From assembly GCF_013340205.1 (NCBI RefSeq), contig NZ_BJTG01000002.1, positions 124,001-188,000 of the forward strand: a stretch of DNA of 64,000 nt, written 5' to 3'. The notes beneath the pieces were generated by a model. The model had not been told where the DNA came from and made no database searches. It worked only from the letters and a program-made list of their open reading frames with translations. This document shows positions 1 to 64,000 of the stretch, one piece after another; position 1 is the first letter of the stretch; the number at the start of each line of letters is the position of its first letter. The position numbers were made by a program, and so were the translations under genes. This stretch comes from Anaeromyxobacter diazotrophicus (lineage in GTDB: Bacteria; Myxococcota; Myxococcia; Myxococcales; Anaeromyxobacteraceae).

Positions 1-325
1 CGATGGGCGGCGTCACGAGCGCCCGGATGTCGGCGCCCGTCATGGTGGCGGCGGACGCCTTGTAGGGCTTGCCGTCGATCTGGATCGGGATCTGATGGTC
101 GCCGGGGTTGATCGTCGTCGGGGCGGAGAAGAGGTGCGTCCCGGGCTTCAGCTCGATGACGTCGGAGTCGCCGACCTTCCGGTCGTCCGCGGGGCCGGGG
201 ACGACGAGGAACAGGTCGCGGTCGGGGCCGATGGGCGGCGAGGCGAGGGCGCGGATCTGCGCGCCCGTCATCGTCGGGGCCGGGGCGTCGTACTTCTTCT
301 GGTCGATGAGGATGGGGATGTGCAT
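1..325 (-). CDS. Multiubiquitin-domain protein (partial, continues past left edge)
   Basis: The 108 visible residues hold one complete ubiquitin-like unit (about residues 2-75) and the start of a second (from about 78). Both units share the pattern IPI-x-ID-x-K-x-Y followed by TMTGA-x-IRAL and a PPI turn. The first continues with GPDRDLFLV, an acidic DD pair and a closing SAPTTINPG. This is the bacterial multiubiquitin family, whose members are thought to be ubiquitin-like modifiers encoded beside E1-like, E2-like and JAB or metal-binding genes. The ATG start is preceded by an AAAGGA ribosome site about eight bases upstream. The gene diverges from a sigma-factor-like gene across 198 bp. Later repeats, the C-terminal tail and any conjugation enzymes lie outside the window. 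Family assignment is strong; the conjugation role here is inferred. Confidence 0.9.
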   Translation of the reverse strand, partial: MHIPILIDQKKYDAPAPTMTGAQIRALASPPIGPDRDLFLVVPGPADDRKVGDSDVIELKPGTHLFSAPTTINPGDHQIPIQIDGKPYKASAATMTGADIRALVTPPI

Positions 326-523
326 GGCGTACGGTCCTTTCGTTCGGGCGGTCCCGGGGCGCGGCACCATGCCGGCGCTCCCTGGCCACCTAAGAAGGGA
401 TGCTCCCCAGCCGGGATTTTTCGCGGTGCGTCCAGGCGGATCTGCTAACGTCCCGTCGCCACAGGTGTTCTAGGGGCGCCGCGAAAACCTGCCGGACGGG
501 AGCATCAACCGGGTGGAGGTGCG

Positions 524-1129
524 GTGGACGGGAAGACCCGAGCGTATTTCGTGAAGGTCTTGCCGACCGTCTATCCGACGGTCCTGGCTCGCGCCGTCAT
601 GCTCGTGCGCCGGCGCCGGTGGTTCGTGAAGCGGTACGGTAGCGAGAAGGAGGCCGCGGAGGAGTTGGCGCAGGACGCGGTCCTCCGGACGATGACGGGG
701 AAGCGGACCTGGAACCCGGCCAAGGTTCCGGACCTCGACTATTTCCTGAGCGGCGTGATGCGGAGCATTCTCAGCGCGGCGAGCAAGAGCCCGACGTTCC
801 TCACCGAGCCGCTGAGCACGGTCCCGGTGGCGCACGACGGGGACGAGGCCTCTTCGGCCGACGAGGTCCTCGGGACGCTCGACGATCGCGCCCGCGGCAT
901 GAAGGATCCGGAGACGGCGCTGCTGGACGCGGAGGCCTGCTCGATGCTGGTGGACCGCGCGCTCGACGCCGCTGGAGACGACGCCTCCGCGGCCAAGGTC
1001 GTCGACGCGGTGGTCGATGGCTGCGAGAAGGTGGCAGAGATCGCGGATGCCACCGGCCTCACCGCCGAGAAGATCTATTCCGCTACCCGCAAGATCCGGG
1101 ATCGGTACCGGAGGGGAGCGAAGCGATGA
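524..1129 (+). CDS. RNA polymerase sigma-factor-like protein
   Basis: A 201-residue protein with the layout of a small sigma-70 factor. An N-terminal helical block (about residues 30-95) resembles region 2, with EEAAEELAQDAVLRTM and WNPAKVPDLDYFLSGVMRSI, the form seen in small sigma-like proteins of accessory loci. After a variable acidic linker comes a C-terminal helix-turn-helix like region 4 (about 155-198, VAEIADATGLTAEKIYSATR). It would direct transcription of a small target set, perhaps the divergent multiubiquitin gene. The GTG start follows GGAGGT by only three bases; no better start is visible. Its stop overlaps the next ATG (ATGA), so the two are coupled. No typical anti-sigma gene adjoins. 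A non-sigma DNA-binding role is possible. Confidence 0.75.
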   Translation: MDGKTRAYFVKVLPTVYPTVLARAVMLVRRRRWFVKRYGSEKEAAEELAQDAVLRTMTGKRTWNPAKVPDLDYFLSGVMRSILSAASKSPTFLTEPLSTVPVAHDGDEASSADEVLGTLDDRARGMKDPETALLDAEACSMLVDRALDAAGDDASAAKVVDAVVDGCEKVAEIADATGLTAEKIYSATRKIRDRYRRGAKR

Positions 1130-1545
1130 AGAAGCCCCCGCCTAAGAACACTGACGCCGAAGTCGCCTCGCGACTCGAAGGGCTCTTCGAGCAGGTCCCA
1201 CTTGAACCACGTGAGATCGAGGAAACGCTCCGAGAGGTGGGGATAGATGCGAAGTCCGCCACGGAGCGGATGATGGCGCGCGTGTTGGAAGTTCAGGAGC
1301 ACGAACGTCGTGAACGCTTGGCTCAGGCCGACTCGGAACGAAAGGCAGATGCCGTTAGGCACCAGTCGAAGCGCGGTGGCGCGTCGCTGCGGAGCCGGGC
1401 CGAGATGCTCGCAAGGTTCTTCGAGATCCGAACCCAGCACCCCGCGGCAGCCGCGATGTTTCGTGACTTTCAGTCCGCTTCGGACGAGGACCTACGGTCC
1501 CTTCTCGACGACCTCGAAGAACTGATCTCCGGTGGCGACTCGTAA
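1126..1545 (+). CDS. Hypothetical helical protein linked to the sigma-like gene
   Basis: A 139-residue charged, mostly helical protein with no recognised domain, signal peptide or membrane segment. The middle (about residues 40-90) is rich in Arg, Glu and Gln and could form a coiled coil; the last 30 residues are acidic (SDEDLRSLLDDLEELI). It overlaps the sigma-like gene by four bases and the metallopeptidase start lies inside its last codons, so the three should be made together. A short, charged protein placed directly after a sigma factor could be an adaptor or antagonist of it, and the following ImmA-type protease could remove it. That role is inferred from gene order alone. Confidence 0.7.
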   Translation: MKKPPPKNTDAEVASRLEGLFEQVPLEPREIEETLREVGIDAKSATERMMARVLEVQEHERRERLAQADSERKADAVRHQSKRGGASLRSRAEMLARFFEIRTQHPAAAAMFRDFQSASDEDLRSLLDDLEELISGGDS

Positions 1546-2332
1546 GCCACAAGATGCCGACATGGCGAGGGGTGAGCGCGTCGCCAGGGAGGTGTACGCG
1601 GAGATCGGACTCGCTCACCCGACCGAGATTCCGATCGAGACGCTCGCGTACATGCGCGGCGCTCGCGTTCGCGATGTCCGGATGCCAGGGGCGCAGGGGC
1701 GGCTCGCCCGGCTCGGGTCGAAGGCAATTATCGCGGTCAGCGACGCGGTCACCTACGCGCCGCGGCGCCGGTTCGTCATCGCGCACGAGGTCGGTCACCT
1801 GGAGCTGCACGAGGCGGAGAACCAGATCGCGCTCTGCGACGAGGCCAAGATCGACGAGGTCTACGACCAGGGCACCGAGCGGGAGTCGAACGCCTTCGCG
1901 ACAGAGCTGCTCATGCCCCGCGCCCTGTGGGCAAAGCGCGTGGACGTGGCGAAGCCCGACCTGAACGTGGTGGCGAAGCTCGCGGACGAGTTCCAGGTCA
2001 GCTTCACGGCAGCGGCGATCCGGTTCGCGAAGCTGTGCCCGGAACGATGCGCGGTCGTGTTCTCTCAGGACGGGGTGATCAGGTGGTCTGCGGCGGGACG
2101 TGAGTTCGGCCACTGGATTCAGTGGGGGGCGAAGCTGGACCGCTACACCCTGGCCTACGACTACTTCGCGAAGGGCGGGGTGGGTGACCGACCGGAAACC
2201 GTGGACGCCAGCGCATGGCTCGCGTCCGAGCGGCTCGGCAAGGACGACGACCTCGTCGAGCACTCCCGCCCGATCCCAAGCCTGAGGGCGGTGCTCTCGT
2301 TGCTGTGGATTCCCTCCGACCGAGAATTCTGA
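1532..2332 (+). CDS. ImmA/IrrE-family zinc metallopeptidase
   Basis: A 266-residue protein with the zinc-protease motif HEVGH at residues 85-89 and a downstream ESNAFATELLMP segment, which supplies the third metal ligand and matches the family's N-x-FA-x-x-LLMP signature. ImmA of ICEBs1 cleaves a phage-type repressor, and IrrE of Deinococcus cleaves DdrO after DNA damage, so members usually switch on stress or mobile-element genes by cutting a regulator. Here the likely target is a product of its own operon or the sigma-like protein. About 100 residues follow the protease part with no recognised domain. The GTG start overlaps the previous gene by 14 bases; an in-frame ATG at 1562 is an alternative that would remove the overlap. 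Confidence 0.88.
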   Translation: MATRKPQDADMARGERVAREVYAEIGLAHPTEIPIETLAYMRGARVRDVRMPGAQGRLARLGSKAIIAVSDAVTYAPRRRFVIAHEVGHLELHEAENQIALCDEAKIDEVYDQGTERESNAFATELLMPRALWAKRVDVAKPDLNVVAKLADEFQVSFTAAAIRFAKLCPERCAVVFSQDGVIRWSAAGREFGHWIQWGAKLDRYTLAYDYFAKGGVGDRPETVDASAWLASERLGKDDDLVEHSRPIPSLRAVLSLLWIPSDREF

Positions 2333-2640
2333 GGTGATGGCCGGCCTTCCCGGCCGGACCTGAGAAGGCAGTTACCTTCCTCGTCTCCGAGATGGGGGTC
2401 CGTTGAATTCAGGCTGACCCCCTTGCCGCATCCGGAGATTCGATCAGAGAGCGTTGGGGCGGGGGTGCTGTTCTCTACTCGGGCGGCGCCTTCGGGCGCT
2501 TCTGGAATGGTTTTGGACTCTTTGGGGCCGCGTTCATCGCGCAAGGAGGTTCCAACGCCGGCTGGTGGCTGGTTGCGCCGAAACAGTTGCGCGCTGCGTC
2601 GGCCGGGCGGACGATGAGCAAGAACTCTGCGTGAGGTCTC
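2333..2640 (+). other. Intergenic stretch with possible degraded small ORF
   Basis: A small hairpin (CCGGCC, loop TTCCC, GGCCGG at 2341-2357) follows the metallopeptidase gene but has no T run, so it is not a convincing terminator. From 2407 to 2634 one forward frame is open and reads as a plausible glycine- and aromatic-rich peptide (AFGRFWNGFGLFGAAFIA, then GGWWLVAPK-like sequence). It has no ATG, GTG or TTG near its beginning and follows a TGA at 2404. Its stop lies six bases before the next start. It may be the end of a broken gene or chance. Confidence 0.3.
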
Positions 2641-3402
2641 GTGGCGACGTTCCTGCGGCAGGTCAGTGGAATGCTGAAGGCCGGCGGCAACGTCGGCCGC
2701 GCCGAGAAGCTCGAACGGCAGGGTCGGCTCGCCGACGCGCGGGTGGCGCTCCTGCAGGCAATCGAGGCGACGGGGCTGGCCACTTCGAGCCTCCTCGAAC
2801 CCGCCACGGCATCTAGCCGCTTCGTGGCGACGACGGCGCTCGCGCGCATTGCGGCCTTGCTCCACGACCGTGTCGAGGCCACGCAGTACGCAAGGGCTGG
2901 ACTTGCGCTGTGGGCGGAGGCGCGCCTCGCCGTCCCGGCCATGCGAGACGTGAACGGGTTCGCGGAATGGGAGTCGTGGGCGCGCGCCTACCTCGAACGT
3001 GAGGCCACCCAGGACGAGGTTCCCGTCGGGATGAAGATCGAGTTCATCCCCGACGGAGCGCCGGAAACTCCGCTCATCCTGATCAAGGGGCGAGACGGCG
3101 AGGCCGTTCGCGCGCTTCGCGACGCGATCGCTCGCGCGGATCGCGGCCCGTTCGCTGTCCACGCGGTCCGCGGTGTCGAGCCGGTGGGTGGCTGCCACCT
3201 CGCGGCCGCGCTGGGCGATCGAGATCGCGGAGTTCGGCAGGTCGGGAAGCTCGCGTTCGAGTGGGTCCTGGATGCCGAAGGATGGGCGCAGGTAAATGGG
3301 TTGCTGAAGCCGTTCGAGGATCCCACGCCAGGTCGCGGGTTCCAGTACCTCAGCAGAGAAGGGGAAGTCCGGGTGCTGATCTCGCGCGACGGACGGTGGT
3401 AG
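2641..3402 (+). CDS. Hypothetical protein with helical-repeat-like N-terminus
   Basis: A 253-residue protein that I do not recognise. Residues 10-105 are alanine-rich helices with a tetratricopeptide-like rhythm (RAEKLERQGRLADARVALLQ, then ATQYARAGLALWAEARL). The second half is mixed alpha/beta with a segment of the form EVPVGMKIEFIPDG and a hydrophobic strand LILIKG. There is no signal peptide or membrane helix, so it is probably cytoplasmic. The GTG start follows an in-frame TGA at 2632 and a weak GAGG at 2634-2637, so the true start cannot lie further upstream. It lies 27 bases before the next gene on the same strand and inside the presumed island. Codon usage fits a real gene. Confidence 0.62.
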   Translation: MATFLRQVSGMLKAGGNVGRAEKLERQGRLADARVALLQAIEATGLATSSLLEPATASSRFVATTALARIAALLHDRVEATQYARAGLALWAEARLAVPAMRDVNGFAEWESWARAYLEREATQDEVPVGMKIEFIPDGAPETPLILIKGRDGEAVRALRDAIARADRGPFAVHAVRGVEPVGGCHLAAALGDRDRGVRQVGKLAFEWVLDAEGWAQVNGLLKPFEDPTPGRGFQYLSREGEVRVLISRDGRW

Positions 3403-3429
3403 CCGCCGGGACACGGCGCGGAGGTAGTC

Positions 3430-4164
3430 GTGTGGATCGTCTCGAAGCTGGTCGTCACACCGCGCACCTACTCGTTCGCGTCGAGTGGGCAGGGAACGAA
3501 TGAGGATCTGGTCCTCCATGCTGATGACCAGGAACTCGTGAACATGCTGCGGCTGGTCGACTGGAGTGAGGATCCAGTGCAGGTCGTCGTGTGTGACGCC
3601 TGCGGCACCGTGGGGTGTGCTACCGGAAACTACGTCGCGGTTCGGCGGCTGGCGGACTACGTCGTGTTTGCACCACCGACGAGACCGTACGAAGAGACGG
3701 CGGACGAGACCGAGAAGGTCCAGTACCTAGAGCCATGGTTCATCAGGAAGCGCGGAGTCCCGCTCGTGCCAGTAGCTGAGTGGGATCGACTTCGGAACGA
3801 CGGCTTCCCACTCCCTTCATCGGAATCGATGTCGCCGCTTCGGTGGAGCGAAGCGGTGATCGCTGCGCAGATCGAGGCGCCGCATCGGATGCTCGGTGAT
3901 CCGGGACAGAAGCCGCAGCAGCGGCTGTCGGAAGTCGTTCAGGCGACGGACCCCTGGCTCGAAGCTGAAGTGCTTGACCGTCTCGGAGATGTTGCGGCCT
4001 GGCGAGCAAAAGGGACGATCGCGACGCTCAGGAAGATCATTTCCGGGCAGAAGGGGTCGCTGATCCTCAAAGATCCCTTTCAAGAGGTGGTCCTTTTCGG
4101 GAAGGACGGCGACGAATTTGGCCTCTACTTTGAGCCCGGCATGCTTCTCCTGCCGCGCCACTAG
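3430..4164 (+). CDS. Hypothetical protein with CxxC-type cysteine cluster
   Basis: A 244-residue protein without a recognised family. Around residues 55-70 it has C-D-A-C-G-T-V-G-C, a CxxCx4C cluster that could bind zinc or iron, preceded by beta strands (QVVVCDACG). The last third (about 180-240) is helical and then strand-rich, ending in an aromatic and hydrophobic tail. No transmembrane segments or signal peptide are present. The GTG start has a good GGAGG site five bases upstream. It is the last gene before the apparent island border and probably shares a transcript with the preceding gene. Its base composition is slightly less GC-rich than the chromosome on the right, consistent with island cargo. 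Confidence 0.62.
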   Translation: MWIVSKLVVTPRTYSFASSGQGTNEDLVLHADDQELVNMLRLVDWSEDPVQVVVCDACGTVGCATGNYVAVRRLADYVVFAPPTRPYEETADETEKVQYLEPWFIRKRGVPLVPVAEWDRLRNDGFPLPSSESMSPLRWSEAVIAAQIEAPHRMLGDPGQKPQQRLSEVVQATDPWLEAEVLDRLGDVAAWRAKGTIATLRKIISGQKGSLILKDPFQEVVLFGKDGDEFGLYFEPGMLLLPRH

Positions 4165-4420
4165 CACGAGCTTGGTGAGCAAGTTACGCAGCTCGGAGCG
4201 GACGGCGGTCGTAAGCACCAACGAGCAGTAGGGCCCCCGAGATTGAACCTGCGACTCGGGTGTCAGGCGCTGCGTGTCTCCCGAATGTCTCCCACTGTGG
4301 GGGGCAGGGACGGGGAGAGCTGGGGCATCCCGGGGTACAGGACTGAACCCGGAACCGACGTTTCGGACAGGTAAATCAGCGAAAAGGCGTGGACCATCGC
4401 TTGGTTGCCCGAACAGCGCC

Positions 4421-4450
4421 GGTCGGGTTCAAATCCTGTCTCCCCGACTT
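4421..4450 (+). other. 3' tRNA fragment, probable attachment site (island border)
   Basis: The segment carries a T-loop (TTCAAAT, 4428-4434), the 3' half of a T-stem (CCTGT), a seven-base acceptor strand (CTCCCCG, 4440-4446) and discriminator A, much like the 3' end of a bacterial proline tRNA. No matching D-arm, anticodon arm or T-stem partner precedes it: the upstream bases TCGGG pair poorly with CCTGT. A strong terminator follows directly. This is what integration into a tRNA 3' end leaves behind, with the intact tRNA expected beyond the left edge. Confidence 0.62.
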
Positions 4451-4451
4451 A

Positions 4452-4503
4452 GAAGGCCGCGATGTCGCTCGGGTTTCCGAGGGGCACGCGGCCTTCGTTT
4501 TTT
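4452..4503 (+). terminator. Rho-independent terminator after the tRNA fragment
   Basis: A perfect ten-base stem (GAAGGCCGCG at 4452-4461 with CGCGGCCTTC at 4487-4496) is followed by a run of T at 4498-4503. It most likely terminated the original tRNA gene and now marks the chromosomal side of the junction. Confidence 0.8.
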
Positions 4504-4676
4504 CTGACGGTGACTTCGCCGCAAAATCCGCCGCAACTTCTTCAGCCTCGTCCAGGGCTGAGGGTAGCCCGGAGTGGCGCGCGCCAGCCCCTCGATGCCT
4601 GTGAGCGGCATCGCTGCCCGACGGGAAGAGGCGCGTCCGCTCGACGTCCGCGCGCTTTTGTAAGCCTGTCCGGGTC

Positions 4677-4853
4677 GCGTGGGCAGAGCGCGGTGGTGGA
4701 CACGCCGGTCCCGGCAGCTCTCGCGAGCGCGACCCAGAACGTAAGAACATACGCCTCCGTCGCGTAGCAGACGCCCATGAACGGGCCAGGGCGAATGCGA
4801 CTGTCGAGGCGGCGTTCAGGATTCGGCCCGAGCCGGCGCGTCCAATGTACGGA
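4677..4853 (-). pseudogene. Short-chain dehydrogenase remnant (frameshifted)
   Basis: On the reverse strand one frame reads GSGRILNAASTVAF (about 4794-4853). The adjoining frame carries on as RPGPFMGVCYATEAYVL and then ALARAAGTGVSTTALCPR (down to 4677). Joined, these match the core of a short-chain dehydrogenase/reductase: the N-(V/A)-AS-(T/S) active-site serine segment, the Y-A-T-(K/E)-A catalytic tyrosine segment with Glu in place of the usual Lys, and the T-A-L-C-P motif. The N-terminal Rossmann nucleotide-binding part and the C-terminus are absent. It is therefore a dead, truncated fragment with at least one frameshift near 4795, just outside the island border. Confidence 0.6.
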
Positions 4854-4961
4854 GGAGCGCGGAGCCTCAGCTTGGGAGACCGACGCGGAGTCGAGTCCCC
4901 GGCCGTGAGTTCACCGTAGACGTAACGTGAAGGACCGAGCAGGATCGAGGTAGGGGTGTCC

Positions 4962-5399
4962 ATGAACGACGTGCGCGAGCAAATCAGGCTCCTCTCCATC
5001 TTCCACTACGTCCTGGCAGGGCTCACGGCACTCTTCAGCCTCATCCCGACGCTCCACGTCGTAATGGGTGTCAGCATGCTGCGCGGTCAGTTCGGCATCG
5101 TGCCCGGACAGATCGGCGCACACCGCGGGCCCCCTCCGGAGTTCGGATGGTTGTTCATCGGAATGGGCGCCTTCATGCTGCTGGCTGGGCTATCCCTTGC
5201 CGTACTTCTTCTGATCGCTGGTAACTCTCTGCGAGCCCACCGGCGGCGGACGTATTGCATCGTCGTCGCGGCCGTCTCTTGCGTGTTCTTTCCGTTCGGG
5301 ACGGTGCTCGGCGTCTTCACCATCCTGACTCTGTCGAAGCCCGAGGCGAAGACGCTGTTCGCGCCTCCGCCGCCGCTCGCAACGGGCCAGACAACGTAA
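4962..5399 (+). CDS. Small multi-pass membrane protein, function unknown
   Basis: A 145-residue protein with about three hydrophobic helices: residues 14-35 (YVLAGLTALFSLIPTLHVV), 65-90 and 95-120. A proline-rich tail (APPPPLA) follows. I do not recognise a specific function; similar small membrane proteins are common in GC-rich Proteobacteria and Myxococcota. The ATG was chosen because AGGGG lies five bases upstream; a GTG six bases earlier is in frame. The next gene begins six bases after its stop, so the two form a short operon. Confidence 0.7.
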   Translation: MNDVREQIRLLSIFHYVLAGLTALFSLIPTLHVVMGVSMLRGQFGIVPGQIGAHRGPPPEFGWLFIGMGAFMLLAGLSLAVLLLIAGNSLRAHRRRTYCIVVAAVSCVFFPFGTVLGVFTILTLSKPEAKTLFAPPPPLATGQTT

Positions 5400-5405
5400 G
5401 GGACC

Positions 5406-5909
5406 GTGGCTCCTGCGCCCTTTATCGTCCGTCCCGCGGGCCCCTGTGATGCGGCTGCCATCACCGCCGTACACATCGACTCGATCACCGTCCTGGGTGC
5501 GCGAGGGTACGCGCCCGACCAGGTGGCGCAGTGGCGTCTACCCTGTGCGCCTCAGCGGTACGTCGATGCGATGGCACGCGGCGAGCACTTCTTCCTCGCG
5601 GTGACGTCAGACACGGCTCCGGGTCCACTCGGCTTTTCCGCGTATCGTGTCGAGCATGGTCTTCACCGAATCGCGACCTATGTCGCAGCACGCGGAGCGC
5701 GTCGGGGGGTGGGGACCGCGCTCTACCTTGCCGCCGAGGAGCTGGCGCGCACACGCGGGGCCCGCGAAATCCACGTCGACTCGTCCCTTGTAGCCGTCGA
5801 CTTCTACCTCGCCCTCGGCTTCGACGAGGTTGCGCGCGGAGCGCACCCGCTGCGCATCGGGGGCGATCTGCCGTGCGTATTCATGCGAAAGGTGATTGTA
5901 AAGTCATAA
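5406..5909 (+). CDS. GNAT-family N-acetyltransferase
   Basis: A 167-residue protein spanning a GCN5-related acetyltransferase fold. It opens with a strand-helix (IVRPAGPCDAAAITAVHIDS), and residues 95-120 hold the acetyl-CoA motif A (V-A-x-x-x-RR-G-V-G-T-A-L, matching Q/RxxGxG/A). The C-terminal strand-helix-strand is typical (VDFYLALGFDEV). It should acetylate a small molecule or protein amine in the cytoplasm; the substrate cannot be told from sequence. The GTG start follows the upstream membrane-protein gene by six bases, so they are probably co-transcribed. The stop is 40 bases from the end of the convergent MFS gene. Confidence 0.85.
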   Translation: MAPAPFIVRPAGPCDAAAITAVHIDSITVLGARGYAPDQVAQWRLPCAPQRYVDAMARGEHFFLAVTSDTAPGPLGFSAYRVEHGLHRIATYVAARGARRGVGTALYLAAEELARTRGAREIHVDSSLVAVDFYLALGFDEVARGAHPLRIGGDLPCVFMRKVIVKS

Positions 5910-5949
5910 TCACCGTCGGGCAGGACGGCTGGCGGCTTGGCGACGGAGC

Positions 5950-7404
5950 TCACCTTCCCTTGGGGACCGTGAGCATGACGGAGACGATGGCGACGACGAC
6001 CATCAGGATGTTGAATCCCAGCGCGATGATCGCGGCCCCGCGCACCGCCAGGTTGTCCTGACGGCCCTGGAACGTGATCACGCCCTCGAGCCAGTGCACG
6101 CTCCGCGGGTTCGCGCCGAGCGCCGTGAAGATCGCCGCGGAGATCGCCACGCCGAACGCCGCGCCCAGGGACGACGCCATCTTGTAGATGCCGGATCCGG
6201 AGCCAGACTGGGCGGCCGGCAAGTTGGACAGCGCCGCGTCGGTCGACGGCGTCGCGTAGAAGGCGAGCCCTACGCCGAACAACGTGTAGCCGATCACGGC
6301 CATCACCTCGTAGTCGGCCAGCATCACGTTGGCCGGGGTGAGCAGCAGGATCGAGGCGCCCGTGATCAGGCACCCCCACAGCATCGGCCGGCGGGCGCCG
6401 AAGCGCCGTAGCAGCTTCTCGCCCACGCGGATGAAGGCGATGATGGCGATGGCATAGCCGAGCGTCAGGACGCCGGCCTGCTGGGCCGACATGTTGCCGC
6501 CGATCTGCACGAGCTGCAGGGACACGATCAAAGTCCCGGCCACCGCGTTGAGAAGGAAGTTGGAGAGGGTTGCCCCGGTGTAGGTCGAGTTGCGGAACAG
6601 GCCGAAGTCGATGAAGGCGTTCGGAGCCTTGGCTTCGATGCGGAAGAACAGCCATCCGAAGACGACCGCCGTGGCCATCAGCGCGAGCGAGGCCGGGCTG
6701 CTCCAGCCGAGCCTGTTGCCCTGGGTGACCACCACCTGCACGGCCACCATCGCGACCATGAAGGCGAGCACTCCGGACCAATCGAACCTGTACTCGCCCC
6801 GGGTCTCGGCCCGGCTCTCCGGCGTCCCGCGCAGCAAGACCAGGCCAACAGCGGCGGCCGCCACCGAGGCGAAGAAGATGTAGCGCCAGCCCAGGTGCTG
6901 CGTCACGAGCCCGCCGAACAGCGAGCACACTCCGGAGCCACCCCACGAGCCGATGGACCACAGGCTGATCGCGCGCTGGCGCGCGGCGCCGTCCCAGTAC
7001 GCCTTCACCAGCGCGAGGCTCGCGGGCATGATGCAGGCGCCCGAGAGCCCCTGGAGCGCTCGCCCCGCCAGGAGAGATGGCACCGCGAGCCTGCCCGAGG
7101 GCGCCAGGCCGACCAGCAGCGAACCGACCATGCTCAGGGCGAAGCCGAGCTTCACGATCTTCAAGCGGCCGACGCGGTCGGCCAGCCCACCCATCACCAC
7201 GATGAAGATGCCCGAGAACAACGCCGTGATCGCCACCGCGATGTTCATCACGCTGGCGTCCGTGCCGAGCTCGCGGCTCATGTCGGGCGCGATGTTGAGC
7301 GTCGTCTGAGCGAACAGCCAGAAGGTCAGCACGCCCAGGATGATGCCGAGCAGGAGCCGGTCGTTGCCCTGGAACGAAACGCTGCTGGTGCCGGGCGCGC
7401 TCAT
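5950..7404 (-). CDS. MFS drug-efflux transporter (DHA2/14-helix type)
   Basis: A 484-residue integral membrane protein with about fourteen hydrophobic segments. It has the major-facilitator signature between helices 2 and 3 (GGLADRVGRLKIVKLGF) and a motif-C-like region in helix 5 (GSWGGSGVCSLFGGLV), which mark the antiporter DHA2 group (QacA/EmrB/SdrM-like). It should export toxic organic compounds using the proton gradient. It is the last leftward gene of a series beginning with an NmrA-like gene. A terminator at 7515-7547 separates it from the SnoaL-like gene, so it probably has its own promoter in 7405-7514. Regulation by the TetR protein at 13712 is possible but unproven. Confidence 0.88.
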   Translation of the reverse strand: MSAPGTSSVSFQGNDRLLLGIILGVLTFWLFAQTTLNIAPDMSRELGTDASVMNIAVAITALFSGIFIVVMGGLADRVGRLKIVKLGFALSMVGSLLVGLAPSGRLAVPSLLAGRALQGLSGACIMPASLALVKAYWDGAARQRAISLWSIGSWGGSGVCSLFGGLVTQHLGWRYIFFASVAAAAVGLVLLRGTPESRAETRGEYRFDWSGVLAFMVAMVAVQVVVTQGNRLGWSSPASLALMATAVVFGWLFFRIEAKAPNAFIDFGLFRNSTYTGATLSNFLLNAVAGTLIVSLQLVQIGGNMSAQQAGVLTLGYAIAIIAFIRVGEKLLRRFGARRPMLWGCLITGASILLLTPANVMLADYEVMAVIGYTLFGVGLAFYATPSTDAALSNLPAAQSGSGSGIYKMASSLGAAFGVAISAAIFTALGANPRSVHWLEGVITFQGRQDNLAVRGAAIIALGFNILMVVVAIVSVMLTVPKGR

Positions 7405-7514
7405 CCGGATGGATCCTCCCGTGCTCGGAGATTGTGGCTACGTCATCTCGCCGGGATGAAGAAGCGCCGGACGAGCGATCGGCGTCATGAAGAGGACGCG
7501 TGGTCGTGCCAACG

Positions 7515-7547
7515 GAAGAAAAGGGGGCCGCCCGTCGGCGGGCCCCG
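7515..7547 (-). terminator. Rho-independent terminator after the SnoaL-like gene
   Basis: Read on the reverse strand, a GC-rich hairpin (GGGGCCCGCC, short loop, GGGCGGCCCC, with one bulge) is followed by CTTTTCTT. It lies about 95 bases beyond the stop of the SnoaL-like gene and upstream of the MFS start, so it should end transcription between them. Confidence 0.65.
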
Positions 7548-7641
7548 CTTGAGACCTGAGCCCCGCAGGACCTTTGGCGCACGCAACCGGACGGAACGAT
7601 CTGCGCACGCCCGCACGGGGGCGTGCCCCTCTGCCATCCGG

Positions 7642-8061
7642 CTAAGCCAAGCGGTCGGGGATCGGCTTCAGGCGATACACGGACCAGAAGAACAGGTCCG
7701 CCTTGTGCTGATCGGCGGCGAAGTTCGTGACTTCCTTGATCCGCCCGCCCTCGAACCGGAACACGAGGCACCACGTCATGTCCACGCCGCCAGCGACCTC
7801 GCTCCAGCCGCGGTGGTGGTCGATGACGTAGTCTCCGTCCGCGACCACCACGATGGGCTTCGCCTGGAAGCTCGCTCTCGCGAGCTGGTCGAAGAACGCG
7901 AGCACCTCGTCCACGCCGCGCTTCTCGCCAGCGAGTGGATGATGGCCGGGGATGCGCCACACGATGTCCGGTGCGAGCGCCTCGCGGACTCTCGCGACGT
8001 CCTTCGCGGCGTACGCGCCAAAGAAGTCCTCGATCACCTGCAGGTTGGGGTGCTTGGTCAC
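7642..8061 (-). CDS. SnoaL-like / NTF2-fold protein
   Basis: A 139-residue NTF2-fold protein. It opens with the characteristic N-terminal helices (LQVIEDFFGAYAAKDVARVR), followed by LAPDIVWRIPGHHPLAG, a helix (VDEVLAFFDQLA), and a curved sheet ending in MTWCLVFRFEGGRIKEVTNF. Such proteins bind small hydrophobic ligands or act as cyclases, isomerases or hydrolases; the reaction here is unknown. The GTG start was chosen for its GAAGGA site about seven bases upstream. A longer frame exists, but its first 80 residues are low-complexity and have no ribosome site. The gene lies downstream of copy 1 of the duplicated membrane protein on the same strand. Confidence 0.82.
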   Translation of the reverse strand: MTKHPNLQVIEDFFGAYAAKDVARVREALAPDIVWRIPGHHPLAGEKRGVDEVLAFFDQLARASFQAKPIVVVADGDYVIDHHRGWSEVAGGVDMTWCLVFRFEGGRIKEVTNFAADQHKADLFFWSVYRLKPIPDRLA

Positions 8062-8266
8062 GAATCCGTCCTTCTCGAGGGCCTGGCATCGGATCCGGAC
8101 GACCGGTGGTCCGGATGCGGGTGGTGGCCCGGAGTGACTGCCGGCGATGGAGGTAACGTCCTGCTCGATGACCTGCACTGCCCCACCGCGCGACTCACTC
8201 GAGGTGCTCAGCTCGCCTCCCGAGATGAACCGACAGCCGGCACGCCGCTTGGCGCGAGCAGCGAGG

Positions 8267-8782
8267 CTATCCGGGGGATGGCTGGCCCGAGAAGGCGGAT
8301 ACACGCTGGGGCTGGAGAAGAATCCGGAAAGCGAGGCCGTGCATGATCAGCAGCAGCGGCACGATGAGCGTCGGAATGAAGTAGGCCGCTCCCAGCTGCC
8401 CTGGCAGGAGCCCGGAGTGATTGGCCTGGTAGAAGGCGTTCACGAGGTCGGCGGTGCCCCAGATGCCGAAGATCCACGCGAGGACGACGCCCGCTGCGCG
8501 GGGCAGCGACCAGAGTGACAGCAACGCGAGCGTCGCCGCGATGAGGTCCCCGTACGCGGCGGAGTCGGCGAAGGCGGGCGGCACGCCGGGCGAGACCACG
8601 CCGGGGACGAGGAAGGCCAACCCGACGAAGCGGAAGGCGTGGAGCATCAGCAGAGGCCGCAACGCCTCTGCTCTCGGCCGGAGACGAAGGGCCGGCCAGA
8701 CGTATCGGGCGGTGACGATCCCCCACGCGAGGAGGCTGAACGCGATGCTGGCGAAGAACCAGAGGCGTGATGCCATGGGCAT
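8267..8782 (-). CDS. Conserved membrane protein, copy 1 of a duplication
   Basis: A 171-residue protein with about four or five transmembrane helices (residues 5-27, 42-64, 75-100, 103-118 and 130-157) and an aromatic segment WIFGIWGTADLVNAFYQ. I cannot name a function. It is nearly identical to the product of 11899-12411: the first 157 residues differ at about seven positions, and the C-termini then diverge completely (here ending SAFSGQPSPG) exactly where the DNA repeat ends. One copy has therefore acquired a new tail. A start-proximal ATCTCC-rich leader is shared by both copies. The SnoaL-like gene follows on the same strand. Confidence 0.72.
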   Translation of the reverse strand: MPMASRLWFFASIAFSLLAWGIVTARYVWPALRLRPRAEALRPLLMLHAFRFVGLAFLVPGVVSPGVPPAFADSAAYGDLIAATLALLSLWSLPRAAGVVLAWIFGIWGTADLVNAFYQANHSGLLPGQLGAAYFIPTLIVPLLLIMHGLAFRILLQPQRVSAFSGQPSPG

Positions 8783-8831
8783 CTCCTGGAGCTGGTTGCG
8801 GCGGGTGACTGCGTCGAAGGACCAGGCGCGC
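8308..8831. repeat. Direct repeat, copy 1 (524 bp)
   Basis: This segment matches 11937-12460 in the same orientation at a constant offset of 3629 bases, with scattered substitutions and no indels. It covers almost all of a membrane-protein gene and about 50 bases upstream of its start. The two copies bracket the TIR gene and transposase remnants. Confidence 0.9.
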
Positions 8832-8913
8832 TGCGTCGGCGAGGGCCTCGGCCCGTCCCAGCGCGGCGCTGGCCTCGGCCGCGCCCGGCGCTCACCTGCG
8901 AGCTGGCGTGGCC

Positions 8914-9180
8914 TTGACCTGCCCCCCGAAAACTACCCCAGCGAAGGTGTCCGTCCTCTCGTGATGGAGGAGGGGACGCGATGCCGAAGGGCAGGACGCA
9001 TACCGCGGAACAGATCATCCGAGCGCTGCGTGAGGTCGACGCCGGCGTGAAGGTCGGCGACGTTTGCCGGCAGCTCGGAGTCGTCGAGAAGTACTACGGG
9101 ATGGAGCCGAGCGAAGCGCGTCGTCTTCGAGAACTCGAGGACGAGTTCAGGCCGGAAGGTGCCACGCTGGGATACTACGG
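8914..9180 (+). mobile_element. IS3-family insertion sequence remnant (left end and broken orfA)
   Basis: A terminal inverted-repeat-like end (TTGACCTGCCCCCCGAAAAC, 8914-8933) is followed by an orfA-like reading frame starting ATG at 8981. It opens MPKGRTHTAEQIIRALREVD, continues VGDVCRQLGV, and then runs into GMEPSEARRLRELEDE. IS3-family OrfA proteins have this helix-turn-helix and leucine-zipper layout. The second helix (usually a TYYRWR-type motif) is shortened here, and after RELEDE the frame loses similarity. No orfB with a DDE catalytic core follows. The element is dead, and only its left 250 bases or so remain. Confidence 0.6.
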
Positions 9181-9302
9181 AATCGTAGGTCACACCGCCG
9201 GGCGCGTCTTCGCTGGAGCACGCGCACCGCGGTGGTTCGAAGAACTGATCGCGCGAGCGATGTGCCGAAACCGCCATCGAGCGGCGCCTCCAACAGCGGC
9301 CC

Positions 9303-11270
9303 TCAGGCTACCTCAGGGCGAGCGCAAGGCTGCCACGCAACAACGGTCGGTCTCGCGCCGGCCGTCGAAAAATCGTACCTGAACCCTCGAAGCGCGCCGC
9401 TGTCATCCTGCGCGAGCACGGTACGAACGTAGGGCTTCTCTGCAATAGCTGCGGCGCCACCTAGCAGTGTCGCTGGCGGCGAGCCTGGAGCGGCGGCTGG
9501 GGTCTCCTCCAGGATCCAGAATGGAAACTCAGGCTCCGGGCACCGAGCTACAGCGCTGAACCCGTTGGTGGTGCATGAGTATTCGTGCGGTCCTGTAGCA
9601 GTTACGGCAATCTTTCGCCGCCCGTCCATGAAAAATGCATCGAGAGGCCGGGGGCGTCTGAGGCTACTCAGGCCATCAGCCGCCGTCGAGGCCAACATGC
9701 CAGCTACTTCGCCTCCGGTCTCGGCAAGTCGGTCGCTCTCCTGGGTCTCCCGGTTGAGCGCTTGCTCGCAATCGGCCCTTACTTTGTAGGGTAAGTCGGG
9801 ATGCGCAACGTTGAACCTACCTGCATGAGTCTCCAAGATCTCAAGCGCGCCAGCGTGGTTGGGACCCTGCGTAAGCAGCAGAGCCAAATTGACCTTAGCG
9901 ACGTTGATACCCGCATCAGCCGCCCGCTTGTATGCTAGGTAGGCCTGTGAGCGGAGATTATTCACGTGCAACGCGCGGCCAAGCTGTAGTGTGGATCCGT
10001 CTTTCGTGTTCGCGTGCTCACGTGCATAGTGAACAGCTACCGCCAGCCACTCGCGTTCGATCGCAAGGTTGACGGCGCGCTCCAGCGCAGCGCTGCTGCC
10101 GTTCATGCCTTCGGCGTATGCGAAAAATAGCATCGTGACGATCGGATCCACGGTTGTGGTTGTGCGTGCGTACAAAAGCGCGCAATTAGATCTGAGTTCG
10201 CGCGATGAGGCGCACAGTCCCTCGTGGATGACCGTAAGAGCGGCGGCAACATCTCCGACGCGATATAGTGCAGAAGCTAAGGCTTCATACGAAGCCCGAG
10301 ACCACCGCGAGTCGCCGGCGGCGATGCAAGTCCTATAGTGTCTGATCGCGTGTGTCGGAATTCGTTCGCAGAGCCCCATGAAGTACTGGCAAACCGCCGA
10401 TCCGCGCGTCTCCGGATCGAGGTGTTCTAGCGCCTGCAGCGAGTCGGCGGTCGTTCTCTTCGTTCCGATTACGATCTTCGCCACTCGCGCTTCCTGTTTG
10501 AGGCTTGGCGGGGCATCTGAAGATTCAAACGACGACAGCCTCTTGTCGGCGGAGTCTTTGTCGCCAGCGGAAAGGTCGCTGACGATCTTCCGCAAAGCTG
10601 CGGCATGAGAATCGACGTCATCGCCTCCGGCATCCGGGTCTTGCTCAGCGGTCTGCTTCGCCGCCGCGAGCGCGCGCTCGAACGCCGCGTAGCGCTGCGC
10701 GAACCATGGCTTAAGGATGCCGCCGGTCGCCTCGGCGACGCTCTTCAGTAGTCGTTCAACCGCCGGCTTGTCGCTTGCGTTTGTTGCTTGGTAATCGGCG
10801 ATCGTGCTGCTCAGATCTTCCGTCCCCGCCTCTACTAGCAAGGGCGCGTAAAGTTGATTTCTGCCCCACGCTGCTCCTGCTTCAAAAAAGATCCATTCGC
10901 GAGCTTTTGATGCCGGCGTGATGAGGCCTACAAACGCTTTGGCGCGCTGAACCGCGCGTTGGATTTGTGGCTTGTAACCGATCGCGGAGGGCCGAAGGCT
11001 CTCTCCTGATATGAACACTTCTGGAGCGGGCTCGAGGGAAGCCTCGACCAAACGCTTGACGGCGGCAGCGATAGCGTAGTCCACCCCCGCCCGGTAAGAT
11101 ATAAACACGGTCGCCGACTCCGTAGCGGCCATTGGCAACGGTTCTTCCCTGGGGTCCCTTGGCGCTTCTTCTGCCGGCTCGCCGCCGCGTTGATCGTGCT
11201 GCCCAGCGGCTACATCGTGACGCTCGGCGGCTTCGCCCTCCGAAGTGCGCCCGGATTCGTTCTCGTCCAT
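9303..11270 (-). CDS. TIR-domain protein with C-terminal helical repeats (putative defence NADase)
   Basis: A 655-residue protein. A TIR domain spans about residues 48-180: it begins ATVFISYRAG, contains VFISGESL, and carries a W-x-x-x-E signature (EWIFFEAGAAWG) with the likely NAD-hydrolysing Glu at 130. From about 215 to 530 come alpha-helical Sel1/TPR-like repeats (YRVGDVAAALTVIHEGL; AYLAYKRAADAGINVAKVNL), followed by a C-terminal beta-rich tail. Bacterial TIR proteins of this layout often act in phage defence, depleting NAD or making a signal once a sensor is triggered; here the repeats would be the sensor or scaffold. The gene is clearly AT-richer than its surroundings and lies between transposase fragments, indicating transfer. 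An ATG at 11132 is a possible shorter start, removing a 46-residue acidic extension. Confidence 0.82.
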   Translation of the reverse strand: MDENESGRTSEGEAAERHDVAAGQHDQRGGEPAEEAPRDPREEPLPMAATESATVFISYRAGVDYAIAAAVKRLVEASLEPAPEVFISGESLRPSAIGYKPQIQRAVQRAKAFVGLITPASKAREWIFFEAGAAWGRNQLYAPLLVEAGTEDLSSTIADYQATNASDKPAVERLLKSVAEATGGILKPWFAQRYAAFERALAAAKQTAEQDPDAGGDDVDSHAAALRKIVSDLSAGDKDSADKRLSSFESSDAPPSLKQEARVAKIVIGTKRTTADSLQALEHLDPETRGSAVCQYFMGLCERIPTHAIRHYRTCIAAGDSRWSRASYEALASALYRVGDVAAALTVIHEGLCASSRELRSNCALLYARTTTTVDPIVTMLFFAYAEGMNGSSAALERAVNLAIEREWLAVAVHYAREHANTKDGSTLQLGRALHVNNLRSQAYLAYKRAADAGINVAKVNLALLLTQGPNHAGALEILETHAGRFNVAHPDLPYKVRADCEQALNRETQESDRLAETGGEVAGMLASTAADGLSSLRRPRPLDAFFMDGRRKIAVTATGPHEYSCTTNGFSAVARCPEPEFPFWILEETPAAAPGSPPATLLGGAAAIAEKPYVRTVLAQDDSGALRGFRYDFSTAGARPTVVAWQPCARPEVA

Positions 11271-11438
11271 GCGTTACCCCGTCCAGCAGTAAAACCGACC
11301 CCGACGCCCGCGGGTCCGCCCGAACTGTATGGACCGCGGAGTTCACGACTCCCTGCGCGGCAGTGTAGTCGAGTTCGTGGCTCTAGGCCGCCCGGCGAAG
11401 CGTGGCTGCGACGAGCATACAGCGAGTGGAACGGGCGA

Positions 11439-11540
11439 TCAGAAGAGATCGCGCACGTCAACGCCGAGCGCGGTGCTCAGCCGATCCACCGTGCGCAGAG
11501 CCGCGTTGACCTCGCCGTCCGAGGGGAGGTCCAAGGGCGC
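11439..11540 (-). pseudogene. XRE-type regulator C-terminal fragment
   Basis: The reverse strand encodes GEVNAALRTVDRLSTALG followed by VDVRDLF and a stop, closely resembling the last helices of Cro/CI-type helix-turn-helix regulators. The recognition-helix half is missing from every frame upstream. It may be the relic of a regulator that once preceded the TIR gene. The similarity is short, so this is tentative. Confidence 0.35.
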
Positions 11541-11600
11541 TCTCACTTGGTCATTGCAGCACCTCGGCGATAATGGCGACGACATCGCTGAGGAGGTGGG

Positions 11601-11855
11601 ATGCGGAAGCGCGTCGATCGCGGGTGCCGCCTGCCGGAAGGAGACCGGTTCGAGATCCAGCGGCGAGATGCAGCCGGTGAGATGTTCGCCGCTGCTACCA
11701 CCGCGGTGGGCTGCTCGACGAAGTCGATTCAACGGTTCATGCGGCACACCGGCGGCATGCGACCCAAAGCGTGGGATCGGGACCTGCGGCGGCTCATCGG
11801 GCGCCCGACGACGACGCTCGCGCAGACGGTCGCCGCGGCGTTGAAGCGCGCGTGA
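11601..11855 (+). pseudogene. IS30-like transposase N-terminal fragment
   Basis: An 84-residue open frame holds a helix-turn-helix like the first DNA-binding motif of IS30-family transposases (FEIQRRDAAGEMFAAATTAV, then KSIQRFMRHTGGMRP). The second helix-turn-helix and the DDE catalytic domain are absent. The frame instead ends in LAQTVAAALKRA and a stop about 80 bases before the direct repeat. I read it as a truncated insertion-sequence remnant; a small stand-alone DNA-binding protein is the alternative. Confidence 0.35.
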
Positions 11856-11898
11856 CGGCGACCGCGTGAGTTCCGCATGGCGCGAGCCACCGGGCCAT

Positions 11899-12411
11899 TC
11901 AGGTGATGGCTTGCCCGACACGGACGGTTGCCCGCCGGGGCTGGAGAAGAATCCGGAAAGCGAGGCCGTGCGTGATCAGCAGCAGCGGCACGATGAGCGT
12001 CGGAATGAAGTAGGCCGCTCCCAGCTGCCCTGGCAGGAGCCCGGAGTGATTGGCCTGGTAGAAGGCGTTCACGAGATCGGCGCTGCCCCAGACGCCGAAG
12101 ATCCACGCGAGGACGACGCCCGCTGCGCGGGGCAGCGACCAGAGTGACAGCAACGCGAGCGTCGCCGCGATGAGGTCCCCGTACGCAGCGGGATACGCAA
12201 AGGCGGGCGGCACCCCGGGCGAGACCACGCCGGGGACGAGGAAGGCCAACCCGACGAAGCGGAAGGCGTGGAGCATCAGCAGAGGCCGCAACGCCTCGGC
12301 TCTCGGCCGGAGACGAAGGGCCGGCCAGACGTATCGGGCGGTGACGATCCCCCACGCGACGAGGCTGAACGCGATGCTGGCGAAGAACCAGAGGCGCGAC
12401 TCCATGGGCAT
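11899..12411 (-). CDS. Conserved membrane protein, copy 2 of a duplication
   Basis: A 170-residue multi-pass membrane protein, near-identical to the product of 8267-8782 except for its C-terminus (ending in VGQAIT) and a few substitutions (for example Tyr-Pro for Asp-Ser near residue 73). It begins 50 bases after the NmrA-like stop on the same strand, so this copy sits in the likely ancestral operon order: NmrA-like protein, then membrane protein. Function unknown. Its last dozen codons lie outside the repeat, so one or both copies have altered ends. Confidence 0.72.
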   Translation of the reverse strand: MPMESRLWFFASIAFSLVAWGIVTARYVWPALRLRPRAEALRPLLMLHAFRFVGLAFLVPGVVSPGVPPAFAYPAAYGDLIAATLALLSLWSLPRAAGVVLAWIFGVWGSADLVNAFYQANHSGLLPGQLGAAYFIPTLIVPLLLITHGLAFRILLQPRRATVRVGQAIT

Positions 12412-12460
12412 CTCCTAGCGCTGGGTGCGGCGGGTGACTGCGGCGAAGGATCGGGCGCGC
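11937..12460. repeat. Direct repeat, copy 2 (524 bp)
   Basis: This is the partner of 8308-8831, same orientation. It ends two bases before the NmrA-like stop codon region, so the duplication boundary nearly coincides with the gene end. Confidence 0.9.
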
Positions 12461-12461
12461 C

Positions 12462-13583
12462 TCAGGTCTCGGCCGCCAGGCGAGCGGCGGGGTGGAGCTC
12501 CTCGCGGCTCGCCCCGGCGGGAACGCCATCGGCGACGGCCACGTGCTCGCGCCGCCAGACCTCGGAGTCACGCGCGAGCTGCGGCTCCGAAGGGAAGGGG
12601 CGGCGCAGCTCTCGGTCGTAGCGGTCGAGGTCGAAGCCGGGAACGAGCGGAGTGACCAGGAACTGCGCCACCTGGCGCACCCAGTTGCGGAAGGTCCGCC
12701 GGTTCTGCGGCAGCGCGGCATAGCGGCGCGCGATCGTCTCGAAGTCCTCGGCCGGGCGACCCGTGACCTCGAGCACGTCCGTCGTGGGGGCGCCGAGCTC
12801 GAAGGCTCCCGCCCCGTGATCGCCGATGTAGTAGCGCAGGCCGCTGACCAGATCGATCGGCAGGCCGTTCATCCGCGCCGCCTTCAGGAACATCCACGGC
12901 GGCGTCGGCGCGACCCTGACCGCTCGCCCGACCGCGCGGCCAATCGCCTGGGCCATGTCCTCCGCGCCGAGCAGCCGTGGTCCCGTGGGGCGGTAACGTC
13001 GCCCGGCGTGCCGCGCGGGATCCGTCAGCGCCGCCACGGCGACCCGCGCGATGTCCTCGTTGGACGCCGGCGCGTTGCGGCTGCTGCCGCCGATCCAGGG
13101 AAAGATGCCGAGCTGCGCGGCCACTCCGGTCATCTCGAGATACGCGTCGGCGAAGATCCCCGGGTTGACGATGGTATGCGTGATCCCCGGGACCATCGCG
13201 AACAGCCGGTCCACGAGCCAGTGCTGGCGCGTCATCAGGGACGGGTGCGACGGGCTCGCCAGCCACTGCGTCAGGCCGACGAGGTGTTCGAGTCGCGCGT
13301 CGCGGGCGGCGACAGCGAAGGCGGCCGCGCCCTGGATCATGTAGGGATCGAAGGGCGGACAGTAGTAGGCGCGCTGGACGTCCTGCAGCGCGTCGGCGAT
13401 GCGCTCGACGTCGCTCATGTCGGCCACCGCGATCTCGGCTCCCTGCGCCTGCAGGCGCGCGCTGCGCGCATCCTCCCCGTGCACGACCGCGCGGACCGGG
13501 TAACCGGCCCTCAGCAGCTCGGCGACGACGATGGCGCCGGTCTTCCCGGTCGCGCCGGTCACGACGATGCGTGGCTTCCTCAT
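12462..13583 (-). CDS. NmrA-like NAD(P)-binding oxidoreductase
   Basis: A 373-residue protein with an N-terminal Rossmann fold: IVVTGATGKTGAIVVAELLR holds the GxxGxxG dinucleotide motif at about residues 10-16, followed by RAVVHGEDARSARL. This is the NmrA/atypical short-chain dehydrogenase layout, without a YxxxK active site. Members act as NADP-sensing regulators or quinone/sugar reductases. The last 100 residues are a helical extension beyond the usual family length. The ATG was chosen because GAGGAGAGGAAC lies directly upstream; a longer frame would run into the operator region. It is divergent from the TetR gene across 128 bp with repeated sites, so it is very likely TetR-repressed, together with the membrane protein behind it. 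Confidence 0.85.
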   Translation of the reverse strand: MRKPRIVVTGATGKTGAIVVAELLRAGYPVRAVVHGEDARSARLQAQGAEIAVADMSDVERIADALQDVQRAYYCPPFDPYMIQGAAAFAVAARDARLEHLVGLTQWLASPSHPSLMTRQHWLVDRLFAMVPGITHTIVNPGIFADAYLEMTGVAAQLGIFPWIGGSSRNAPASNEDIARVAVAALTDPARHAGRRYRPTGPRLLGAEDMAQAIGRAVGRAVRVAPTPPWMFLKAARMNGLPIDLVSGLRYYIGDHGAGAFELGAPTTDVLEVTGRPAEDFETIARRYAALPQNRRTFRNWVRQVAQFLVTPLVPGFDLDRYDRELRRPFPSEPQLARDSEVWRREHVAVADGVPAGASREELHPAARLAAET

Positions 13584-13633
13584 GTTCCTCTCCTCGAGTG
13601 GGCGCCTGCCTGGGCCCGGGTGGTTACGAGGTG

Positions 13634-13692
13634 GTACCGAATCGATGGTACCGGCGAGTACCATCGCGATGGAGTATGGTACCCGACAGTAC
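13634..13692. promoter_or_regulatory. Probable TetR operator cluster (five GTAC cores)
   Basis: The divergent TetR/NmrA gap holds five GTAC cores starting at 13634, 13648, 13658, 13679 and 13689, spaced 14, 10, 21 and 10 bases. Two of them lie within a perfect inverted repeat, CGATGGTAC-6-GTACCATCG (13643-13666). The near-helical spacing suggests several repressor dimers bind one DNA face. The likely binder is the adjacent TetR protein, controlling itself and the NmrA-like operon. Confidence 0.7.
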
Positions 13693-13711
13693 CGGCGTCA
13701 AGGGAGAGGCG

Positions 13712-14377
13712 ATGGCCAGGACCACGAAGTCGGAACGGCCCCCGGACGGGGGCGATCCAGCCGCGGTGCGCGGGCGCATCCTCGACGCCGCCTTCGCGGC
13801 GTTCATGAAGAGCGGCTACGCCGCGACCAGCACGCTCGAGATCGCCAGGCGCGCGCGCGCTTCGAAGCGAGAGCTGTACGCGCTGGTCGGCAACAAGCAG
13901 GAGATGCTGATCGCCTGCATCACCGAGCGCGCCAGGCGACTGGAGGTGCCGGCCGATGTGCCCGCGCCAGGCGACCGCGAGGCCCTGGCGCAGGTGCTGG
14001 CGTCCTTCGGGACGCAGCTCGTCCGGGAGATCAGCGATCCAGCGGTCGTCGCGGTGTTTCGACTCGCGATAGCCGAGGCCATCCAGGCGCCCGAGGTGGC
14101 GCGGACGCTGGACTCCATCGGCCGCGAGGCGAGCCGCACCGCCTTGCGAGAGGTCATGGCCCGCGCTCGGAAGGCCGGGCTGCTCGACGGCCGCCCGGCC
14201 GAGCTGGCCGAGCAGTTCAGCGGGCTGCTGTGGCGCGACCTGCTGCTGAGCCTGCTGCTGGGCGTCGCCGAGCGCCCGAACGCCCGCGAGATCGCGGAAC
14301 GTGCCCGTGACGCCGCGGCCGCTTTCCTCCAGCTTCACCCAGCCGTGGCGAGCCCGGCGAAGGGAGGGGGCGGTTGA
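13712..14377 (+). CDS. TetR/AcrR-family transcriptional regulator
   Basis: A 221-residue repressor. Residues 18-65 form the TetR DNA-binding domain (RGRILDAAFAAFMKSGYAAT, then LEIARRARASKRELYALVGNKQEML). The remaining residues form a ligand-binding helical domain of the AcrR/AefR C-terminal type. It probably represses the divergent NmrA-like gene and itself via the operators at 13634-13692, and is released by a small hydrophobic ligand. The ATG was chosen for its AGGGAGAGG site; an upstream extension would cover the operators and reads as non-protein sequence. It is followed closely by the convergent end of a lipoprotein gene. Confidence 0.9.
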   Translation: MARTTKSERPPDGGDPAAVRGRILDAAFAAFMKSGYAATSTLEIARRARASKRELYALVGNKQEMLIACITERARRLEVPADVPAPGDREALAQVLASFGTQLVREISDPAVVAVFRLAIAEAIQAPEVARTLDSIGREASRTALREVMARARKAGLLDGRPAELAEQFSGLLWRDLLLSLLLGVAERPNAREIAERARDAAAAFLQLHPAVASPAKGGGG

Positions 14378-14401
14378 AGATCGCCCGGGTCGTCGCAGCC
14401 G

Positions 14402-15859
14402 CTACGGCACGTTCGGGCTGGTGGCGAGGACCGTCACGGTTCCGCCGGTCGCGGCGACCTTCTTCACGCTCGCGTGGGCCTCGTCCGTCCAGTAGACGCT
14501 CGTGTTGTCCGCGGCGAGCGACATGAACGCTCCGGAGGTGGGCGCGAGCGTGGTCACCGTGCCTCCCGCGAGCGGCACCGAGAAGACGTTCCCGTAGCCG
14601 TCGGAGAAGAAGAGGCTGCTCGTGTTGACGGCCAGGGCGTCGTACTGGCTGTACGGCACGCCGTAGCTGGTGGTTGCGCCCCCGGCGACCGTGGTGCGAT
14701 GGAGGTCGCGGTACCCCCAGTACACCTGGGAGGCGTCGATGGCCATCGAGACCCCCTGGTCGTTCACCGACGAGAACGCCGACCCGGTGCCGCCGCTGAG
14801 GCCCACCCTGCAGAGCTGGTTGCCGGTGCAGAAATAGTAGATCCCGGTGCCGTTCACCGCGATGGCGTTGGCCGCCGAGACGTCGCTGGTGAGGATGGTC
14901 GGGGTGGTGGGCCCGGTCGCGCTCGCCGGCACGCTCTTCACGGAGGACCCCGACATTTCCGTGAAGTAGACGGTCCCCCCGTAGACCGCGATGGCATAGG
15001 GCTGCTTCAACCCCGTGGCGAGCGTCGTCACCGTCCCGCCGGCCTTCGGGACCTTCTTGACGGTGCCGCCTCCGGACTCCGTCCAGTACACGTAGCTCGC
15101 GTCCTGAGCGATGAACATCGCCTGGCTGAGGCCCGTCGCGAGCGTCGTGACCGCCCCGCCGTTGATGCCCACCTTCTTCACGCTGCCGCCCTGCTCCTGC
15201 TCGGTCCAGTAGACGTTGCTCGGGTCCACGACGAGCTGGAACGGAAGGTGCGCGTTGTCCACCGTGAAGGTGGGATAGGTCGCGCTGCCGAGCGCGGTCG
15301 TCACGACCAGCGCGCAGCTGCCTGCGGCGACGGTGGGGACGACCACCGCGATGTTCGCGGTGGTGCCGTTCGCGGCGATCGTGGCGTTGGCGCCGCAGAT
15401 GGTGACCGAGCCGCTGGAGGCCGTGGTCGGGAGGTTCGTTCCCGCGACCGCGACCTTCGTGCCGGGTGCGCCGCTGGGCGTCGCATAGCCGATGGTCGGC
15501 GGACCGGAGAGCGTGCCGCCGCCTCCGCTGCCGCCGTCGCTTCCGCCGTCGGTGCCGCCCCCGGTCGACGAGTTGTCACAGGACTGGGTCGCCGGAGGGA
15601 TGTTCCAGAACTTGTTCCCGAAGGTCATCAGCTCGTTGCAGCCGACCTGGCCGCCGGAGATCGGCCCCGAGGTGCCCGAGGCTTGCCCGGTGGGATTGGT
15701 GCTCAGGCACCCGGAGTCGCCGTTGCAGCTCCAGTGGTAGTACCAGTCGCCGCTGCTCCCGCCGCCTCCGCTGCCGCCGCAGGCGAAGACGAGGGCGCCG
15801 GCGACGGCGAGCGAGACCGCAGCGACGAGCGGCGACGGGATCCGCGTGCGACGGTTCAT
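14402..15859 (-). CDS. Lipoprotein with IPT/TIG domain and beta-propeller repeats
   Basis: A 485-residue secreted protein. It starts with a signal peptide ending in the lipobox ALVFAC, so it should be lipid-anchored at the outer membrane. A Gly/Ser-rich, cysteine-containing region follows, then an IPT/TIG immunoglobulin-like domain (about residues 120-210; PTIGYATPSGAPGTKVAVAG). The C-terminal 270 residues carry about six repeats of the form VYWTE-x-x-x-x-SVKKV-x-x-x-GG-x-VTTLA, which would close a six-bladed propeller. Such repeats are common in myxobacterial surface proteins; the ligand is unknown. A GGAG site precedes the chosen ATG. A longer frame upstream lacks a signal peptide. Confidence 0.82.
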   Translation of the reverse strand: MNRRTRIPSPLVAAVSLAVAGALVFACGGSGGGGSSGDWYYHWSCNGDSGCLSTNPTGQASGTSGPISGGQVGCNELMTFGNKFWNIPPATQSCDNSSTGGGTDGGSDGGSGGGGTLSGPPTIGYATPSGAPGTKVAVAGTNLPTTASSGSVTICGANATIAANGTTANIAVVVPTVAAGSCALVVTTALGSATYPTFTVDNAHLPFQLVVDPSNVYWTEQEQGGSVKKVGINGGAVTTLATGLSQAMFIAQDASYVYWTESGGGTVKKVPKAGGTVTTLATGLKQPYAIAVYGGTVYFTEMSGSSVKSVPASATGPTTPTILTSDVSAANAIAVNGTGIYYFCTGNQLCRVGLSGGTGSAFSSVNDQGVSMAIDASQVYWGYRDLHRTTVAGGATTSYGVPYSQYDALAVNTSSLFFSDGYGNVFSVPLAGGTVTTLAPTSGAFMSLAADNTSVYWTDEAHASVKKVAATGGTVTVLATSPNVP

Positions 15860-16123
15860 CGGACGTCTCCGGTGGAGGGGGCCGGCGCGCCTGAGCTGCC
15901 CGGCGAAGGGGCGAGCGCGAACATGGCATGCCCTCGCGCGCCCGGGCAATCACTCGTCGGGAGGACCGTGTCGCGCGGATCGGCTTCCCGGAACCGAGTG
16001 ACACCTGGGGAGACGACGTCGCGCGTCGGTGGCCCGCGGCTGCCGGCCCCATGGCCTTCGAACGCCCTCCGAGATGCAGGCGCGCGCCTCGCGCGCGGCG
16101 CGGCCCATATCTAGCCTTACCGC

Positions 16124-16894
16124 ATGGAGCAGGCCTGGAGCGATCGCACCTCGAGCAAGGTCCCGAGCGTCACCTTGGCGTTCTGGGTGGCGAAGATCCT
16201 GGCGACCACCGTCGGCGAGACGGGCGGCGACGCCCTCTCGATGACGCTCGACCTCGGGTACGCCGTCAGCACGGTCATCTTCTTGGCGTTCTTCTGCGTG
16301 TCGGCGGGGGCCCAGGTCGCGTCGCGCCGCTACCACCCCGCCTTCTACTGGGCCGTCGTGGTCGCGACGACCACGGTCGGCACGACGACCTCCGACTACT
16401 TCGACCGCACGCTCGGGCTGGGGTACGTGAAGTCCTCGGCGGTGCTGCTCTGCGCCGTCGTCCTCGTGCTCGCGGTCTGGCGCGCCACGACCGGCGCCAT
16501 CGCGGTGGACCAGGTCACCTCGCGGAAGGACGAGTTGTTCTACTGGGTGACGATCCTCGTCTCGAACACGCTCGGCACCGCGCTCGGCGACTTCGTCGCG
16601 ACCAGCGCGGGACTCGGCTTCGAGCGCGGCGCCGCCGTGTTCGCCGCCCTGCTGGCGGTCGTCGCGGCGGCGCACTTCTTCACCCGGATCCCGGGGACGC
16701 TGCTCTTCTGGGCCGCGTATGTCCTCACGCGCCCGCTCGGCGCGACGCTGGGCGACACGCTGACGAAGCCGCGCCAGGACGGGGGGCTGGCGTTCGGCCG
16801 CTTCACCTCGTCGTTCCTCATCGCGGCGGCGATGGTCGCCGTGGTCGCGCTCGCCAGCCGGCGAAGGCGCCCGGAAGCTACGTCGGCAGCGTGA
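16124..16894 (+). CDS. COG4705-type membrane protein with internal repeats
   Basis: A 256-residue integral membrane protein with about eight helices. A short motif recurs four times, each time just after a membrane segment: ILATTVGETGGD, VATTTVGTTTSDYFDRTLGL, VSNTLGTALGDFVATSAGLG and VLTRPLGATLGDTLTKP. The repeats imply internal duplication of a two-helix unit with a conserved T-(L/V)-G-x-(T/A)-x-x-D core. This matches the uncharacterised membrane-anchored family COG4705; the transported or sensed substrate is not known. It stands alone, 79 bases before the end of the convergent YceI gene. No clear ribosome site was found before the ATG. Confidence 0.78.
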   Translation: MEQAWSDRTSSKVPSVTLAFWVAKILATTVGETGGDALSMTLDLGYAVSTVIFLAFFCVSAGAQVASRRYHPAFYWAVVVATTTVGTTTSDYFDRTLGLGYVKSSAVLLCAVVLVLAVWRATTGAIAVDQVTSRKDELFYWVTILVSNTLGTALGDFVATSAGLGFERGAAVFAALLAVVAAAHFFTRIPGTLLFWAAYVLTRPLGATLGDTLTKPRQDGGLAFGRFTSSFLIAAAMVAVVALASRRRRPEATSAA

Positions 16895-16972
16895 GTCCCG
16901 CGCGGGCGCAGCACGGTCGCCGCGCGCGCCGCAGCGCCTCGAGCCGGGCGCGGCGGCGGCGGCGGAGCCGGG

Positions 16973-17521
16973 CTACGCGGCCTGGGTCGCGCCGGCGACC
17001 TTCTTCACGGCCTCCAGCTCGATGGTGATCTCGACCTTCTCGCCGACGAGCACGCCGCCCGCCTCGAGCGCCGCGTTCCAGACCAGCCCGAACTCGCGGC
17101 GGTCGAGCGAGGTCTTGGCGGCGAAGCCGGCGCGCTCGTTGCCCCACGGGTCCTTCCCCGTGCCGGTGAACTCGGCGTCGAGGACCACCTCGCGCTTCAC
17201 GCCGTGCAGCTCGAGCTCGCCGGACACCCGGTAGCCGTCGCCGGCCCGCTCGATCCTCCGGGAGCGGAAGGTGAGCTGGGGGTACTTCGCGACGTCGAGG
17301 AAGTCGGCCGAGCGGAGGTGCGTGTCGCGGTCCGCCACCTGCGTGTCGATCGAGGCGGCGTCGATGGTCACCTCCACCGAGGAGCGGGTGAGGTCCTGCG
17401 GGTCGAGCTGGATCGCGCCGGCCCACTTCGCGAAGCGGCCGTGCACCTTCGAGATGACCATGTGGCGCACGTGAAACTGGATGGCGGAGTGGCTGACGTC
17501 GATGTCCCAGGTGTTCGTCAT
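16973..17521 (-). CDS. YceI-family protein, cytoplasmic form
   Basis: A 182-residue lipocalin-like YceI protein. It has the family's WDIDVSHSAIQFHVRHMVIS opening, a HGRFAKWAGAIQLDP strand, ADRDTHLRSADFLDVAKYPQ in the middle and REFGLVWNAALEAGGVLVGE near the end. YceI proteins bind long isoprenoids or amphiphilic ligands in a beta barrel. The second copy at 58995 has a signal peptide; this one starts directly at MTNTWDID and lacks one, so it should stay in the cytoplasm. The ATG is preceded by AAGGAC. Expression from the divergent gap shared with the symporter gene is likely. Confidence 0.9.
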   Translation of the reverse strand: MTNTWDIDVSHSAIQFHVRHMVISKVHGRFAKWAGAIQLDPQDLTRSSVEVTIDAASIDTQVADRDTHLRSADFLDVAKYPQLTFRSRRIERAGDGYRVSGELELHGVKREVVLDAEFTGTGKDPWGNERAGFAAKTSLDRREFGLVWNAALEAGGVLVGEKVEITIELEAVKKVAGATQAA

Positions 17522-17614
17522 GTTCGTGTCCTTTGGAGAGGAGCGGTTCGCTCGTGACGGGGAGAACATGCCGCTGTTGCAGCGTAGGCGCAACGGCCGA
17601 CGCGGCACATCTCT

Positions 17615-17630
17615 GTTCCATTGTTGGAAC
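17615..17630. promoter_or_regulatory. Palindrome in the YceI/symporter divergent gap
   Basis: GTTCCA-TTGT-TGGAAC is a perfect six-base inverted repeat around a four-base spacer, lying between divergent start codons. It looks like a dimeric regulator site, but no regulator gene adjoins it, so the binder is unknown. Confidence 0.4.
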
Positions 17631-17738
17631 GATCCGGGAAGCTCGGCGCGCGACCGGCCGGGCGCCCGCCCCCAGGGGTGGTGCCCACACCTGCCTTCAT
17701 CGATCCGCACGTGCGCCGCGTGCTAAGCCACCGCCGCC

Positions 17739-19031
17739 ATGGCCCCTCCCCAGGCTGCCGCCCGGCGCGGCTTCCGCATCTCCCCCACGCAGCAGATCAT
17801 GCTCGGCCTCGTCGCGGGCGTCCTCGTCGGCTGGCTCTTCCCGAGCGCCGGCGTCGCGCTCAAGCCCGTGGGCCAGCTGTTCCTCCGCCTCATCAAGATG
17901 ATCGTCGGGCCGCTCGTCCTGACGACGCTCATCGCCGGGATCGCCGGCGCGGGCGGGAAGATGGTCGGCCGCGTCGGCCTCAAGGCGATCCTCTGGTTCG
18001 AGGCAGCCACGACCCTCGCGCTCGTGGTGGGACTGACCGGCGCGAACCTCGTCCAGCCCGGCGTCGGCGTCGGGCTCGCGACCGACGCCGGCGCGGCGGG
18101 CAAGCTGGCGAAGGCGAAGGGCGCCGTCGACTTCGTCCTCGAGGCGTTCCCGGTCTCGATCTTCGACGCGCTGGCGCGGAACGACATCCTCCAGATCGTC
18201 GTCTTCGCGCTCTTCGTCGGGCTCGCCATCGGCGCGGCCGGGGAGAAGGCGGCGGCGGTGAAGGGCCTCGCCGAGTCGGGCGCTGAGGTGATGTTCAAGG
18301 TCGTCGGCTTCGTGATGAGGTTCGCGCCCCTCGGGGTGGGCGCGGCCATGGCCGCGACGCTGGGCGCCAAGGGGATCCGGGTCCTCATTCCGCTGCTCAA
18401 GGTGGTCGGGACGCTCTACGGGTGCCTCGCCGTCTTCTTCGCCCTCCTGTTCCTGGCGATGTGGCTCCTCACGCGCCTCCACCTGCGGACCTTCCTCGCG
18501 GCCATCCGCGAGCCGGCGGTGATCGCCTTCACGACCACCTCGTCGGAGGCGGCCATGCCGCGGGCGATGGAGGCGATGGAGCGGATCGGCGTGCCGCGCT
18601 CGATCGTCGCCTTCGTGATGCCGGCGGGCTACTCCTTCAACCTCGACGGCTCGACCCTGTACCTCTCGCTGGCGGTGATGTTCGTGGCGCAGGCCGCCGG
18701 CCTGCACCTCCCGCTCGGCGAGCAGCTCGCCATCATGGGCGTGCTCATGCTCACGACCAAGGGCGTCGCGGGCGTGCCGCGCTCCTCGCTGGTCGTGCTC
18801 GCGGGGGCGCTCACCGCCTTCCACCTGCCGCTCGAGGGCGTCGCCATCCTGCTCGCCATCGACGAGCTCATGGACATGGGGCGCTCCTGCGTGAACGTGG
18901 TGGGGAACTGCGTCGCCACCGCGGTGGTCGCGCACTGGGAGAAGGCGATCGCCCCCGGCGCGCTCATCCTCGGTCCGGGCCGCCTCGCGGTCGCCGAGGT
19001 CCCGGAGCGCAGGAGCGCGGTCGGGGAGTGA
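17739..19031 (+). CDS. Dicarboxylate/amino acid:cation symporter (DAACS)
   Basis: A 430-residue transporter of the GltP/DctA family. Visible signatures are the hairpin-1 serine stretch TTSSEAAMPRAMEAM, the helix-7 cation/substrate motif SFNLDGSTLYLSLAV (NMDGT-like, here NLDGS), hairpin 2 (TTKGVAGVPRSSLVVL) and helix 8 DELMDMGRSCVNVVGN, with the conserved Asp and Asn. It imports a C4-dicarboxylate or acidic amino acid, driven by Na+ or H+. The helix-8 Arg (MGR) favours acidic substrates with a second carboxylate. The gene diverges from the YceI gene, and its end lies 18 bases from the end of the LysR gene on the other strand. No good ribosome site was seen before the ATG. Confidence 0.92.
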   Translation: MAPPQAAARRGFRISPTQQIMLGLVAGVLVGWLFPSAGVALKPVGQLFLRLIKMIVGPLVLTTLIAGIAGAGGKMVGRVGLKAILWFEAATTLALVVGLTGANLVQPGVGVGLATDAGAAGKLAKAKGAVDFVLEAFPVSIFDALARNDILQIVVFALFVGLAIGAAGEKAAAVKGLAESGAEVMFKVVGFVMRFAPLGVGAAMAATLGAKGIRVLIPLLKVVGTLYGCLAVFFALLFLAMWLLTRLHLRTFLAAIREPAVIAFTTTSSEAAMPRAMEAMERIGVPRSIVAFVMPAGYSFNLDGSTLYLSLAVMFVAQAAGLHLPLGEQLAIMGVLMLTTKGVAGVPRSSLVVLAGALTAFHLPLEGVAILLAIDELMDMGRSCVNVVGNCVATAVVAHWEKAIAPGALILGPGRLAVAEVPERRSAVGE

Positions 19032-19049
19032 CGCCGACCGGCCGGCGCC

Positions 19050-19964
19050 TCAGCGCGCGCGCTGCCTCGCCTCGGCCGTCTCCGCGCGAGCGACGTCCAC
19101 GAACGCCCTGAACGCAGGCGACACCTGGGCGCGGCTGGGGAAGTAGAGGAAGAACCCCGGCACGGCTGCCGCGTACGGCTCGAGGACGAGGCGCAGGCTC
19201 CCGCGGCGCAGGTCGTCCGCGATCAGCGGCTCGAAGACGTAGAGGAGGCCGGTCCCGGCGACCGCGAGGAGTCGCATCAGCTCGGGGTCGTTCGTCGTCA
19301 CCGGTCCTTCGACCGGGACGCGCCACGCCTTCTTCCCGCGCTCGAGCTCCCAAGCGTAGCGCGCGCCGCTGGTGGACATGCGGATGCAGAGGCAGGCGTG
19401 CTGGAGCAGGTCCTGGGGCCTCTCCGGGGTGCCGCGTCGCGCCAGATACGAGGGAGCCCCCGCCACGACGAAGCGGCCCGGGTCCGCGAGCCGGACCTGC
19501 ACCATGTCGCGCTCGATCGACTCGGACAGGCGGATGCCGGCGTCGACGCCCTCGGCGACGATGTTCACGAACCGGTTCTCGGCCAGGACCTCGACCTCCA
19601 CCCGCGGATGCCGCTCCAGGAAGCGCGGCAGCAGCCGGGCGACGAGCGCCACCGCCGCGCTGGGCACCGAGAGCCGGACGCGGCCCGTGACCTCGCCAGG
19701 CCGGGCCGACACGGTCTTGAGGGACTCGAGCGCCTGCTCCACCGCGGGGCCGGCGTTCTCCAGCAGGCGCTGCCCCGCCTCGGTGAGCGCCACCGTCCGC
19801 GAGGTCCGCGTGAGCAGCGTCACGCCGAGGCGCGCCTCGAGCTGCCGGACGGACTGGCTCAGCGCGGAGGTGGAGACGCCGAGGTCCCGGGCCGCGGCCG
19901 CGAAGCTGCGGCGGCGCGCGACCGCGAGGTAGGCGTTGAGGCCGTTGAGCGGGGTGAAGGCCAC
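19050..19964 (-). CDS. LysR-family transcriptional regulator
   Basis: A 304-residue LysR protein with a winged helix-turn-helix at residues 6-65 (LNAYLAVARRRSFAAAARDL, then QSVRQLEARLGVTLLTRTSR) and a periplasmic-binding-like effector domain from about 92 to 295 (GRVRLSVPSAAVALVARLLP). It lies 36 bases downstream of the alcohol dehydrogenase gene on the same strand, so the pair is probably co-transcribed. LysR genes more often diverge from their targets, so autoregulation of the dehydrogenase operon is possible but less certain. The start is GTG, with AGGAAA upstream. Confidence 0.9.
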   Translation of the reverse strand: MAFTPLNGLNAYLAVARRRSFAAAARDLGVSTSALSQSVRQLEARLGVTLLTRTSRTVALTEAGQRLLENAGPAVEQALESLKTVSARPGEVTGRVRLSVPSAAVALVARLLPRFLERHPRVEVEVLAENRFVNIVAEGVDAGIRLSESIERDMVQVRLADPGRFVVAGAPSYLARRGTPERPQDLLQHACLCIRMSTSGARYAWELERGKKAWRVPVEGPVTTNDPELMRLLAVAGTGLLYVFEPLIADDLRRGSLRLVLEPYAAAVPGFFLYFPSRAQVSPAFRAFVDVARAETAEARQRAR

Positions 19965-20000
19965 CGTGAAGGTTTCCTACACGAGGGCGCCCGCTCAGGT

Positions 20001-21059
20001 CTACCCGGCCTCCAGCGAGGCCATGTCGATGGAGAAGCGGTACTTCACGTCCGACCTGAGCAGCCGCTCGTACGCCTCGTTGATCTTCTGGATGGGGATG
20101 ACCTCGACGTCCGCCGTGAGGCCGTGCTCGCCGCAGAAGTCGAGCATCTCCTGCGTCTCGCGGAGGCCGCCGATGGGCGAGCCGGACAGGCTGCGACGTC
20201 CCATGAGGAGGCCGAAGGCGGAGACGGGGAGGGGCTTCTCCGGCGCGCCGACGAGGGTGATGTTGCCGTCGCGGCGGAGGAGCTGGATGTACGCGTTGAT
20301 GTCGTGGTCGGCGGAGACGGCGTCGAGGATGAAGTCGAAGCTGCCGGCGTGCTTGCGCATCTCGTCCGCGTTGCGCGACACGACCACCTCGTCGGCGCCG
20401 AGGCGGAGCGCGTCCTCCTTCTTGCGGGGCGAGGTGGTGAAGGCGACGACGTGGGCCCCGAGCGCGTGGGCGAACTTCACGCCCATGTGCCCCAGGCCGC
20501 CCAGTCCGACCACGCCCACCTTCTTGCCCCGGGTGACGCCCCAGTGACGCATCGGCGAGTAGGTCGTGATCCCCGCGCAGAGCAGCGGCGCGGCCCCCGC
20601 CAGGTCGAGGTTCGACGGGACGCGTAGGACGAACCGCTCGTCGACGACCACGCCGCCGGAGTAGCCGCCGTAGGTGACGCCCCCGAGGTGCTTGTCGCGC
20701 CCGTTGTAGGTGAGGGTGCCGTTCGGGCAGAACTGCTCGAGGCCGGCCTGGCACTCGGGGCAGGTGCCGTCGGAGTCCACCAGGCAGCCCACCGCGGCCA
20801 GGTCGCCGGGCGCGAACCGGGTGACCGCGGCGCCCACCTTCTTCACGCGGCCGACGATCTCGTGGCCAGGGACGCAGGGGTAGACGGAGGGCATCACGCC
20901 GCTCCACTCGTTCCGGACCGTGTGGAGATCGGAGTGGCAGACCCCGCAGAAGAGGATCTCGAGCTGCACGTCGTGCGGGGTGGGATCGCGCCGCGCGATC
21001 GTGGTGGCGGCGAGCGGCGACGTCGCGCCCGCTGCGGAGTAAGCCTTCACGTGGGTCAT
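20001..21059 (-). CDS. Zinc-dependent NAD(P) alcohol dehydrogenase (YahK/CAD type)
   Basis: A 352-residue medium-chain dehydrogenase. Catalytic zinc ligands appear at C-G-V-C-H-S-D (about 38-44) and GHE (about 67-69). The structural zinc site is reduced compared with the family norm, but the DSDGTCPECQAGLEQFCPNG segment retains three cysteines. The Rossmann motif GLGGLGHMGVKFAHALGAHV (about 185-204) binds the cofactor, and a basic residue after it (TSPRKKED) suggests NADP(H). Homologues such as E. coli YahK reduce a broad range of aldehydes. It is followed by a LysR gene. AAGGAG precedes the ATG. Confidence 0.9.
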   Translation of the reverse strand: MTHVKAYSAAGATSPLAATTIARRDPTPHDVQLEILFCGVCHSDLHTVRNEWSGVMPSVYPCVPGHEIVGRVKKVGAAVTRFAPGDLAAVGCLVDSDGTCPECQAGLEQFCPNGTLTYNGRDKHLGGVTYGGYSGGVVVDERFVLRVPSNLDLAGAAPLLCAGITTYSPMRHWGVTRGKKVGVVGLGGLGHMGVKFAHALGAHVVAFTTSPRKKEDALRLGADEVVVSRNADEMRKHAGSFDFILDAVSADHDINAYIQLLRRDGNITLVGAPEKPLPVSAFGLLMGRRSLSGSPIGGLRETQEMLDFCGEHGLTADVEVIPIQKINEAYERLLRSDVKYRFSIDMASLEAG

Positions 21060-21287
21060 GGACGGGTGCTCCTTCCGAGGTTCACTGCGACTCGCGCGCG
21101 GGCACTGCCCGGCGCCCGAGGAACCTACGCGCTGGCCCGAGCTCCCGAAACGGGCGGGGAGCGCATGGGCCGTTTAGAAAAACTTCACGCCCGGGCGGCG
21201 CCTGCCGTACCCCATCTGGACGGTTCCCCGCCGCGAGCCGCGCCCTACACCGTTCCCTCGCGCCGCGTCGGTGGTCCAGGAGCAGCG

Positions 21288-21563
21288 ATGACCCATGAGC
21301 GGAAGTGGCAAGAGAGCATCCAGGTCGGCTTCCAGGTCTTCGACCGCGACGGCGGCGCGGAGTTCGGTGCGGTCCGCGACGTCTGCCCGGCCGGTCGCCT
21401 GGAGCTGCTGGTCAACATCGAGAACGGCGGCGACCACTGCATCCCGCTCGACGCCATCGTCGACGTCCACTCCGAGAAGGTGATCGTGGACGCGGCCCGC
21501 CTGGCCCCCGCCGTCCGGCACGCGATCGCGCACGCCCACGACGCCGAGCGCCCGGGGCTCTAG
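21288..21563 (+). CDS. Small PRC-barrel/DUF2171-like protein
   Basis: A 91-residue beta-rich protein beginning MTHERKWQESIQVGFQVFDR. A central NIENGGDHCIPLDAIVDV strand set and the closing SEKVIVDAARL resemble the small PRC-barrel or DUF2171 proteins, which act as stress-induced adaptors. No catalytic residues are evident. The start has GGAGC upstream and is more reasonable than a much longer frame that would overlap the divergent dehydrogenase gene. Enzyme I begins 12 bases after its stop, so the two are likely in one operon. Family assignment is tentative. Confidence 0.62.
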   Translation: MTHERKWQESIQVGFQVFDRDGGAEFGAVRDVCPAGRLELLVNIENGGDHCIPLDAIVDVHSEKVIVDAARLAPAVRHAIAHAHDAERPGL

Positions 21564-21575
21564 CCGCGGGCGCCC

Positions 21576-23291
21576 ATGCTCCGCGGCACGGCCGTATCTC
21601 CGGGGATCGCCCGAGGGGTAGCGTTCGTCATCACCTGCGGCAACCGGGCTCCCGCGCCGCGCCGCCGCATCCAGGCCTCGGAGCTGGAGGGCGAGCGCCT
21701 GCGCTTCGACGGGGCGCTGGACCGGGCCGAGGCGGAGCTGGTGACGCTCCAGCGGGACGTGCTGGAGAGGATCGGCCCCACCCAGGCCGACATCTTCGGC
21801 GCCCAGGCGCTCGTCGTGCGGGACCCCGGCCTGCGCGACGGCGTCCTCCGGGCGATGGGCGAGAAGCTCGTCAACGTGGAGGCGGCGCTCTCGGACTTCA
21901 TCGACGCCCAGACGCGCGACCTCGAAGCCGTCCGGGACGGCTACATCAGGGAGCGGGCGGCCGACGTGCGCGACGTCGGCCGCCGCATCCTGTCGGCCCT
22001 GATCGAGCAGCGAGGCACCGGCTGCCTGGAGATCCCTCCGGACGCCGTCGTCGTGACGGAGGAGCTGCTGCCGTCCGTCACCGCCCGCCTCGAGGTGAGC
22101 CGCGCGCGGGGGTTCGTGACCGAGCGCGGCAGCAGGTTCTCGCACAGCTCGATCCTGGCGCGCTCGCTCGGCACCCCGGCGGTCGCCGCGGTGCCGGAGG
22201 CGTCGCGGAAGATCAGGACCGGCGACCAGGTCATCGTGGACGGCCTCGCGGGCATCGTGTTCGTCAACCCGGAGCGATCGGTCGAACGCGAGTACGACCG
22301 GCTGCAGGCCGAGCTCGGCGGCCAAAAGGAGAGGCTGCGGCACCTCGTCGACCTCCCTTCGACCACGGCGGACGGGACGGCCATCCCGCTGCTCGCCAAC
22401 GTCAACAAGCTGGCCGACACGGAGGCCGCGCTCCTCTATCGGGCCGAGGGCGTCGGGCTCTACCGGACCGAGTTCCAGTTCACCATCCGCGACCGCTTCC
22501 CGGCCGAGGACGAGCAGTACGAGTTCCTCGCGCGCTCGGCGGAGCGCCTCCACCCGCGCCGGCTGGTGCTCCGGCTGCTGGATCTGGGTGGCGACAAGAC
22601 CCTGCCGTACTTTCCGCTGCCAGCGTCCCGCAACCCCTCGCTGGCTCAGCGGGGCATCGGGCTCCTGCTCGAGCACGTGGACGTCCTGAGGGCTCAGCTG
22701 CGCGCCTTCCTGCGGGTGAGCGCGGACCATCCGATCTCGATCCTGCTCCCCGTCGTGCGTGGGCTGGAGGACGTGCGGCGAGCGCGCGACGTCGTGCGTC
22801 AGGTTCAGCGCGAGCTCTCCGAGGCGGGGAGGCGCTTCGACGCCGAGGCGCCGCTCGGCGCCATGATCGAGCTGCCGTCGGCGGCCTTGATGGCGCGGAG
22901 CCTGTTGCGCGAGGTCGACTTCCTCAGCCTCGGGACGAACGATCTCGTGCAGTACGTGCTCGCGGCGGACCGCGAGGACGGGGGCGTCGCTCCGAGCTAC
23001 CACCCGCTGCACCCGGCGGTCCTGCAGCTGATCCGCTCGGTGGCGGAGGCGGCGAGCAGCGCCGGCCGCGAGCTCACCATCTGCGGCGAGATGGCCGGCG
23101 ATCCCACCCTCACCGCCCTGCTGCTCGGCCTGGGGCTGCGTCAGTTCAGCGTCGCGCCCGGTGAGCTGCTGGAGGTGAAGGACGCCATCCGCAGGGTGCG
23201 ACTCGACGCGGCGGAGGAGCTGGCCCGCAGGGCCCTGGAGCTGGGGACCGTCGCCGAGATCGTGGCGCTCCTCGGCGCGACAGGACGGTGA
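21576..23291 (+). CDS. ptsI: PTS enzyme I (phosphoenolpyruvate-protein phosphotransferase)
   Basis: A 571-residue enzyme I, the usual length. It has an N-terminal HPr-binding helical domain, the phosphohistidine segment [17 protein letters not shown] with His190 (E. coli His189 equivalent), and a C-terminal PEP-binding barrel. The barrel carries [45 protein letters not shown] and ICGEMAGDP with Cys503. It transfers phosphate from PEP to HPr, starting sugar uptake or, in bacteria with few permeases, a regulatory phospho-relay. No HPr or EII gene is beside it, and it lacks the GAF domain of the nitrogen PTS form. The upstream small protein is probably co-transcribed. Confidence 0.93.
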
Positions 23292-23511
23292 GCGAGGCGG
23301 GAGAGGGTGCCCCAGGTCAATCAACCCTGGGTGCGTAGCGCCCCCCGCGCGCTCCGGCGTGCGGTACGGCGTAAGCCCGCGAGGTTCCGCCCGAGCCGCC
23401 GGGGCGCCGAACGTGTCATGCCTCCGGGCACGGATCCCGCATTGCGAGCCGGCCGCGGGGCTCGGTTCCCCGAATGCATCGGCTCGCCTCACCCCAACGA
23501 GGAAGTCCTCC

Positions 23512-25626
23512 ATGCTCGCTCGCCTTCGGGTCGGAACGAAGATCCTGCTCGGCTACGCCGTGGCCGTCGCCATCACCGCGCTCGTCGGCGTCTCCGCCTA
23601 CGTGGGGACGCACCGGGTCTCGGCTCAGCTGGAGGACGTGGTGAAGAACGACGCTCCGGCGGTGGTGGCGCTGGGGAACGTGGCCGAGGGCGAGGGGCTC
23701 GTCGCCAGGTACCTGAACGTCCTCTACATGACGGAGCTCGGGCTCGACGATCCCATCCGCCTGGCGGCTCGCGAGGGCTACGCCGAGGGGCTGAAGCACA
23801 TCGACGACGCCATCGCCGCCTTCGAGCGGACCACCCAGGGCCCGACGGTCACGCGCGCCTGGCGCGAGGCGAAGCCGCTCGTGGTCGGCTGGGAGCAGTC
23901 GGTGGGCCAGGCGCGCTCCGCCATCTCGCAGTGGGAGGAGGCTCGCCGCGCGGGCCGCCCCGACCTGCAGGAGGTCCAGGCGCGCGCCTGGAGCGCCTAC
24001 ACCGCCCAGCTCGCGGCGCTCACCCCGGCGCAGAAGACCATCGACGCGCTGCAGGACGTGATGGAGTCGGACCTCGCGGAGGCGCGCAAGGAGGCCGACG
24101 TCACCTCGAGCGCCGCCATCACCGTCATCGTGGTCACGGTGCTGGTGGGCAGCCTGGGCGTCTTCGCCCTCGGGCTCCTCATCGCGCGCGGCATCCGCGC
24201 GACCCTGCGCCGGCTCGTGCACGAGGCGGCCCAGGTCACCGGCGCGGTGGAGCGAGGTGACCTGAAGGTCCGGGCCGATCCGGCCGCCGTGCACCCGGAG
24301 TTCAGGCCGGTCGTGCAGGGGATGAACGCCACGGTGGACGCCTTCGCGCGCCCCCTGGGGCTCACGGTGGAGCGCATCGAGCGCATCTCGAAGGGCGATC
24401 TCCCGGAGCCCATCGCCGAGCGCTTCCAGGGGGACTTCGAGATCATCAAGGACTCGCTCAACCGCTGCATCGCGGCGGTGGCGGCGGTGGTCCAGGACGG
24501 CAAGGCGCTCGCGGCCGCGGCGCTCGAGGGGAACCTCTCGGCGCGCGCCGACGCGGACCGGCACCAGGGCGACTTCCGCAAGATCGTGGAGGGCTTCAAC
24601 GGCACCCTCGACGCGGTGATGAAGCCGGTGGACGAGGCGACGGAGGTCCTCGAGCACCTCGCCCAGCGCGACCTGCGGGCGCGCGTGAGCGGCCAGTACC
24701 GGGGCGACCACGCCAAGATCTCCGAGGCGCTCAACGCGACGGCGGAGGCGCTGCACGACGCCCTGGCGCAGGTCGCGCAGGCGGTCGGGCAGGTCTCGTC
24801 GGCGTCGGCGCAGATCGCCTCCTCGAGCCAGGCCGTGGCGAGCGGCGCCTCCGAGCAGGCCAGCTCGCTGGAGGAGACGAGCTCCAGCCTGGAGTCGATG
24901 TCCGCGATGACGAAGCAGGCGGCCGACAACGCCCAGCAGGCGTCGGCGCTCACCACGGCGGCGAGGGGCGCCGCCACCGAGGGCGCCGCGGCGATGGAGC
25001 AGATGACCGCCGCCATGGGCAAGATCAAGGCGTCGGCCGAAGGCACCTCGCAGATCATCAAGGACATCAACGAGATCGCCTTCCAGACGAACCTCCTCGC
25101 GCTCAACGCGGCGGTGGAGGCGGCGCGCGCGGGCGAGGCGGGCCGGGGCTTCGCGGTGGTGGCGGAGGAGGTGCGGTCGCTGGCGCTCCGCTCGAAGGAG
25201 GCCGCCAACAAGACCGAGGCCCTCATCCGGCAGTCGGTGAAGGAGGCCGGGGAGGGCGAGGTCACGGCGGGCCACGTGAACGAGCGGCTCTCCGAGATCG
25301 TCGGGTCGGTCTCCAAGATGACCGACCTCGTGGCCGAGATCTCGGCGTCCGCGAAGGAGCAGGCGGCCGGCATCGCCCAGGTCAGCCGGGCGATGGAGCA
25401 GATGAACACCGTCACCCAGCAGAACGCCGCCAGCTCCGAGGAGTCCTCGTCGGCCGCGTCCGAGCTGTCCGGCCAGGCTGAGGAGCTCGCGGCCATGGTC
25501 GGGGTCTTCCAGCTCGAGTCGAAGGACGGCGCCGCCCTCGGGACGAGGGCGGCGGCGCTGCGCGGGCCCGGTGTGCGCGCGTCCGCCGCGCCGGCTCGCT
25601 GGAGCTCTCCCCGCGCCACGGCGTGA
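23512..25626 (+). CDS. Methyl-accepting chemotaxis protein with HAMP-like repeats
   Basis: A 704-residue chemoreceptor. Membrane helices lie at about residues 9-31 and 198-222, enclosing a helical periplasmic sensor. Cytoplasmic HAMP-like segments follow in series (about 225-410; [20 protein letters not shown] and later [20 protein letters not shown]). The signalling core at about 516-545 contains [20 protein letters not shown] and the hairpin tip [17 protein letters not shown]. Methylation-type Glu/Gln-Gln-Asn pairs are present. It would signal to CheA/CheW; the C-terminus (PRATA) lacks a CheR-binding pentapeptide. AGGAAG precedes the ATG. The following porin gene starts 14 bases after the stop. 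Confidence 0.92.
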
Positions 25627-25640
25627 TCGGCGAGGAACCC

Positions 25641-27137
25641 ATGGACCCCCGCACCCGACCCCTGCTGCTCGCGCTGTCGCTGTGCTCCCTCGCGCTCGCC
25701 GCCGGCGCGCCCGCCGCGCGCGCCGAGGAGCGCGCCGAGGAGCGCGCCGCCGCGCCCGCCCCCGAGGCGGGAGGCGCGCCGCCGCCGGCGGACGCGCCCC
25801 CGGCGTCCGAGATCGCGCTGGCGCGCTCGTTCACCCCGTTCACCCCGCGACCGGCGCCGCCGCCCGGCGAGGCCGCCGCGCCCGCCGAGCCGCCGGCGTG
25901 GTGGAGCGTCGGCTTCCAGAGCACGTACGTCCTGCAGCGCAAGGCGGGGTTCCAGGCCCCCTACACCGGCCCGAACAGCCTCACGACCGCGCCGGAGACC
26001 GGCTACACGCTCAGCGCGACGGCGTTCCTCGGGGTGCGGCCGTGGTCGGGCCTGGAGCTGTTCTTCGACCCGGAGACGATCCAGTCCCAGGACATCTCCC
26101 ACCTCTCCGGGCTGGGCGGGCTCTCGAACGGCGAGAACCAGAAGAGCGGCGGTCCGATCCCGACCCTGTACCGGGCGCGCGTGTTCCTGCGGCAGACCGT
26201 CGACCTCGGGGGGGAGGCCGCCACGCTCGAAGCGGGCCCGAACCAGTTCGGGGGCGCGACCCGCAGCCGGCGGCTGGTCGTGACGGCCGGGAACTTCTCC
26301 TGGGGGGACGTCTTCGACGGGAACGCCTTCTCGCACGACCCCCGCACGCAGTTCCTCAACTGGGCGCTCATGAGCTACGGCGCGACGGATTACCCGGCCG
26401 ACGTGCGCGGCTACACCTGGGGGATCACGGTCGAGTACTACCAGGAGAACTGGGCGTTCCGCGCCGGGCGCTTCGCCGAGCCCATCGAGTCGAACGGGCT
26501 GGCGCTGGACGCGCACGTCCTCGACCACTACAGCGACACCGTCGAGATCGAGCACGGCCACACCGTCCTCGGCCAGCCCGGCAAGGTGCGGGTGCTGGGT
26601 ATCCGCAACTTCACGCGGATGGGGAGCTTCCGCGACGCCCTCCGGTACGCGGCGGCGAACGGCGGCGCCCCGGACGTCGCCAGCGTCCGGCGCGATCAGG
26701 CCAAGTACGGCCTCGGCGTGAGCTTCGAGCAGAACGTCCTCCCGGGCGTCGGGCTCTTCGGCCGGCTGAGCTTCAACGACGGGCGGACCGAGACGTACAG
26801 CTACGCCGAGATCGAGCGCGCGGTGGCGGCCGGCGCGAGCGTCGACGGCCGGTACTGGCGCCGGCCCGGCGACACGCTCGGGTTCGCGTGGGCGCTCGAC
26901 GCGCTCTCCGACGACCACCGCGCCTACCTCGGGGTGGGCGGCCTCGGCTTCCTCATCGGCGACGGGCGGCTCGACCGTTACCGCCCCGAGCAGATCCTCG
27001 AGGCCTACTACAGCGTGAACGCGTTCAAGGGGTTCTGGCTCACCTTCGACGCGCAGCACATCGCGAACCCCGCCTACAACGCGGACCGCGGCCCGGTGAA
27101 CGTCGCCGGCGTGCGCCTGCACGTCGAGTACCCCTAG
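25641..27137 (+). CDS. Carbohydrate-type outer-membrane porin
   Basis: A 498-residue exported protein. A signal peptide ends at ARA-E near residue 28. A Pro/Ala-rich disordered linker runs to about 90. A beta-barrel follows, with alternating polar/hydrophobic strands and frequent aromatic ends (WWSVGFQSTYVLQRKAGF, GYTLSATAFLGVRPWSGLEL, WLTFDAQHIANPAYNADRGP), closing with the motif GVRLHVEY and a terminal proline. This fits an OprB-like carbohydrate-selective porin of 14-16 strands; the substrate is unknown. The ATG was chosen for its GAGGAA site; a GTG 18 bases earlier is in frame. The position directly after a chemoreceptor may mean nutrient sensing and uptake are co-expressed. Confidence 0.75.
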   Translation: MDPRTRPLLLALSLCSLALAAGAPAARAEERAEERAAAPAPEAGGAPPPADAPPASEIALARSFTPFTPRPAPPPGEAAAPAEPPAWWSVGFQSTYVLQRKAGFQAPYTGPNSLTTAPETGYTLSATAFLGVRPWSGLELFFDPETIQSQDISHLSGLGGLSNGENQKSGGPIPTLYRARVFLRQTVDLGGEAATLEAGPNQFGGATRSRRLVVTAGNFSWGDVFDGNAFSHDPRTQFLNWALMSYGATDYPADVRGYTWGITVEYYQENWAFRAGRFAEPIESNGLALDAHVLDHYSDTVEIEHGHTVLGQPGKVRVLGIRNFTRMGSFRDALRYAAANGGAPDVASVRRDQAKYGLGVSFEQNVLPGVGLFGRLSFNDGRTETYSYAEIERAVAAGASVDGRYWRRPGDTLGFAWALDALSDDHRAYLGVGGLGFLIGDGRLDRYRPEQILEAYYSVNAFKGFWLTFDAQHIANPAYNADRGPVNVAGVRLHVEYP

Positions 27138-27278
27138 GCCGTCGCTCGCGGGAGGGCCGTGCAGGCGCCGGGCGACGGGCCCTCCGGGCGAGCGCGGCCG
27201 CGCGCGCCGACCCCACCCTGAGATCGAGCCCGCTCGCGCGCGGCTGGCGATGGGCCAGGGCTCGAAGGGGGTCCGGCC

Positions 27279-28643
27279 ATGGAGTGGGACGCGATCGTCA
27301 TCGGCAGCGGGCAGGCCGGGGTGCCGCTCGCGACCAAGCTCGCCGCGGCGGGGAAGCGCGTCGCGCTTGTCGAGCGGGGCGAGCCGGGCGGGACCTGCAC
27401 CAACACCGGCTGCACGCCGACGAAGACCATGATCGCGAGCGCGCGGGCGGCGCAGGTGGCCCGGACGGCCGGACGCCTCGGGGTCCACGCGGCGGAGGTC
27501 CGGGTGGATCTCGCCGCGGTGGTGGAGCGCAAGGAGGGGGTCGTCCGCCAGTGGCGGGAGGCCGTGCTCGGCAAGCTCCAGGGGACCGAGCGGCTGACCT
27601 TCCTCCGCGGGCACGCCAGGTTCACCGGCGAGCGCACGCTCGACGTGGGCGGGGAGCGGCACCGGGCCGCGACGGTGGTCCTCGACGTGGGGGCGCGGCC
27701 CGCGGTGCCTCCCATCCCCGGGCTCGACGCCGTCCCCTGGCTCGACAACCGGAGGGTGATGGAGCTGCGCAGCCTGCCGCCCCACCTCCTGGCGCTCGGA
27801 GGCGGCTACGTCGGGTGCGAGCTCGCGCAGATGTTCCGGCGCTTCGGGTCCGAGGTGACCGTGGTCGACCCGGGCGAGCACCTCCTCAACCGGGAGGACC
27901 CGGACATCTCGCGCGCGCTCGAGGAGGTGTTCCGGGGCGAGGGGCTCCACCTCGCCCTCGGGGCCAAGGTCGAGCGGGTCGCTTCCGCCGGCGGCGGCGT
28001 GGCGCTGCGGCTCGCCGGCGGCGAGGAGGTCCGCGGGACGCACCTGCTGGTCGCGACGGGGCGCAGGCCGAACACGGACGACCTCGGGTGCGACGCCGGG
28101 GGCATCCGGCTCGACGCGCGCGGCTTCGTCGAGATCGACGACCAGTACCGGACGAGCGCGCCGGGGGTGTACGCGGTCGGCGACGTCACCGGCGAGCCGC
28201 AGTTCACGCACGTCGCCTGGGACGACCACCGCCTCCTCTTCGGCCTCCTCACCGGCCGGTCGCAGCGGGGCCGGGGCGGCCGCGCCTATCCGTACTGCGC
28301 GTTCACCGACCCGCAGGTGGCCGGCGTGGGGCTGAACGAGCGGCGGGCGCGGGAGCAGGGCATCCCCCACGAGGTCGCGACGATGCCGTTCGAGCGCATC
28401 GCCCGGGCGGTCGAGGTGGACGAGCGGGCGGGCCTCCTGAAGGTGCTCGTCGACCCCGCGACGGAGCGGGTGCTGGGGGCCGGGATCGTCGGCGCCGAGG
28501 CGGGGGAGCTCATCCACGTCTTCGTGGCGCTCCTCCAGGCGAAGGCCTCCGTCCGCGCCATCGTCGACGCCGAGTTCGTCCACCCCACCTTCGCCGAGGG
28601 CCTGCAGACGCTCGTGATGAGCCTCGAGCGGTTCGCGTCCTGA
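27279..28643 (+). CDS. FAD-dependent pyridine nucleotide-disulfide oxidoreductase
   Basis: A 454-residue flavoprotein of the dihydrolipoamide dehydrogenase/mercuric reductase type. It has an FAD motif IVIGSGQAGVPLATKLAAAG (residues 6-25), a redox disulfide GGTCTNTGCTPTK (residues 37-49), an NAD(P) motif LALGGGYVGCELAQMFRRFG (about 168-187), and a second FAD contact (GVYAVGDVTGEPQFTHVAW). The C-terminal dimerisation domain ends in FVHPTFAEGLQTL. The expected base pair H-P-T is seen (HPTFAE). No heavy-metal-associated domain or CC tail is present, so mercury is unlikely; soluble transhydrogenase-like or quinone/thiol reduction is more likely. It stands alone between the porin and a convergent kinase gene. 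Confidence 0.87.
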   Translation: MEWDAIVIGSGQAGVPLATKLAAAGKRVALVERGEPGGTCTNTGCTPTKTMIASARAAQVARTAGRLGVHAAEVRVDLAAVVERKEGVVRQWREAVLGKLQGTERLTFLRGHARFTGERTLDVGGERHRAATVVLDVGARPAVPPIPGLDAVPWLDNRRVMELRSLPPHLLALGGGYVGCELAQMFRRFGSEVTVVDPGEHLLNREDPDISRALEEVFRGEGLHLALGAKVERVASAGGGVALRLAGGEEVRGTHLLVATGRRPNTDDLGCDAGGIRLDARGFVEIDDQYRTSAPGVYAVGDVTGEPQFTHVAWDDHRLLFGLLTGRSQRGRGGRAYPYCAFTDPQVAGVGLNERRAREQGIPHEVATMPFERIARAVEVDERAGLLKVLVDPATERVLGAGIVGAEAGELIHVFVALLQAKASVRAIVDAEFVHPTFAEGLQTLVMSLERFAS

Positions 28644-28645
28644 GC

Positions 28646-29944
28646 TCAGCCCTTGGGCAGCGACACCCGGAACACGGCGCCGCCTCCGGGGTTGTCCTCG
28701 ACGGCGATCCCGCCCCCGTGCATCTCGACGATGCGCTTCGCGATGGCGAGCCCGAGGCCAGTGCCCTTCACGCCCGCCTTCCCGAGCCGCTCGAACCGGT
28801 TGAACAGCCGGGGCTTGTCGGCGTCGGGGACGCCCTCGCCGCGATCCGCCACCGACACGTGCCAGCGGTCGCCCGCGTCCTCCACCCCGACCGCCACCGT
28901 CCCCTGGTCCGGGCCGTACTTGACCGCGTTCGAGATGAGGTTCGCGAAGACGTCCGCGATCAGGGGGTGCGCGCGCGTGAGGTAGCCCGCGCCGCGCCCC
29001 TGGTAGGCGATGCGGCCGCGCCGCGCCTCGGCGAAGGGCTCGCTCTGCGCCACCACCTCCGCCAGCACCGCTCCGAGGTCGAGCTGCTCGAGCGCGATCT
29101 CCCGCGCCGCCGACACCTTCGCGTAGAGGGCGGCGCTGTCGATCATCTCGGTGAGCTGGGCGCAGCCGCGGCGGGCCCGGGCCACGAGCTGCTGCGACCG
29201 CGGCGCGTGCTCCTCCTTGTCGAGCAGGTCGAGGGCCAGCCTCACCGTGCTGACCGGGCCGAGCAGATCGTGGCGGAGGATGTCGGCGAACAGCTCCTTG
29301 AGCTGGTTGGCGTCCTCGAGCCGGTGCGCGTAGCCCCGCAGCTCCTCCTCGGTGCGCTTCCGCTCGGAGATGTCGCGGATGATGCCGATGGCGGCCGGCG
29401 GCCGCCCGAGGCCCCCCGGCACCAGCGCGGTCGCGAGCCAGACGGGGAACACGTGCCCGTCCTTGTGCCGTACGTCGAGCTCGCCCGCCCAGCGTCCGGC
29501 GCGCTGGAGCGCGGGGAGGATGATGCGCTCGGCGAAGTGAGGGTCGGCGTTCATGAGGTCGACGTGCCGGCCGCGCAGCTCCTCGGGCCCGTACCCGTAG
29601 AGCGCCTGGACGGCCGCGTTGGAGTAGCAGACCCGGCCCTGGACATCGACCACCTGGACGCCGTCGGGCGCCTCGGCGAGCGCCGCGGTGAGGAGCTGGA
29701 GGCGCGCGCGATCCTGGGTCCGGACGAAGAGCAGGACGAGGAGCGTGGCCACCACCGCGCGCATCCAGAGCTCGGGGGCGCTGGGGTGGAACAGCTCCTG
29801 CACGAAGACGCCCCCGAGGAAGCCGGCGTCGACCGCGGCGTCGACGATCCAGGCCGCGACCACGCTCGCCCCGGTCGCGGCCGCGAGCTGGCGGACGCGA
29901 GCGCGCCGGTTCGGCGACAGCAACCAGAGGGTGTACGAGGACAT
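28646..29944 (-). CDS. PAS-domain sensor histidine kinase
   Basis: About 432 residues. Two hydrophobic segments near the N-terminus form a membrane hairpin (about 30-50 and 65-80). A PAS domain follows (about 90-200; LAEAPDGVQVVDVQGRVCYS). Then comes a HisKA helix with phospho-acceptor His in FADILRHDLLGPVSTVRL, and an HATPase domain with the N box (NLISNAVKYG), a G1-like DRGEGVPDAD and KGTGLGLAI. No receiver domain or adjacent response regulator is present, so it is an orphan kinase. The ATG at 29944 is uncertain: other in-frame ATGs lie 60 and 105 bases upstream, and none has a good ribosome site. Confidence 0.86.
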   Translation of the reverse strand: MSSYTLWLLSPNRRARVRQLAAATGASVVAAWIVDAAVDAGFLGGVFVQELFHPSAPELWMRAVVATLLVLLFVRTQDRARLQLLTAALAEAPDGVQVVDVQGRVCYSNAAVQALYGYGPEELRGRHVDLMNADPHFAERIILPALQRAGRWAGELDVRHKDGHVFPVWLATALVPGGLGRPPAAIGIIRDISERKRTEEELRGYAHRLEDANQLKELFADILRHDLLGPVSTVRLALDLLDKEEHAPRSQQLVARARRGCAQLTEMIDSAALYAKVSAAREIALEQLDLGAVLAEVVAQSEPFAEARRGRIAYQGRGAGYLTRAHPLIADVFANLISNAVKYGPDQGTVAVGVEDAGDRWHVSVADRGEGVPDADKPRLFNRFERLGKAGVKGTGLGLAIAKRIVEMHGGGIAVEDNPGGGAVFRVSLPKG

Positions 29945-30248
29945 GCGAGGGGCGGACAGGATCGGCCCTGGCGGCGGGCCGGTCAACCCCCAGCTGAGAC
30001 CCATCGTACGATCGCACGCAGAGCGAAGGAGCTCGCCCGCGCCGTCCACCCCGGCCCGCGGCCGCCACCGTGCGGAAAAACGGGTGGACGGACGTGTGGT
30101 TGCAGCCGCCTCCCCCGCCGAGGTCGCGAGGGGCCTCGCCGGCCGCGCGGCGCGCGCCCCGGGCGGGCTCGAGAACTCGGGCGGCGAGCCCCCGCCGCGG
30201 ATAACTCACGGTGGCTGGTTCACCCTCGCGGTCACGGCGGAGTGCCCT

Positions 30249-31226
30249 TTGTCGAGAACGTCCCTCCTGCGCAGCCTCGCCCTCCTCGGCTCGGCGGGGC
30301 TCGCCTGCGCGCACCCGGGCGGCTCCGCGAAGACGGGCGACGGCGCCGGCGGTGCGGGCCCGGTCGAGCTCAAGTTCGCCTGGCCCGACGGCTTCCAGTC
30401 GCACGTCCTCATCGCGCACGAGGCGCGCCGGTCGGGCGCGGAGCCGACCGGCCTCATCGCCCGGCAGCGCATGGTCGCGGAGAAGCAGGGGAGCGAGGTC
30501 CGGGTGTCCACCCGCGACGTCGCCGCCCGCGGCAACGAGCCCGACCTCGAGTCCATCGTGAAGATCAACGAGGCGCTCGTGCAGGTCGTCGCGCCCGACG
30601 GCCGGTTCAGGCGCGCCGAGGGCCTCGACCAGGCGCTCGCGGCGATCAAGACCGCCACGCCCGAGGAGCGCGAGAAGGCGCGGCAGGCGCTCATCCGCTC
30701 GACCGCGTTCGACTGGGAGCTCATGGTGGGCGCCTGGGCGGGCGAGCAGCTCGCGCCCGACCAGCCGAAGCGCAAGCAGCTCCAGGGCTACGTCCCGCAC
30801 ATCGTCGCGGTCGAGGCGCTGCTCGAGGTCGAGTACGGGCTCGAGGGGCGGGTGCCGTGCACCGAGCAGGAGACGGAGCGCCGCTGCGTCCAGCTCTCGT
30901 ACCGGGCCAGCCTGGCGCCGGGGGACCGGCCGGCGACGCTCGACCGGCTCCGGCGGATCACCACCTCCGAGGCGGCGAAGGCGACCCCCGAGGACGTGCA
31001 CGCGGACATCGAGCTGCTCCTCGTCACGGAACCGGAGACGCTCATCCCGCACCGGATGACCCAGCGCGAGCGCCTGCGCCTCCGCCTGCGGCTGGCCGAG
31101 GGGCGCGTGGTGGAGACCGAGGACCGCTCCGAGGACACCTACCTCTTCTCGGATCGGGAGCTCTCCGCCCCGGAGCCCGAGCGGAAGCCGGAGAGCAAGC
31201 CGGAGGGCAGGTCCGGCGACCTGTGA
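30249..31226 (+). CDS. Predicted lipoprotein, function unknown
   Basis: A 325-residue protein with a short signal sequence (SRTSLLRSLALLGSAGLAC) ending in a lipobox, so it is probably membrane-anchored through the cysteine. The mature protein is mixed and mostly soluble, with a helix-rich middle and an acidic, lysine-rich tail (PERKPESKPEGRSGDL). I found no known domain. The TTG start is favoured because a GGAG site lies six bases upstream and it positions the signal sequence exactly; longer in-frame starts add non-signal sequence. It is followed by a small gene on the opposite strand. Conserved-hypothetical lipoprotein is the safest label. Confidence 0.7.
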   Translation: MSRTSLLRSLALLGSAGLACAHPGGSAKTGDGAGGAGPVELKFAWPDGFQSHVLIAHEARRSGAEPTGLIARQRMVAEKQGSEVRVSTRDVAARGNEPDLESIVKINEALVQVVAPDGRFRRAEGLDQALAAIKTATPEEREKARQALIRSTAFDWELMVGAWAGEQLAPDQPKRKQLQGYVPHIVAVEALLEVEYGLEGRVPCTEQETERRCVQLSYRASLAPGDRPATLDRLRRITTSEAAKATPEDVHADIELLLVTEPETLIPHRMTQRERLRLRLRLAEGRVVETEDRSEDTYLFSDRELSAPEPERKPESKPEGRSGDL

Positions 31227-31252
31227 GCGGCGCCGCGGGCCGTGCCGGCCCG

Positions 31253-31453
31253 CTACTCCCCGCGCGTCGGGCAGCCGTAGGCGACCACCTCGACCTCCGC
31301 GTCCGGGTGGCGGCTCCGCAGCAGGACGGCGTACTCCTCGACGCGCTGGCGGTTGCGGCTGCCGCAGATCGGCGGCTCGAGCCGCTCGTCCGCGGTCAGC
31401 ACGGGCGAGGTGCAGGCCGGGGTCCCGTTCACGCTGACGTGCCAGATCGCCAT
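31253..31453 (-). CDS. Small hypothetical protein with four cysteines
   Basis: A 66-residue protein with strong third-position GC bias, so it is probably coding. It contains T-P-A-C-T-S-P, PPICGSRNRQR and VVAYGCPTRGE segments. Two of its three cysteines plus the charged environment could bind metal, but no family is recognised. No good ribosome site precedes the ATG, so a slightly longer start is possible. It ends 27 bases past the lipoprotein stop, on the opposite strand. Strand and frame were chosen because the alternatives give little sensible protein here. Confidence 0.5.
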   Translation of the reverse strand: MAIWHVSVNGTPACTSPVLTADERLEPPICGSRNRQRVEEYAVLLRSRHPDAEVEVVAYGCPTRGE

Positions 31454-31579
31454 CGCCGCGAGGATAACCCGGCGGCTCCCGCTTGGGGTCCGGCGGGCGC
31501 GAGCCATGCGCGTCGGCCCCGCGCGCGCCAGATGATCCGGGCGAGGCGGCTTCCGCTCGGCCGCTCGCGGAGGATCCTC

Positions 31580-31993
31580 GTGACGACGTCGAACCCCGCC
31601 ACCCGTTGGTCCGCGCTCGCGCCCTACCTGCTCAGCCTGCTCCGGATCGTGGCCGCCTTCCTCTTCATCCAGTTCGGGACGGCGAAGCTCTTCGCGCTCC
31701 CGGCGGCGGTCATCCCGGGCGGCGGCACCGTGCCGCTCGCGTCGCTGCCGGGGATCGCGGGCGCCCTGGAGGCGTTCGGCGGCGCGCTCCTCCTGGTCGG
31801 CCTGTTCACGCGGCCGGTGGCGTTCCTGCTGTCCGGGGAGATGGCCTTCGCCTACTTCATCGGCCACGCGCCGAAGGGCTTCTGGCCGGTCCTCAACCAG
31901 GGGCACCCCGCCATCCTGTTCTGCTTCGTCTGGCTCTACCACTCGGCCGCCGGCGCCGGCCCGTGGAGCCTCGACGCGCTGCGGAGGAGGTGA
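31580..31993 (+). CDS. DoxX-family membrane protein
   Basis: A 137-residue protein with four membrane helices: LLRIVAAFLFIQFGTAKLFA, a helix around GIAGALEAFGGALLLVGLFT, PVAFLLSGEMAFAYFIGHAP, and FCFVWLYHSAAGAGPWSLDA. This fits the DoxX/SURF4 family, with the family's G-x-x-K near helix 1 and G-P-W-S-L-D ending. Members are linked to thiosulfate-quinone oxidoreductase or disulfide/oxidative stress systems; the role here is not known. The GTG start has GGAGG six bases upstream. It lies just before the convergent end of an AraC gene. Confidence 0.85.
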   Translation: MTTSNPATRWSALAPYLLSLLRIVAAFLFIQFGTAKLFALPAAVIPGGGTVPLASLPGIAGALEAFGGALLLVGLFTRPVAFLLSGEMAFAYFIGHAPKGFWPVLNQGHPAILFCFVWLYHSAAGAGPWSLDALRRR

Positions 31994-32033
31994 GCGGCGC
32001 GGCTCGCCCGAGCCCAGCGCCGGCCAGCGACGG

Positions 32034-33071
32034 TCAGGGCGCGGCGCCCCGCCGCCGGTGCGCGACCGGCGAGCGCCCCGTCCACTGCCGGAAGGCGCGG
32101 GAGAAGCTCTTCTCGCTCCGGAAGCCGACCGCCCAGGCCACCTGCTTGACCGAGCGGCCGCTGCGGTCCAGCAGCTCGACGGCCAGCTCGCGCCGCGCCG
32201 CGTCCTTCAGGGCCTGGAGCGACGAGCCCTCCTCGCGGATCTGGCGGTGCAGGCTCCGGACCGAGACGTGGAGCTCCCGCGCCAGGTCGGCGGCGCTGCG
32301 GAGGCGGTCGGCGCGGCTGCGCAGCGCCTGGCGCACCCGCCGCACGAGCAGCCGGTCGCGCCGGTACGGGAGCACGGTCAGCGGCAGCGCCCGCTGCAGC
32401 ATGAGCTGGAGCGCGTGCTCGTCGCGCTGCAGCGGGAGCGCGAGGTACTGCGCGTCGAAGCTGAGGCTCGCCGGCCCGGCGTCGAACGCGACCGGGCCGG
32501 GGAAGAGGAGCGGGTAGACGTCGGCGTGGGGCGGGGCCGCGAAGGGGAAGGTGACCCGCAGGAGCGGGATGCGGGAGTCGACCGCCCAGCAGGCGTACCC
32601 GTGCACGTACCTGAGGAGCGTGAGGAGGCAGAACTCGCGCAGGTCGCCGAAGCGGCGGCGCTCGGCGATGGAGAGGGTGGCCTCCGCCCCCGCGTGCGAG
32701 AGCTGGAGCAGCACGTCGTCGGTCAGGAGCCGGTGGTGGCGGCACCAGCGCTTGAGCGCGACCCCGAGCGTCGGGGCGGTGATCGACGCGCGGCAGAGCA
32801 TCCCGTAGCTGCCCCAGGGGAGCTTGCGCGAGAACCAGCCGAGCGCCTCGTCGTCGAGCTGCCGCATGGCGGCCTCGGACACGACCTCCATCTGCCGGGC
32901 GGTGATGCGGGCGCTCGAGCTGGCGAGCTGGGCTGGCGTGATCTGCGCCGCCCGCAGCGCCTCGCCGGGGTCCTCGCCGTAGCGCTCGTACCCCCGGACG
33001 AGGGCGCGGACGAAGGCCATGGGGGTGGCGGCCGGGGCGGGGAGGGAGCGGCGGGGGGGCGTCCGGGCCAT
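32034..33071 (-). CDS. AraC-family transcriptional regulator (OruR/ArgR-like)
   Basis: A 345-residue regulator. The N-terminal ligand domain (about 20-205; [20 protein letters not shown]) is of the arabinose-binding-like PF12625 type. The C-terminal domain (about 245-340) holds two helix-turn-helix motifs, [20 protein letters not shown] and [20 protein letters not shown], the second matching the AraC signature. Such regulators usually activate catabolic genes after binding a metabolite. The gene diverges from the isovaleryl-CoA dehydrogenase operon across 143 bp, so control of leucine/branched-chain breakdown is a reasonable inference. The chosen ATG has a GGGGGCG run before it; an in-frame TTG start lies 42 bases upstream. 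Confidence 0.88.
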
Positions 33072-33214
33072 CGCCCCCGGATCATGATCGAGCTGGCACG
33101 ATTTGCAACCCAACTGGCGGCCTGTGTGCCCGCGCGGCCGACATGCTCAGGGACGCGATCGTCCGGCGGGCGCGGCAGCCGCCGCCGGCCCGGACGGCGC
33201 GGAGGAGTCCGCAC

Positions 33215-34489
33215 ATGGAGCCGATGGGCCTCGAGGCGAGCAGCGATCCCCGCAGCGCGGCGCCGCGTCACGGCGCGAAGGGCGATCCCGCGCCGCCGCG
33301 CGGCGGCGACGCCGTGGTGGCCGCGCTGCGCTACCCCGGCCTCGACCACGGCCTGGGCGAGACGGCCGACCTGCTCCGCGAGACGGTGCGGCAGTTCGCG
33401 GCCGAGGAGCTCGCGCCGCGCGCGGCGGACATCGACCGGGAGAACCACTTCCCGATGGACCTCTGGCGCAAGATGGGGGCGCTCGGCCTCCTCGGCGTGA
33501 CCGTCGACCCGCGGTACGGCGGCGCCGGCATGAGCTACCTCGAGCACGTGCTGGCGGTGGAGGAGCTCAGCCGCGCCTCGGCCGCGGTGGGGCTCGCCTA
33601 CGGCGCGCACTCGAACCTGTGCGTGAACCAGATCCACCGCAACGCGAGCGAGGCGCAGAAGCAGCGTTACCTGCCGAAGCTCGTCTCCGGCGAGCACGTG
33701 GGCGCGCTCGCCATGAGCGAGCCGGGCGCGGGCTCCGACGTGGTGGGCATGAAGCTCCGGGCCGAGAAGCGGGGCGACCGCTACGTGCTCAACGGCAGCA
33801 AGATGTGGATCACGAACGGGCCGCACGCGGACGTGACCGTGGTCTACGCGAAGACCGATCCCGCCGCCGGCCCGCGCGGCATCACCGCCTTCCTGGTGGA
33901 GAAGGGCTTCCCGGGCTTCTCGACCGCGCAGAAGCTCGACAAGCTCGGCATGCGCGGGTCGGACACCTGCGAGCTCCTCTTCGAGGACTGCGAGGTCCCG
34001 GAGGAGAACGTCATGGGCGGGGTCGGGCGCGGCGTGAACGTGCTCATGAGCGGCCTCGACTACGAGCGGCTCGTGCTCGCCGGCGGCCCGCTCGGCATCA
34101 TGCAGGCGTGCCTCGACGTGGTGATCCCGTACGTCCACGAGCGCAAGCAGTTCGGCCAGGCCATCGGCGAGTTCCAGCTCATGCAGGGGAAGCTGGCCGA
34201 CATGTACACGACGCTCAGCGCCTGCCGCGCCTACGTGTACGCGGTGGCGCGGCAGTGCAGCGCCGGCAAGACCGCCCGCAAGGACGCGGCCGGCGCCATC
34301 CTCTACGCCTCCGAGCGCGCCACCCGCATGGCGCTCGACGCCATCCAGTGCCTGGGCGGCAACGGCTACATCAACGACTTCCCCACCGGCCGGCTCCTGC
34401 GCGACGCGAAGCTGTACGAGATCGGCGCCGGGACGAGCGAGATCCGGCGCATGCTCATCGGCCGCGAGCTCTTCAACGAGACCGCCTGA
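33215..34489 (+). CDS. ivd: Isovaleryl-CoA dehydrogenase (acyl-CoA dehydrogenase family)
   Basis: A 424-residue flavoenzyme that oxidises isovaleryl-CoA to 3-methylcrotonyl-CoA in leucine breakdown, passing electrons to ETF. The family N-terminal, middle and C-terminal acyl-CoA dehydrogenase domains are all present. [20 protein letters not shown] and [18 protein letters not shown] mark the FAD/substrate region. The catalytic glutamate is in the isovaleryl-specific segment [20 protein letters not shown] (Glu284), which separates it from most other family members. GGAGGAG lies upstream of the chosen ATG. It is first in an operon with both methylcrotonyl-CoA carboxylase subunits, which supports the assignment. 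Confidence 0.92.
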
Positions 34490-34515
34490 TCGCCGGAGCG
34501 AGGATCCACGCCGCC

Positions 34516-36123
34516 ATGAGCGCGCTCGAGAGCAAGGTCAACCCGCAGTCGGCGGACTTCCGCCGCAACGCCGAGGCGATGCGCGCCCTGGTGGCCGACC
34601 TGCGCGCGAAGGTGGCCGCCGTCGAGCAGGGCGGAGGCCCGCGCGCCTGCGCCAAGCACACCGAGCGCGGGAAGCTCCTGCCCCGCGACCGCATCCGCCT
34701 GCTCCTCGACGTGGGGGCGCCATTCCTCGAGCTCTCGCAGCTGGCGGCGCACGGCATGTACGGCGGCGAGGTCCCGGCGGCGGGCCTCCTCACCGGCATC
34801 GGGCGCGTGAGCGGCCGCGAGTGCGTGATCGTGGCGAACGACGCCACCGTGAAGGGCGGCTCCTACTACCCGCTCACGGTGAAGAAGCACCTGCGGGCGC
34901 AGGAGATCGCCCGCGAGAACCGGCTGCCCTGCGTCTACCTCGTCGACTCCGGCGGCGCGAACCTGCCGCAGCAGGACGAGGTCTTCCCGGACCGCGACCA
35001 CTTCGGGCGCATCTTCTTCAACCAGGCCAACCTCTCCGCGGCGGGCATCCCGCAGATCGCGGTGGTCATGGGCTCCTGCACCGCCGGCGGCGCCTACGTC
35101 CCCGCCATGTCGGACGAGAGCGTCATCGTCCGCAAGCAGGGGACGATCTTCCTCGGGGGCCCGCCGCTCGTGAAGGCCGCCACCGGCGAGGTGGTCACCG
35201 CCGAGGACCTGGGCGGCGCCGACGTCCACAGCCGCACCTCCGGCGTCACCGACCACTACGCCACCGACGACGCCCACGCGCTCCGCATCACCCGGCGCAT
35301 CGTCGCCGACCTGAACGCCGTGAAGCGCCCGCAGCTCGCGCTGGAGCGCCCGGTCGAGCCGCGCCACGATCCGGCCGAGCTCCACGGCGTCATCCCCACC
35401 GACACCCGCAAGCCCTACGACGTCCGCGAGGTGATCGCGCGCATCGCCGACGGCTCCGAGCTCGACGAGTTCAAGCGGCTCTACGGCACGACGCTCGTCT
35501 GCGGCTTCGCGCGGGTGTGGGGCTATCCGGTGGGGATCGTCGCGAACAACGGGATCCTCTTCTCCGAGTCGGCGCTGAAGGGCGCGCACTTCATCGAGCT
35601 GTGCGCGCAGCGCGGCATCCCGCTCGTGTTCCTCCAGAACATCACCGGGTTCATGGTGGGGTCGAAGTACGAGGCGGGGGGCATCGCCAAGGACGGCGCC
35701 AAGATGGTGACCGCGGTCGCCTGCGCCCGCGTCCCCAAGTTCACCTTCATCATCGGCGGGAGCTTCGGCGCCGGGAACTACGGGATGTGCGGCCGCGCCT
35801 ACTCGCCGCGCTTCCTGTGGATGTGGCCGAACGCCCGCATCTCGGTGATGGGCGGCGAGCAGGCCGCGAGCGTGCTCTCCCAGGTGAAGCGGGACGCGAT
35901 GGAGGCGCGTGGCGAGGCGTGGTCGCAGGAGGAGGAGGAGGCGTTCCGGGCGCCGCTCCGCGAGCAGTACGAGACGCAGGGTCACCCGTACTACGCGACC
36001 GCGCGCCTGTGGGACGACGGGATCATCGACCCCGCCGAGACGCGGACGGTGCTCGCGCTGGGGCTGTCGGCGGCGCTCAACGCGCCCATCGAGCCGACGG
36101 CGTTCGGCGTCTTCCGGATGTGA
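34516..36123 (+). CDS. mccB: Methylcrotonyl-CoA carboxylase, carboxyltransferase (beta) subunit
   Basis: A 535-residue carboxyltransferase, matching the family length. It has two crotonase-like halves: the N-terminal part with [20 protein letters not shown] and [20 protein letters not shown], and the C-terminal part with [20 protein letters not shown] and [20 protein letters not shown]. The [11 protein letters not shown] signature is typical of methylcrotonyl- rather than propionyl-CoA carboxylase. It moves CO2 from biotin on the alpha subunit to 3-methylcrotonyl-CoA, giving 3-methylglutaconyl-CoA. It follows ivd by 26 bases, with the alpha subunit 36 bases further on. No strong ribosome site was seen close to the ATG. 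Confidence 0.93.
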
Positions 36124-36159
36124 CGCCGCGGCCTCGGCGAAGGGGAGGGTGAGCCGGAC

Positions 36160-38169
36160 ATGTTCGACAAGATCCTGATCGCGAACCGCGGGGAGATCGC
36201 GTGCCGCGTCCTCCGGACGGCGCGGCGCCTCGGCGTCCGGACGGTGGCGGTCTACTCCGACGCCGACGCGGGGGCGCAGCACGTGGCGCAGGCCGACGAG
36301 GCCTACCGGATCGGCCCCGCCCCGGCGCGCCAGAGCTACCTCGACGCGGACGCCATCCTCGAGGCCGCCCGGCGGAGCGGCGCGCGCGCGGTGCACCCAG
36401 GCTACGGCTTCCTGTCGGAGAACGCGGCCTTCGCCGAGGCGTGCGCGGCGGCGGGGCTCGTCTTCATCGGCCCGCCGGCGGCGGCGATCCGCGCCATGGG
36501 GTCGAAGAGCGCGGCGAAGCGGCTCATGGGCGAGGCGGGGGTCCCGCTCGTGCCGGGCTACCACGGCGAGGATCAGGCGCCGGACCGGCTGGCCCGGGAG
36601 GCGGCGCGGATCGGCTGGCCGGTGCTGGTGAAGGCCTCCGCCGGCGGCGGCGGCAAGGGCATGCGGGCGGTGAGCGACGCCGCCGCCTTCCAGGACGCGC
36701 TCGCCGGCGCCAAGCGCGAGGCGCTGGCGTCGTTCGGCGACGACCGCGTGCTGCTCGAGCGGTACCTGACGCGCCCGCGCCACGTCGAGATCCAGGTCTT
36801 CGCCGACGGGCACGGCCACGCCGTCCACCTGTTCGAGCGCGACTGCTCGATCCAGCGCCGGCACCAGAAGGTGCTGGAGGAGGCGCCCGCCCCGGGCCTC
36901 GGCCCCGCCCTGCGCGAGGCGATGGGCCGGGCGGCCCTCGCGGCGGCGAGGGCGGTGGGCTACGTCGGCGCGGGCACGGTCGAGTTCCTGCTCGACGCGG
37001 ACGGCCGCTTCTACTTCATGGAGATGAACACGCGGCTGCAGGTGGAGCACCCGGTGACCGAGCTCGTCACCGGCCAGGACCTGGTCGAGTGGCAGCTCCG
37101 CGTGGCCGCCGGCGAGCCGCTCCCGCTCGGCCAGGACGAGCTCGCCCTGAATGGCCACGCCATCGAGGCGCGCGTCTACGCCGAGGACCCGTCGCGCGAG
37201 TTCCTCCCCTCGATCGGCAGGCTCACCCACCTGCGCCGGCCGCCGGAGGGCCCCCACGTGCGGGTCGACACCGGCGTCCGCGAGGGGGACGAGGTCACCA
37301 TCCACTACGACCCGATGATCGCGAAGCTCGTGGTCTGGGACTCGGACCGCGCCGGGGCGGTGCGGCGGCTCCGCGCCGCGCTCGCCGAGTACCAGGTGGT
37401 GGGCGTCACCACCAACCTCTCCTTCCTGGGCGCGATCGCGGCGCACCCCGCGTACGCCGCGGCCGAGCTGGACACCGGCTTCATCGAGCGGCACCGCGCG
37501 GGCCTGCTGGGCGACGCGGCGCCGGCCACGGACACGGTGCTCGCGCTCGCCTGCCTCGACGTGCTCCTCCGCCGCGCCTCCGCCGCCGCGGAGGCGGCGC
37601 GCGCCTCGCACGACCCGCACTCACCCTGGCACCGCACCGACGGCTGGCGGCTCAACCTCGACGACCACCACGCCGTCACCTTCGTGGACGGCGGGCGGCA
37701 CGTGCGGGTGGTGGCGCACTACCGGCCCCAGGGGCTCCTGCTCGAGCTGCCGGGCGGAGAGGTGGAGGTGCGCGGGGAGCGCAGCGGCGAGGACGACCTC
37801 GTCGCCGACGTGGGCGGCGCGCGCATTCGCGCCACGGTCGTCCGCAGCGGCGACGAGCTGGTGGTCATGACGCACGGCCGGGGGCACCGGCTCGCGCTGC
37901 ACGACCCCGACCAGGCGGCGGAGCGCGACGTCGCCGGGGGCAGCCTCACCGCGCCGATGCCGGGCAAGGTCATCGCGGTCCTGGTGGAGCCCGGGAGCGC
38001 CGTGAAGAAGGGCGCGCCGCTCCTCATCCTGGAGGCCATGAAGATGGAGCACACGGTCACCTCGCCGCGCGACGGCCGGGTGGCCGAGGTCCACTTCGCG
38101 GCCGGCGCGCTGGTGAGCGAGGGCGCGCAGCTCCTCGCCCTCGAGCCGGAGCCCGAGTCCGCCGCCTGA
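36160..38169 (+). CDS. mccA: Methylcrotonyl-CoA carboxylase, biotin-containing (alpha) subunit
   Basis: A 669-residue biotin carboxylase/biotin carrier fusion. The biotin carboxylase domain begins MFDKILIANRGEIACRVLRT, has the ATP-grasp glycine-rich loop KASAGGGGKGMRAV, EVQVFADGHGHAVHLFERDC-type residues, and NTRLQVEHPVTELVTG. The C-terminal carrier domain carries EAMKMEHT with biotinyl-Lys628. It fixes bicarbonate onto biotin using ATP. It pairs with the beta subunit just upstream. AGGGGAGGGTG precedes the ATG. Later steps (methylglutaconyl-CoA hydratase, HMG-CoA lyase) are not in the window. Confidence 0.94.
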   Translation: MFDKILIANRGEIACRVLRTARRLGVRTVAVYSDADAGAQHVAQADEAYRIGPAPARQSYLDADAILEAARRSGARAVHPGYGFLSENAAFAEACAAAGLVFIGPPAAAIRAMGSKSAAKRLMGEAGVPLVPGYHGEDQAPDRLAREAARIGWPVLVKASAGGGGKGMRAVSDAAAFQDALAGAKREALASFGDDRVLLERYLTRPRHVEIQVFADGHGHAVHLFERDCSIQRRHQKVLEEAPAPGLGPALREAMGRAALAAARAVGYVGAGTVEFLLDADGRFYFMEMNTRLQVEHPVTELVTGQDLVEWQLRVAAGEPLPLGQDELALNGHAIEARVYAEDPSREFLPSIGRLTHLRRPPEGPHVRVDTGVREGDEVTIHYDPMIAKLVVWDSDRAGAVRRLRAALAEYQVVGVTTNLSFLGAIAAHPAYAAAELDTGFIERHRAGLLGDAAPATDTVLALACLDVLLRRASAAAEAARASHDPHSPWHRTDGWRLNLDDHHAVTFVDGGRHVRVVAHYRPQGLLLELPGGEVEVRGERSGEDDLVADVGGARIRATVVRSGDELVVMTHGRGHRLALHDPDQAAERDVAGGSLTAPMPGKVIAVLVEPGSAVKKGAPLLILEAMKMEHTVTSPRDGRVAEVHFAAGALVSEGAQLLALEPEPESAA

Positions 38170-38403
38170 AGCCGGCGGGAGTCACCGCCGCGGCGATGGG
38201 CCGGCTCGCCGTCACTTCACGGAGAAGTACACCCGCGCTCCCTTCTCCTTCCCGGCGCGCTCGCCGCCCTGGGTGAGGAAGCCGGCGCCGGCGCCCCGCC
38301 CGCTCCCGGGTCGATCGGCCGGGCCCACGGATGGGTGGCCGGATCGTTCGCCCCCGGTCGACGTGCTACAGAACGGGCGCTCGACTCTCCATCGGGGGCT
38401 CCC

Positions 38404-40635
38404 ATGGCCGAATCCACCGCCAAGCTCGACGCCGCGCCAGCCGGAGGGCGCGCCGGACAGTCCCTCCGCGGCCCCGCCTCGTCGCCGCCGCACGCCTGGC
38501 GTTTCCACCGCGTGGGCGGCCTCGACCAGGTGGTGCTCGAGACCGGCGCCGATCTCGCCCACCTGGATCAGCTCGATCCCAAGCTGTGGGTCGCGCTCTC
38601 CTGCCCCACCCAGGGGCTCGAGATGGACGCGCGGACGCTCGAGCTGCTCGACACCGATCGGGACGGGCGCGTGCGCGTCCCGGAGGTGCTCGCCGCGATC
38701 CGCTGGTGCGCTCCTCGCCTGCAAGACCTTGGGCAGCTCATCCCGGGCGCGGACGCGCTGCCGCTCGACGCGCTCGACCGCCGGACGCCGGAGGGGCGGG
38801 CGCTCCTCGGCGGCGCGCGGCAGCTGCTCGAGCACCTGGGGAAGCCCGACGCGACGGAGGTCACCGTCGCGGACGTGGCCGACACGAGCAAGGTCTTCGA
38901 GAAGACGCTCTTCAACGGGGACGGGATCGTGCCGCCCGAGGCCGCCGACGCCCCCGAGGTCCGGCAGCTCCTCGCCGAGGTCGTCGACTGCGTCGGGGCC
39001 AAGGTCGACCGGAGCGGCAAGCCGGGCGTGGACCAGGAGCGGCTCGACCTGTTCTTCGAGGAGCTGCGACGGTTCGTCGCCTGGTGGGCCGACGTGGCCG
39101 CGACCGAGGGCGCGATGCCGCTCGGGCCGGCGACGCCGGCGGCCTGGGAGGCGGTGCGCGCCGTGCGCCCGCGGGTGAACGACTACTTCGCCCGCTGCCA
39201 GCTCGCCGCGCTCGACCCGAAGGGCGCGGCGGCGCTCAACCGCGGCGAGGCGGAGTGGGCCGCGCTCGCGGCGAAGGACCTCGGCCTCGCCGTGGCGGAC
39301 GTCGCCGCCTTCCCGCTCGCGCGGGTGGAGCCCGGCCGTGCGCTCCCGCTCCTCGAGGGCGTGAACCCCGCGTGGGCGAGCGCGCTGGCCGCGCTGCACC
39401 GCCACGCGGTGGCGCCGCTCCTCGGGGCGGAGGTGCGGGAGCTCACCCTCGACGCCTGGCGCCGGCTGGAGGCGGAGCTCGCCGCGCACGAGGCGTGGCA
39501 GGGCCGCAAGGCCGGGGCGGCGGTCGAGAAGCTCGGGCTCCTGCGCGCGCAGGCCCTCCTCGGGGGCGACGGCAAGGCCGCCGTCGAGGCGCTCCTCGCG
39601 AAGGACCGAGCGCTCGAGGCCGAGGCGGCGGCGGTCGGCGACGTGGTCCGCATGGTCCACTACCAGCGCGACCTCCACCGGCTGCTCAGGAACTTCGTCG
39701 CCTTCTCGGACTTCTACGACGTCCACGCCCGGGCGGTGTTCCAGGCGGGGACGCTGTTCCTCGACGGCCGCAGCTGCGACCTCTGCGTGCGGGTGAACGA
39801 CCCCGCCGCCCACGCCGGGCTGGCCTCGCTCTCGCGCATGTACCTCGCCTACTGCGAGTGCCGCCGGCCGGGCGGCGCGCAGCTCAAGATCGCCGCCTGC
39901 TTCACCCAGGGCGACGCCGACTTCCTCATGGTCGGGCGCAACGGCGTGTTCTTCGATCGCCAGGGGCGCGACTGGGACGCCACCATCGTCAAGATCGTCG
40001 ACAACCCCATCTCCATCCGGCAGGCCTTCTTCGCCCCGTACAAGAAGGCGCTCAAGCTCATCGAGGAGCAGGTGCACCGCTTCGCCGCCTCGAAGGCGAA
40101 GGCCTCCGACGACCGGGTGGCGAACGGGATCGGCAAGGCCGCCGACGCCGTGGTCGCCGGAAAGCCGCCCGCGCCCGAGCCGGTGGACGTCGGGAAGATG
40201 GTCGGGATCGTGGCCGCCCTGGGCGTCGGCATCGGCGCCCTCGGCACCCTCTTCGGCGGCTTCGTCTCCGGCTTCCTGAACCTCCAGCCGTGGTGGACGA
40301 AGCTCGCCGCGGTGGCCGGGGTGGTGCTCCTCGTCTCCGGGCCCTCCATGCTCATCGCCTGGCTCAAGCTGCGCCAGCGCACGCTCGGGCCGGTGCTGGA
40401 CGCGAACGGCTGGGCCATCAACGGCCGGGTGAAGGTGAACCTGCCGCTCGGGACCGCCCTCACCGCCCGCGCGGCGCTCCCGGCCGGCGCGAGCCGCTCG
40501 CTCGAGGACCCCTACGAGGACCGCGCCGCGCGGCGGCGCCGCCGCCTGCTGTGGCTCGTCCCCGTGGCCGTCGCCGCGGCGCTGGCCGCGGCGCGCTTCG
40601 CGCACCGCTGGCCGTTCGGCCCATCCGGCCAGTAG
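38404..40635 (+). CDS. Conserved hypothetical protein with EF-hand-like loop and C-terminal membrane helices
   Basis: A 743-residue protein with no assigned function. Near residues 75-90 is DTDRDGRVRVPE, a perfect-spacing EF-hand-type calcium loop, followed by VLAAIRWCAPRLQDLG. The long middle is helical (two VEP-x-RALPLLEGV-like and AVEKLGLLRAQALL segments). A conserved domain, VFQAGTLFLDGRSCDLCVRV with FLMVGRNGVFFDRQGRDW, lies around residues 440-530. Near the C-terminus are three hydrophobic helices (VGIVAALGVGIGALGTLFGG, AAVAGVVLLVSGPSMLIAWL and LLWLVPVAVAAALAA), so it is membrane-attached. The ATG was chosen because it ends a run of non-coding-like sequence; a GGGGG run lies upstream. 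Its stop is one base from the convergent UspA end. Confidence 0.75.
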   Translation: MAESTAKLDAAPAGGRAGQSLRGPASSPPHAWRFHRVGGLDQVVLETGADLAHLDQLDPKLWVALSCPTQGLEMDARTLELLDTDRDGRVRVPEVLAAIRWCAPRLQDLGQLIPGADALPLDALDRRTPEGRALLGGARQLLEHLGKPDATEVTVADVADTSKVFEKTLFNGDGIVPPEAADAPEVRQLLAEVVDCVGAKVDRSGKPGVDQERLDLFFEELRRFVAWWADVAATEGAMPLGPATPAAWEAVRAVRPRVNDYFARCQLAALDPKGAAALNRGEAEWAALAAKDLGLAVADVAAFPLARVEPGRALPLLEGVNPAWASALAALHRHAVAPLLGAEVRELTLDAWRRLEAELAAHEAWQGRKAGAAVEKLGLLRAQALLGGDGKAAVEALLAKDRALEAEAAAVGDVVRMVHYQRDLHRLLRNFVAFSDFYDVHARAVFQAGTLFLDGRSCDLCVRVNDPAAHAGLASLSRMYLAYCECRRPGGAQLKIAACFTQGDADFLMVGRNGVFFDRQGRDWDATIVKIVDNPISIRQAFFAPYKKALKLIEEQVHRFAASKAKASDDRVANGIGKAADAVVAGKPPAPEPVDVGKMVGIVAALGVGIGALGTLFGGFVSGFLNLQPWWTKLAAVAGVVLLVSGPSMLIAWLKLRQRTLGPVLDANGWAINGRVKVNLPLGTALTARAALPAGASRSLEDPYEDRAARRRRRLLWLVPVAVAAALAAARFAHRWPFGPSGQ

Positions 40636-40636
40636 C

Positions 40637-41071
40637 CTAACGCGCCACCAGCACGCTGCAGGGCGCCGCCCGCACCACCTTCTCGGCCACCGAGCCCAGC
40701 ACCAGACGCTTGAGGCCGCTGCGGCCGTGCGTGGCGACGACGATGAGGTCACAGGGGTGCTCGCGTGCCCACTGGACGAGCGTCTCCGCCGGGCGACCCA
40801 TGAGGATCTCCGAGCGGACCGGCCGATCCGTCGCCGCGGCGGCCTGCGCCCGGAGCCGCTCGAGCTCCCGCTCGGCCTCGCGCACCGCCTGGTCGAACAG
40901 CTCGGGAGGCGCGACGAGCACGTCCGTCGCGGACGCGGTGGGGGGCTCGTACACGTGCGCGATGGTCAGCTGGCACCGGTGCCGCCGGGTGAGGTCCATC
41001 GCCAGCTCGAGCGCGTGCTGCGAGGCGGGTGAGAAGTCGACTCCGCACAGAATCATCTCCCAGTCGGTCAC
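40637..41071 (-). CDS. Universal stress protein (UspA family)
   Basis: A 144-residue single Usp domain. It starts with the ATP-type strand MILCGVDFSPASQHALELAM, includes the helix ELAMDLTRRHRCQLTIAHVY, and has the nucleotide-binding G-x2-G-x9-G motif in THGRSGLKRLVLGSVAEKVV, ending PCSVLVAR. Usp proteins bind ATP and accumulate in starvation or anaerobic stress. GGAGGT lies six bases before the GTG start. It is the last gene of the leftward operon with the P-type ATPase and two kinases, 100 bases from the ATPase stop. That context suggests a role in ion homeostasis under stress. Confidence 0.9.
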   Translation of the reverse strand: MTDWEMILCGVDFSPASQHALELAMDLTRRHRCQLTIAHVYEPPTASATDVLVAPPELFDQAVREAERELERLRAQAAAATDRPVRSEILMGRPAETLVQWAREHPCDLIVVATHGRSGLKRLVLGSVAEKVVRAAPCSVLVAR

Positions 41072-41170
41072 GGTGTACCTCCGATCCGCTACGATCCTAG
41101 ACCTCCGCCACGGGCGCCGAGCGTGGTCCTCCGAGGTGCGGCAGAGCGTCCCGGCCGCGCTCGGTCGCCG

Positions 41171-43930
41171 TCACGGGGTGCTGCCGGGCGATCGAGCGCG
41201 CGCGCTTCCGTTCGCCGGCCGCTCGGGCCCGCGGCCGCCCCCGGCGCGCCTCGCCCAGACCTTCCGCAGCTCGTCCAGCGCCCACATCGAGAGCGCGAAG
41301 AGCGCCGCCTGGAGCCACACCTCCGGCCCGAGGGGCGCCGTCCCGAAGAGCCACGCGCCGGGCCGGGTGTAGACGATGGCGAGGATCAACGTCACCTCGA
41401 CCGCCACGCCGGCCAGCATGAGCGGGTTCCCCGTGAGGCCGAAGGCGAGCGAAGACGCGCGCGGATGACGGCAGAGGAAGACGTTCACCACCTGCATGAC
41501 GACGATGGCCGCGAGGCACGCGGTGGTCGCCTGGAGATAGAGCGGGTCGGAGCTGGCGAGCGCCTCGCCGCGGTGCCACCCGGCTCGCGCCAGGACGGAG
41601 AGGAACGCCGCCATGGCGGCGACGGCCTCCATCACGCCCAGGAAGAGGTAGGCGCGGGCGACGAGGCCCCAGGTGAGGAGGCGCTCCTTGCGCGCGCGCG
41701 GCGGCCTCGTCATCACGGCTGGGTCCGGCTTCTCGGCGCCGAGCGCGAGCGCCGGGACCATGTCGGTCCCGAGGTCGACGGCCAGGATCTGGATGATGGT
41801 GAGCGGCAGCGGGATCCCGAAGAGCACGAAGGACAGGTAGGGCACGAGCTCGGGGATGTTGGAGGTGAGGATGTAGGTCAGGAACTTCCGGATGTTCTCG
41901 TATACCGAGCGCCCCTCCTCGACGGCGGCCACGATGCTGGCGAAGTTGTCGTCGAGCAGGATGACGTCGGCGGCCTCCCTGGCCACGTCGGTGCCGGAGA
42001 GGCCCATGGCGATCCCGATGTCGGCCGTCTTCAGCGCCGGCGCGTCGTTCACGCCGTCGCCGGTGACGGCGACGATCTCCCCCTTCTTCTTCAGCGCCTC
42101 GACCAGGGTCATCTTCTGCTCGGCGCTCACCCGGGCGAACACGAGCTGGCGCCCGTCGAGCGCCAGCTGGAGCTGCGCCGGGGAGAGCCGGCGCAGCTCG
42201 TCCCCGGTCACCACCCTCGGGGAGGCGTCCGTCACGAGCCCGATCTCGCGCGCGATGGCGAGGGCCGTGCGCGGGTGATCCCCGGTCACCATGAGGACGC
42301 GGATCCCGGCGCGTGCGCACCGGGCGATCGCGCCCGGCACCTCGGGGCGCGGCGGATCCTCCAGGCCCACCAGACCGGACAGCGTGAGCCCGCGGTCGTC
42401 GGTCGGCGGACCGCCCGCGCCGATCACGGCGTGGGCGAAGGCCAGCACGCGCAGGCCGCTCCCTGCGAGCTCGTCCTCGGCGCGCAGCAGGCGCGCCCGC
42501 TCGGCGTCGTCGAGCGGCGTGACGCCCGCGTCGCCCTCGACCGCCTCGCACGCCGGGAGGACGGTCTCCAGGGCGCCCTTGCAGTAGAGGACGCGGCCTT
42601 CGGGCGTGTCGCACAGCACCGACATGCGCTTGCGGGCGGTGTCGAAGGGGATCTCGTCGAGCCGGACGGCGCGCTCCCACCCCGCGGCGCGCCTCCCCAT
42701 GGCGGCGAGCGCGACCTCCATGGGATCGCCGGCCGCGGCGCCGCCGGCGCGGTTCGCCTTCACGTTGTGGCAGAGCGCCGCGTTCAGCAGGAGCTGCCGG
42801 TGGCGCGCTGCCAGCTCCGGCCGGTCGGCCAGCGCGGCTGGTTCGAGGAGCGCGCGGCCGAGGAGCAGCCGCTTCACCGCCATGCGGTTCTCGGTCAAGG
42901 TGCCGGTCTTGTCGCAGCAGATGACCGAGGCCGAGCCGAGGGCCTCCACGGCCGGGAGGTGACGGACGAGGGCGTTGCGCCGGGCCATCCGCTGCGTCGC
43001 CATGGCGAGCGACAGGGTGACGGTCGGGAGGAGCCCCTCCGGCACGTTGGCGACGATGATGCCGATGGCGAGCAGGCAGCTCTCGATGAGCGGCAGGCGC
43101 ATCGCCTGGCCGATGAGGAAGAAGGCGACCCCGAGCCCCATGGCGAGGAACGCCACCAGCCAGGAGAGGCGCGCGATCTCCCGTCTCAGAGGGGAGGGGG
43201 CCTCGCCCGCCGCCTGGGTGAGGCGAGCGATGTGACCGAACTCGGTCTGCATCCCGGTCGCGTACACGACGGCCGTGGCCTCGCCGGCAGCGAGCGAGGT
43301 GCCGGCGAGCAGCAGATCGCGCGCGAGGACGGGCGAGTCCTCCTGGCTGGGCTCGGCGGTGCGCGCCTTGGGCAGCGACTCGCCGTTCAGGGTGGCCAGG
43401 TTCACCCGCACCCCGAGGGCCTCGATCACCCGGCAGTCCGCCGGGACGAGATCGCCCTCCGCCAGCACCACGACGTCCCCAGGGACGAGGTCCACCGCGA
43501 CGATCTGCTCCAGGGCGCCGCCGCGCATGACCTGCACCGTCTGCGGGAGCAGCCTCCGCAGCGCGGCCACCGCGCGCTCGGCCTTGTACTCCTGCCAGAA
43601 GGAGAAGACGCCGTTGACGAGGATGACGCCGACGATGGCGACGCCGAGCGTGCTCATGCCCTGGCCGGGGCCGTAGCGCTCGGCCAGGAAGGCCAGCGCC
43701 GCGCCGACCCAGAGCACGATCGCGAAGAAGTGGCTGAACTGCCGCGCGAAGCCGGCGAGGAGGCTCTCGCGGGCGAGCTCCTCGACGCGGTTCGGACCGA
43801 ACTCGGCGAGCCGGCGCGCGGCCTCCGCCGGGGCGAGCCCGTCGCGGCCCGTCCTCAAGCTGGCGAGGGCCTCGTCCACGGAGAGCGGCGACAGCCGCAC
43901 GGGGCGTCCTGGGGCGGGAGCGGGGATCAC
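41171..43930 (-). CDS. P-type cation ATPase of the Na+/K+-ATPase-like (P2C) group
   Basis: A 919-residue ion pump. It has the actuator TGES-like loop (LNGESLPKART), the phosphorylated Asp340 in CDKTGTLTENRM, GDGVNDAPALKTADIGIAM, and the M4 motif VPEGLLPTVTLSLAMATQRM. The M5-M6 region reads NIPELVPYLSFVLFGIPLPL and then ILAVDLGTDMVPALALGAEK. The DLGTDMVPA stretch is a hallmark of the Na,K/H,K-ATPase group rather than SERCA-type calcium pumps. So Na+, K+ or H+ transport is likely, but the ion is not proven. The GTG start overlaps the APS-kinase-like stop (GTGA), so they are translationally coupled. Confidence 0.9.
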   Translation of the reverse strand: MIPAPAPGRPVRLSPLSVDEALASLRTGRDGLAPAEAARRLAEFGPNRVEELARESLLAGFARQFSHFFAIVLWVGAALAFLAERYGPGQGMSTLGVAIVGVILVNGVFSFWQEYKAERAVAALRRLLPQTVQVMRGGALEQIVAVDLVPGDVVVLAEGDLVPADCRVIEALGVRVNLATLNGESLPKARTAEPSQEDSPVLARDLLLAGTSLAAGEATAVVYATGMQTEFGHIARLTQAAGEAPSPLRREIARLSWLVAFLAMGLGVAFFLIGQAMRLPLIESCLLAIGIIVANVPEGLLPTVTLSLAMATQRMARRNALVRHLPAVEALGSASVICCDKTGTLTENRMAVKRLLLGRALLEPAALADRPELAARHRQLLLNAALCHNVKANRAGGAAAGDPMEVALAAMGRRAAGWERAVRLDEIPFDTARKRMSVLCDTPEGRVLYCKGALETVLPACEAVEGDAGVTPLDDAERARLLRAEDELAGSGLRVLAFAHAVIGAGGPPTDDRGLTLSGLVGLEDPPRPEVPGAIARCARAGIRVLMVTGDHPRTALAIAREIGLVTDASPRVVTGDELRRLSPAQLQLALDGRQLVFARVSAEQKMTLVEALKKKGEIVAVTGDGVNDAPALKTADIGIAMGLSGTDVAREAADVILLDDNFASIVAAVEEGRSVYENIRKFLTYILTSNIPELVPYLSFVLFGIPLPLTIIQILAVDLGTDMVPALALGAEKPDPAVMTRPPRARKERLLTWGLVARAYLFLGVMEAVAAMAAFLSVLARAGWHRGEALASSDPLYLQATTACLAAIVVMQVVNVFLCRHPRASSLAFGLTGNPLMLAGVAVEVTLILAIVYTRPGAWLFGTAPLGPEVWLQAALFALSMWALDELRKVWARRAGGGRGPERPANGSARARSPGSTP

Positions 43931-44469
43931 GTGGGCGGTGGACCTGGAACCTGGCGAGCGGTCAGCGCCGCTCGCGCCAGGGCGACCATCCGCTGCACCG
44001 CCAGCGCGTCCTCGCCGCCGGTCGCGGTGACCTCCGGGGAGAGCGGCGGCTCGTACCGCGCGTCGAGGCCGGGGAGGTGGTGCACGCGGCCCGCGCGCGC
44101 CGCCGCGTACAACCCCTTGGCGTCCCGCCGCTCGCAGACCCCGAGGGGCGTCGCCACGTGGACCTCCGCGAAGGCGGGCGCCATCGCCCGGGCCGCGTCG
44201 CGCCAGGCGCGGCGGTGCGCGGTGGCCGCGACGAGGACGGCGAAGCCCTGCGACGCGATCAGCGCGGCCAGGCGCGCCAGCGTGGCCTCGAACTGGTCGC
44301 GGCCGGCGGCGTCGTAGCCCGGCGCCGGCAGGAGGGCGGCGCGCACCGCGTCGCCGTCGAGGAGCACCGCCGGCAAGCGCTCGCGCCGGGCGGCCGCCTG
44401 CGCGCGCGCGGCGAGGGTGGACTTCCCGGCGCAGGGCAAGCCGGTGATCCAGAGGACGATCCCGCTCAC
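43927..44469 (-). CDS. APS-kinase-like P-loop protein
   Basis: A 180-residue P-loop kinase. GIVLWITGLPCAGKSTLAAR holds Walker A (residues 10-18). It has LLDGDAVRAALLPAPGYDAA like adenylylsulfate kinase (CysC), and AEVHVATPLGVCERRDAKGLYA near the end, typical of the APS-binding lid. CysC makes PAPS for sulfonation. Here the gene is not beside sulfate-assimilation genes but between an aminoglycoside-phosphotransferase-like gene and a P-type ATPase, overlapping both by four bases, so the usual role is doubtful. Small fused P-loop/APH proteins of unknown role are known in stress loci. GTG start. Confidence 0.82.
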   Translation of the reverse strand: MSGIVLWITGLPCAGKSTLAARAQAAARRERLPAVLLDGDAVRAALLPAPGYDAAGRDQFEATLARLAALIASQGFAVLVAATAHRRAWRDAARAMAPAFAEVHVATPLGVCERRDAKGLYAAARAGRVHHLPGLDARYEPPLSPEVTATGGEDALAVQRMVALARAALTARQVPGPPPT

Positions 44470-45572
44470 GAGAAGAGCTCCCCGGCCCGGGCCGGGTCGA
44501 ACCCGCGCGCGAGCGCGTCGCGCGCCAGCCCGAGGAGCCGCTCGCGCCCGGCGGCCGGCATCCGGGGGTAGAAGCGGGGGCAGGCGACCACCGCCGCGCG
44601 CCAGGCGAGGAACGGCGGCGCCACCTCGAGGACCTCCGCGTCGCCGGTGAGGCGCGGCCAGGCCGCCCAGAGCCGGTCCCACAGCACGCCGAGCGCGCCG
44701 CGCCCGGCCGGCGGCGCGCCGACCGCGAAGAACGGGAAGTTCACCGCCAGCGCCGTGAGGTCGTCCGCCGGGTCGCCGCGGGAGCCGCGGCTCGCGTCGA
44801 GCACGGTGAAGCGCGTCCCCCCCTCGAAGAGGATGTTGAACGGGTGGAAGTCGCCGTGGATGCGTCGCAGCCGGCCGTGGCGCGCGCGGAGCTTCCAGCG
44901 CCAGTCCAGCGCGAGGTGCTCGAGCTCGCGCAGGAGCGCCGGCGGGGCGCCGGGGGTGTCCGGCGGGTAGGCGTCGACGATCCCGAACAGGCCCTCGCCG
45001 CTGCCGAGCACGTCGCGCAGCGAGCGGCGCCAGCCGGCGGGGTCCTCCGCGGCGGGCGCGCCGAGCCCGGCCAGCCAGCCGAGGAGGGCGTCGAGCCGCT
45101 CCACGTCGAGGGGGACGAGCCGCCCGTCCTGCGCGATCCGCCGCAGGTCCGCCGCGTACGGCTCGCCGCGGGCGTACCGGGTGACCAGGTAGAACTCCCC
45201 GGCGTCGCGGAGCGACCGCAGGCCCTCGGGCGCGAAGGCGCCGACGTCCACGGCCTCGACGTGGCCGGGGAGCTCGCCGAAGGTGTCGAAGGCGAGCAGC
45301 AGCTCGGCGGCGCGATCGGCCCGCCGGTCGTGCCCGAACACGTCGGCGCTCGCCGTCCGGAACACGAGGGCGTCGGGCTCGCCGCTGGCGGTCCGGAGCA
45401 GGATCCGGAGCGGCAAGCCGTAGCCGGCGCACTTCTCCGTCGCCCCGCCTCCGCCGCTCGAGCCGAGCGGCTCGCAGCCGACGATCTCGGCGCCCGGGGA
45501 CAGGCGCTCGACGACGGAGCGCATCCCCGGCGGCGCCGCGGGCGCGCCGCCGGCCTCCAGCGGAGCTGCCAT
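44466..45572 (-). CDS. Aminoglycoside-phosphotransferase-fold kinase
   Basis: A 368-residue protein with a C-terminal protein-kinase-like core. The phosphate-transfer loop RIHGDFHPFNILFEGGTRFT and the metal-binding VLDASRGSRGDPADDLTALA (D-x-x-x-G-D-P-A-x-D) match the APH/choline kinase fold. Upstream strands (VFRTASADVFGHDRRADRAA, FYLVTRYARGEPYAADL) complete the N-lobe. Aminoglycoside resistance is not implied: this fold also phosphorylates small metabolites. Its pairing with an APS-kinase-like gene (GTGA overlap) recalls bacterial fusions of an APH domain with a P-loop domain of unknown function. It is the first gene of the four-gene operon, divergent from a second P-type ATPase. Confidence 0.8.
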   Translation of the reverse strand: MAAPLEAGGAPAAPPGMRSVVERLSPGAEIVGCEPLGSSGGGGATEKCAGYGLPLRILLRTASGEPDALVFRTASADVFGHDRRADRAAELLLAFDTFGELPGHVEAVDVGAFAPEGLRSLRDAGEFYLVTRYARGEPYAADLRRIAQDGRLVPLDVERLDALLGWLAGLGAPAAEDPAGWRRSLRDVLGSGEGLFGIVDAYPPDTPGAPPALLRELEHLALDWRWKLRARHGRLRRIHGDFHPFNILFEGGTRFTVLDASRGSRGDPADDLTALAVNFPFFAVGAPPAGRGALGVLWDRLWAAWPRLTGDAEVLEVAPPFLAWRAAVVACPRFYPRMPAAGRERLLGLARDALARGFDPARAGELFS

Positions 45573-45781
45573 GCCTGCAGGATGCGCGCTCCGCGCGCGG
45601 CGGGAGACGTTCCCGACAGGGTGGCTCCCGCGGGTGCGGTCCTTTGCCGGCGCCGTCCTGGCGGGACGCGTGCCGCGGGGTGCTTCACCTCCCGTCGCGA
45701 GCCGCGCGCGCGGGCGGGCCGCGGCGGGCGCGGCACCTCGCCGGCGCGCACGCCGGCGCCGCCCTGCGCTAGGATTCGCCG

Positions 45782-48322
45782 ATGGTCGAGCCGGGGACGG
45801 TGGTGCAGGGGCTCAGCGAGCCGGAGAGCGCGGCGCGCCTCGCGGCCGAGGGGCCGAACGAGCTGCCGCGGGACCGCAAGCGCGGCTTCTGGGCCGCCGC
45901 GGCCGCAGTGGTGAAGGAGCCGATGCTCCTCCTCCTCCTCGGGGCGGGTGCGATCTACCTCCTCCTCGGCAGCCTGTCGGAGGCGCTGGCGCTGCTGCTC
46001 TCGGTGCTGGTGGTGATCGCCATCACCCTCATCCAGGAGCGCAAGACCGAGCGCGCCGTGGCGGCGCTGCGCGACCTCTCCAGCCCTCGCGCGCTGGTCG
46101 TCCGGGAGGGCGTCCGGCGCCGGATCGCCGGGCGGGAGGTGGTCCGCGGCGACGTGCTGGTGCTCGCCGAGGGCGATCGCGTCCCCGCCGACGCGGCGCT
46201 GGTCGCCGCCTCGAACCTCGAGGTGGACGAGTCGCTCCTCACCGGCGAGTCGGTGCCGGTCCGCAAGCGGGCCACGCCGGAGCGCCCGGCCGAGGCGCGC
46301 CCGGGCGGCGACGACCAGCCGTTCGTGTACGCCGGCACGCTGGTGGTGCGGGGGAGCGGGCTCGCCGAGGTGCTCGCCACCGGGCCGCGGAGCGCGATGG
46401 GGAAGATCGGCACCTCGCTCGGCGAGCTCGAGGCCGGGAACACGCCGCTGCAGGACGAGACGGCGCGGATCGTGAAGATCGTCGCGAGCGCCGGGCTCGC
46501 GCTCTGCGCGGCGCTGGTCGTGCTCTACGGCGTCACGCGCGGCGACTGGCTGCAGGGCTTCCTGGCGGGCATCGCGCTGGCGATGGCGGTGCTCCCGGAG
46601 GAGTTCCCGGTGGTGCTGACCATCTTCATGGCGCTCGGAGCGTGGCGCATCTCCAAGAGCCGGGTGCTCACCCGCCGGCTGCCGGCGGTGGAGGCGCTGG
46701 GCGCGGCCACCGTCCTCTGCACCGACAAGACCGGGACGCTCACCGAGAACCGGATGACGGTGGCGCGCCTGTGGCAGGCGGGTGCCCTGCACGCAGTGAC
46801 CGGGGCGCCGCTGCCGGAGGCGGTGCACGAGGTGCTGGAGTTCGGCATCCTGGCGAGCCACCGCGACCCCTTCGACCCGATGGAGAAGGCGTTCCAGCGG
46901 CTGGGAGAGGCGGCGCTGGCGGGCACCGAGCACCTCCACCGGAGCTGGCAGCTCGTCCGCGAGTACCCGCTCTCCCCGGAGCTCCTCGCCGTCTCGCAGG
47001 TCTGGCGCTCCCCCGACGGCGAGCGGCTGGTGGTGGCGGCCAAGGGCGCGCCGGAGGCGATCGTCGAGATCTGCCACCTCGCGCCCGCCCGGGCGCAGGA
47101 GGTCCTGCGCCAGGCGTCGGACATGGGGGCCGACGGCCTCCGCGTGCTGGCGGTGGCGCGCGCGCGCTTCGGGCGCGGAGCGCTCCCGGCCGGGCAGCAC
47201 GACTTCGACTTCGAGCTGGTCGGCCTGGTGGGCCTCGAGGACCCGGTGCGGCCGGGGGTGCGCGAGGCGGTGGCGGAGTGCGCCGGCGCCGGCGTGCGCG
47301 TGGTGATGATCACCGGCGACTCTCCGGGAACCGCCCGGGCCATCGCCCGCCAGGTGGGCCTGCCCGAGGACGAGGAGATCCTCACCGGCCGGGATCTCGA
47401 GGCGCTCTCTGCCGAGGAGCTGCGCCGCCGCGTTCACGGCGCCGGGGTCTTCGCCCGCGCGGTGCCGGAGCAGAAGCTCCGGCTGGTGCAGGCGCTCCGC
47501 GCCGAGGGCGAGGTGGTGGCGATGACCGGGGACGGCGTCAACGACGCGCCCGCGCTCAAGGCGGCCCACATCGGCATCGCCATGGGGGGCCGCGGCACCG
47601 ACGTGGCGCGCGAGGCGGCGGCGCTCGTGCTGACCGACGACGACTTCACCTCGATCGTCGCGGCGGTGCGCCTCGGCCGGCGCATCTACGACAACCTGCG
47701 CCGGGCGATGGCGTACGTGCTGGCGGTGCACGTGCCCACCGCGGGCCTCGCGCTCCTCCCGGTGCTCCTCGGCTGGCCGCTCGTGCTCTACCCGGTGCAC
47801 ATCGTCTTCCTCGAGCTCATCATCGACCCGGCCTGCTCGATGGCCTTCGAGGCGGAGCCGGGCGACCCGGGGCTCATGCGGCGCCCGCCGCGCCAGGCCC
47901 GGGCGAGCCTCTTCGAGCGGCGGCTCGTCACGGTCGCGCTCCTGCAGGGGGCGACCCTGCTCGTGGCGACGCTGGTCTGCTTCCGCCTCGGGTTCGCCCA
48001 CACCGGCTCGGCGGACTCGGGGCGCACGCTGGCGTTCACCACCCTCATCGCCGGGAACGTGTCGCTCATCCTGGTGAACCGCTCCTGGCGGCACGGCGTG
48101 CTGCCCACCCTGCTCCGGCGGAACGTCGCCTCCTGGGCGGTGGTGGGGGGCGCGACGCTCACCCTCCTGCTCGCCTTCTGGGTGCCGCTCCTGCGCCAGC
48201 TGTTCCGGTTCGGGCCGGCGAGCGCCGACGACCTCGCCATCGCCGCGGGCGCCGGGGTGCTCAGCCTGGTCTGGTTCGAGCTGCTGAAGCTCTTCAAGAC
48301 CCGCTGGCTCGAGGCGGCGTGA
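45782..48322 (+). CDS. P-type cation ATPase (calcium-pump-like family)
   Basis: An 846-residue pump with actuator loop LTGESVPVRKRAT, phosphorylated Asp315 in CTDKTGTLTENRM, GDGVNDAPALKAAHIGIAMG, and M4 motif AVLPEEFPVVLTIFMALGAW. M5-M6 reads VHIVFLELIIDPACSMAFEA, seen in bacterial P2-type (Ca2+-like) ATPases rather than the Na,K group. The ion is uncertain: PEEFP differs from the SERCA PEGLP. It diverges from the four-gene kinase/ATPase/Usp operon across 209 bp, so a common promoter region probably serves both. Its stop lies nine bases from the end of a convergent dioxygenase gene. Confidence 0.9.
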   Translation: MVEPGTVVQGLSEPESAARLAAEGPNELPRDRKRGFWAAAAAVVKEPMLLLLLGAGAIYLLLGSLSEALALLLSVLVVIAITLIQERKTERAVAALRDLSSPRALVVREGVRRRIAGREVVRGDVLVLAEGDRVPADAALVAASNLEVDESLLTGESVPVRKRATPERPAEARPGGDDQPFVYAGTLVVRGSGLAEVLATGPRSAMGKIGTSLGELEAGNTPLQDETARIVKIVASAGLALCAALVVLYGVTRGDWLQGFLAGIALAMAVLPEEFPVVLTIFMALGAWRISKSRVLTRRLPAVEALGAATVLCTDKTGTLTENRMTVARLWQAGALHAVTGAPLPEAVHEVLEFGILASHRDPFDPMEKAFQRLGEAALAGTEHLHRSWQLVREYPLSPELLAVSQVWRSPDGERLVVAAKGAPEAIVEICHLAPARAQEVLRQASDMGADGLRVLAVARARFGRGALPAGQHDFDFELVGLVGLEDPVRPGVREAVAECAGAGVRVVMITGDSPGTARAIARQVGLPEDEEILTGRDLEALSAEELRRRVHGAGVFARAVPEQKLRLVQALRAEGEVVAMTGDGVNDAPALKAAHIGIAMGGRGTDVAREAAALVLTDDDFTSIVAAVRLGRRIYDNLRRAMAYVLAVHVPTAGLALLPVLLGWPLVLYPVHIVFLELIIDPACSMAFEAEPGDPGLMRRPPRQARASLFERRLVTVALLQGATLLVATLVCFRLGFAHTGSADSGRTLAFTTLIAGNVSLILVNRSWRHGVLPTLLRRNVASWAVVGGATLTLLLAFWVPLLRQLFRFGPASADDLAIAAGAGVLSLVWFELLKLFKTRWLEAA

Positions 48323-48331
48323 CCGCCGCCC

Positions 48332-49123
48332 TCAGCCGAACACGACCGACCGCATCGACAGCGAGGCCATGTCGAACCCGGTGATGGGGAAGCGCACGGG
48401 GTCGTCGGGGGCGGCCGCGCCCGCTGCGTAGAGCAGGGGGAGGTAGTGATCGGGCGTCGGGTGCGCGCGCCGGCCGGCCTCGCCCTCCAGGGCGCGCGCG
48501 AGGGCGTCGGTGTCGTGGCGGGCGAGGGCGCGGGCGAGCTCCTCGTCGAACTCGCGCGCCCAGGCGGGCGTCTCCTGGTCGCCGCGCCCCCAGGCCGTGA
48601 AGGCGTGGCGCAGGTTGTGGACGAGGTTGCCGCTCGCGAGGAGCAGGACCCCCTCGTCGCGGAGCGGCGCGAGCGCGCGTCCCAGCGCGAGGTGCTCGGC
48701 GGGCGCCAGGCGGCCGTCCAGGCTGAGCTGGACCACCGGGACGTCGGCCGCGGGCCGGAGGTGCACGAGCACGCTCCAGGTGCCGTGGTCGAGCCCCCAC
48801 TCCCGGCTGAGCGACGCGCGCCCCTCGCCCACGAGCTGGACCGCGCGCCGGGCGAGGTCCGGCGCGCCGGGCGCCGGGTACTGGACCCGGTACAGCTCCT
48901 CCGGGAAGCCGCCGAAGTCGTGGATCGTCTCGGGGCGCTCGTCCGCCGTCGCATAGGTGCCGGCGACGTACCAGTGCGCGGAGACCGCCAGGATGGCCTT
49001 CGGCCGCGGGAGCGCCTCGCCGAGCACGCGGAAGCCGCGGCTCCAGGCGTTGTCCTCGACGGCGTTCATGGGGTTCCCGTGGCCGACGAAGACCGCGGGC
49101 ATGCGGGTGGTGGGATCGGACAT
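48332..49123 (-). CDS. LigB-family extradiol dioxygenase (YgiD/DODA-like)
   Basis: A 263-residue class III extradiol dioxygenase. It begins MPAVFVGHGNPMNAVEDNAW, with VSAHWYVAGTYATADERPET next. His residues in GHGNPMNA, SAHW and GNLVHNLRHAF are candidate metal and catalytic ligands. PTPDHYLPLLYAAGAAAPDD closes the active-site cleft. Homologues include plant/bacterial 4,5-DOPA dioxygenases; E. coli YgiD cleaves DOPA or aromatic diols. The physiological substrate is unknown. AAGGACC precedes the ATG. It is divergent from ilvD across 194 bp. Confidence 0.87.
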   Translation of the reverse strand: MSDPTTRMPAVFVGHGNPMNAVEDNAWSRGFRVLGEALPRPKAILAVSAHWYVAGTYATADERPETIHDFGGFPEELYRVQYPAPGAPDLARRAVQLVGEGRASLSREWGLDHGTWSVLVHLRPAADVPVVQLSLDGRLAPAEHLALGRALAPLRDEGVLLLASGNLVHNLRHAFTAWGRGDQETPAWAREFDEELARALARHDTDALARALEGEAGRRAHPTPDHYLPLLYAAGAAAPDDPVRFPITGFDMASLSMRSVVFG

Positions 49124-49317
49124 GTCGGAGGTCCTTCTAGCGACGGCCCGCGCGCTCCGCCCGGCCAGCGCGGACGATGGCCCCACCGCCGCGCCGCGGG
49201 CCTGCCGGGTTCCACCCGACGCGAAAGGGCGGTACCGTGTCGCGAACGGACCAGGCCGGCCGGCTCCTCCGCGCCCCTCGCGCGGCGGGCCGCGCCGTGT
49301 CGAGGAGAGCGGAGCGC

Positions 49318-51003
49318 ATGCGCAGCGACATCGTGAAGAAGGGCTTCGAGCGGGCGCCGCACCGGAGCCTGCTCCGGGCGACGGGGCTCCGGGACGAGGA
49401 CTTCGACAAGCCCTTCATCGGGATCGCGAACAGCCAGATCGACATCATCCCCGGCCACATCCACCTCCACGAGTACGGGCGCATCGCGAAGGAGGAGATC
49501 CGCAAGGCCGGCGGCGTGCCGTTCGAGTTCAACACCATCGGCGTGGACGACGGCATCGCCATGGGCCACGACGGCATGCTCTACAGCCTGCCCAGCCGCG
49601 AGCTCATCGCCGACTCGGTCGAGACGATGATGAACGCGCACAAGCTCGACGCGCTCCTCTGCATCCCCAACTGCGACAAGATCGTGCCCGGCATGATCAT
49701 GGGCGCGCTGCGCGTGGACGTGCCGACCGTCTTCGTCTCGGGGGGGCCGATGCGCGCCGGCCGGCTCGCCGACGGCACCTCGGTCGACCTCGCCACCGCC
49801 TTCGAGGCGGTCGGCCAGCGCGCCCGCGGCCAGATCACCGACGCCCAGCTCCACGACCTCGAGTGCGCCGCCTGCCCCGGGGCCGGCTCCTGCGCCGGCA
49901 TGTTCACCGCCAACTCGATGAACGTGCTGTGCGAGGCGATGGGGATCGCGCTGCCCGGCAACGGCACCGCGCCCGCGCTGACGCCGGAGCGGGAGGAGCT
50001 GGTCCGGCGCGCGGCGCGGCGGGTGGTCGAGATCGCCCTCGACGAGCGCTTCCGGCTGCGGAAGATCCTGAACGAGGACGCCATCCACAACGCCTTCGTG
50101 GTGGACATGGCGGTGGGCGGCTCGACCAACACCGTGCTGCACATGCTCGCCATCGCCCGCGAGGCGGAGGTCCCGTTCGACCTGGCGCGGATCGACGCCA
50201 TCGCCCGCACCGTCGCCCACGTGGCCAAGATCTCCCCCTCGCTCTCGACCGTGCACATCGAGGACGTCCACGCGGCGGGCGGCATCCCGGCCGTGCTGCA
50301 CGAGGTGGCGCGCCGCGGCGGCGTGGTCCGGACCGGCGCGCTCACCGTGACCGGGGAGACGGTCGGGGACCGCATCGGCGGGGCGCGGATCCTCGACCCG
50401 GCCGTCATCCACCCGCTCGAGCAGGCGTACTCGCAGGTGGGCGGCCTGGCCGTGCTGCGCGGCAACCTCGCCCGCGAGGGCGCGGTGGTGAAGACGGCCG
50501 GGATCGACCCGGCGATGCGGCGCTTCACCGGCCGGGCGCTCTGCTTCGACTCGCAGGACGAGGCGATCGCCGGGATCATGGCCGGCGCGGTGAAGCCCGG
50601 GCACGTGGTGGTCATCCGCTACGAGGGGCCGAAGGGCGGCCCGGGCATGCAGGAGATGCTGTCGCCGACGAGCCTGCTCGCCGGCATGGGGCTCGGCGCG
50701 AGCGTGGCGCTCGTGACCGACGGGCGCTTCTCCGGCGCGACCCGCGGCGCCTGCATCGGCCACGTCTCCCCGGAGGCGGCCGAGGGCGGCGAGATCGCGC
50801 TCGTCCGCGACGGCGACGCCATCAGCCTCGACGTGGAGGCGCGGACGCTCACGCTCGACGTCGCGCCGGCGGAGCTGCGGCGGCGCGCCGAGGGGTTCGT
50901 GCCGCGCCGGAAGGCGATCGCCTCGCGCTGGCTCCGCCGTTACGCCCACCTCGTCACGAACGCCGCCAGCGGCGCGGTGCTGGACGCGCCGCCCGCTTCA
51001 TGA
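49318..51003 (+). CDS. ilvD: Dihydroxy-acid dehydratase
   Basis: A 561-residue dehydratase that forms 2-keto acids in isoleucine/valine synthesis. [20 protein letters not shown] and [20 protein letters not shown] carry the Fe-S-cluster cysteines; [20 protein letters not shown] and [20 protein letters not shown] are standard family segments. Family length is normal. GAGGAG lies before the start ATG. The stop overlaps an in-frame ATGATG near the next gene, so the chorismate mutase/DAHP synthase gene is closely linked though not metabolically part of the branched-chain pathway. There are no other ilv genes in the window. Confidence 0.94.
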
Positions 51004-51038
51004 TGACTTCGAGAGCTCCACCCCCCGAGAGGCACGCC

Positions 51039-52424
51039 ATGCCGACGCCCGCCCGCCCGCCGCTCAAGCCGCCGCAAGCCTGCTCGTCGCTCGAGGAGGT
51101 GCGCGCCTCCATCGACGCGGTCGACCGCGACATCGTCGCGCTGCTGGCGTCGCGGCGCAGCTACGCGCTGCAGGCGGCGCGCTTCAAGGACGCCGCCGAC
51201 GGGGTGAAGGACACCCGCCGCGAGGAGCAGGTGGTGGAGAACGTGCGGGCGCTCGCCGCCGAGTACGGCATCGAGCCGGACCTGGTCGAGACGCTCTACC
51301 GCGACATGATCGCCGGCTTCGTGCGGGTGGAGCAGGACGTGGGCGGCCACCGGGCGGCCCCGGTGGTGGAGAACGTCCACGTCGAGAGCTTCGACGTGAT
51401 GCTCCCGCCGGAGGAGATGAAGCACCGCGTGCCGCTCACCGAGCGCGCCGCGAACGTGGTGGTGGAGGGCCGCCGCGCCGTCGAGGCCATCCTCGACCAC
51501 CGGGACCCGCGGCTGCTGGTGGTGGTGGGCCCCTGCTCCATCCACGACCCCGAGGCGGGCCTCGACTACGCGCGGCGCCTCCGCGCCCTCGCCGACGAGG
51601 TCTCGGACACGCTCCTCCTCGTCATGCGCGTCTACTTCGAGAAGCCGCGCACCACCGTGGGCTGGGAGGGCTTCACCAACGATCCCCGCATGAACGGCTC
51701 CTTCCGCATCAAGGAGGGGATGGAGCGCGCCCGCAAGTTCCTCGTCGACGTGAGCGAGCTCGGGATGCCGGCCGCGACCGAGGCGCTCGACCCCATCGCG
51801 CCGCACTACCGCGGCGACCTCATCGCCTGGACCGCCATCGGCGCGCGCACCTCCGAGTCGCAGACGCACCGGAACCTGGCCTCGGGCCTCTCCTCGCCGG
51901 TCGGATTCAAGAACGGGACCGAGGGCGAGATCGAGGGCGCGGTGAACGCGATCGTCGCGGCGGCGCGCCCGCACGCCTTCCTGGGGATCAACGACCAGGG
52001 GCGCTCGGCGGTCATCCGCACCCGCGGCAACCGGTACGGGCACCTCGTGCTGCGCGGGGGCGGCGGCCGGCCGAACTTCGACACCGTCTCCGTGTCGATG
52101 GCCGAGCAGGCGCTCGCCAAGGCCGGCGTGCCGAAGAACATCGTCATCGACTGCTCGCACGCGAACTCGTGGAAGAAGCCGGAGCTCCAGCCGCTGGTGG
52201 TCCGCGACGCGGTCCACCAGATCCGCGAGGGGAACCGGTCGATCGTCGGCCTCATGATCGAGGGGTTCATCGAGCCGGGGAACCAGCCCGCCTCGCCCGA
52301 TCCGGCGAAGCTCAAGTACGGCCAGTCGGTCACCGACCCCTGCCTGGGCTGGGACGACACGGCGGCCGTGCTGCGCGAGGCGCGCCTGGCGCTGCGCGAC
52401 GTGCTCCCGCGCCGGATCGGCTGA
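51039..52424 (+). CDS. Bifunctional chorismate mutase (AroQ-type) / DAHP synthase (AroG-type, class I-alpha)
   Basis: A 461-residue fusion. Residues about 15-95 form an AroQ-type chorismate mutase: SLEEVRASIDAVDRDIVALL with active-site Arg and Asp, ARFKDAADGVKDTRREEQVV, and IEPDLVETLYRDMIAGFVRV. From about 125 follows a full DAHP synthase of the AroF/AroG/AroH type: LLVVVGPCSIHDPEAGLDYA, MRVYFEKPRTTVGWEGFTND, GAIGARTSESQTHRNLASGL, SSPVGFKNGTEGEIEGAVNA and VIDCSHANSWKKPELQPLVV. It would make the first shikimate metabolite and also rearrange chorismate toward Phe/Tyr. AroQ fusions are best known with class I-beta DAHP synthases, so this pairing is notable. The ATG was chosen for its GAGAGG site; two earlier in-frame ATGs overlap ilvD. 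Confidence 0.88.
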   Translation: MPTPARPPLKPPQACSSLEEVRASIDAVDRDIVALLASRRSYALQAARFKDAADGVKDTRREEQVVENVRALAAEYGIEPDLVETLYRDMIAGFVRVEQDVGGHRAAPVVENVHVESFDVMLPPEEMKHRVPLTERAANVVVEGRRAVEAILDHRDPRLLVVVGPCSIHDPEAGLDYARRLRALADEVSDTLLLVMRVYFEKPRTTVGWEGFTNDPRMNGSFRIKEGMERARKFLVDVSELGMPAATEALDPIAPHYRGDLIAWTAIGARTSESQTHRNLASGLSSPVGFKNGTEGEIEGAVNAIVAAARPHAFLGINDQGRSAVIRTRGNRYGHLVLRGGGGRPNFDTVSVSMAEQALAKAGVPKNIVIDCSHANSWKKPELQPLVVRDAVHQIREGNRSIVGLMIEGFIEPGNQPASPDPAKLKYGQSVTDPCLGWDDTAAVLREARLALRDVLPRRIG

Positions 52425-52450
52425 CTGGCCGCGCGCGCCCGCCGCGGCGC

Positions 52451-54007
52451 TCAGGGCGCCCCGGCGAGCAGGGCGTGCAGCTCGTCGAAGGGCGCCGGCT
52501 TGGCGAGGTGCGCGTCGAAGCCGGCCGCCCTCGCGCGCTCCTTGTCCTCCGGCTGGGCGTAGCCGCTCAGCGCGACGAGCCGGGTGGACGCGAGCGCGGG
52601 ATCGGCGCGCAGCGTCCGGGCCACCTCGTACCCGTCCACGTCGGGGAGCCCGACGTCGCACAGCACGAAGTCCGGCTTCGCCTCGCGCGCCCGCGCGATC
52701 CCGGAGCGGCCGTCGGTGGCGATGACCACCCGGTGGCCGTCCAGCTCCAGCAGGTCGGCCACGGTGCGCGCCGCGTCCAGGTTGTCCTCGATGACGAGCA
52801 CGGTCAGCGTCCGCGCCGCCGCCGGCCGCGCGGCGGGAGGGCTGGCGCGAGGCGCCGGCGCGCTCGCCTGCGGCAACGTCACGGTGAAGGTGGCGCCCCG
52901 ATCCCGCCCGGCGCTCTGCGCGCGCACCGAGCCGCCGTGCAGCTCCACCAGGCCCTTCACCAGCGCGAGCCCGAGGCCCAGGCCCCCGTGCGTGCGCGCC
53001 TGGCCGTTCTCGGCCTGCACGAAGGGCTCGAACAGGCGCGGGACGAGCTCCGGCGCGAGCCCGATGCCGTCGTCCGCCACCCGGAGCTGCACCTCGCCCG
53101 GGCCGGTCGAGGCGCTCACCCCGACGTGGCCGCCCTCGCCGGTGAACTTCGCCGCGTTCTGCAGGAGGTTCCCGAGGACCTGCGCCAGGCGGGTGGCGTC
53201 CGCGTCCACCCAGACGGCGCCGGCGGGCAGGGCGATCCGCAGCTCGATGCCGCGCTGCTCGAAGGCCGGCCGGTGGTCGTCGCACGTCCGCCGGACGAGC
53301 TCGCGCAGCTCCAGGCGCTCGCGCCGGAGCTGCATCTTGCCCCGCGAGATGCGCGTGACGTCGAGCAGATCGTCGACCAGCCGCGCCAGGTGATCCGTCT
53401 GCCGGTGGATGACCTCCCGCGCGCGCGCGGCCTGAGGGCTCCCGGGCGGCATCCGGTCGAGGAGGTAGAGCCCGTCCCGGATCGGCGCGAGCGGATTGCG
53501 CAGCTCGTGCGACAGCACCGCCAGGAACTCGCTCTTCCGCCGGTCGGAGTCGCGCAGCGCCTGCTCCGCGGCCACCTGGTCGGTCACGTCCATCACGAAC
53601 CCGTGCCAGAGCACGCTGCCGTCAGGCTCGGTCTTCGGGACGGACCAGCCCTCGAGCCAGCGCAGCCCCTTCGCCGGGTGCTGGTAGCGGAACCGATCGT
53701 GCCAGCGCGCGCCGGCGCGAGCGGCCTCGGCGATGCGCTCGCCCACGCGGTGGGCGTCGTCCGGGTGGAGGCGGTCGAACACCGGCGCCGCGTCCTCGGC
53801 GACGACGGACGGGGAGATCCCCCACACGTCCTCGCCCGCGGCGGTGGCGAACGGGAAGCAGGCGCTCCCGTCCGCCCGGAGGCGGTAGGAGCAGATGACC
53901 CCAGGCACGCTCTCCGCGATCTTCGCGAGCTGGTCCCGCAGCCGCTCCAGCTCGGACGCGTGGCCCGGAGGATCGCCCGCCGGGCCCGGTCGCCGACTCG
54001 TCTCCAT
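52451..54007 (-). CDS. Hybrid sensor histidine kinase with response-regulator domain
   Basis: A 518-residue cytoplasmic kinase. After a short N-terminal coil, a PAS-like sensor (about 30-150; VPGVICSYRLRADGSACFPF) precedes HisKA with phospho-His in LAVLSHELRNPLAPIRDGLY, then HATPase (NLLQNAAKFTGEGGHVG, DDGIGLAPELVPRLFEPF, LGLGLALVKGLV). A C-terminal receiver (about 395-515) follows, with the phospho-acceptor Asp in DFVLCDVGLPDVDGYEV and conserved VALSGYAQPEDKERA. Signal transfer would go from His to Asp inside the protein, and from there to an unseen phosphotransfer partner. No membrane segment is visible. It lies between the DAHP synthase and GuaB1-type genes. Confidence 0.91.
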   Translation of the reverse strand: METSRRPGPAGDPPGHASELERLRDQLAKIAESVPGVICSYRLRADGSACFPFATAAGEDVWGISPSVVAEDAAPVFDRLHPDDAHRVGERIAEAARAGARWHDRFRYQHPAKGLRWLEGWSVPKTEPDGSVLWHGFVMDVTDQVAAEQALRDSDRRKSEFLAVLSHELRNPLAPIRDGLYLLDRMPPGSPQAARAREVIHRQTDHLARLVDDLLDVTRISRGKMQLRRERLELRELVRRTCDDHRPAFEQRGIELRIALPAGAVWVDADATRLAQVLGNLLQNAAKFTGEGGHVGVSASTGPGEVQLRVADDGIGLAPELVPRLFEPFVQAENGQARTHGGLGLGLALVKGLVELHGGSVRAQSAGRDRGATFTVTLPQASAPAPRASPPAARPAAARTLTVLVIEDNLDAARTVADLLELDGHRVVIATDGRSGIARAREAKPDFVLCDVGLPDVDGYEVARTLRADPALASTRLVALSGYAQPEDKERARAAGFDAHLAKPAPFDELHALLAGAP

Positions 54008-54151
54008 CTCGCCGCCCCCGCGACGCTCCGGCCGTGGCTCCAGCGCAGCCGTGTTTACGCTCTCGGTGCAGGATAGCGTCGAACACGCGCGCGCGCGGGC
54101 AGAATCGGCGGCGGCGCTCCGGCGGCCGGGGCGGGGCGGGAGCCCGCAGGC

Positions 54152-55588
54152 TCAGCCGCGCGGCTTCCCCTCGACGTAGCCCCCCGTCGTCTGGACCCCG
54201 ATCACGGCCTTGCGGTGCAGCTCAGGCAGCGTGGTGGCGCCGGCGTAGGTCAGCGCCGACTGCACGCCCGTGATCACGTCGACGAGGATGGAGCCGACGC
54301 TCTCGCGCCCCTCGCGCATGTAGATGCGCGAGGTGGAGATGCCCTCCCGGAAGAACCCCTTCTTGGCGCGCTCGAAGGCGTCCAGGCCGGCGGTGCGATC
54401 GCTCACCGCGCGCGCGCTCGCCATGCCGTAGTTCTCCTTGTAGGGGCGCCCGTCGCGGTCCTCCTTCACGTCGCCCGGGCTCTCGTAGGTGCCGGAGAGC
54501 GCGGTGCCGATCATGACCCGCGACGCGCCGGCCGCCAGGTAGAGCGCCACGTCGCGCGGGTCGCGGACGCCGCCGTCTGCCCACACGTGCCGCCCGCGGG
54601 CGTGCGCCTCCCGGGCGCAGGCCAGCACCGAGCTGAACGTCGGCCGGCCTGCGCCGGTCTGCATGCGGGTGGTGCACATGGCGCCCGGGCCGACGTTCAC
54701 CTTCACCACGTCGGCGCCCGCCTCGAGCAGGTCGCGCGTCCCCTCGGGGGTGCAGACGTTCCCCGCCACGAGCGGCACCGCGGTCCCGACCGCCCGGCGG
54801 ACCTCGCGGATGGCCTCGATCATCCGGCGCTGGTGCCCGTGCGCGGTGTCGAGCACGAGCGCCGAGGCGCCGAGCTCGACCAGCCGCGCCGCGGAGGCGG
54901 CCGCGGCGGCCGAGATCCCCACCGCCGCCGCCACCATCAGCCGGCCGCGCGGGTCGAGCGCCGGCTCGAGCAGCTCGAGCCGCACCGCGTCGTCGCGGGT
55001 GAGCACGCCCACCAGGCGGCCCTCCGCGTCGACGACCGGGGCCGCCTTCACGCGCAGGTCCTCCATCCGCAGGAACGCCTCGCGGTTCGGCGTGCCCGCC
55101 GTGACGGCGACCAGGCGGGAGGACATGAAGGATCCGACCGGCGAGTACTGGTCCCGGTCGCGGAGGTCGGCGTGGGTCACGATGCCGAGCGGGCGCCGCT
55201 CCTCGTCCACCACCACCACCATGTCGTGCGAGCGCTTGCGGATGATGCCCTGGACGTCGCGCAGCGTGGCGCGCGGCGAGACCGAGAGCGGGGTGTCGTA
55301 GCGCGGGTCGGCCGCCTGGATGTGCTCGATGATGCGGGCGGCGGTCGCGAGGTCCATGTCCTGCGGCAGGACCCCCAGGCCGCCCAGCCGCGCCATGGTC
55401 TCCGCCATGCGCTTGCCGGTGACCGCGTTCATGTTGGCCGAGACGATGGGGTGCGCGCCGCCGGGGAAGTCGACGGGGCGCAGGTCGACGTCGAGCCGGG
55501 AGCTGCCGTCGAAGTAGCCGGGGACGAGGAAGACGTCGTCGAGCGAGAGCTCGAGCGCTTCCTCGCGCTCAGGGTGCAGGAATCGCAT
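54152..55588 (-). CDS. GuaB1-type IMP dehydrogenase/GMP reductase homologue
   Basis: A 478-residue protein of the IMPDH superfamily. The N-terminal barrel starts LDDVFLVPGYFDGSSRLDVD. Two CBS domains (about 95-200) hold RSHDMVVVVDEERRPLGIVT. The catalytic part has VKVNVGPGAMCTTRMQTGAG with Cys305, then DGGVRDPRDVALYLAAGASR and GTALSGTYESPGDVKEDRDG. The latter differs from true IMPDH flaps and matches the GuaB1 group, members of which have been characterised as GMP reductases in actinobacteria. It would convert GMP to IMP with NADPH. The end (TLPELHRKAVIGVQTTGGYV) matches the family. It stands apart from other purine genes. Confidence 0.86.
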   Translation of the reverse strand: MRFLHPEREEALELSLDDVFLVPGYFDGSSRLDVDLRPVDFPGGAHPIVSANMNAVTGKRMAETMARLGGLGVLPQDMDLATAARIIEHIQAADPRYDTPLSVSPRATLRDVQGIIRKRSHDMVVVVDEERRPLGIVTHADLRDRDQYSPVGSFMSSRLVAVTAGTPNREAFLRMEDLRVKAAPVVDAEGRLVGVLTRDDAVRLELLEPALDPRGRLMVAAAVGISAAAAASAARLVELGASALVLDTAHGHQRRMIEAIREVRRAVGTAVPLVAGNVCTPEGTRDLLEAGADVVKVNVGPGAMCTTRMQTGAGRPTFSSVLACAREAHARGRHVWADGGVRDPRDVALYLAAGASRVMIGTALSGTYESPGDVKEDRDGRPYKENYGMASARAVSDRTAGLDAFERAKKGFFREGISTSRIYMREGRESVGSILVDVITGVQSALTYAGATTLPELHRKAVIGVQTTGGYVEGKPRG

Positions 55589-55752
55589 GCGGTGGGCCTC
55601 CGGCTTCACCGTGCAGCGCCGGCCGGGGGCGCGCAACAGGTTTCGCGCCCCGGCGCGGCCCGCCGCCGCGTTCCGGCTGCGGAGGCGCGCCGAGACGAGG
55701 CGAGCCGGGCTGCCCGCGCTGGGAGCAGCCCGGCTCGCGGAGCGCCGCGGCC

Positions 55753-56640
55753 CTACGGCGCGGCGGTCGCGGAGGCGCTCGTCACGACGAACGCCGCCGC
55801 GGTGGCCTGGCCCGAGGTGACCGTCACCGTCACGGGGACCGGCGGAGCGGTGGTGAACGTGACCCCGGCCGGCGCGGTGAAGGTGAGCGTGTAGGTGCCG
55901 GGGAAGAGGTACTTGTAGCTGACGCCGTAGGCGCCCGTGCTCGTGGCGGTGAGCGGGAGCGTCGTGCCGTCGCCCCCGGCGCTGGGCGTGAGCACGGCGC
56001 TGAAGCTGGCGAGGGTGGTGGGGGCCGGCAGCGTCACGCCCTGCCCGAGCGCCAGCGTGACGTCGACGCCGCCGCTCAGCTCGAGCTCGGTCGCGCGGCA
56101 GACCGGGTGCATCACCCACGCGCCCGAGGCGCCGGCGTCCTGCCCGAAGCTCTGCGACACGTCGAAGTCGACCAGCAGCACCTTGGAGCCCGTGCCGACC
56201 GAGACCGAGCCGCCGGGCAGGTCCACCTTGAGGCCGGACTGCGCGTAGCTCGGCATCCGGAGCGTGCCGCCGACCACCGCGCCGGGCGGCAGGCCCTCGT
56301 AGGTGGCGGACGAGGCGTAGATGACGCCGTTCACCTCGACGTAGCCGCCGGTGATGACGAAGCGCAGCTGCGAGTAGGAGCCGACCGGCACCACCGCGCC
56401 GTCCACGAGCTTCGCGGTGTCGTTCGCCAGCGTCAGCAGGTCGGTGGTGGTCTTCTGGGTCGTGAGCACCGTGTCGCCGCCCGAGCCGACCAGGTCGATC
56501 TCGGAGATGGTGACGACGGCCTTCGAGAAGCCGGCCGGGGCGTCCTTCAGGAGCAGCGAGACGGATCCGGTCTGACCGCCGCCGCAGGCCGCGCCGAGCA
56601 GCGCGAGCGAGGCGGTGACCAGCGTGCGAGAGAGTTTCAC
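55753..56640 (-). CDS. DUF4382-type lipoprotein
   Basis: A 295-residue predicted lipoprotein with a signal peptide ending LLGAAC-GGG. The mature part opens GSVSLLLKDAPAGFSKAVVT, typical of DUF4382, with strands SQLRFVITGGYVEVNGVIYA and VLLVDFDVSQSFGQDAGASG; the C-terminal third is a beta-sandwich of the form LTPSAGGDGTTLPLTATSTG. DUF4382 proteins are exported and occur in many Bacteroidota and Myxococcota, with no fixed function. AAGGA precedes the GTG start. It is divergent from an alcohol dehydrogenase gene, with a 285-bp gap holding an inverted repeat. Confidence 0.85.
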   Translation of the reverse strand: MKLSRTLVTASLALLGAACGGGQTGSVSLLLKDAPAGFSKAVVTISEIDLVGSGGDTVLTTQKTTTDLLTLANDTAKLVDGAVVPVGSYSQLRFVITGGYVEVNGVIYASSATYEGLPPGAVVGGTLRMPSYAQSGLKVDLPGGSVSVGTGSKVLLVDFDVSQSFGQDAGASGAWVMHPVCRATELELSGGVDVTLALGQGVTLPAPTTLASFSAVLTPSAGGDGTTLPLTATSTGAYGVSYKYLFPGTYTLTFTAPAGVTFTTAPPVPVTVTVTSGQATAAAFVVTSASATAAP

Positions 56641-56764
56641 GGGAGATCCTTTCGTGGTGCGCGCGGGGTCCGTCCCCGTCCCGCGGCCACGGTGCAACCG
56701 GCGTTCCCGGCGCCCGGACCGCGGAGGGACGGCCAGGCGCGGGCCTGGCGGGCTCTCTCCTGTA

Positions 56765-56793
56765 CGATCCGGGACACCCGGTGTACCGGATCG
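56765..56793. promoter_or_regulatory. Inverted repeat in the DUF4382/alcohol dehydrogenase gap
   Basis: CGATCCGG and CCGGATCG form perfect eight-base arms with 13 bases between. Nearby, GTGCGGGTCGCG occurs twice, at 56813-56824 and 56841-56852. The arrangement suggests a regulator site between two divergent promoters. The nearest regulator candidate is the LysR gene at 57952, but the half-sites are not the classic T-N11-A form. Confidence 0.4.
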
Positions 56794-56925
56794 GCCACGG
56801 GATCCCGCTCCGGTGCGGGTCGCGACCCCGCCGGGAGCGCGTGCGGGTCGCGCGCGCTCCCGGGCCGGGCTAGATCGGCCGCGCGCCGGCGGGCAGGGCC
56901 GCTCCGGCGCCACGCGAGGGGCGCC

Positions 56926-57936
56926 ATGGCCAGGATGCGCGCGGTCCAGGTGGCGAAGGCGGGGGGCGCGCTCGAGCTGGTCGAGCGCGAGGTGCCGGCG
57001 CCCGGGCCGGGGCAGGTGCGCCTCCGCGTGGAGGCGTGCGGCGTCTGCCACAGCGACGCGATGGTCAAGGGGGGCGCCTTCCCCGGCCTCACCCTGCCGC
57101 GGGTGCCGGGGCACGAGATCGCCGGGGTGGTCGACGCCGTCGGCCCGCAGGTGACCGCGTGGAAGCCGGGGGACCGCGCCGGCGTGGGGTGGCACGGGGG
57201 CCACTGCTTCCAGTGCGCCGCCTGCCGCCACGGGTGGTTCATCAACTGCGAGCGGGCGCGGATCACCGGGATCAGCTTCGACGGCGGCTACGCCGAGTAC
57301 GCCGTGGCGCCGCAGGAGGCGCTGGCGCGGATGCCGGACGAGCTCGGCGCGGTCGAGGCGGCGCCGCTCCTGTGCGCCGGGATCACGACCTTCAACGCGC
57401 TCCGGAACAGCGGGGCGCGGGCGGGCGACACCGTCGCCGTGCAGGGGATCGGCGGGCTCGGCCACCTCGCCCTCCAGTACGCCGCGCGCATGGGCTTCCG
57501 GACCGTCGCGCTCTCGCACGGCGCGGACAAGGAGGCGCTGGCGCGCCAGCTCGGCGCCCACGCCTACGTCGACACCCAGCGGACCTCCGCCGCCGAGGGT
57601 CTCGCGCGGCTGGGCGGCGCCGACCTGGTGCTCGCCACCGCGCCCCACGCCGAGGCCATCGCGGCCACCGTCGCCGGGCTCAAGCCGCGCGGCAAGCTGC
57701 TCGTGGTGGCGGCGCCGTTCGAACCGCTGCAGGTCTCCGCCTTCGCGCTCCTCAGCGGGAAGACCGTCGCCGGCTGGCCGAGCGGCAGCGCCATCGACTC
57801 CGAGGAGACGCTGGCGTTCAGCGCGCTCACCGGGGTGAGGCCCCGGGTCGAGCGCTTCCCGCTGGAGCAGGCCGAGGAGGCGCTCGCGAAGATGCTCCAG
57901 AACCGGGTCCGGTTCCGGGCGGTCCTCACGCCCTGA
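56926..57936 (+). CDS. Zinc-dependent alcohol dehydrogenase (medium-chain)
   Basis: A 336-residue enzyme. It shows the catalytic-zinc set C-G-V-C-H-S-D (about 38-44) and PGHEIAG. The structural-zinc cysteines lie in HCFQCAACRHGWFINCERAR. The Rossmann motif GIGGLGHLALQYAARMGFRT (about 175-194) binds the cofactor. It resembles the AdhP/AdhA ethanol dehydrogenase group, probably NAD(H)-dependent, acting on primary alcohols and aldehydes. The start has GAGGGG upstream. Its stop is 15 bases before the convergent LysR end, and the gene is divergent from DUF4382, so regulation by a site in the gap is likely. It is a second ADH in the window, distinct from that at 20001. Confidence 0.9.
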   Translation: MARMRAVQVAKAGGALELVEREVPAPGPGQVRLRVEACGVCHSDAMVKGGAFPGLTLPRVPGHEIAGVVDAVGPQVTAWKPGDRAGVGWHGGHCFQCAACRHGWFINCERARITGISFDGGYAEYAVAPQEALARMPDELGAVEAAPLLCAGITTFNALRNSGARAGDTVAVQGIGGLGHLALQYAARMGFRTVALSHGADKEALARQLGAHAYVDTQRTSAAEGLARLGGADLVLATAPHAEAIAATVAGLKPRGKLLVVAAPFEPLQVSAFALLSGKTVAGWPSGSAIDSEETLAFSALTGVRPRVERFPLEQAEEALAKMLQNRVRFRAVLTP

Positions 57937-57951
57937 GCCGCGGTCCGCGGC

Positions 57952-58848
57952 TCAGAGCGCGGCGCCCGCGGGCGCGCGCGCCGCCAGCATCTCCAGCACG
58001 AGATCGCGGAACGCCGTCACCTTGGGTGCGACGTGCTTCGCCGCCGGGGTGACGAGGAACAGGCTCCCCGCCGCGCGCTCGTAGCGCGGGACGACCCGCA
58101 CCAGCTGGCCCGCCACCAGGTCGGGCTCCGCCACGAAGGTCGGGAGGAGCCCCACGCCGGCGCCTGCCCGCACCGCGTCGCGCACGAACAGGAGGTCGTC
58201 GCAGACGATGCGCGCGGCCCGGCCGGGCGCCGGGCGGGGCGCCGTGACCCGCAGCTGCTGGGGCCCGCCGCGGAAGACCACCCACTCGTGCGCGTCGAGG
58301 TCCGCCTCCGAGCGCGGGGTGCCGCGCCGGGCGAGGTAGAGCGGCGAGGCGTAGAGGCGCAGCAGGATGGGCGCGGCGCGCCGCACCACCAGCGTCGAGT
58401 CGGTGAGCTTGGGCGCGACGCGCAGCGCGACGTCGAACCCCTCGCCCACGAGGTCCACCACCCGGCCGGTGAGGTGCAGGTCGAGCGACACCGCCGGGTG
58501 GCGCGCGGTGTAGCGCGTCGCCACCGCGGCCAGGAACAGCACGCCGAGGTCCACCGGCGCCGTCACCCGGAGCGTGCCCGACGGCGCCTCCTCGCGCTCG
58601 GGCACCTCCCCCAGCACCGCCTTCACCGAGCGGAGCAGCGGCGTGACCCGGTCGTAGAGCGCCGTGCCGGCGGCCGAGAGCGAGACCTGGCGCGTGGTCC
58701 GGAACAGCAGCTGGACGCCCAGCTCGTTCTCGAGCCTGGCCACGCCCCGGCTGGCGGAGGACTTCGGCATGCCGAGCTCCCGCGCGGCGGCCGAGAAGCT
58801 CGAGGTGCGAGCCACCGCCTCGAAGATGGTGAGCAGGTTGAGATCCAT
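57952..58848 (-). CDS. LysR-family transcriptional regulator
   Basis: A 298-residue LysR regulator with N-terminal helix-turn-helix (LLTIFEAVARTSSFSAAARE; KSSASRGVARLENELGVQLL) and an effector-binding domain starting GTLRVTAPVDLGVLFLAAVA. The divergent YceI gene 146 bp away is the obvious target; a T-N11-A-like palindrome (58887-58903) lies between them. AGGAGG precedes the ATG directly. It is convergent with the alcohol dehydrogenase gene, so it might also serve the latter only indirectly. The ligand is unknown. Confidence 0.9.
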   Translation of the reverse strand: MDLNLLTIFEAVARTSSFSAAARELGMPKSSASRGVARLENELGVQLLFRTTRQVSLSAAGTALYDRVTPLLRSVKAVLGEVPEREEAPSGTLRVTAPVDLGVLFLAAVATRYTARHPAVSLDLHLTGRVVDLVGEGFDVALRVAPKLTDSTLVVRRAAPILLRLYASPLYLARRGTPRSEADLDAHEWVVFRGGPQQLRVTAPRPAPGRAARIVCDDLLFVRDAVRAGAGVGLLPTFVAEPDLVAGQLVRVVPRYERAAGSLFLVTPAAKHVAPKVTAFRDLVLEMLAARAPAGAAL

Positions 58849-58886
58849 CGTTCCTCCTGTGGAACGGAGATGTGCGCGAGCGATGA

Positions 58887-58903
58887 TTGCGCGAACGGTG
58901 CAA
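58887..58903. promoter_or_regulatory. LysR-box-like palindrome
   Basis: TTGC and GCAA flank nine bases in TTGCGCGAACGGTGCAA, an imperfect palindrome containing the T-N11-A pattern that LysR proteins bind. It lies between the LysR and YceI start codons, 38 bases from the LysR start. Confidence 0.5.
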
Positions 58904-58994
58904 CGGAAGCAAGCTCCAGGGCGTCAGGGGCCCGGCGCGCTCGCCGGGCCGGTGCCCCAGCCGACTCCCGGCTCTCTCCACGAAAGGAACCGCC

Positions 58995-59594
58995 ATGAAG
59001 AAGCTCCTCGCCTCGCTCCTCGCCCTCTCCCCGGCCCTCGCGCTGGCCGCGACCTCCCACTGGAGCGTCGACCCCTCGCACTCGCAGGTCGGCTTCGCGG
59101 TGAAGCACCTCGTCATCTCCAACGTCCGCGGCGAGTTCACGAAGTACCAGGGGCAGGTCGCCCTGGACGAGGCCGACGTGGCGAAGTCCACCGTCGAGGC
59201 CTCGATCGACGTGAGCAGCATCTCCACCAAGAACGCCGACCGGGACGCGCACCTCAAGTCGCCCGACTTCTTCGACGCCGCCAGGTACCCGGCGATGACC
59301 TTCAAGTCCACGAAGGTGCGGAAGGCCGGGCCGGACAAGCTCGAGGTGACGGGCGACCTCACCCTCCACGGCGTGACGAGGCCGGTCGTGCTCGACGTCG
59401 CCACCACGCCCGAGGTGAAGGGCATGTACGGCGAGACGCGCCGCGGGTTCGCCGCCACGACCAAGATCAGCCGCAAGGAGTTCGGCCTCACCTGGAACAA
59501 GGCGGTCGAGGCCGGCCCGGCGGTGGGCGACGAGGTCGCCATCGCCCTCGACCTCGAGGCGGTGAAGGACCAGCCGAAGACCGCCGCCAAGTAG
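58995..59594 (+). CDS. YceI-family protein, exported form
   Basis: A 199-residue YceI protein with a Sec signal peptide (MKKLLASLLALSPALALAA), so it is periplasmic. The body reads SHWSVDPSHSQVGFAVKHLV, EFTKYQGQVALDEADVAKST, and KNADRDAHLKSPDFFDAARY, ending KEFGLTWNKAVEAGPAVGDE, a full-length lipocalin-like barrel. YceI proteins carry polyprenoids or related amphiphiles. GAAAGGAACC precedes the ATG. The gene is divergent from a LysR regulator with a palindrome between, and is followed by a terminator. It differs from the copy at 16973 in being secreted. Confidence 0.92.
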   Translation: MKKLLASLLALSPALALAATSHWSVDPSHSQVGFAVKHLVISNVRGEFTKYQGQVALDEADVAKSTVEASIDVSSISTKNADRDAHLKSPDFFDAARYPAMTFKSTKVRKAGPDKLEVTGDLTLHGVTRPVVLDVATTPEVKGMYGETRRGFAATTKISRKEFGLTWNKAVEAGPAVGDEVAIALDLEAVKDQPKTAAK

Positions 59595-59616
59595 ACCCTT
59601 CGCCGCGGGCCCGAGC

Positions 59617-59648
59617 GGGCCGGCTCCCAGCGCGGGGGCCGGCCCTTT
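59617..59648 (+). terminator. Terminator after the exported YceI gene
   Basis: GGGCCGGC (59617-59624) pairs with GCCGGCCC (59638-59645), followed by TTT. The loop is 13 bases. The T run is short, so it may be weak or work in both directions with the convergent HMG-CoA reductase gene. Confidence 0.55.
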
Positions 59649-59660
59649 CGCGCGCCCGGC

Positions 59661-61202
59661 TCAGCGGTTCCGGCCGTAGGCCTCGTGCGCGGAGACCCAC
59701 TCCAGCGACGAGATGGCGGCCGCCAGCGAGATCTCCCCGGCGAGCACCACCCCGGCCACGATCTCGGCGAGCTTCTCCACCTTCCCCTGGCCGAAGCAGC
59801 CCAGCACCTCCAGGCACTCGCGCTGGGTGGGGAGCCCGGTCCCCCCGCCGTGGGTCGCCACGATGAGCGAGGGGATGGTGATCGAGAGGTAGAGGTCCTT
59901 CTCCGGGGTGAGCTCGCAGTAGACGATGCCGGCCGAACCCTCGGCCACGTTGGCGACGTCCTGGCCGGTCGCGATGAAGAGCGCGGTGAGGGCGTTGGGC
60001 GAGTGGAGCCCGTTGTTGTTGGCGCCGGACAGGAAGGCCCCCACGTTCGCGACCCCCCAGTGGTAGGCCAGGCTCTCCGGGTCGACCCGCGTCACCTCGA
60101 GCAGCACCGAGCGCTTCACGACGCACTCGGCGGTGACGCGCTTGCCCCGGGTGCGCATGAGGTTCACCTGGGAGGCCTTCTTGTCCGTGGCCAGGTTCGA
60201 CTCAAGGTAGAACCGGCGCACCGCCGGGTGGTGCTCCAGGATCCAGCTGCAGGCGGCGAAGGTGGCCCGCCCCACCAGGTTCTGCCCGGCGGCGTCGCCG
60301 GTGGTGAAGTCGAACCGCAGGTAGGCGAACTTGCTCGCCAGGTACTGCTCGATCTGCTGCAGCTTGCCCACCCGGGTGGTGGCCTCCGCCTCCCGCCGCA
60401 GGTCCTCGAGGTGGTCGTCCACCCAGCCGCAGAACGCGCGCGCCTCGCGGGCGGAGTCGAAGACGAACACCGGCGCGCGCTGCATGTGATCCGCCTGGAT
60501 GGTGCAGGTGACGCCGCCCGAGAGGTTCAGCACCTTCATGCCGCGGTTGTACGAGGCGACCAGCGTCCCCTCGGTGGTGGCGAGCGGGATGACGAACTCG
60601 CCCTGCGCGTGCTCGCCGTTCACCCGCAGCGGCCCGGCGAAGCCGAGCGGGACCTGCGCCACGCCGGTGAAGTTCTCGATGTGGCCGCGACCGAGCTGCG
60701 GCGGGAACGAGGCCCGGGCGACGTGGTCCAGGTGGACGCCGGTCACGCGCTCGACGAACCGCAGCCGCTCGGCGACGACGGCCGGGGTGTAGTTGTCCTC
60801 CCGGTCGCACGGGACGGAGGGCAGCGTCTCGCGCGGCTGCGCGACGCGATCGCGTGCCTTCACGACCAGCGCGCCGAGCCCCTCGACCTCGAGGCCGACC
60901 TCGATTTCGAGCGGGCCCTCCGGCGCGCGCCGGCCGGGCGAGCGGACGCGCGCCACGCGGCGCAGCGGGAAGTCCTCGGGGGTCCGCGGCGTGACCTCGG
61001 TCGCCGGGCGCCAGCGTCCGTCCCCGAGCTCGAGCTGGAGGTCGTCGGGGCCGAGCGCGACCTCGCCCACCTTCGCGCCCAGGACGCGCGTGATCCGCAC
61101 GTCCTTCAGGCGGTTCGCGAGCTCGAAGTGCAGCCCGTCGGCGGCGTTGCGGAGCGAGCCGGCGGTGTAGAGCTGGCGCAGCAACATCTGTGGGATGAAC
61201 AT
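59661..61202 (-). CDS. HMG-CoA reductase (class I-like, extra N-terminal domain)
   Basis: A 513-residue reductase. About 130 N-terminal residues precede the catalytic core and are soluble (FIPQMLLRQLYTAGSLRNAA), not the membrane anchor of eukaryotic forms. The core has ENFTGVAQVPLGFAGPLRVN, TTEGTLVASYNRGMKVLNLS, FTTGDAAGQNLVGRATFAAC, NLATDKKASQVNLMRTRGKR with the catalytic Lys, and HGGGTGLPTQRECLEVLGCF. The C-terminal SAHEAYGRNR supplies the conserved His. NADPH use is suggested by class I features. It makes mevalonate for isoprenoids; myxobacteria also link this step to isovaleryl-CoA supply, as ivd is in the same region. GGGAG precedes the start ATG. Confidence 0.9.
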   Translation of the reverse strand: MFIPQMLLRQLYTAGSLRNAADGLHFELANRLKDVRITRVLGAKVGEVALGPDDLQLELGDGRWRPATEVTPRTPEDFPLRRVARVRSPGRRAPEGPLEIEVGLEVEGLGALVVKARDRVAQPRETLPSVPCDREDNYTPAVVAERLRFVERVTGVHLDHVARASFPPQLGRGHIENFTGVAQVPLGFAGPLRVNGEHAQGEFVIPLATTEGTLVASYNRGMKVLNLSGGVTCTIQADHMQRAPVFVFDSAREARAFCGWVDDHLEDLRREAEATTRVGKLQQIEQYLASKFAYLRFDFTTGDAAGQNLVGRATFAACSWILEHHPAVRRFYLESNLATDKKASQVNLMRTRGKRVTAECVVKRSVLLEVTRVDPESLAYHWGVANVGAFLSGANNNGLHSPNALTALFIATGQDVANVAEGSAGIVYCELTPEKDLYLSITIPSLIVATHGGGTGLPTQRECLEVLGCFGQGKVEKLAEIVAGVVLAGEISLAAAISSLEWVSAHEAYGRNR

Positions 61203-61319
61203 GGCGCGCTCCCGGGCAGGCGCGACCTGCACTTCGAGTGGAGCACGTCGCGCCGGGGCGTTCACGCGGCCTGGCGGGCCGTGCGCCGTCGCCGCTGGCT
61301 CGCGCCGTCGCCTCCCGGG

Positions 61320-61970
61320 TCACGCGCGGGGCGTCGCCGGGGGCGGGAGCTGTGCCGCCGGGGCGCGCCGGGCGCTCCTCGGCCGGAGCACCACCCCCAG
61401 CAGGAGCCCGCCGGCGAAGCCGCCGAGGTGGGCGGCGTTGTCCACGAAGGGGACCATGAGACCGAGGCCCAGGTTGAGGCCCGCCACGGTGAGGATCTCG
61501 CGCATCATGGCGCGCCGGGACGACGGATCGAGCCGCCTGCGCTCGCGCACCGCGAACCCGAGCAGCACGCCGAGCAGCGCGAACAGGCCGGCCGACGCGC
61601 CGAGCGACGGCTGGCGGACGAAGGCGGTGCTGGCGGCGAACCCGAGCGCGCCGCCCAGCAGGAACACCAGCAGGAAGCGGACGCGCCCGTACAGCCGCTC
61701 GACGGTGGGGCCGATGGCGTAGAGCGCGTACGCGTTCACCCCCACGTGCAGGAGCCCGCCGTGCAGGAAGCTCGCCGTGAAGAGCCGCCACCACTCACCC
61801 GCCCGCACCCGCGCGTCCACCTTGGCGAAGCGCTGGACGAGCTCGGGGTGGACGAGCGAGGCGAGGAAGGCGGCGGCCAGCGCGGCCAGGAGCCCGCTCG
61901 TCGCGGGTGCCGCGCGCAGGCGGGCCAGGCGGGGCTCCGGGGGCGGCGGCGCTTCGGCGTCGGGGGGCAC
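61320..61970 (-). CDS. Rhomboid-family intramembrane serine protease
   Basis: A 216-residue protein with six predicted helices. The catalytic serine is in SLGASAGLFALLGVLLGFAV (Ser126), and the histidine partner in DNAAHLGGFAGGLLLGVVLR (His181). The WWRLFTASFLHGGLLHVGVN segment holds the conserved R/Asn-His loop. Rhomboids cleave membrane-spanning proteins within the bilayer; targets here are unknown. The short GTG start with GAGG upstream is favoured because a longer frame would overlap the divergent ligase-polymerase gene. It lies just downstream of the HMG-CoA reductase start, but on the same strand and well separated. Confidence 0.86.
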   Translation of the reverse strand: MPPDAEAPPPPEPRLARLRAAPATSGLLAALAAAFLASLVHPELVQRFAKVDARVRAGEWWRLFTASFLHGGLLHVGVNAYALYAIGPTVERLYGRVRFLLVFLLGGALGFAASTAFVRQPSLGASAGLFALLGVLLGFAVRERRRLDPSSRRAMMREILTVAGLNLGLGLMVPFVDNAAHLGGFAGGLLLGVVLRPRSARRAPAAQLPPPATPRA

Positions 61971-62037
61971 GACCTCAGCATAGCGGGGCGGCGGCGCCCG
62001 GTCGGGCCGGATCGGGCGCGGCCCCGGCGCCCGCGCT

Positions 62038-63069
62038 ATGGCCCGGCGGATGGCCGCCGCCCGCAAGCGCGAGGTGCTCGAGCTCGAGGGGCGCGAGGTC
62101 GCCATCTCCAACCCGGACAAGCTGTACTTCCCGGCCGCCGGGATCACCAAGCTCGAGCTCGTCCGCTACTACCTCGCGGTGAAGGAGGGGGCGCTGCGCG
62201 GCGTGCGCGATCGGCCGATGGCGCTCAAGCGGTACGTGGACGGCGCGGAGGGCGAGGCCTTCTTCCAGAAGCGCGCCCCCGCGTCGCGCCCGCCTTGGGT
62301 GGACGTCGTCGAGCTGCGCTTCCCCTCGGGCCGCAGCGCCCAGGAGATCGTCGTGCGCGACGCCGCCCAGCTCGCGTGGGTGGTCAACCTCGGCTGCATC
62401 GACCTGCACCCGCACCCCGTCCGCGCCGGCGACCTCGACCACCCCGACGAGCTGCGCGTCGACCTCGACCCGGTGCCGGGCGTGCCGTGGAGCCAGGTGC
62501 GGGAGGTGGCCCTCCTCGCGCGCGAGGTGCTGGCCGAGCACGGCCTCACCGGCTGGCCCAAGACGAGCGGCTCGCGCGGCATGCACGTCTACGCCCGGCT
62601 CCTGCCGCGCTGGACCTACCAGGAGGTCCGGGCGGCGGCGCTCGCCCTGGCGCGCGAGGTGGAGCGGCGCGCGCCGGCGCTCGCCACCAGCAAGTGGTGG
62701 AAGGAGGAGCGGCACGGCGTCTTCCTCGACTACAACCAGAACGCGAAGGACCGGACCGTCGCCTCCGCGTACGCGGTGCGGCCAACCCCCGACGCGCGCG
62801 TCTCGACCCCGCTCTCCTGGGACGAGGTGCCGGGTTGCGACCCGGCGGCGTTCACCTTGCGCACGGTGCCGGCTCGGCTGGCGGAGCGCGGCGACCCCGG
62901 CGCGGGCATCGACGCGGCGCCGGGCTCGCTCGAGCCGCTCCTGGCGCTCGCGGCGCGGCAGCGCGCGGACGGGCAGGGCGACGCCCCGTGGCCGCCGCAC
63001 TACGCCAAGGGGGAGGGGGAGCCGCCGCGCGCGCCGCCCTCGCGGCGGAAGATCCGCGACAGCTCGTAG
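62038..63069 (+). CDS. LigD-type primase-polymerase (NHEJ polymerase domain)
   Basis: A 343-residue AEP-type polymerase, the stand-alone equivalent of the LigD polymerase domain. Recognisable segments are ISNPDKLYFPAAGITKLELV, YYLAVKEGALRGVRDRPMAL, GCIDLHPHPVRAGDLDHPDE followed by LRVDLDP (the two metal-binding Asp), and KTSGSRGMHVYARLLPRWTY. The end has AYAVRPTPDARVSTPLSWDE. It would fill gaps and extend ends during non-homologous end joining. An in-frame ATG at 62050 could also be the start. The 3' end overlaps the convergent ATP-dependent DNA ligase gene by about 70 bases. No ku gene is in view. Confidence 0.88.
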   Translation: MARRMAAARKREVLELEGREVAISNPDKLYFPAAGITKLELVRYYLAVKEGALRGVRDRPMALKRYVDGAEGEAFFQKRAPASRPPWVDVVELRFPSGRSAQEIVVRDAAQLAWVVNLGCIDLHPHPVRAGDLDHPDELRVDLDPVPGVPWSQVREVALLAREVLAEHGLTGWPKTSGSRGMHVYARLLPRWTYQEVRAAALALAREVERRAPALATSKWWKEERHGVFLDYNQNAKDRTVASAYAVRPTPDARVSTPLSWDEVPGCDPAAFTLRTVPARLAERGDPGAGIDAAPGSLEPLLALAARQRADGQGDAPWPPHYAKGEGEPPRAPPSRRKIRDSS

Positions 63070-64000
63070 GGGGGCGTCACCTCGAGCTGGTCGTAGCGGC
63101 AGCTCGCGGGCGCGCGGTCGGGCCGCCAACGCACGAACCGCGTGGCGTGCCGGAAGCGGTCGCCCTGCAGGTGGTCGTAGGCCACCTCGCAGGCGCGCTC
63201 GACGCGCAGCGGCTCCCACGACAGGTCCTTCCCGCGGTTCCAGCGGCTCGACGCGCCCGGCATGCGCGGCGCGCCGGCGTCCCCCGCCTCCGCCTCCGCC
63301 CAGTCGCGCCACGGGTGGCCCTGGAGCGCGCCCTCGCGCAGGGGCGCGAGCTCGGCGGCGAGCTCCCGGCGGCGCGCGGCGGTGAAGCTGCTGCAGATCC
63401 CGGCGTGGTGGAGCCGGCCCGCGTCGTCGTAGAGCCCGAGCAGGAGCGAGCCCACCTCCGTGCCCCGCCCGCCCTTGTGCCAGCGGAAGCCGCCCACCGC
63501 GCAGTCGGCGGTGCGGGCGTGCTTCACCTTCACCATGGTGCGCTGGCCCGAGCGGTAGGGCGAGGCGAGCTCCTTCGCGACCACCCCGTCGAGCCCGGCC
63601 CCCTCGAACCGCGCGAACCAGTCCTCGGCCGCCGCGCGATCCCGCGTGGCCGGGGTCAGGTGGACCGGAGGCGCCGCCGCCGCCAGCGCCCGCTCGAGCA
63701 GCGCGCGGCGGTCGGCGAGCGGGGCGCCGCGCAGGTCGCGGTCGCCCAGCGCGAGCAGGTCGAAGGCGACGAAGCTGGCCGGGCGCTCCGCGGCGAGGAG
63801 CTGCACGCGCGAGGCAGCCGGATGGATGCGGAGGAGCAGCGCCTCGAAGTCGAGCCCGGCCGCGCCCGCGACGACGATCTCGCCGTCGACGACGCACCGC
63901 TCCGGCAGGTGCGCGCGGAGCGGCGCCTCCAGCTCCGGGAAGTACCGGCCGAGCGGCTTCAGCTCGCGCGACTGGACGAGGAGCTCCCCGCCGGCGCGGA
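63000..64000 (-). CDS. ATP-dependent DNA ligase (partial, continues past right edge)
   Basis: The gene reads leftward, with its N-terminal part beyond the right edge. The visible start reads VVDGEIVVAGAAGLDFEALL, then FVAFDLLALGDRDLRGAPLA (ligase motif IV area), EGAGLDGVVAKELASPYRSG and TMVKVKHARTADCAVGGFRW (motif V), and the OB-fold end PYELSRIFRREGGARGGSPS. This is LigC/LigD-type ATP-dependent ligase. Motif I (KxDG) lies just outside the window. It overlaps the convergent polymerase gene, so the two NHEJ functions, usually fused in LigD, are split here into facing genes. Confidence 0.87.
   Translation of the reverse strand, partial: RAGGELLVQSRELKPLGRYFPELEAPLRAHLPERCVVDGEIVVAGAAGLDFEALLLRIHPAASRVQLLAAERPASFVAFDLLALGDRDLRGAPLADRRALLERALAAAAPPVHLTPATRDRAAAEDWFARFEGAGLDGVVAKELASPYRSGQRTMVKVKHARTADCAVGGFRWHKGGRGTEVGSLLLGLYDDAGRLHHAGICSSFTAARRRELAAELAPLREGALQGHPWRDWAEAEAGDAGAPRMPGASSRWNRGKDLSWEPLRVERACEVAYDHLQGDRFRHATRFVRWRPDRAPASCRYDQLEVTPPYELSRIFRREGGARGGSPSPLA

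Follow-up and report, generated by a model that had tools for sequence, protein, structure and literature searches.

An open question is how bacteria silence toxic immune systems and then turn them on, and the known controllers are repressors that are removed on DNA damage. In one of these systems, the peptidase CapP cleaves the repressor CapH in an ssDNA-dependent manner (PMC10904395). CapK together with CapS, and also CapW, are portable controllers found beside CBASS, Bil, Bub and other immune operons (PMC13373217). None of the described CapW, CapH-CapP and CapK-CapS controllers includes a sigma factor. A sigma factor is part of the Calp system of type III CRISPR, composed of the protease CalpL, the anti-sigma factor CalpT and the sigma factor CalpS, in which the protease cuts CalpT and CalpS is thereby freed (PMC12751052). 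With respect to ubiquitin-like genes, Iyer et al. (2006) described poly-Ubl operons of class 6e, which comprise Multi_ubiq, Prok-E2_E and JAB-E1 and whose E2 fold was termed inactive; the word "sigma" does not occur in that paper, and no sigma-type controller was found there (PMC1779556).

In this study, we analysed a stretch of 64,000 nucleotides from Anaeromyxobacter diazotrophicus (the window), at the left end of which a ubiquitin-like operon lies head to head with a cassette of three genes, here called SIG, HEL and IMM (Table 1). An earlier note made from the sequence alone had reported these genes with their ATGA and 14-base overlaps, the HEVGH motif and the ubiquitin-like repeats, all of which agreed with our coordinates and Pfam results. 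It had also expected conjugation genes to the left, and these were indeed found when the window was extended by 18,000 nucleotides of left flank (L004), namely a Ub-E2 fusion and a JAB-E1 fusion. The extension completed the multiubiquitin gene, which encodes a protein of 294 aa with two Multi_ubiq repeats (above the cut-off) and a Prok-E2_E domain (E 2e-34); the ATG that is its probable start, in preference to position 370, is accompanied by a ribosome-binding site. Tandem ubiquitin-like repeats, an E2-fold domain and a JAB-E1 fusion, all above the Pfam cut-offs, assign the operon to class 6e, with the same parts as the published poly-Ubl operons (PMC1779556) and the difference that the repeats and the E2 fold form a single protein here. 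The Ub-E2 fusion (L004 16121-18370 region) contains no cysteine, and its relatives have no conserved cysteine position in their Prok-E2_E domains, so that thioester transfer by this fold is unlikely. The C-terminal RGGR was considered as a ubiquitin-like tail and dropped, as relatives do not conserve it.

Table 1. Features of the window and its left flank (L004), and immune operons adjoining the cassette (positions refer to the window unless marked L004)
Feature	Position or loci	Strand	Remarks
JAB-ThiF (deconjugase and E1) fusion, 453 aa	L004:16121-17482, off-window	-	Pfam Prok-JAB and ThiF above cut-offs
Multiubiquitin gene, 5' part	1-370	-	Probable start ATG at 325; gene continues off-window as far as L004:17486
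Promoter-like element facing the Ub-E2/JAB-E1 operon	399-426	-	CCGCGAAAA-N10-GGGAGCATC
Identical promoter-like element facing SIG-HEL-IMM	479-506	+	CCGCGAAAA-N10-GGGAGCATC; second box separated from the SIG start codon by 17 nt
SIG, ECF-type sigma factor (by fold), 201 aa	524-1129	+	GTG start; weak Pfam region 2, fold match
HEL, helical small protein, 139 aa	1126-1545	+	ATGA overlap with SIG; proposed anti-sigma factor or adaptor
IMM, CapP-type M78 Zn-metallopeptidase, 266 aa	1532-2332	+	HEVGH motif; 14-base overlap with HEL
CBASS partner	L041, L045, L047, L050, L051, L049, L196, L207		L196 with TRIP13
Multiubiquitin/E2/JAB-E1 partner	Window, L046, L048, L210, L191, L197, L204, L203		On the downstream side in L203
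MBL and E2-E1-JAB with patatin partner	L044, L192, L198
Bil or Bil-like partner	L043, L205, L211		L205: BilB E 5e-51, BilD E 2e-134; L211: same strand
Pycsar cyclase and PycTM with E2 partner	L027
TIR with Nmad2 and MazG partner	L026

The surroundings of both operons were also inspected. To the left of the conjugation operon (L004 6565-15519), the translations revealed a type I restriction-modification system together with transposase genes resembling those of IS3 and IS30, the setting of a defence island. On the other side, two genes 3' of the cassette (2641-3402 and 3430-4164; 253 and 244 aa) had no Pfam matches; they probably lie outside the cassette and were not observed in the other cassette loci. 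Further downstream, two near-identical membrane-protein ORFs (8267-8782 and 11899-12411; MPM.SRLWFFASIAFSL.AWGIVTARYVWPALRLRPRAEA) about 3.6 kb apart represent a local duplication.

The first gene of the cassette had been called sigma-like, and its predicted structure narrowed this to the ECF type. Based on an AF2 model and an alignment of 15 loci, SIG is predicted to have region-2-type helices at residues ~3-94, a low-confidence or disordered linker at 98-126 and a region-4-type helix-turn-helix at 129-200, which is the layout of an ECF (group 4) sigma factor with regions 2 and 4 only and a flexible linker between them. A fold search against PDB resulted almost exclusively in sigma factors among the top matches, with Mycobacterium SigH complexes first and a probability of 0.98-1.0 for the top five, this match being carried by the probability and not by the E value (0.02) or the whole-chain TM (~0.33). 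The low TM is probably caused by movement of the two domains relative to each other. At the sequence level, the Pfam hit of the window protein to Sigma70_r2 was weak and under the curated cut-off (E 1.4e-4), region 2 was seen in seven of 15 family members (best E 1e-5), and region 4 was undetected by Pfam; a profile of the family reached SigH in PDB (E 0.0014). Thus, SIG is classified by its modelled fold as an ECF-type sigma factor, with weak Pfam support for region 2 only. Neither SIG nor HEL matched any PADLOC family, capH included, and no HTH repressor gene of the CapH kind was recognised next to IMM.

The product of the second gene, HEL, is predicted to be helical. It revealed no Pfam match, no PDB sequence match below E 0.02 and no fold match, and no known anti-sigma domain or fold was detectable in it by sequence or fold; a hit to a phage immunity repressor (8bny, E 0.024) was dismissed as being at chance level. 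Anti-sigma genes typically follow the sigma gene with an overlap, a position which HEL shares and which is no proof of function. In L204, the N-terminal segment of HEL is fused to IMM, and in L193 it is fused to an SNF2 helicase without IMM. These fusions fit an adaptor that holds SIG and serves different sensors. In the L193 locus (G823, 5751-10136), the fusion of the HEL-like segment to the SNF2 helicase and a HATPase gene follow SIG, and IMM was not seen; the locus possibly represents the same sigma/adaptor pair with a different sensor.

For the third gene, previously described as an ImmA/IrrE protease, the assignment could be refined to the CapP type. Peptidase_M78 was clearly detected by Pfam (E 4e-17), capP of PADLOC matched over the full length (residues 12-260, E 5.5e-55), and the solved structure best matched by the family profile was CapP (7t5t, E 7.5e-32), followed by IrrE. 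The zinc site, formed by the HExxH motif and a downstream glutamate (H85, E86, H89 and E118), was invariant in 15 IMM sequences. Judged from its sequence, IMM thus belongs to the CapP family and has an intact predicted active site. A phage origin was considered and rejected, as no full-length IMM relatives were found in the phage collection and scans of viral contigs returned only partial ImmA matches or nothing. On a plasmid of Pontibacter actiniarum (L220, 7464-9184), umuD and a Y-family polymerase gene are located directly 3' of IMM, which is consistent with a DNA-damage context.

Searches for further copies revealed SIG, HEL and IMM in the same order, mostly overlapping or abutting, in about 30 loci distributed among Myxococcota, Chloroflexota, Bacteroidota and Alphaproteobacteria, a recurrence that argues against a chance order; IMM was translationally coupled to HEL in most of them. 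A search with SIG in its own phylum yielded three further loci with all three genes in this order, and scanning genomes with the IMM alignment brought in loci of Myxococcota, Chloroflexota and Saprospiraceae. Matches to the SIG profile were obtained in four genomes of Chloroflexota (n=350), 18 of Bacteroidota (n=396) and seven of its own phylum (n=195), and on inspection about 12 in Bacteroidota and five in the own phylum were complete cassettes. SIG-HEL pairs without a nearby IMM were found in L193 and L206. Plasmid copies are carried by Pontibacter actiniarum, Spirosoma linguale and the alphaproteobacterium Aestuarium zhoushanense, the HEL of the last being undetected by the profile. The plasmid of P. 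actiniarum DSM 19842 is a cultured and annotated example, in which SIG and HEL are annotated as hypothetical proteins.

The neighbours of the cassettes were identified with Pfam and PADLOC, apart from five loci (L048, L050, L051, L207 and L210) assigned from translations and phmmer rather than an own Pfam scan, and the cassettes themselves had been found by SIG or IMM queries that are blind to neighbours. A recognisable immune operon adjoined about 24 of 28 cassettes, usually head to head with SIG (Table 1), and three plasmid cassettes were likewise paired with multiubiquitin operons. No recognised immune partner was found by Pfam and PADLOC in L042, L194, L202 and L215, and in L040 the cassette is located at a contig end. 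In a leave-group-out phmmer test (n=27), which gives no credit to one-of-a-kind partners, an immune relative was present on the SIG side in 19 of 27 loci and on the IMM side in two of 27; based on this difference within the same loci, a chance neighbourhood was rejected. As a control, 40 further ImmA loci from the same genome scan were examined, of which 17 had an immune neighbour upstream and none had one downstream. Association with immune operons is thus a trait of the entire CapP family and known already, and SIG and HEL are the new part. Among close relatives, with an IMM 54-61% identical to that of the window, the partner changed from multiubiquitin in the window to TIR/Nmad2/MazG (L026), Pycsar (L027), a Bil-like operon (L043) and CBASS (L041). 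These five different partners indicate that the cassette is exchanged as a unit.

Some neighbours could not be placed in a recognised system. The TIR, Nmad2 and MazG genes of L026 (5668-7936), a possible unrecognised defence operon, diverge from the cassette and carry the promoter-like pair described below. This pair is also present in L194 (7349-9030), where the neighbour is a 416-aa protein, and in L202 (6975-8651), with FRG-domain and DUF2188-like genes. In L215 (2154-6944), a 1596-aa AAA/STAND-like protein is encoded downstream of the cassette. The neighbours in the last three loci are candidates for new immune genes.

A search for sigma promoter motifs between 326 and 523, as had been proposed, revealed a promoter-like pair with one element per operon. 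The two elements have 18 exactly matched positions and equal spacing, a result reached in 0 of 200 dinucleotide shuffles, and the pattern GCGAAA-N13..16-AGCATC occurred only at these two sites in the 4.83 Mb genome (expectation for the window 0.02). In the family, the architecture is a G-rich/A-rich box TGGMAAAA followed after 13-15 bases by a box around AGCAT or AGCTA, facing outward in the cassettes of other phyla as well; the second box takes a variant form (CGGTATTAA) in the Chloroflexota loci, and no clear pair was seen in L042, L192 and L207. Since a search for paired exact runs missed the pairs of Saprospiraceae and Chloroflexota due to its run-length and overlap rules, a PWM was used instead. 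Its sites had been picked by eye in some of the tested loci, so that the leave-group-out version is the one to trust. In this test, 14 of the 26 regions, from 12 independent groups, had no random control segment of the same locus that matched in both directions, and the pairs of all these regions were oriented outward. Sites of the element were 29-fold denser in the intergenic regions of the cassettes than in the flanks, and the element was absent from two multiubiquitin loci of the CapH/CapP type. The spacing resembles that of an ECF promoter. Because the elements are directional, non-palindromic and outward-facing at both operons, a promoter of SIG fits better than an operator, and we infer that they are SIG promoters.

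Taken together, we consider it fairly probable that SIG-HEL-IMM is a portable sigma/anti-sigma/protease switch which turns on the adjoining immune operon and itself. SIG would recognise the two-box promoter, of which two outward-facing copies lie between its own operon and that of the immune system. HEL, co-translated with SIG, would keep it inactive as an anti-sigma factor: a self-driving SIG loop needs a lock, for which HEL, coupled right after SIG, is the sole candidate. A damage signal would then activate IMM, ssDNA being the activating signal of CapP and PprI, and IMM would cut HEL and set SIG free; IMM is the proposed key because CapP cuts its repressor CapH with ssDNA. Freed SIG would finally transcribe the immune operon, here Ub-E2 and JAB-E1, together with its own operon, resulting in positive feedback. 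Inhibition by HEL, its cleavage by IMM and a trigger by DNA damage or ssDNA, or by phage as the earlier note also considered, are thus putative steps, and no cleavage site for IMM was found.

An arrangement in which the protease acts on SIG itself or on SIG-HEL appears unlikely to us, though it deserves the most attention among the other readings. HEL would then be a co-activator or stabiliser and IMM would end or limit the response, or SIG would be a repressor removed as CapH is by CapP. CapP has been described with the DNA-binding repressor CapH as its partner, which makes a DNA-binding target the conservative guess, and the multiubiquitin loci L031 (capH E 4e-17 and capP E 1e-50 in PADLOC), which served as a control, and L033 carry CapH/CapP-like pairs at the same divergent place. 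However, SIG has the predicted fold of an ECF sigma factor, the outward-facing elements fit a promoter better, and a mere substitute for CapH would not need two extra genes. It is still less probable that SIG and HEL form a sigma/anti-sigma pair from which IMM is separate, for example as a toxin activated by damage or as a protease acting on a phage protein, with HEL releasing SIG upon another signal. The SIG-HEL pairs of L193 and L206 would agree with this, whereas the translational coupling of IMM to HEL in most loci and the fusion of IMM to a HEL-like segment in L204 speak against it.

The earlier note had tied the switch to multiubiquitin, and this stood only in part. While the conjugation genes do lie to the left and the cassette is found beside multiubiquitin operons in several loci, it is also widespread without them, beside CBASS, Bil, Pycsar, MBL-E1/E2 and TIR operons. 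Nearly all other neighbours being immune operons, the idea of a switch was broadened rather than refuted. A regulator dedicated to ubiquitin-like conjugation genes only, as the eight loci so paired and the three plasmids might suggest, is therefore highly improbable, as it is contradicted by these other operons at the same place. With much the same, moderate confidence as for the sigma/anti-sigma/protease switch, we propose an undescribed sigma-based family of immune controllers, in which an ECF sigma factor, a new type of anti-sigma factor and a CapP-type protease would act on CBASS, Bil, multiubiquitin, Pycsar and related systems of at least four phyla through a conserved bidirectional and self-amplifying promoter. 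If true, this control would invert the logic of the known repressors by activating with positive feedback, which would account for immune operons that are completely silent and yet rise sharply. The element would offer a direct route to operons under SIG-type control, including unrecognised ones as in L026, L194 and L202.

In the literature, we found no sigma-CapP system; the search scope lay outside the primary Bub, Bil and CapH/CapP papers, where an earlier mention is possible. The involvement of a sigma factor and HEL in the control of immune operons thus looks new, though this is not certain. With CapH-CapP, which combines an HTH repressor and an ssDNA-activated M78 peptidase in CBASS and Bub operons, the cassette has in common the CapP-type peptidase, the place beside an immune operon and the broad range of partners. 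In contrast, it lacks the HTH repressor and has an ECF-type sigma factor and a helical protein instead, and a head-to-head promoter-like pair takes the place of what is presumably an operator. CapK-CapS and CapW are likewise portable and located beside immune operons, but they are based on a kinase/STAS pair or WYL repressors, without a sigma factor or CapP peptidase. The closest mechanistic analogue is CalpL-CalpT-CalpS, in which a protease, a small protein and a sigma factor are also encoded together in an immune setting. No homology to Calp was seen in our PDB searches, and no CRISPR genes were recognised in the flanks examined. While CalpL is a cA4-activated SAVED-Lon protease of CRISPR loci, the protease of the cassette is a Peptidase_M78 of the CapP type, and the cassette would serve many different systems.

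Follow-up and report, generated by a model that had tools for sequence, protein, structure and literature searches.

A Displaced tRNA-Pro(CGG) 3′ End Marks the Far Border of a Defence-Like Genomic Island and Adjoins an Arm Found Across the Order

Results

Genes and Features at the Locus

The window analysed here, a 64,000-bp stretch of Anaeromyxobacter diazotrophicus (contig C2:124001-188000; the genome comprises 4.83 Mb in 17 contigs), begins within a group of accessory genes. On the minus strand at its left edge (1-325) lies the 5′ part of a multiubiquitin-E2 fusion gene, which extends left to about C2:123489 and is followed by an E1(ThiF)-JAB gene. This cluster was recognized from Pfam-type matches, in a single frame (Multi_ubiq 2.6e-11, ThiF 3.1e-34, Prok-JAB 1.2e-10, Prok-E2_E 4.9e-35). 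On the plus strand follow genes for a sigma-70 region 2-like protein (524-1129; PF04542, E = 1.4e-4, 22 bits, under the curated cut-off of 24) and an M78 (IrrE/ImmA-like) protease hit by the PADLOC CapP model (1532-2332; PF06114 4.3e-17, capP 5.5e-55), then two unknown genes (2641-3402 and 3430-4164) with neither Pfam nor PADLOC matches. The segment that we delimit below as an island also carries type I hsdM, hsdS, and hsdR and transposase genes. Judged by sequence likeness, this cargo appears defence-like (anti-phage), with type I restriction-modification, the multiubiquitin-E2/E1-JAB cluster, and the CapP-like protease. Inside the island, L013:15110-17519 holds orfA/orfB frames that we take from their Pfam domains to be IS3-like, with a presumably IS30-like transposase gene between or overlapping them. 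An ARAGORN call of tRNA-Ser(GGA) at 659-746 is probably false, as it lies inside the sigma-like gene and lacks Rfam support; Rfam at gathering thresholds matched nothing anywhere in the window.

The stop codon of the last island gene lies 112 bp before a conserved arm (4276-4425, plus strand), which leads directly into a tRNA-Pro(CGG) 3′ fragment (4426-4448, plus strand) running from the T loop to the acceptor end, with CCA not encoded. The fragment reads GGTTCAAATCCTGTCTCCCCGA(C), equal to GGTTCAAATCCTGTCTCCCCGAC. It had been predicted from the letters as a proline-like tRNA 3′ piece lacking its 5′ parts, and this is what we find: a tRNA-Pro 3′ end at which ARAGORN called no tRNA. Searching the whole genome with the fragment pattern at ≤2 mismatches returned only four matches, all forward, namely the intact tRNA-Pro genes at C2:112472 (CGG) and C9:58099 (GGG) and the fragments at C2:128426 (in the window) and C3:217635; the reverse strand and a reversed control pattern each gave 0. 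A rho-independent terminator follows on the plus strand (4452-4496; −37.8 kcal/mol, z = −7.6 relative to shuffles). The terminator itself agrees with the original prediction, but the perfect stem claimed for it does not, since the stem contains one bulge. Two inverted T-arm-like pieces proposed to the left fared worse. The piece at about 4335-4370 falls within the conserved end module, and by eye an inverted core copy is seen in only 3/11 aligned copies (the window, C3, and G016); that at 4240-4265 is not part of the conserved stretch and found no support.

An Intact tRNA-Pro(CGG) Brackets a 15.95-kb Island

An intact tRNA-Pro(CGG) gene lies at C2:112420-112496, outside the window, 15.9 kb left of the fragment and on the same strand, well within the roughly 100 kb over which a matching tRNA had been expected. 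The two share a 22-bp block with one mismatch. Together, the tRNA and the fragment (C2:128426-128448) bracket an island of 15.95 kb, of which window positions 1-4447 are the right part and C2:112497-124000 the remainder; the genes at 1-4164, suspected from the outset to be island cargo, thus lie inside the bracket, and the island reaches 11.5 kb further left than the window. Its GC content is 0.667, compared with 0.760 in the left flank. As in other tDNA islands, there is an intact tRNA at one end and a same-orientation 3′ fragment downstream at the other, the cargo is accessory, and the length falls in the accepted range (2-200 kb).

The two ends differ in ways that bear on the origin of the present tRNA gene. 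The attR fragment has A at a T-loop position where 12/13 intact genes of relatives (7/7 in the family) also have A, whereas the intact tRNA at attL has G; because of this, the island is the probable source of the 3′ end that the tRNA gene now has. A different hairpin follows the intact tRNA at attL, where a 67-base stretch folds at −36.4 kcal/mol (z = −5.3). We place the crossover, by inference, in or before the shared GGTTC.

Unoccupied Sites and a Variable Right Flank in Relatives

Scanning 29 loci from relatives for tRNAs revealed an intact tRNA-Pro(CGG) at 13. At 9/13 of these, the alignment to the window fragment runs on through the terminator; these relatives, one of them from the same genus (G001), have tRNA and homologous terminator uninterrupted. 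We conclude that the attR terminator originally belonged to this tRNA and was displaced by the island. The suggested comparison with a related genome lacking the island thus bears the prediction out, within a clear scope: in G001, what lies right of the tRNA does not match the window, and the unoccupied site holds for tRNA plus terminator rather than for both gene neighbourhoods. Left of the island, four relatives (G016, G021, G009, and G004) are collinear with the sequence as far as the tRNA. An intact tRNA in the right orientation, unoccupied tRNA-terminator sites, and a collinear left flank together support the proposed scar of tRNA-directed integration.

The right side departs from what had been supposed. 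Rather than ordinary chromosome, the next ∼14.5 kb, to ∼19 kb, is low in GC (0.685 over 4506-19040 versus 0.746 beyond) and unmatched in relatives, whose fetched right flanks show no DNA match before window position 19041. The first match (19041-21189) covers LysR and zinc-dehydrogenase genes, an anchor of only two genes; in G004 and G016 they lie 51-53 kb from the tRNA, and the stretches fetched from G021, G009, and G001 have no match to them. Because the adjoining ∼14.5 kb is low in GC and unmatched, the downstream side of the tRNA looks like a variable hotspot, with the scar as a junction within it. The right side may alternatively belong to a larger composite or to an older neighbouring element, as the lack of conserved chromosome right of the scar until ∼19 kb would allow. 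The low-GC segment also contains a 300-bp direct repeat, 95% identical (8296-8595 and 11925-12224), flanking a TIR-domain gene on the minus strand (9303-11270).

A Conserved Arm Is Paired With Several tRNA 3′ Ends

That the fragment is the attR of a genomic island makes it part of a known kind of element, and as a scar it is unremarkable; what deserves interest is the arm that precedes it, with its several tRNA partners. Every BLAST match to the region before the fragment starts at window position 4276 (C3, G016, G007, and G018). We aligned 14 candidate copies, dropped G034, G103, and G070, which do not share the module, and obtained an 11-copy alignment without gaps over 174 columns, in which the arm shows two GTCTCC boxes 11 bp apart, runs of G, and a AAAGGCGTG motif. 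A sequence-only model built from the 11 copies matched 62/147 genomes of the class, and a second model, built from 58 matches, matched 78/195 genomes of the phylum, all but one in the same order (the exception being G182, E = 7e-5). The GTCTCC pair with its 11-bp spacing is present in 50/54 copies examined, and arm length is nearly fixed at about 125-150 bp. Since constant length and GTCTCC boxes fit such a role, the arm is probably an attP arm bound by integrase or helper proteins.

What follows the arm is far less constant. Across 54 of the 58 module matches, tails match (≤2 mismatches) tRNA-Pro in 27, Gly in 10, Asp in 8, Glu in 6, and others in 3, so that 51/54 end in one of four tRNAs. 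Because the first model held only Pro and Gly tails, it was the arm that led to the Asp and Glu copies. The arm has no match in 50,697 phage records or in a plasmid collection. The portions of the open-licence literature covered contain no description of it in myxobacteria, from which we claim no absence from print. The same genome holds a second end-module copy at C3:217485-217656 (L015:14485-14656), flanked on one side by defence-like genes (TIR, SMC-like ATPase, and a helicase that also matches PLD) and on the other by genes matching type II/IV secretion ATPase and TrbL; no tRNA was called in the 37 kb fetched around it.

Six further islands could be delimited, each between this end module and an intact upstream tRNA matching the module tail. 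Three use tRNA-Pro (G016, 10.8 kb; G123, 4.9 kb; and G050, 11.4 kb), and the others use tRNA-Asp (G070), tRNA-Gly (G108), and tRNA-Glu (G071). The module at L150 was not counted, as its nearest tRNA (Met) mismatches the module tail. Cassette-like arrangements also occur. In G006, two modules lie 1.26 kb apart with an HTH gene between them and a HigBA-like pair upstream of one (by likeness to the pair in G018); a putative toxin partner between these modules was guessed by eye and has no Pfam match. Elsewhere, modules follow AbiEii-like and MqsA-like genes (G015), HigB/HigA-like genes (G018), and a TIR gene (G016). These cases suggest small units moved in trans, and loss of the integrase from once complete elements explains them equally well. 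A bolder reading would be a tRNA-anchored cassette system, in which one arm was re-paired in evolution with at least four tRNA 3′ ends and integrase-less defence or toxin-antitoxin units were integrated and stacked in trans by the integrases of relatives; we regard this as rather unlikely.

The Island Lacks a Detectable Integrase

A tyrosine integrase had been expected beside the tRNA, but a PF00589 search of the genome gave six matches, none of them in C2:112497-128447, and thus no integrase frame of the Islander type, inside or overlapping the island, was found. One of the six, a short 247-aa open frame adjoining the tmRNA gene (L021, C9:126181-126636), resembles the integrase carried by a sister element (54% identity across 157 aa). 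The G123 element (L123) is the most complete relative, and its 458-aa integrase (PF00589, 6e-17) is encoded immediately next to tRNA-Pro, pointing toward the tRNA; a short AlpA-like frame comes after it. Relatives of this integrase lie beside tRNA-Pro in G003 and G013, with fragments beside tRNA-Asp and tRNA-Gly in L119 and L120. Between tRNA and module, the islands of G016, G071, and G050 have no match to the body of the L123 integrase, the one integrase used in this comparison; the tRNA itself matches the read-through tail of that integrase. Facing (opposite-strand) integrase-like frames occur ≤400 bp beyond 10/50 modules, as expected for tandem elements (this count covers 50 of the 58 module matches, 8 weak or partial ones being set aside, and the same 50 served in delimiting islands by an upstream tRNA). 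In G012, an integrase frame (L058:11283-12803) reads through a tRNA-Pro scar of another kind, one that starts at the anticodon loop, and similarly long scars occur in G010, G019, G022, G029, G090, and G057.

An integrase gene that once crossed attP could have left the conserved 172 bp as its decayed 3′ coding sequence, the remainder having been deleted. A frame VSxMSP...SNPVSPT is stop-free in some copies and has tblastn matches in 12/145 genomes (some of them spurious by eye), and the G012 frame crosses a different scar. We nonetheless reject this reading as very unlikely on codon-position variation and integrase position: the 11 copies show no codon-position bias (0.333/0.314/0.314), and integrases of this element type sit on the other side of the core, facing it; several copies also contain stops. 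It is highly improbable, too, that the module is a folded hairpin site, either integron attC-like or a structured RNA, with cargo moving as cassettes. Hairpin-like inverted repeats are visible by eye around the AAAGGCGTG motif and the paired modules of G006 would suit such a site, but neither covariation nor folding exceeds controls: the covariation term is only −2.07 kcal/mol, column shuffles give equal helix scores, folding of the final 103 bases in the window copy is on a par with shuffles (z = −0.08), and Rfam has no match in the window. Finally, we give almost no credence to the fragment as a decayed tRNA duplicate without a role in integration, for which the lack of a remaining integrase in the island could be cited, given the same orientation, the T-loop breakpoint, the tRNA's own terminator still attached, the defence cargo between, and, among 53 other end-module copies examined, six with a matching intact tRNA upstream.

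Discussion

Our results make it very probable that the fragment is the attR of a 15.95-kb island integrated by site-specific recombination of the tyrosine-recombinase type into the T-loop region of tRNA-Pro(CGG). The attP of the island would have recombined with the tRNA gene in this region. At attL (C2:112420-112496), the tRNA 5′ part would have acquired a 3′ end from the island, complete with CCA and a new terminator hairpin, and the original 3′ end and terminator would have come to stand beyond the island, at attR (window 4426-4496). Preceding the fragment, a stretch of ∼150 bp would serve as the attP arm of the element family, where integrase or helper proteins probably bind and bend DNA. 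An integrase gene of the kind that faces the tRNA in the most complete relative was presumably lost here, and the island would then be either stranded or dependent on an integrase supplied in trans.

The finding of a scar gains from four additions: the terminator displaced from the tRNA, the lack of an integrase, a right side other than first supposed, and an arm spread across the order. They fix the borders of a defence-like island that an integrase-based search would miss, and they indicate that such an island can take the terminator of a tRNA away and put another in its place. Moreover, the DNA model (R1/R2) locates where related islands end throughout the order, independently of any integrase, and an arm joined to several tRNA 3′ ends is a natural setting in which to test target change by tyrosine integrases.

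Several known systems resemble parts of this picture. Integron cassette arrays combine a repeated end module, toxin-antitoxin-type cargo, and tandem copies, and all three have counterparts here, with tandem copies in G006 and G015. Unlike integron arrays, the modules described here end in tRNA 3′ pieces, give no convincing evidence for folded sites, and belong to elements with ordinary phage-type integrases beside the core. The myxobacterial phages Mx8 and Mx9 have tyrosine integrases as well. Their systems differ from ours in that the arm is unmatched among the phage records searched and the integrase of the element family lies beyond the core, whereas that of Mx8 is named in the Islander description (PMC4383910) as an integrase extending across attP. 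The closest likeness is to the tDNA islands of Islander itself, which, in the same description, share a tRNA restored by the island, a displaced 3′ fragment at the far end in the correct orientation and on the correct side, and the T-loop region as a listed crossover class. Islander rejects candidates without an integrase frame, according to that same text, and because it demands one and none was found inside the island in our window, its catalogue would miss this island.
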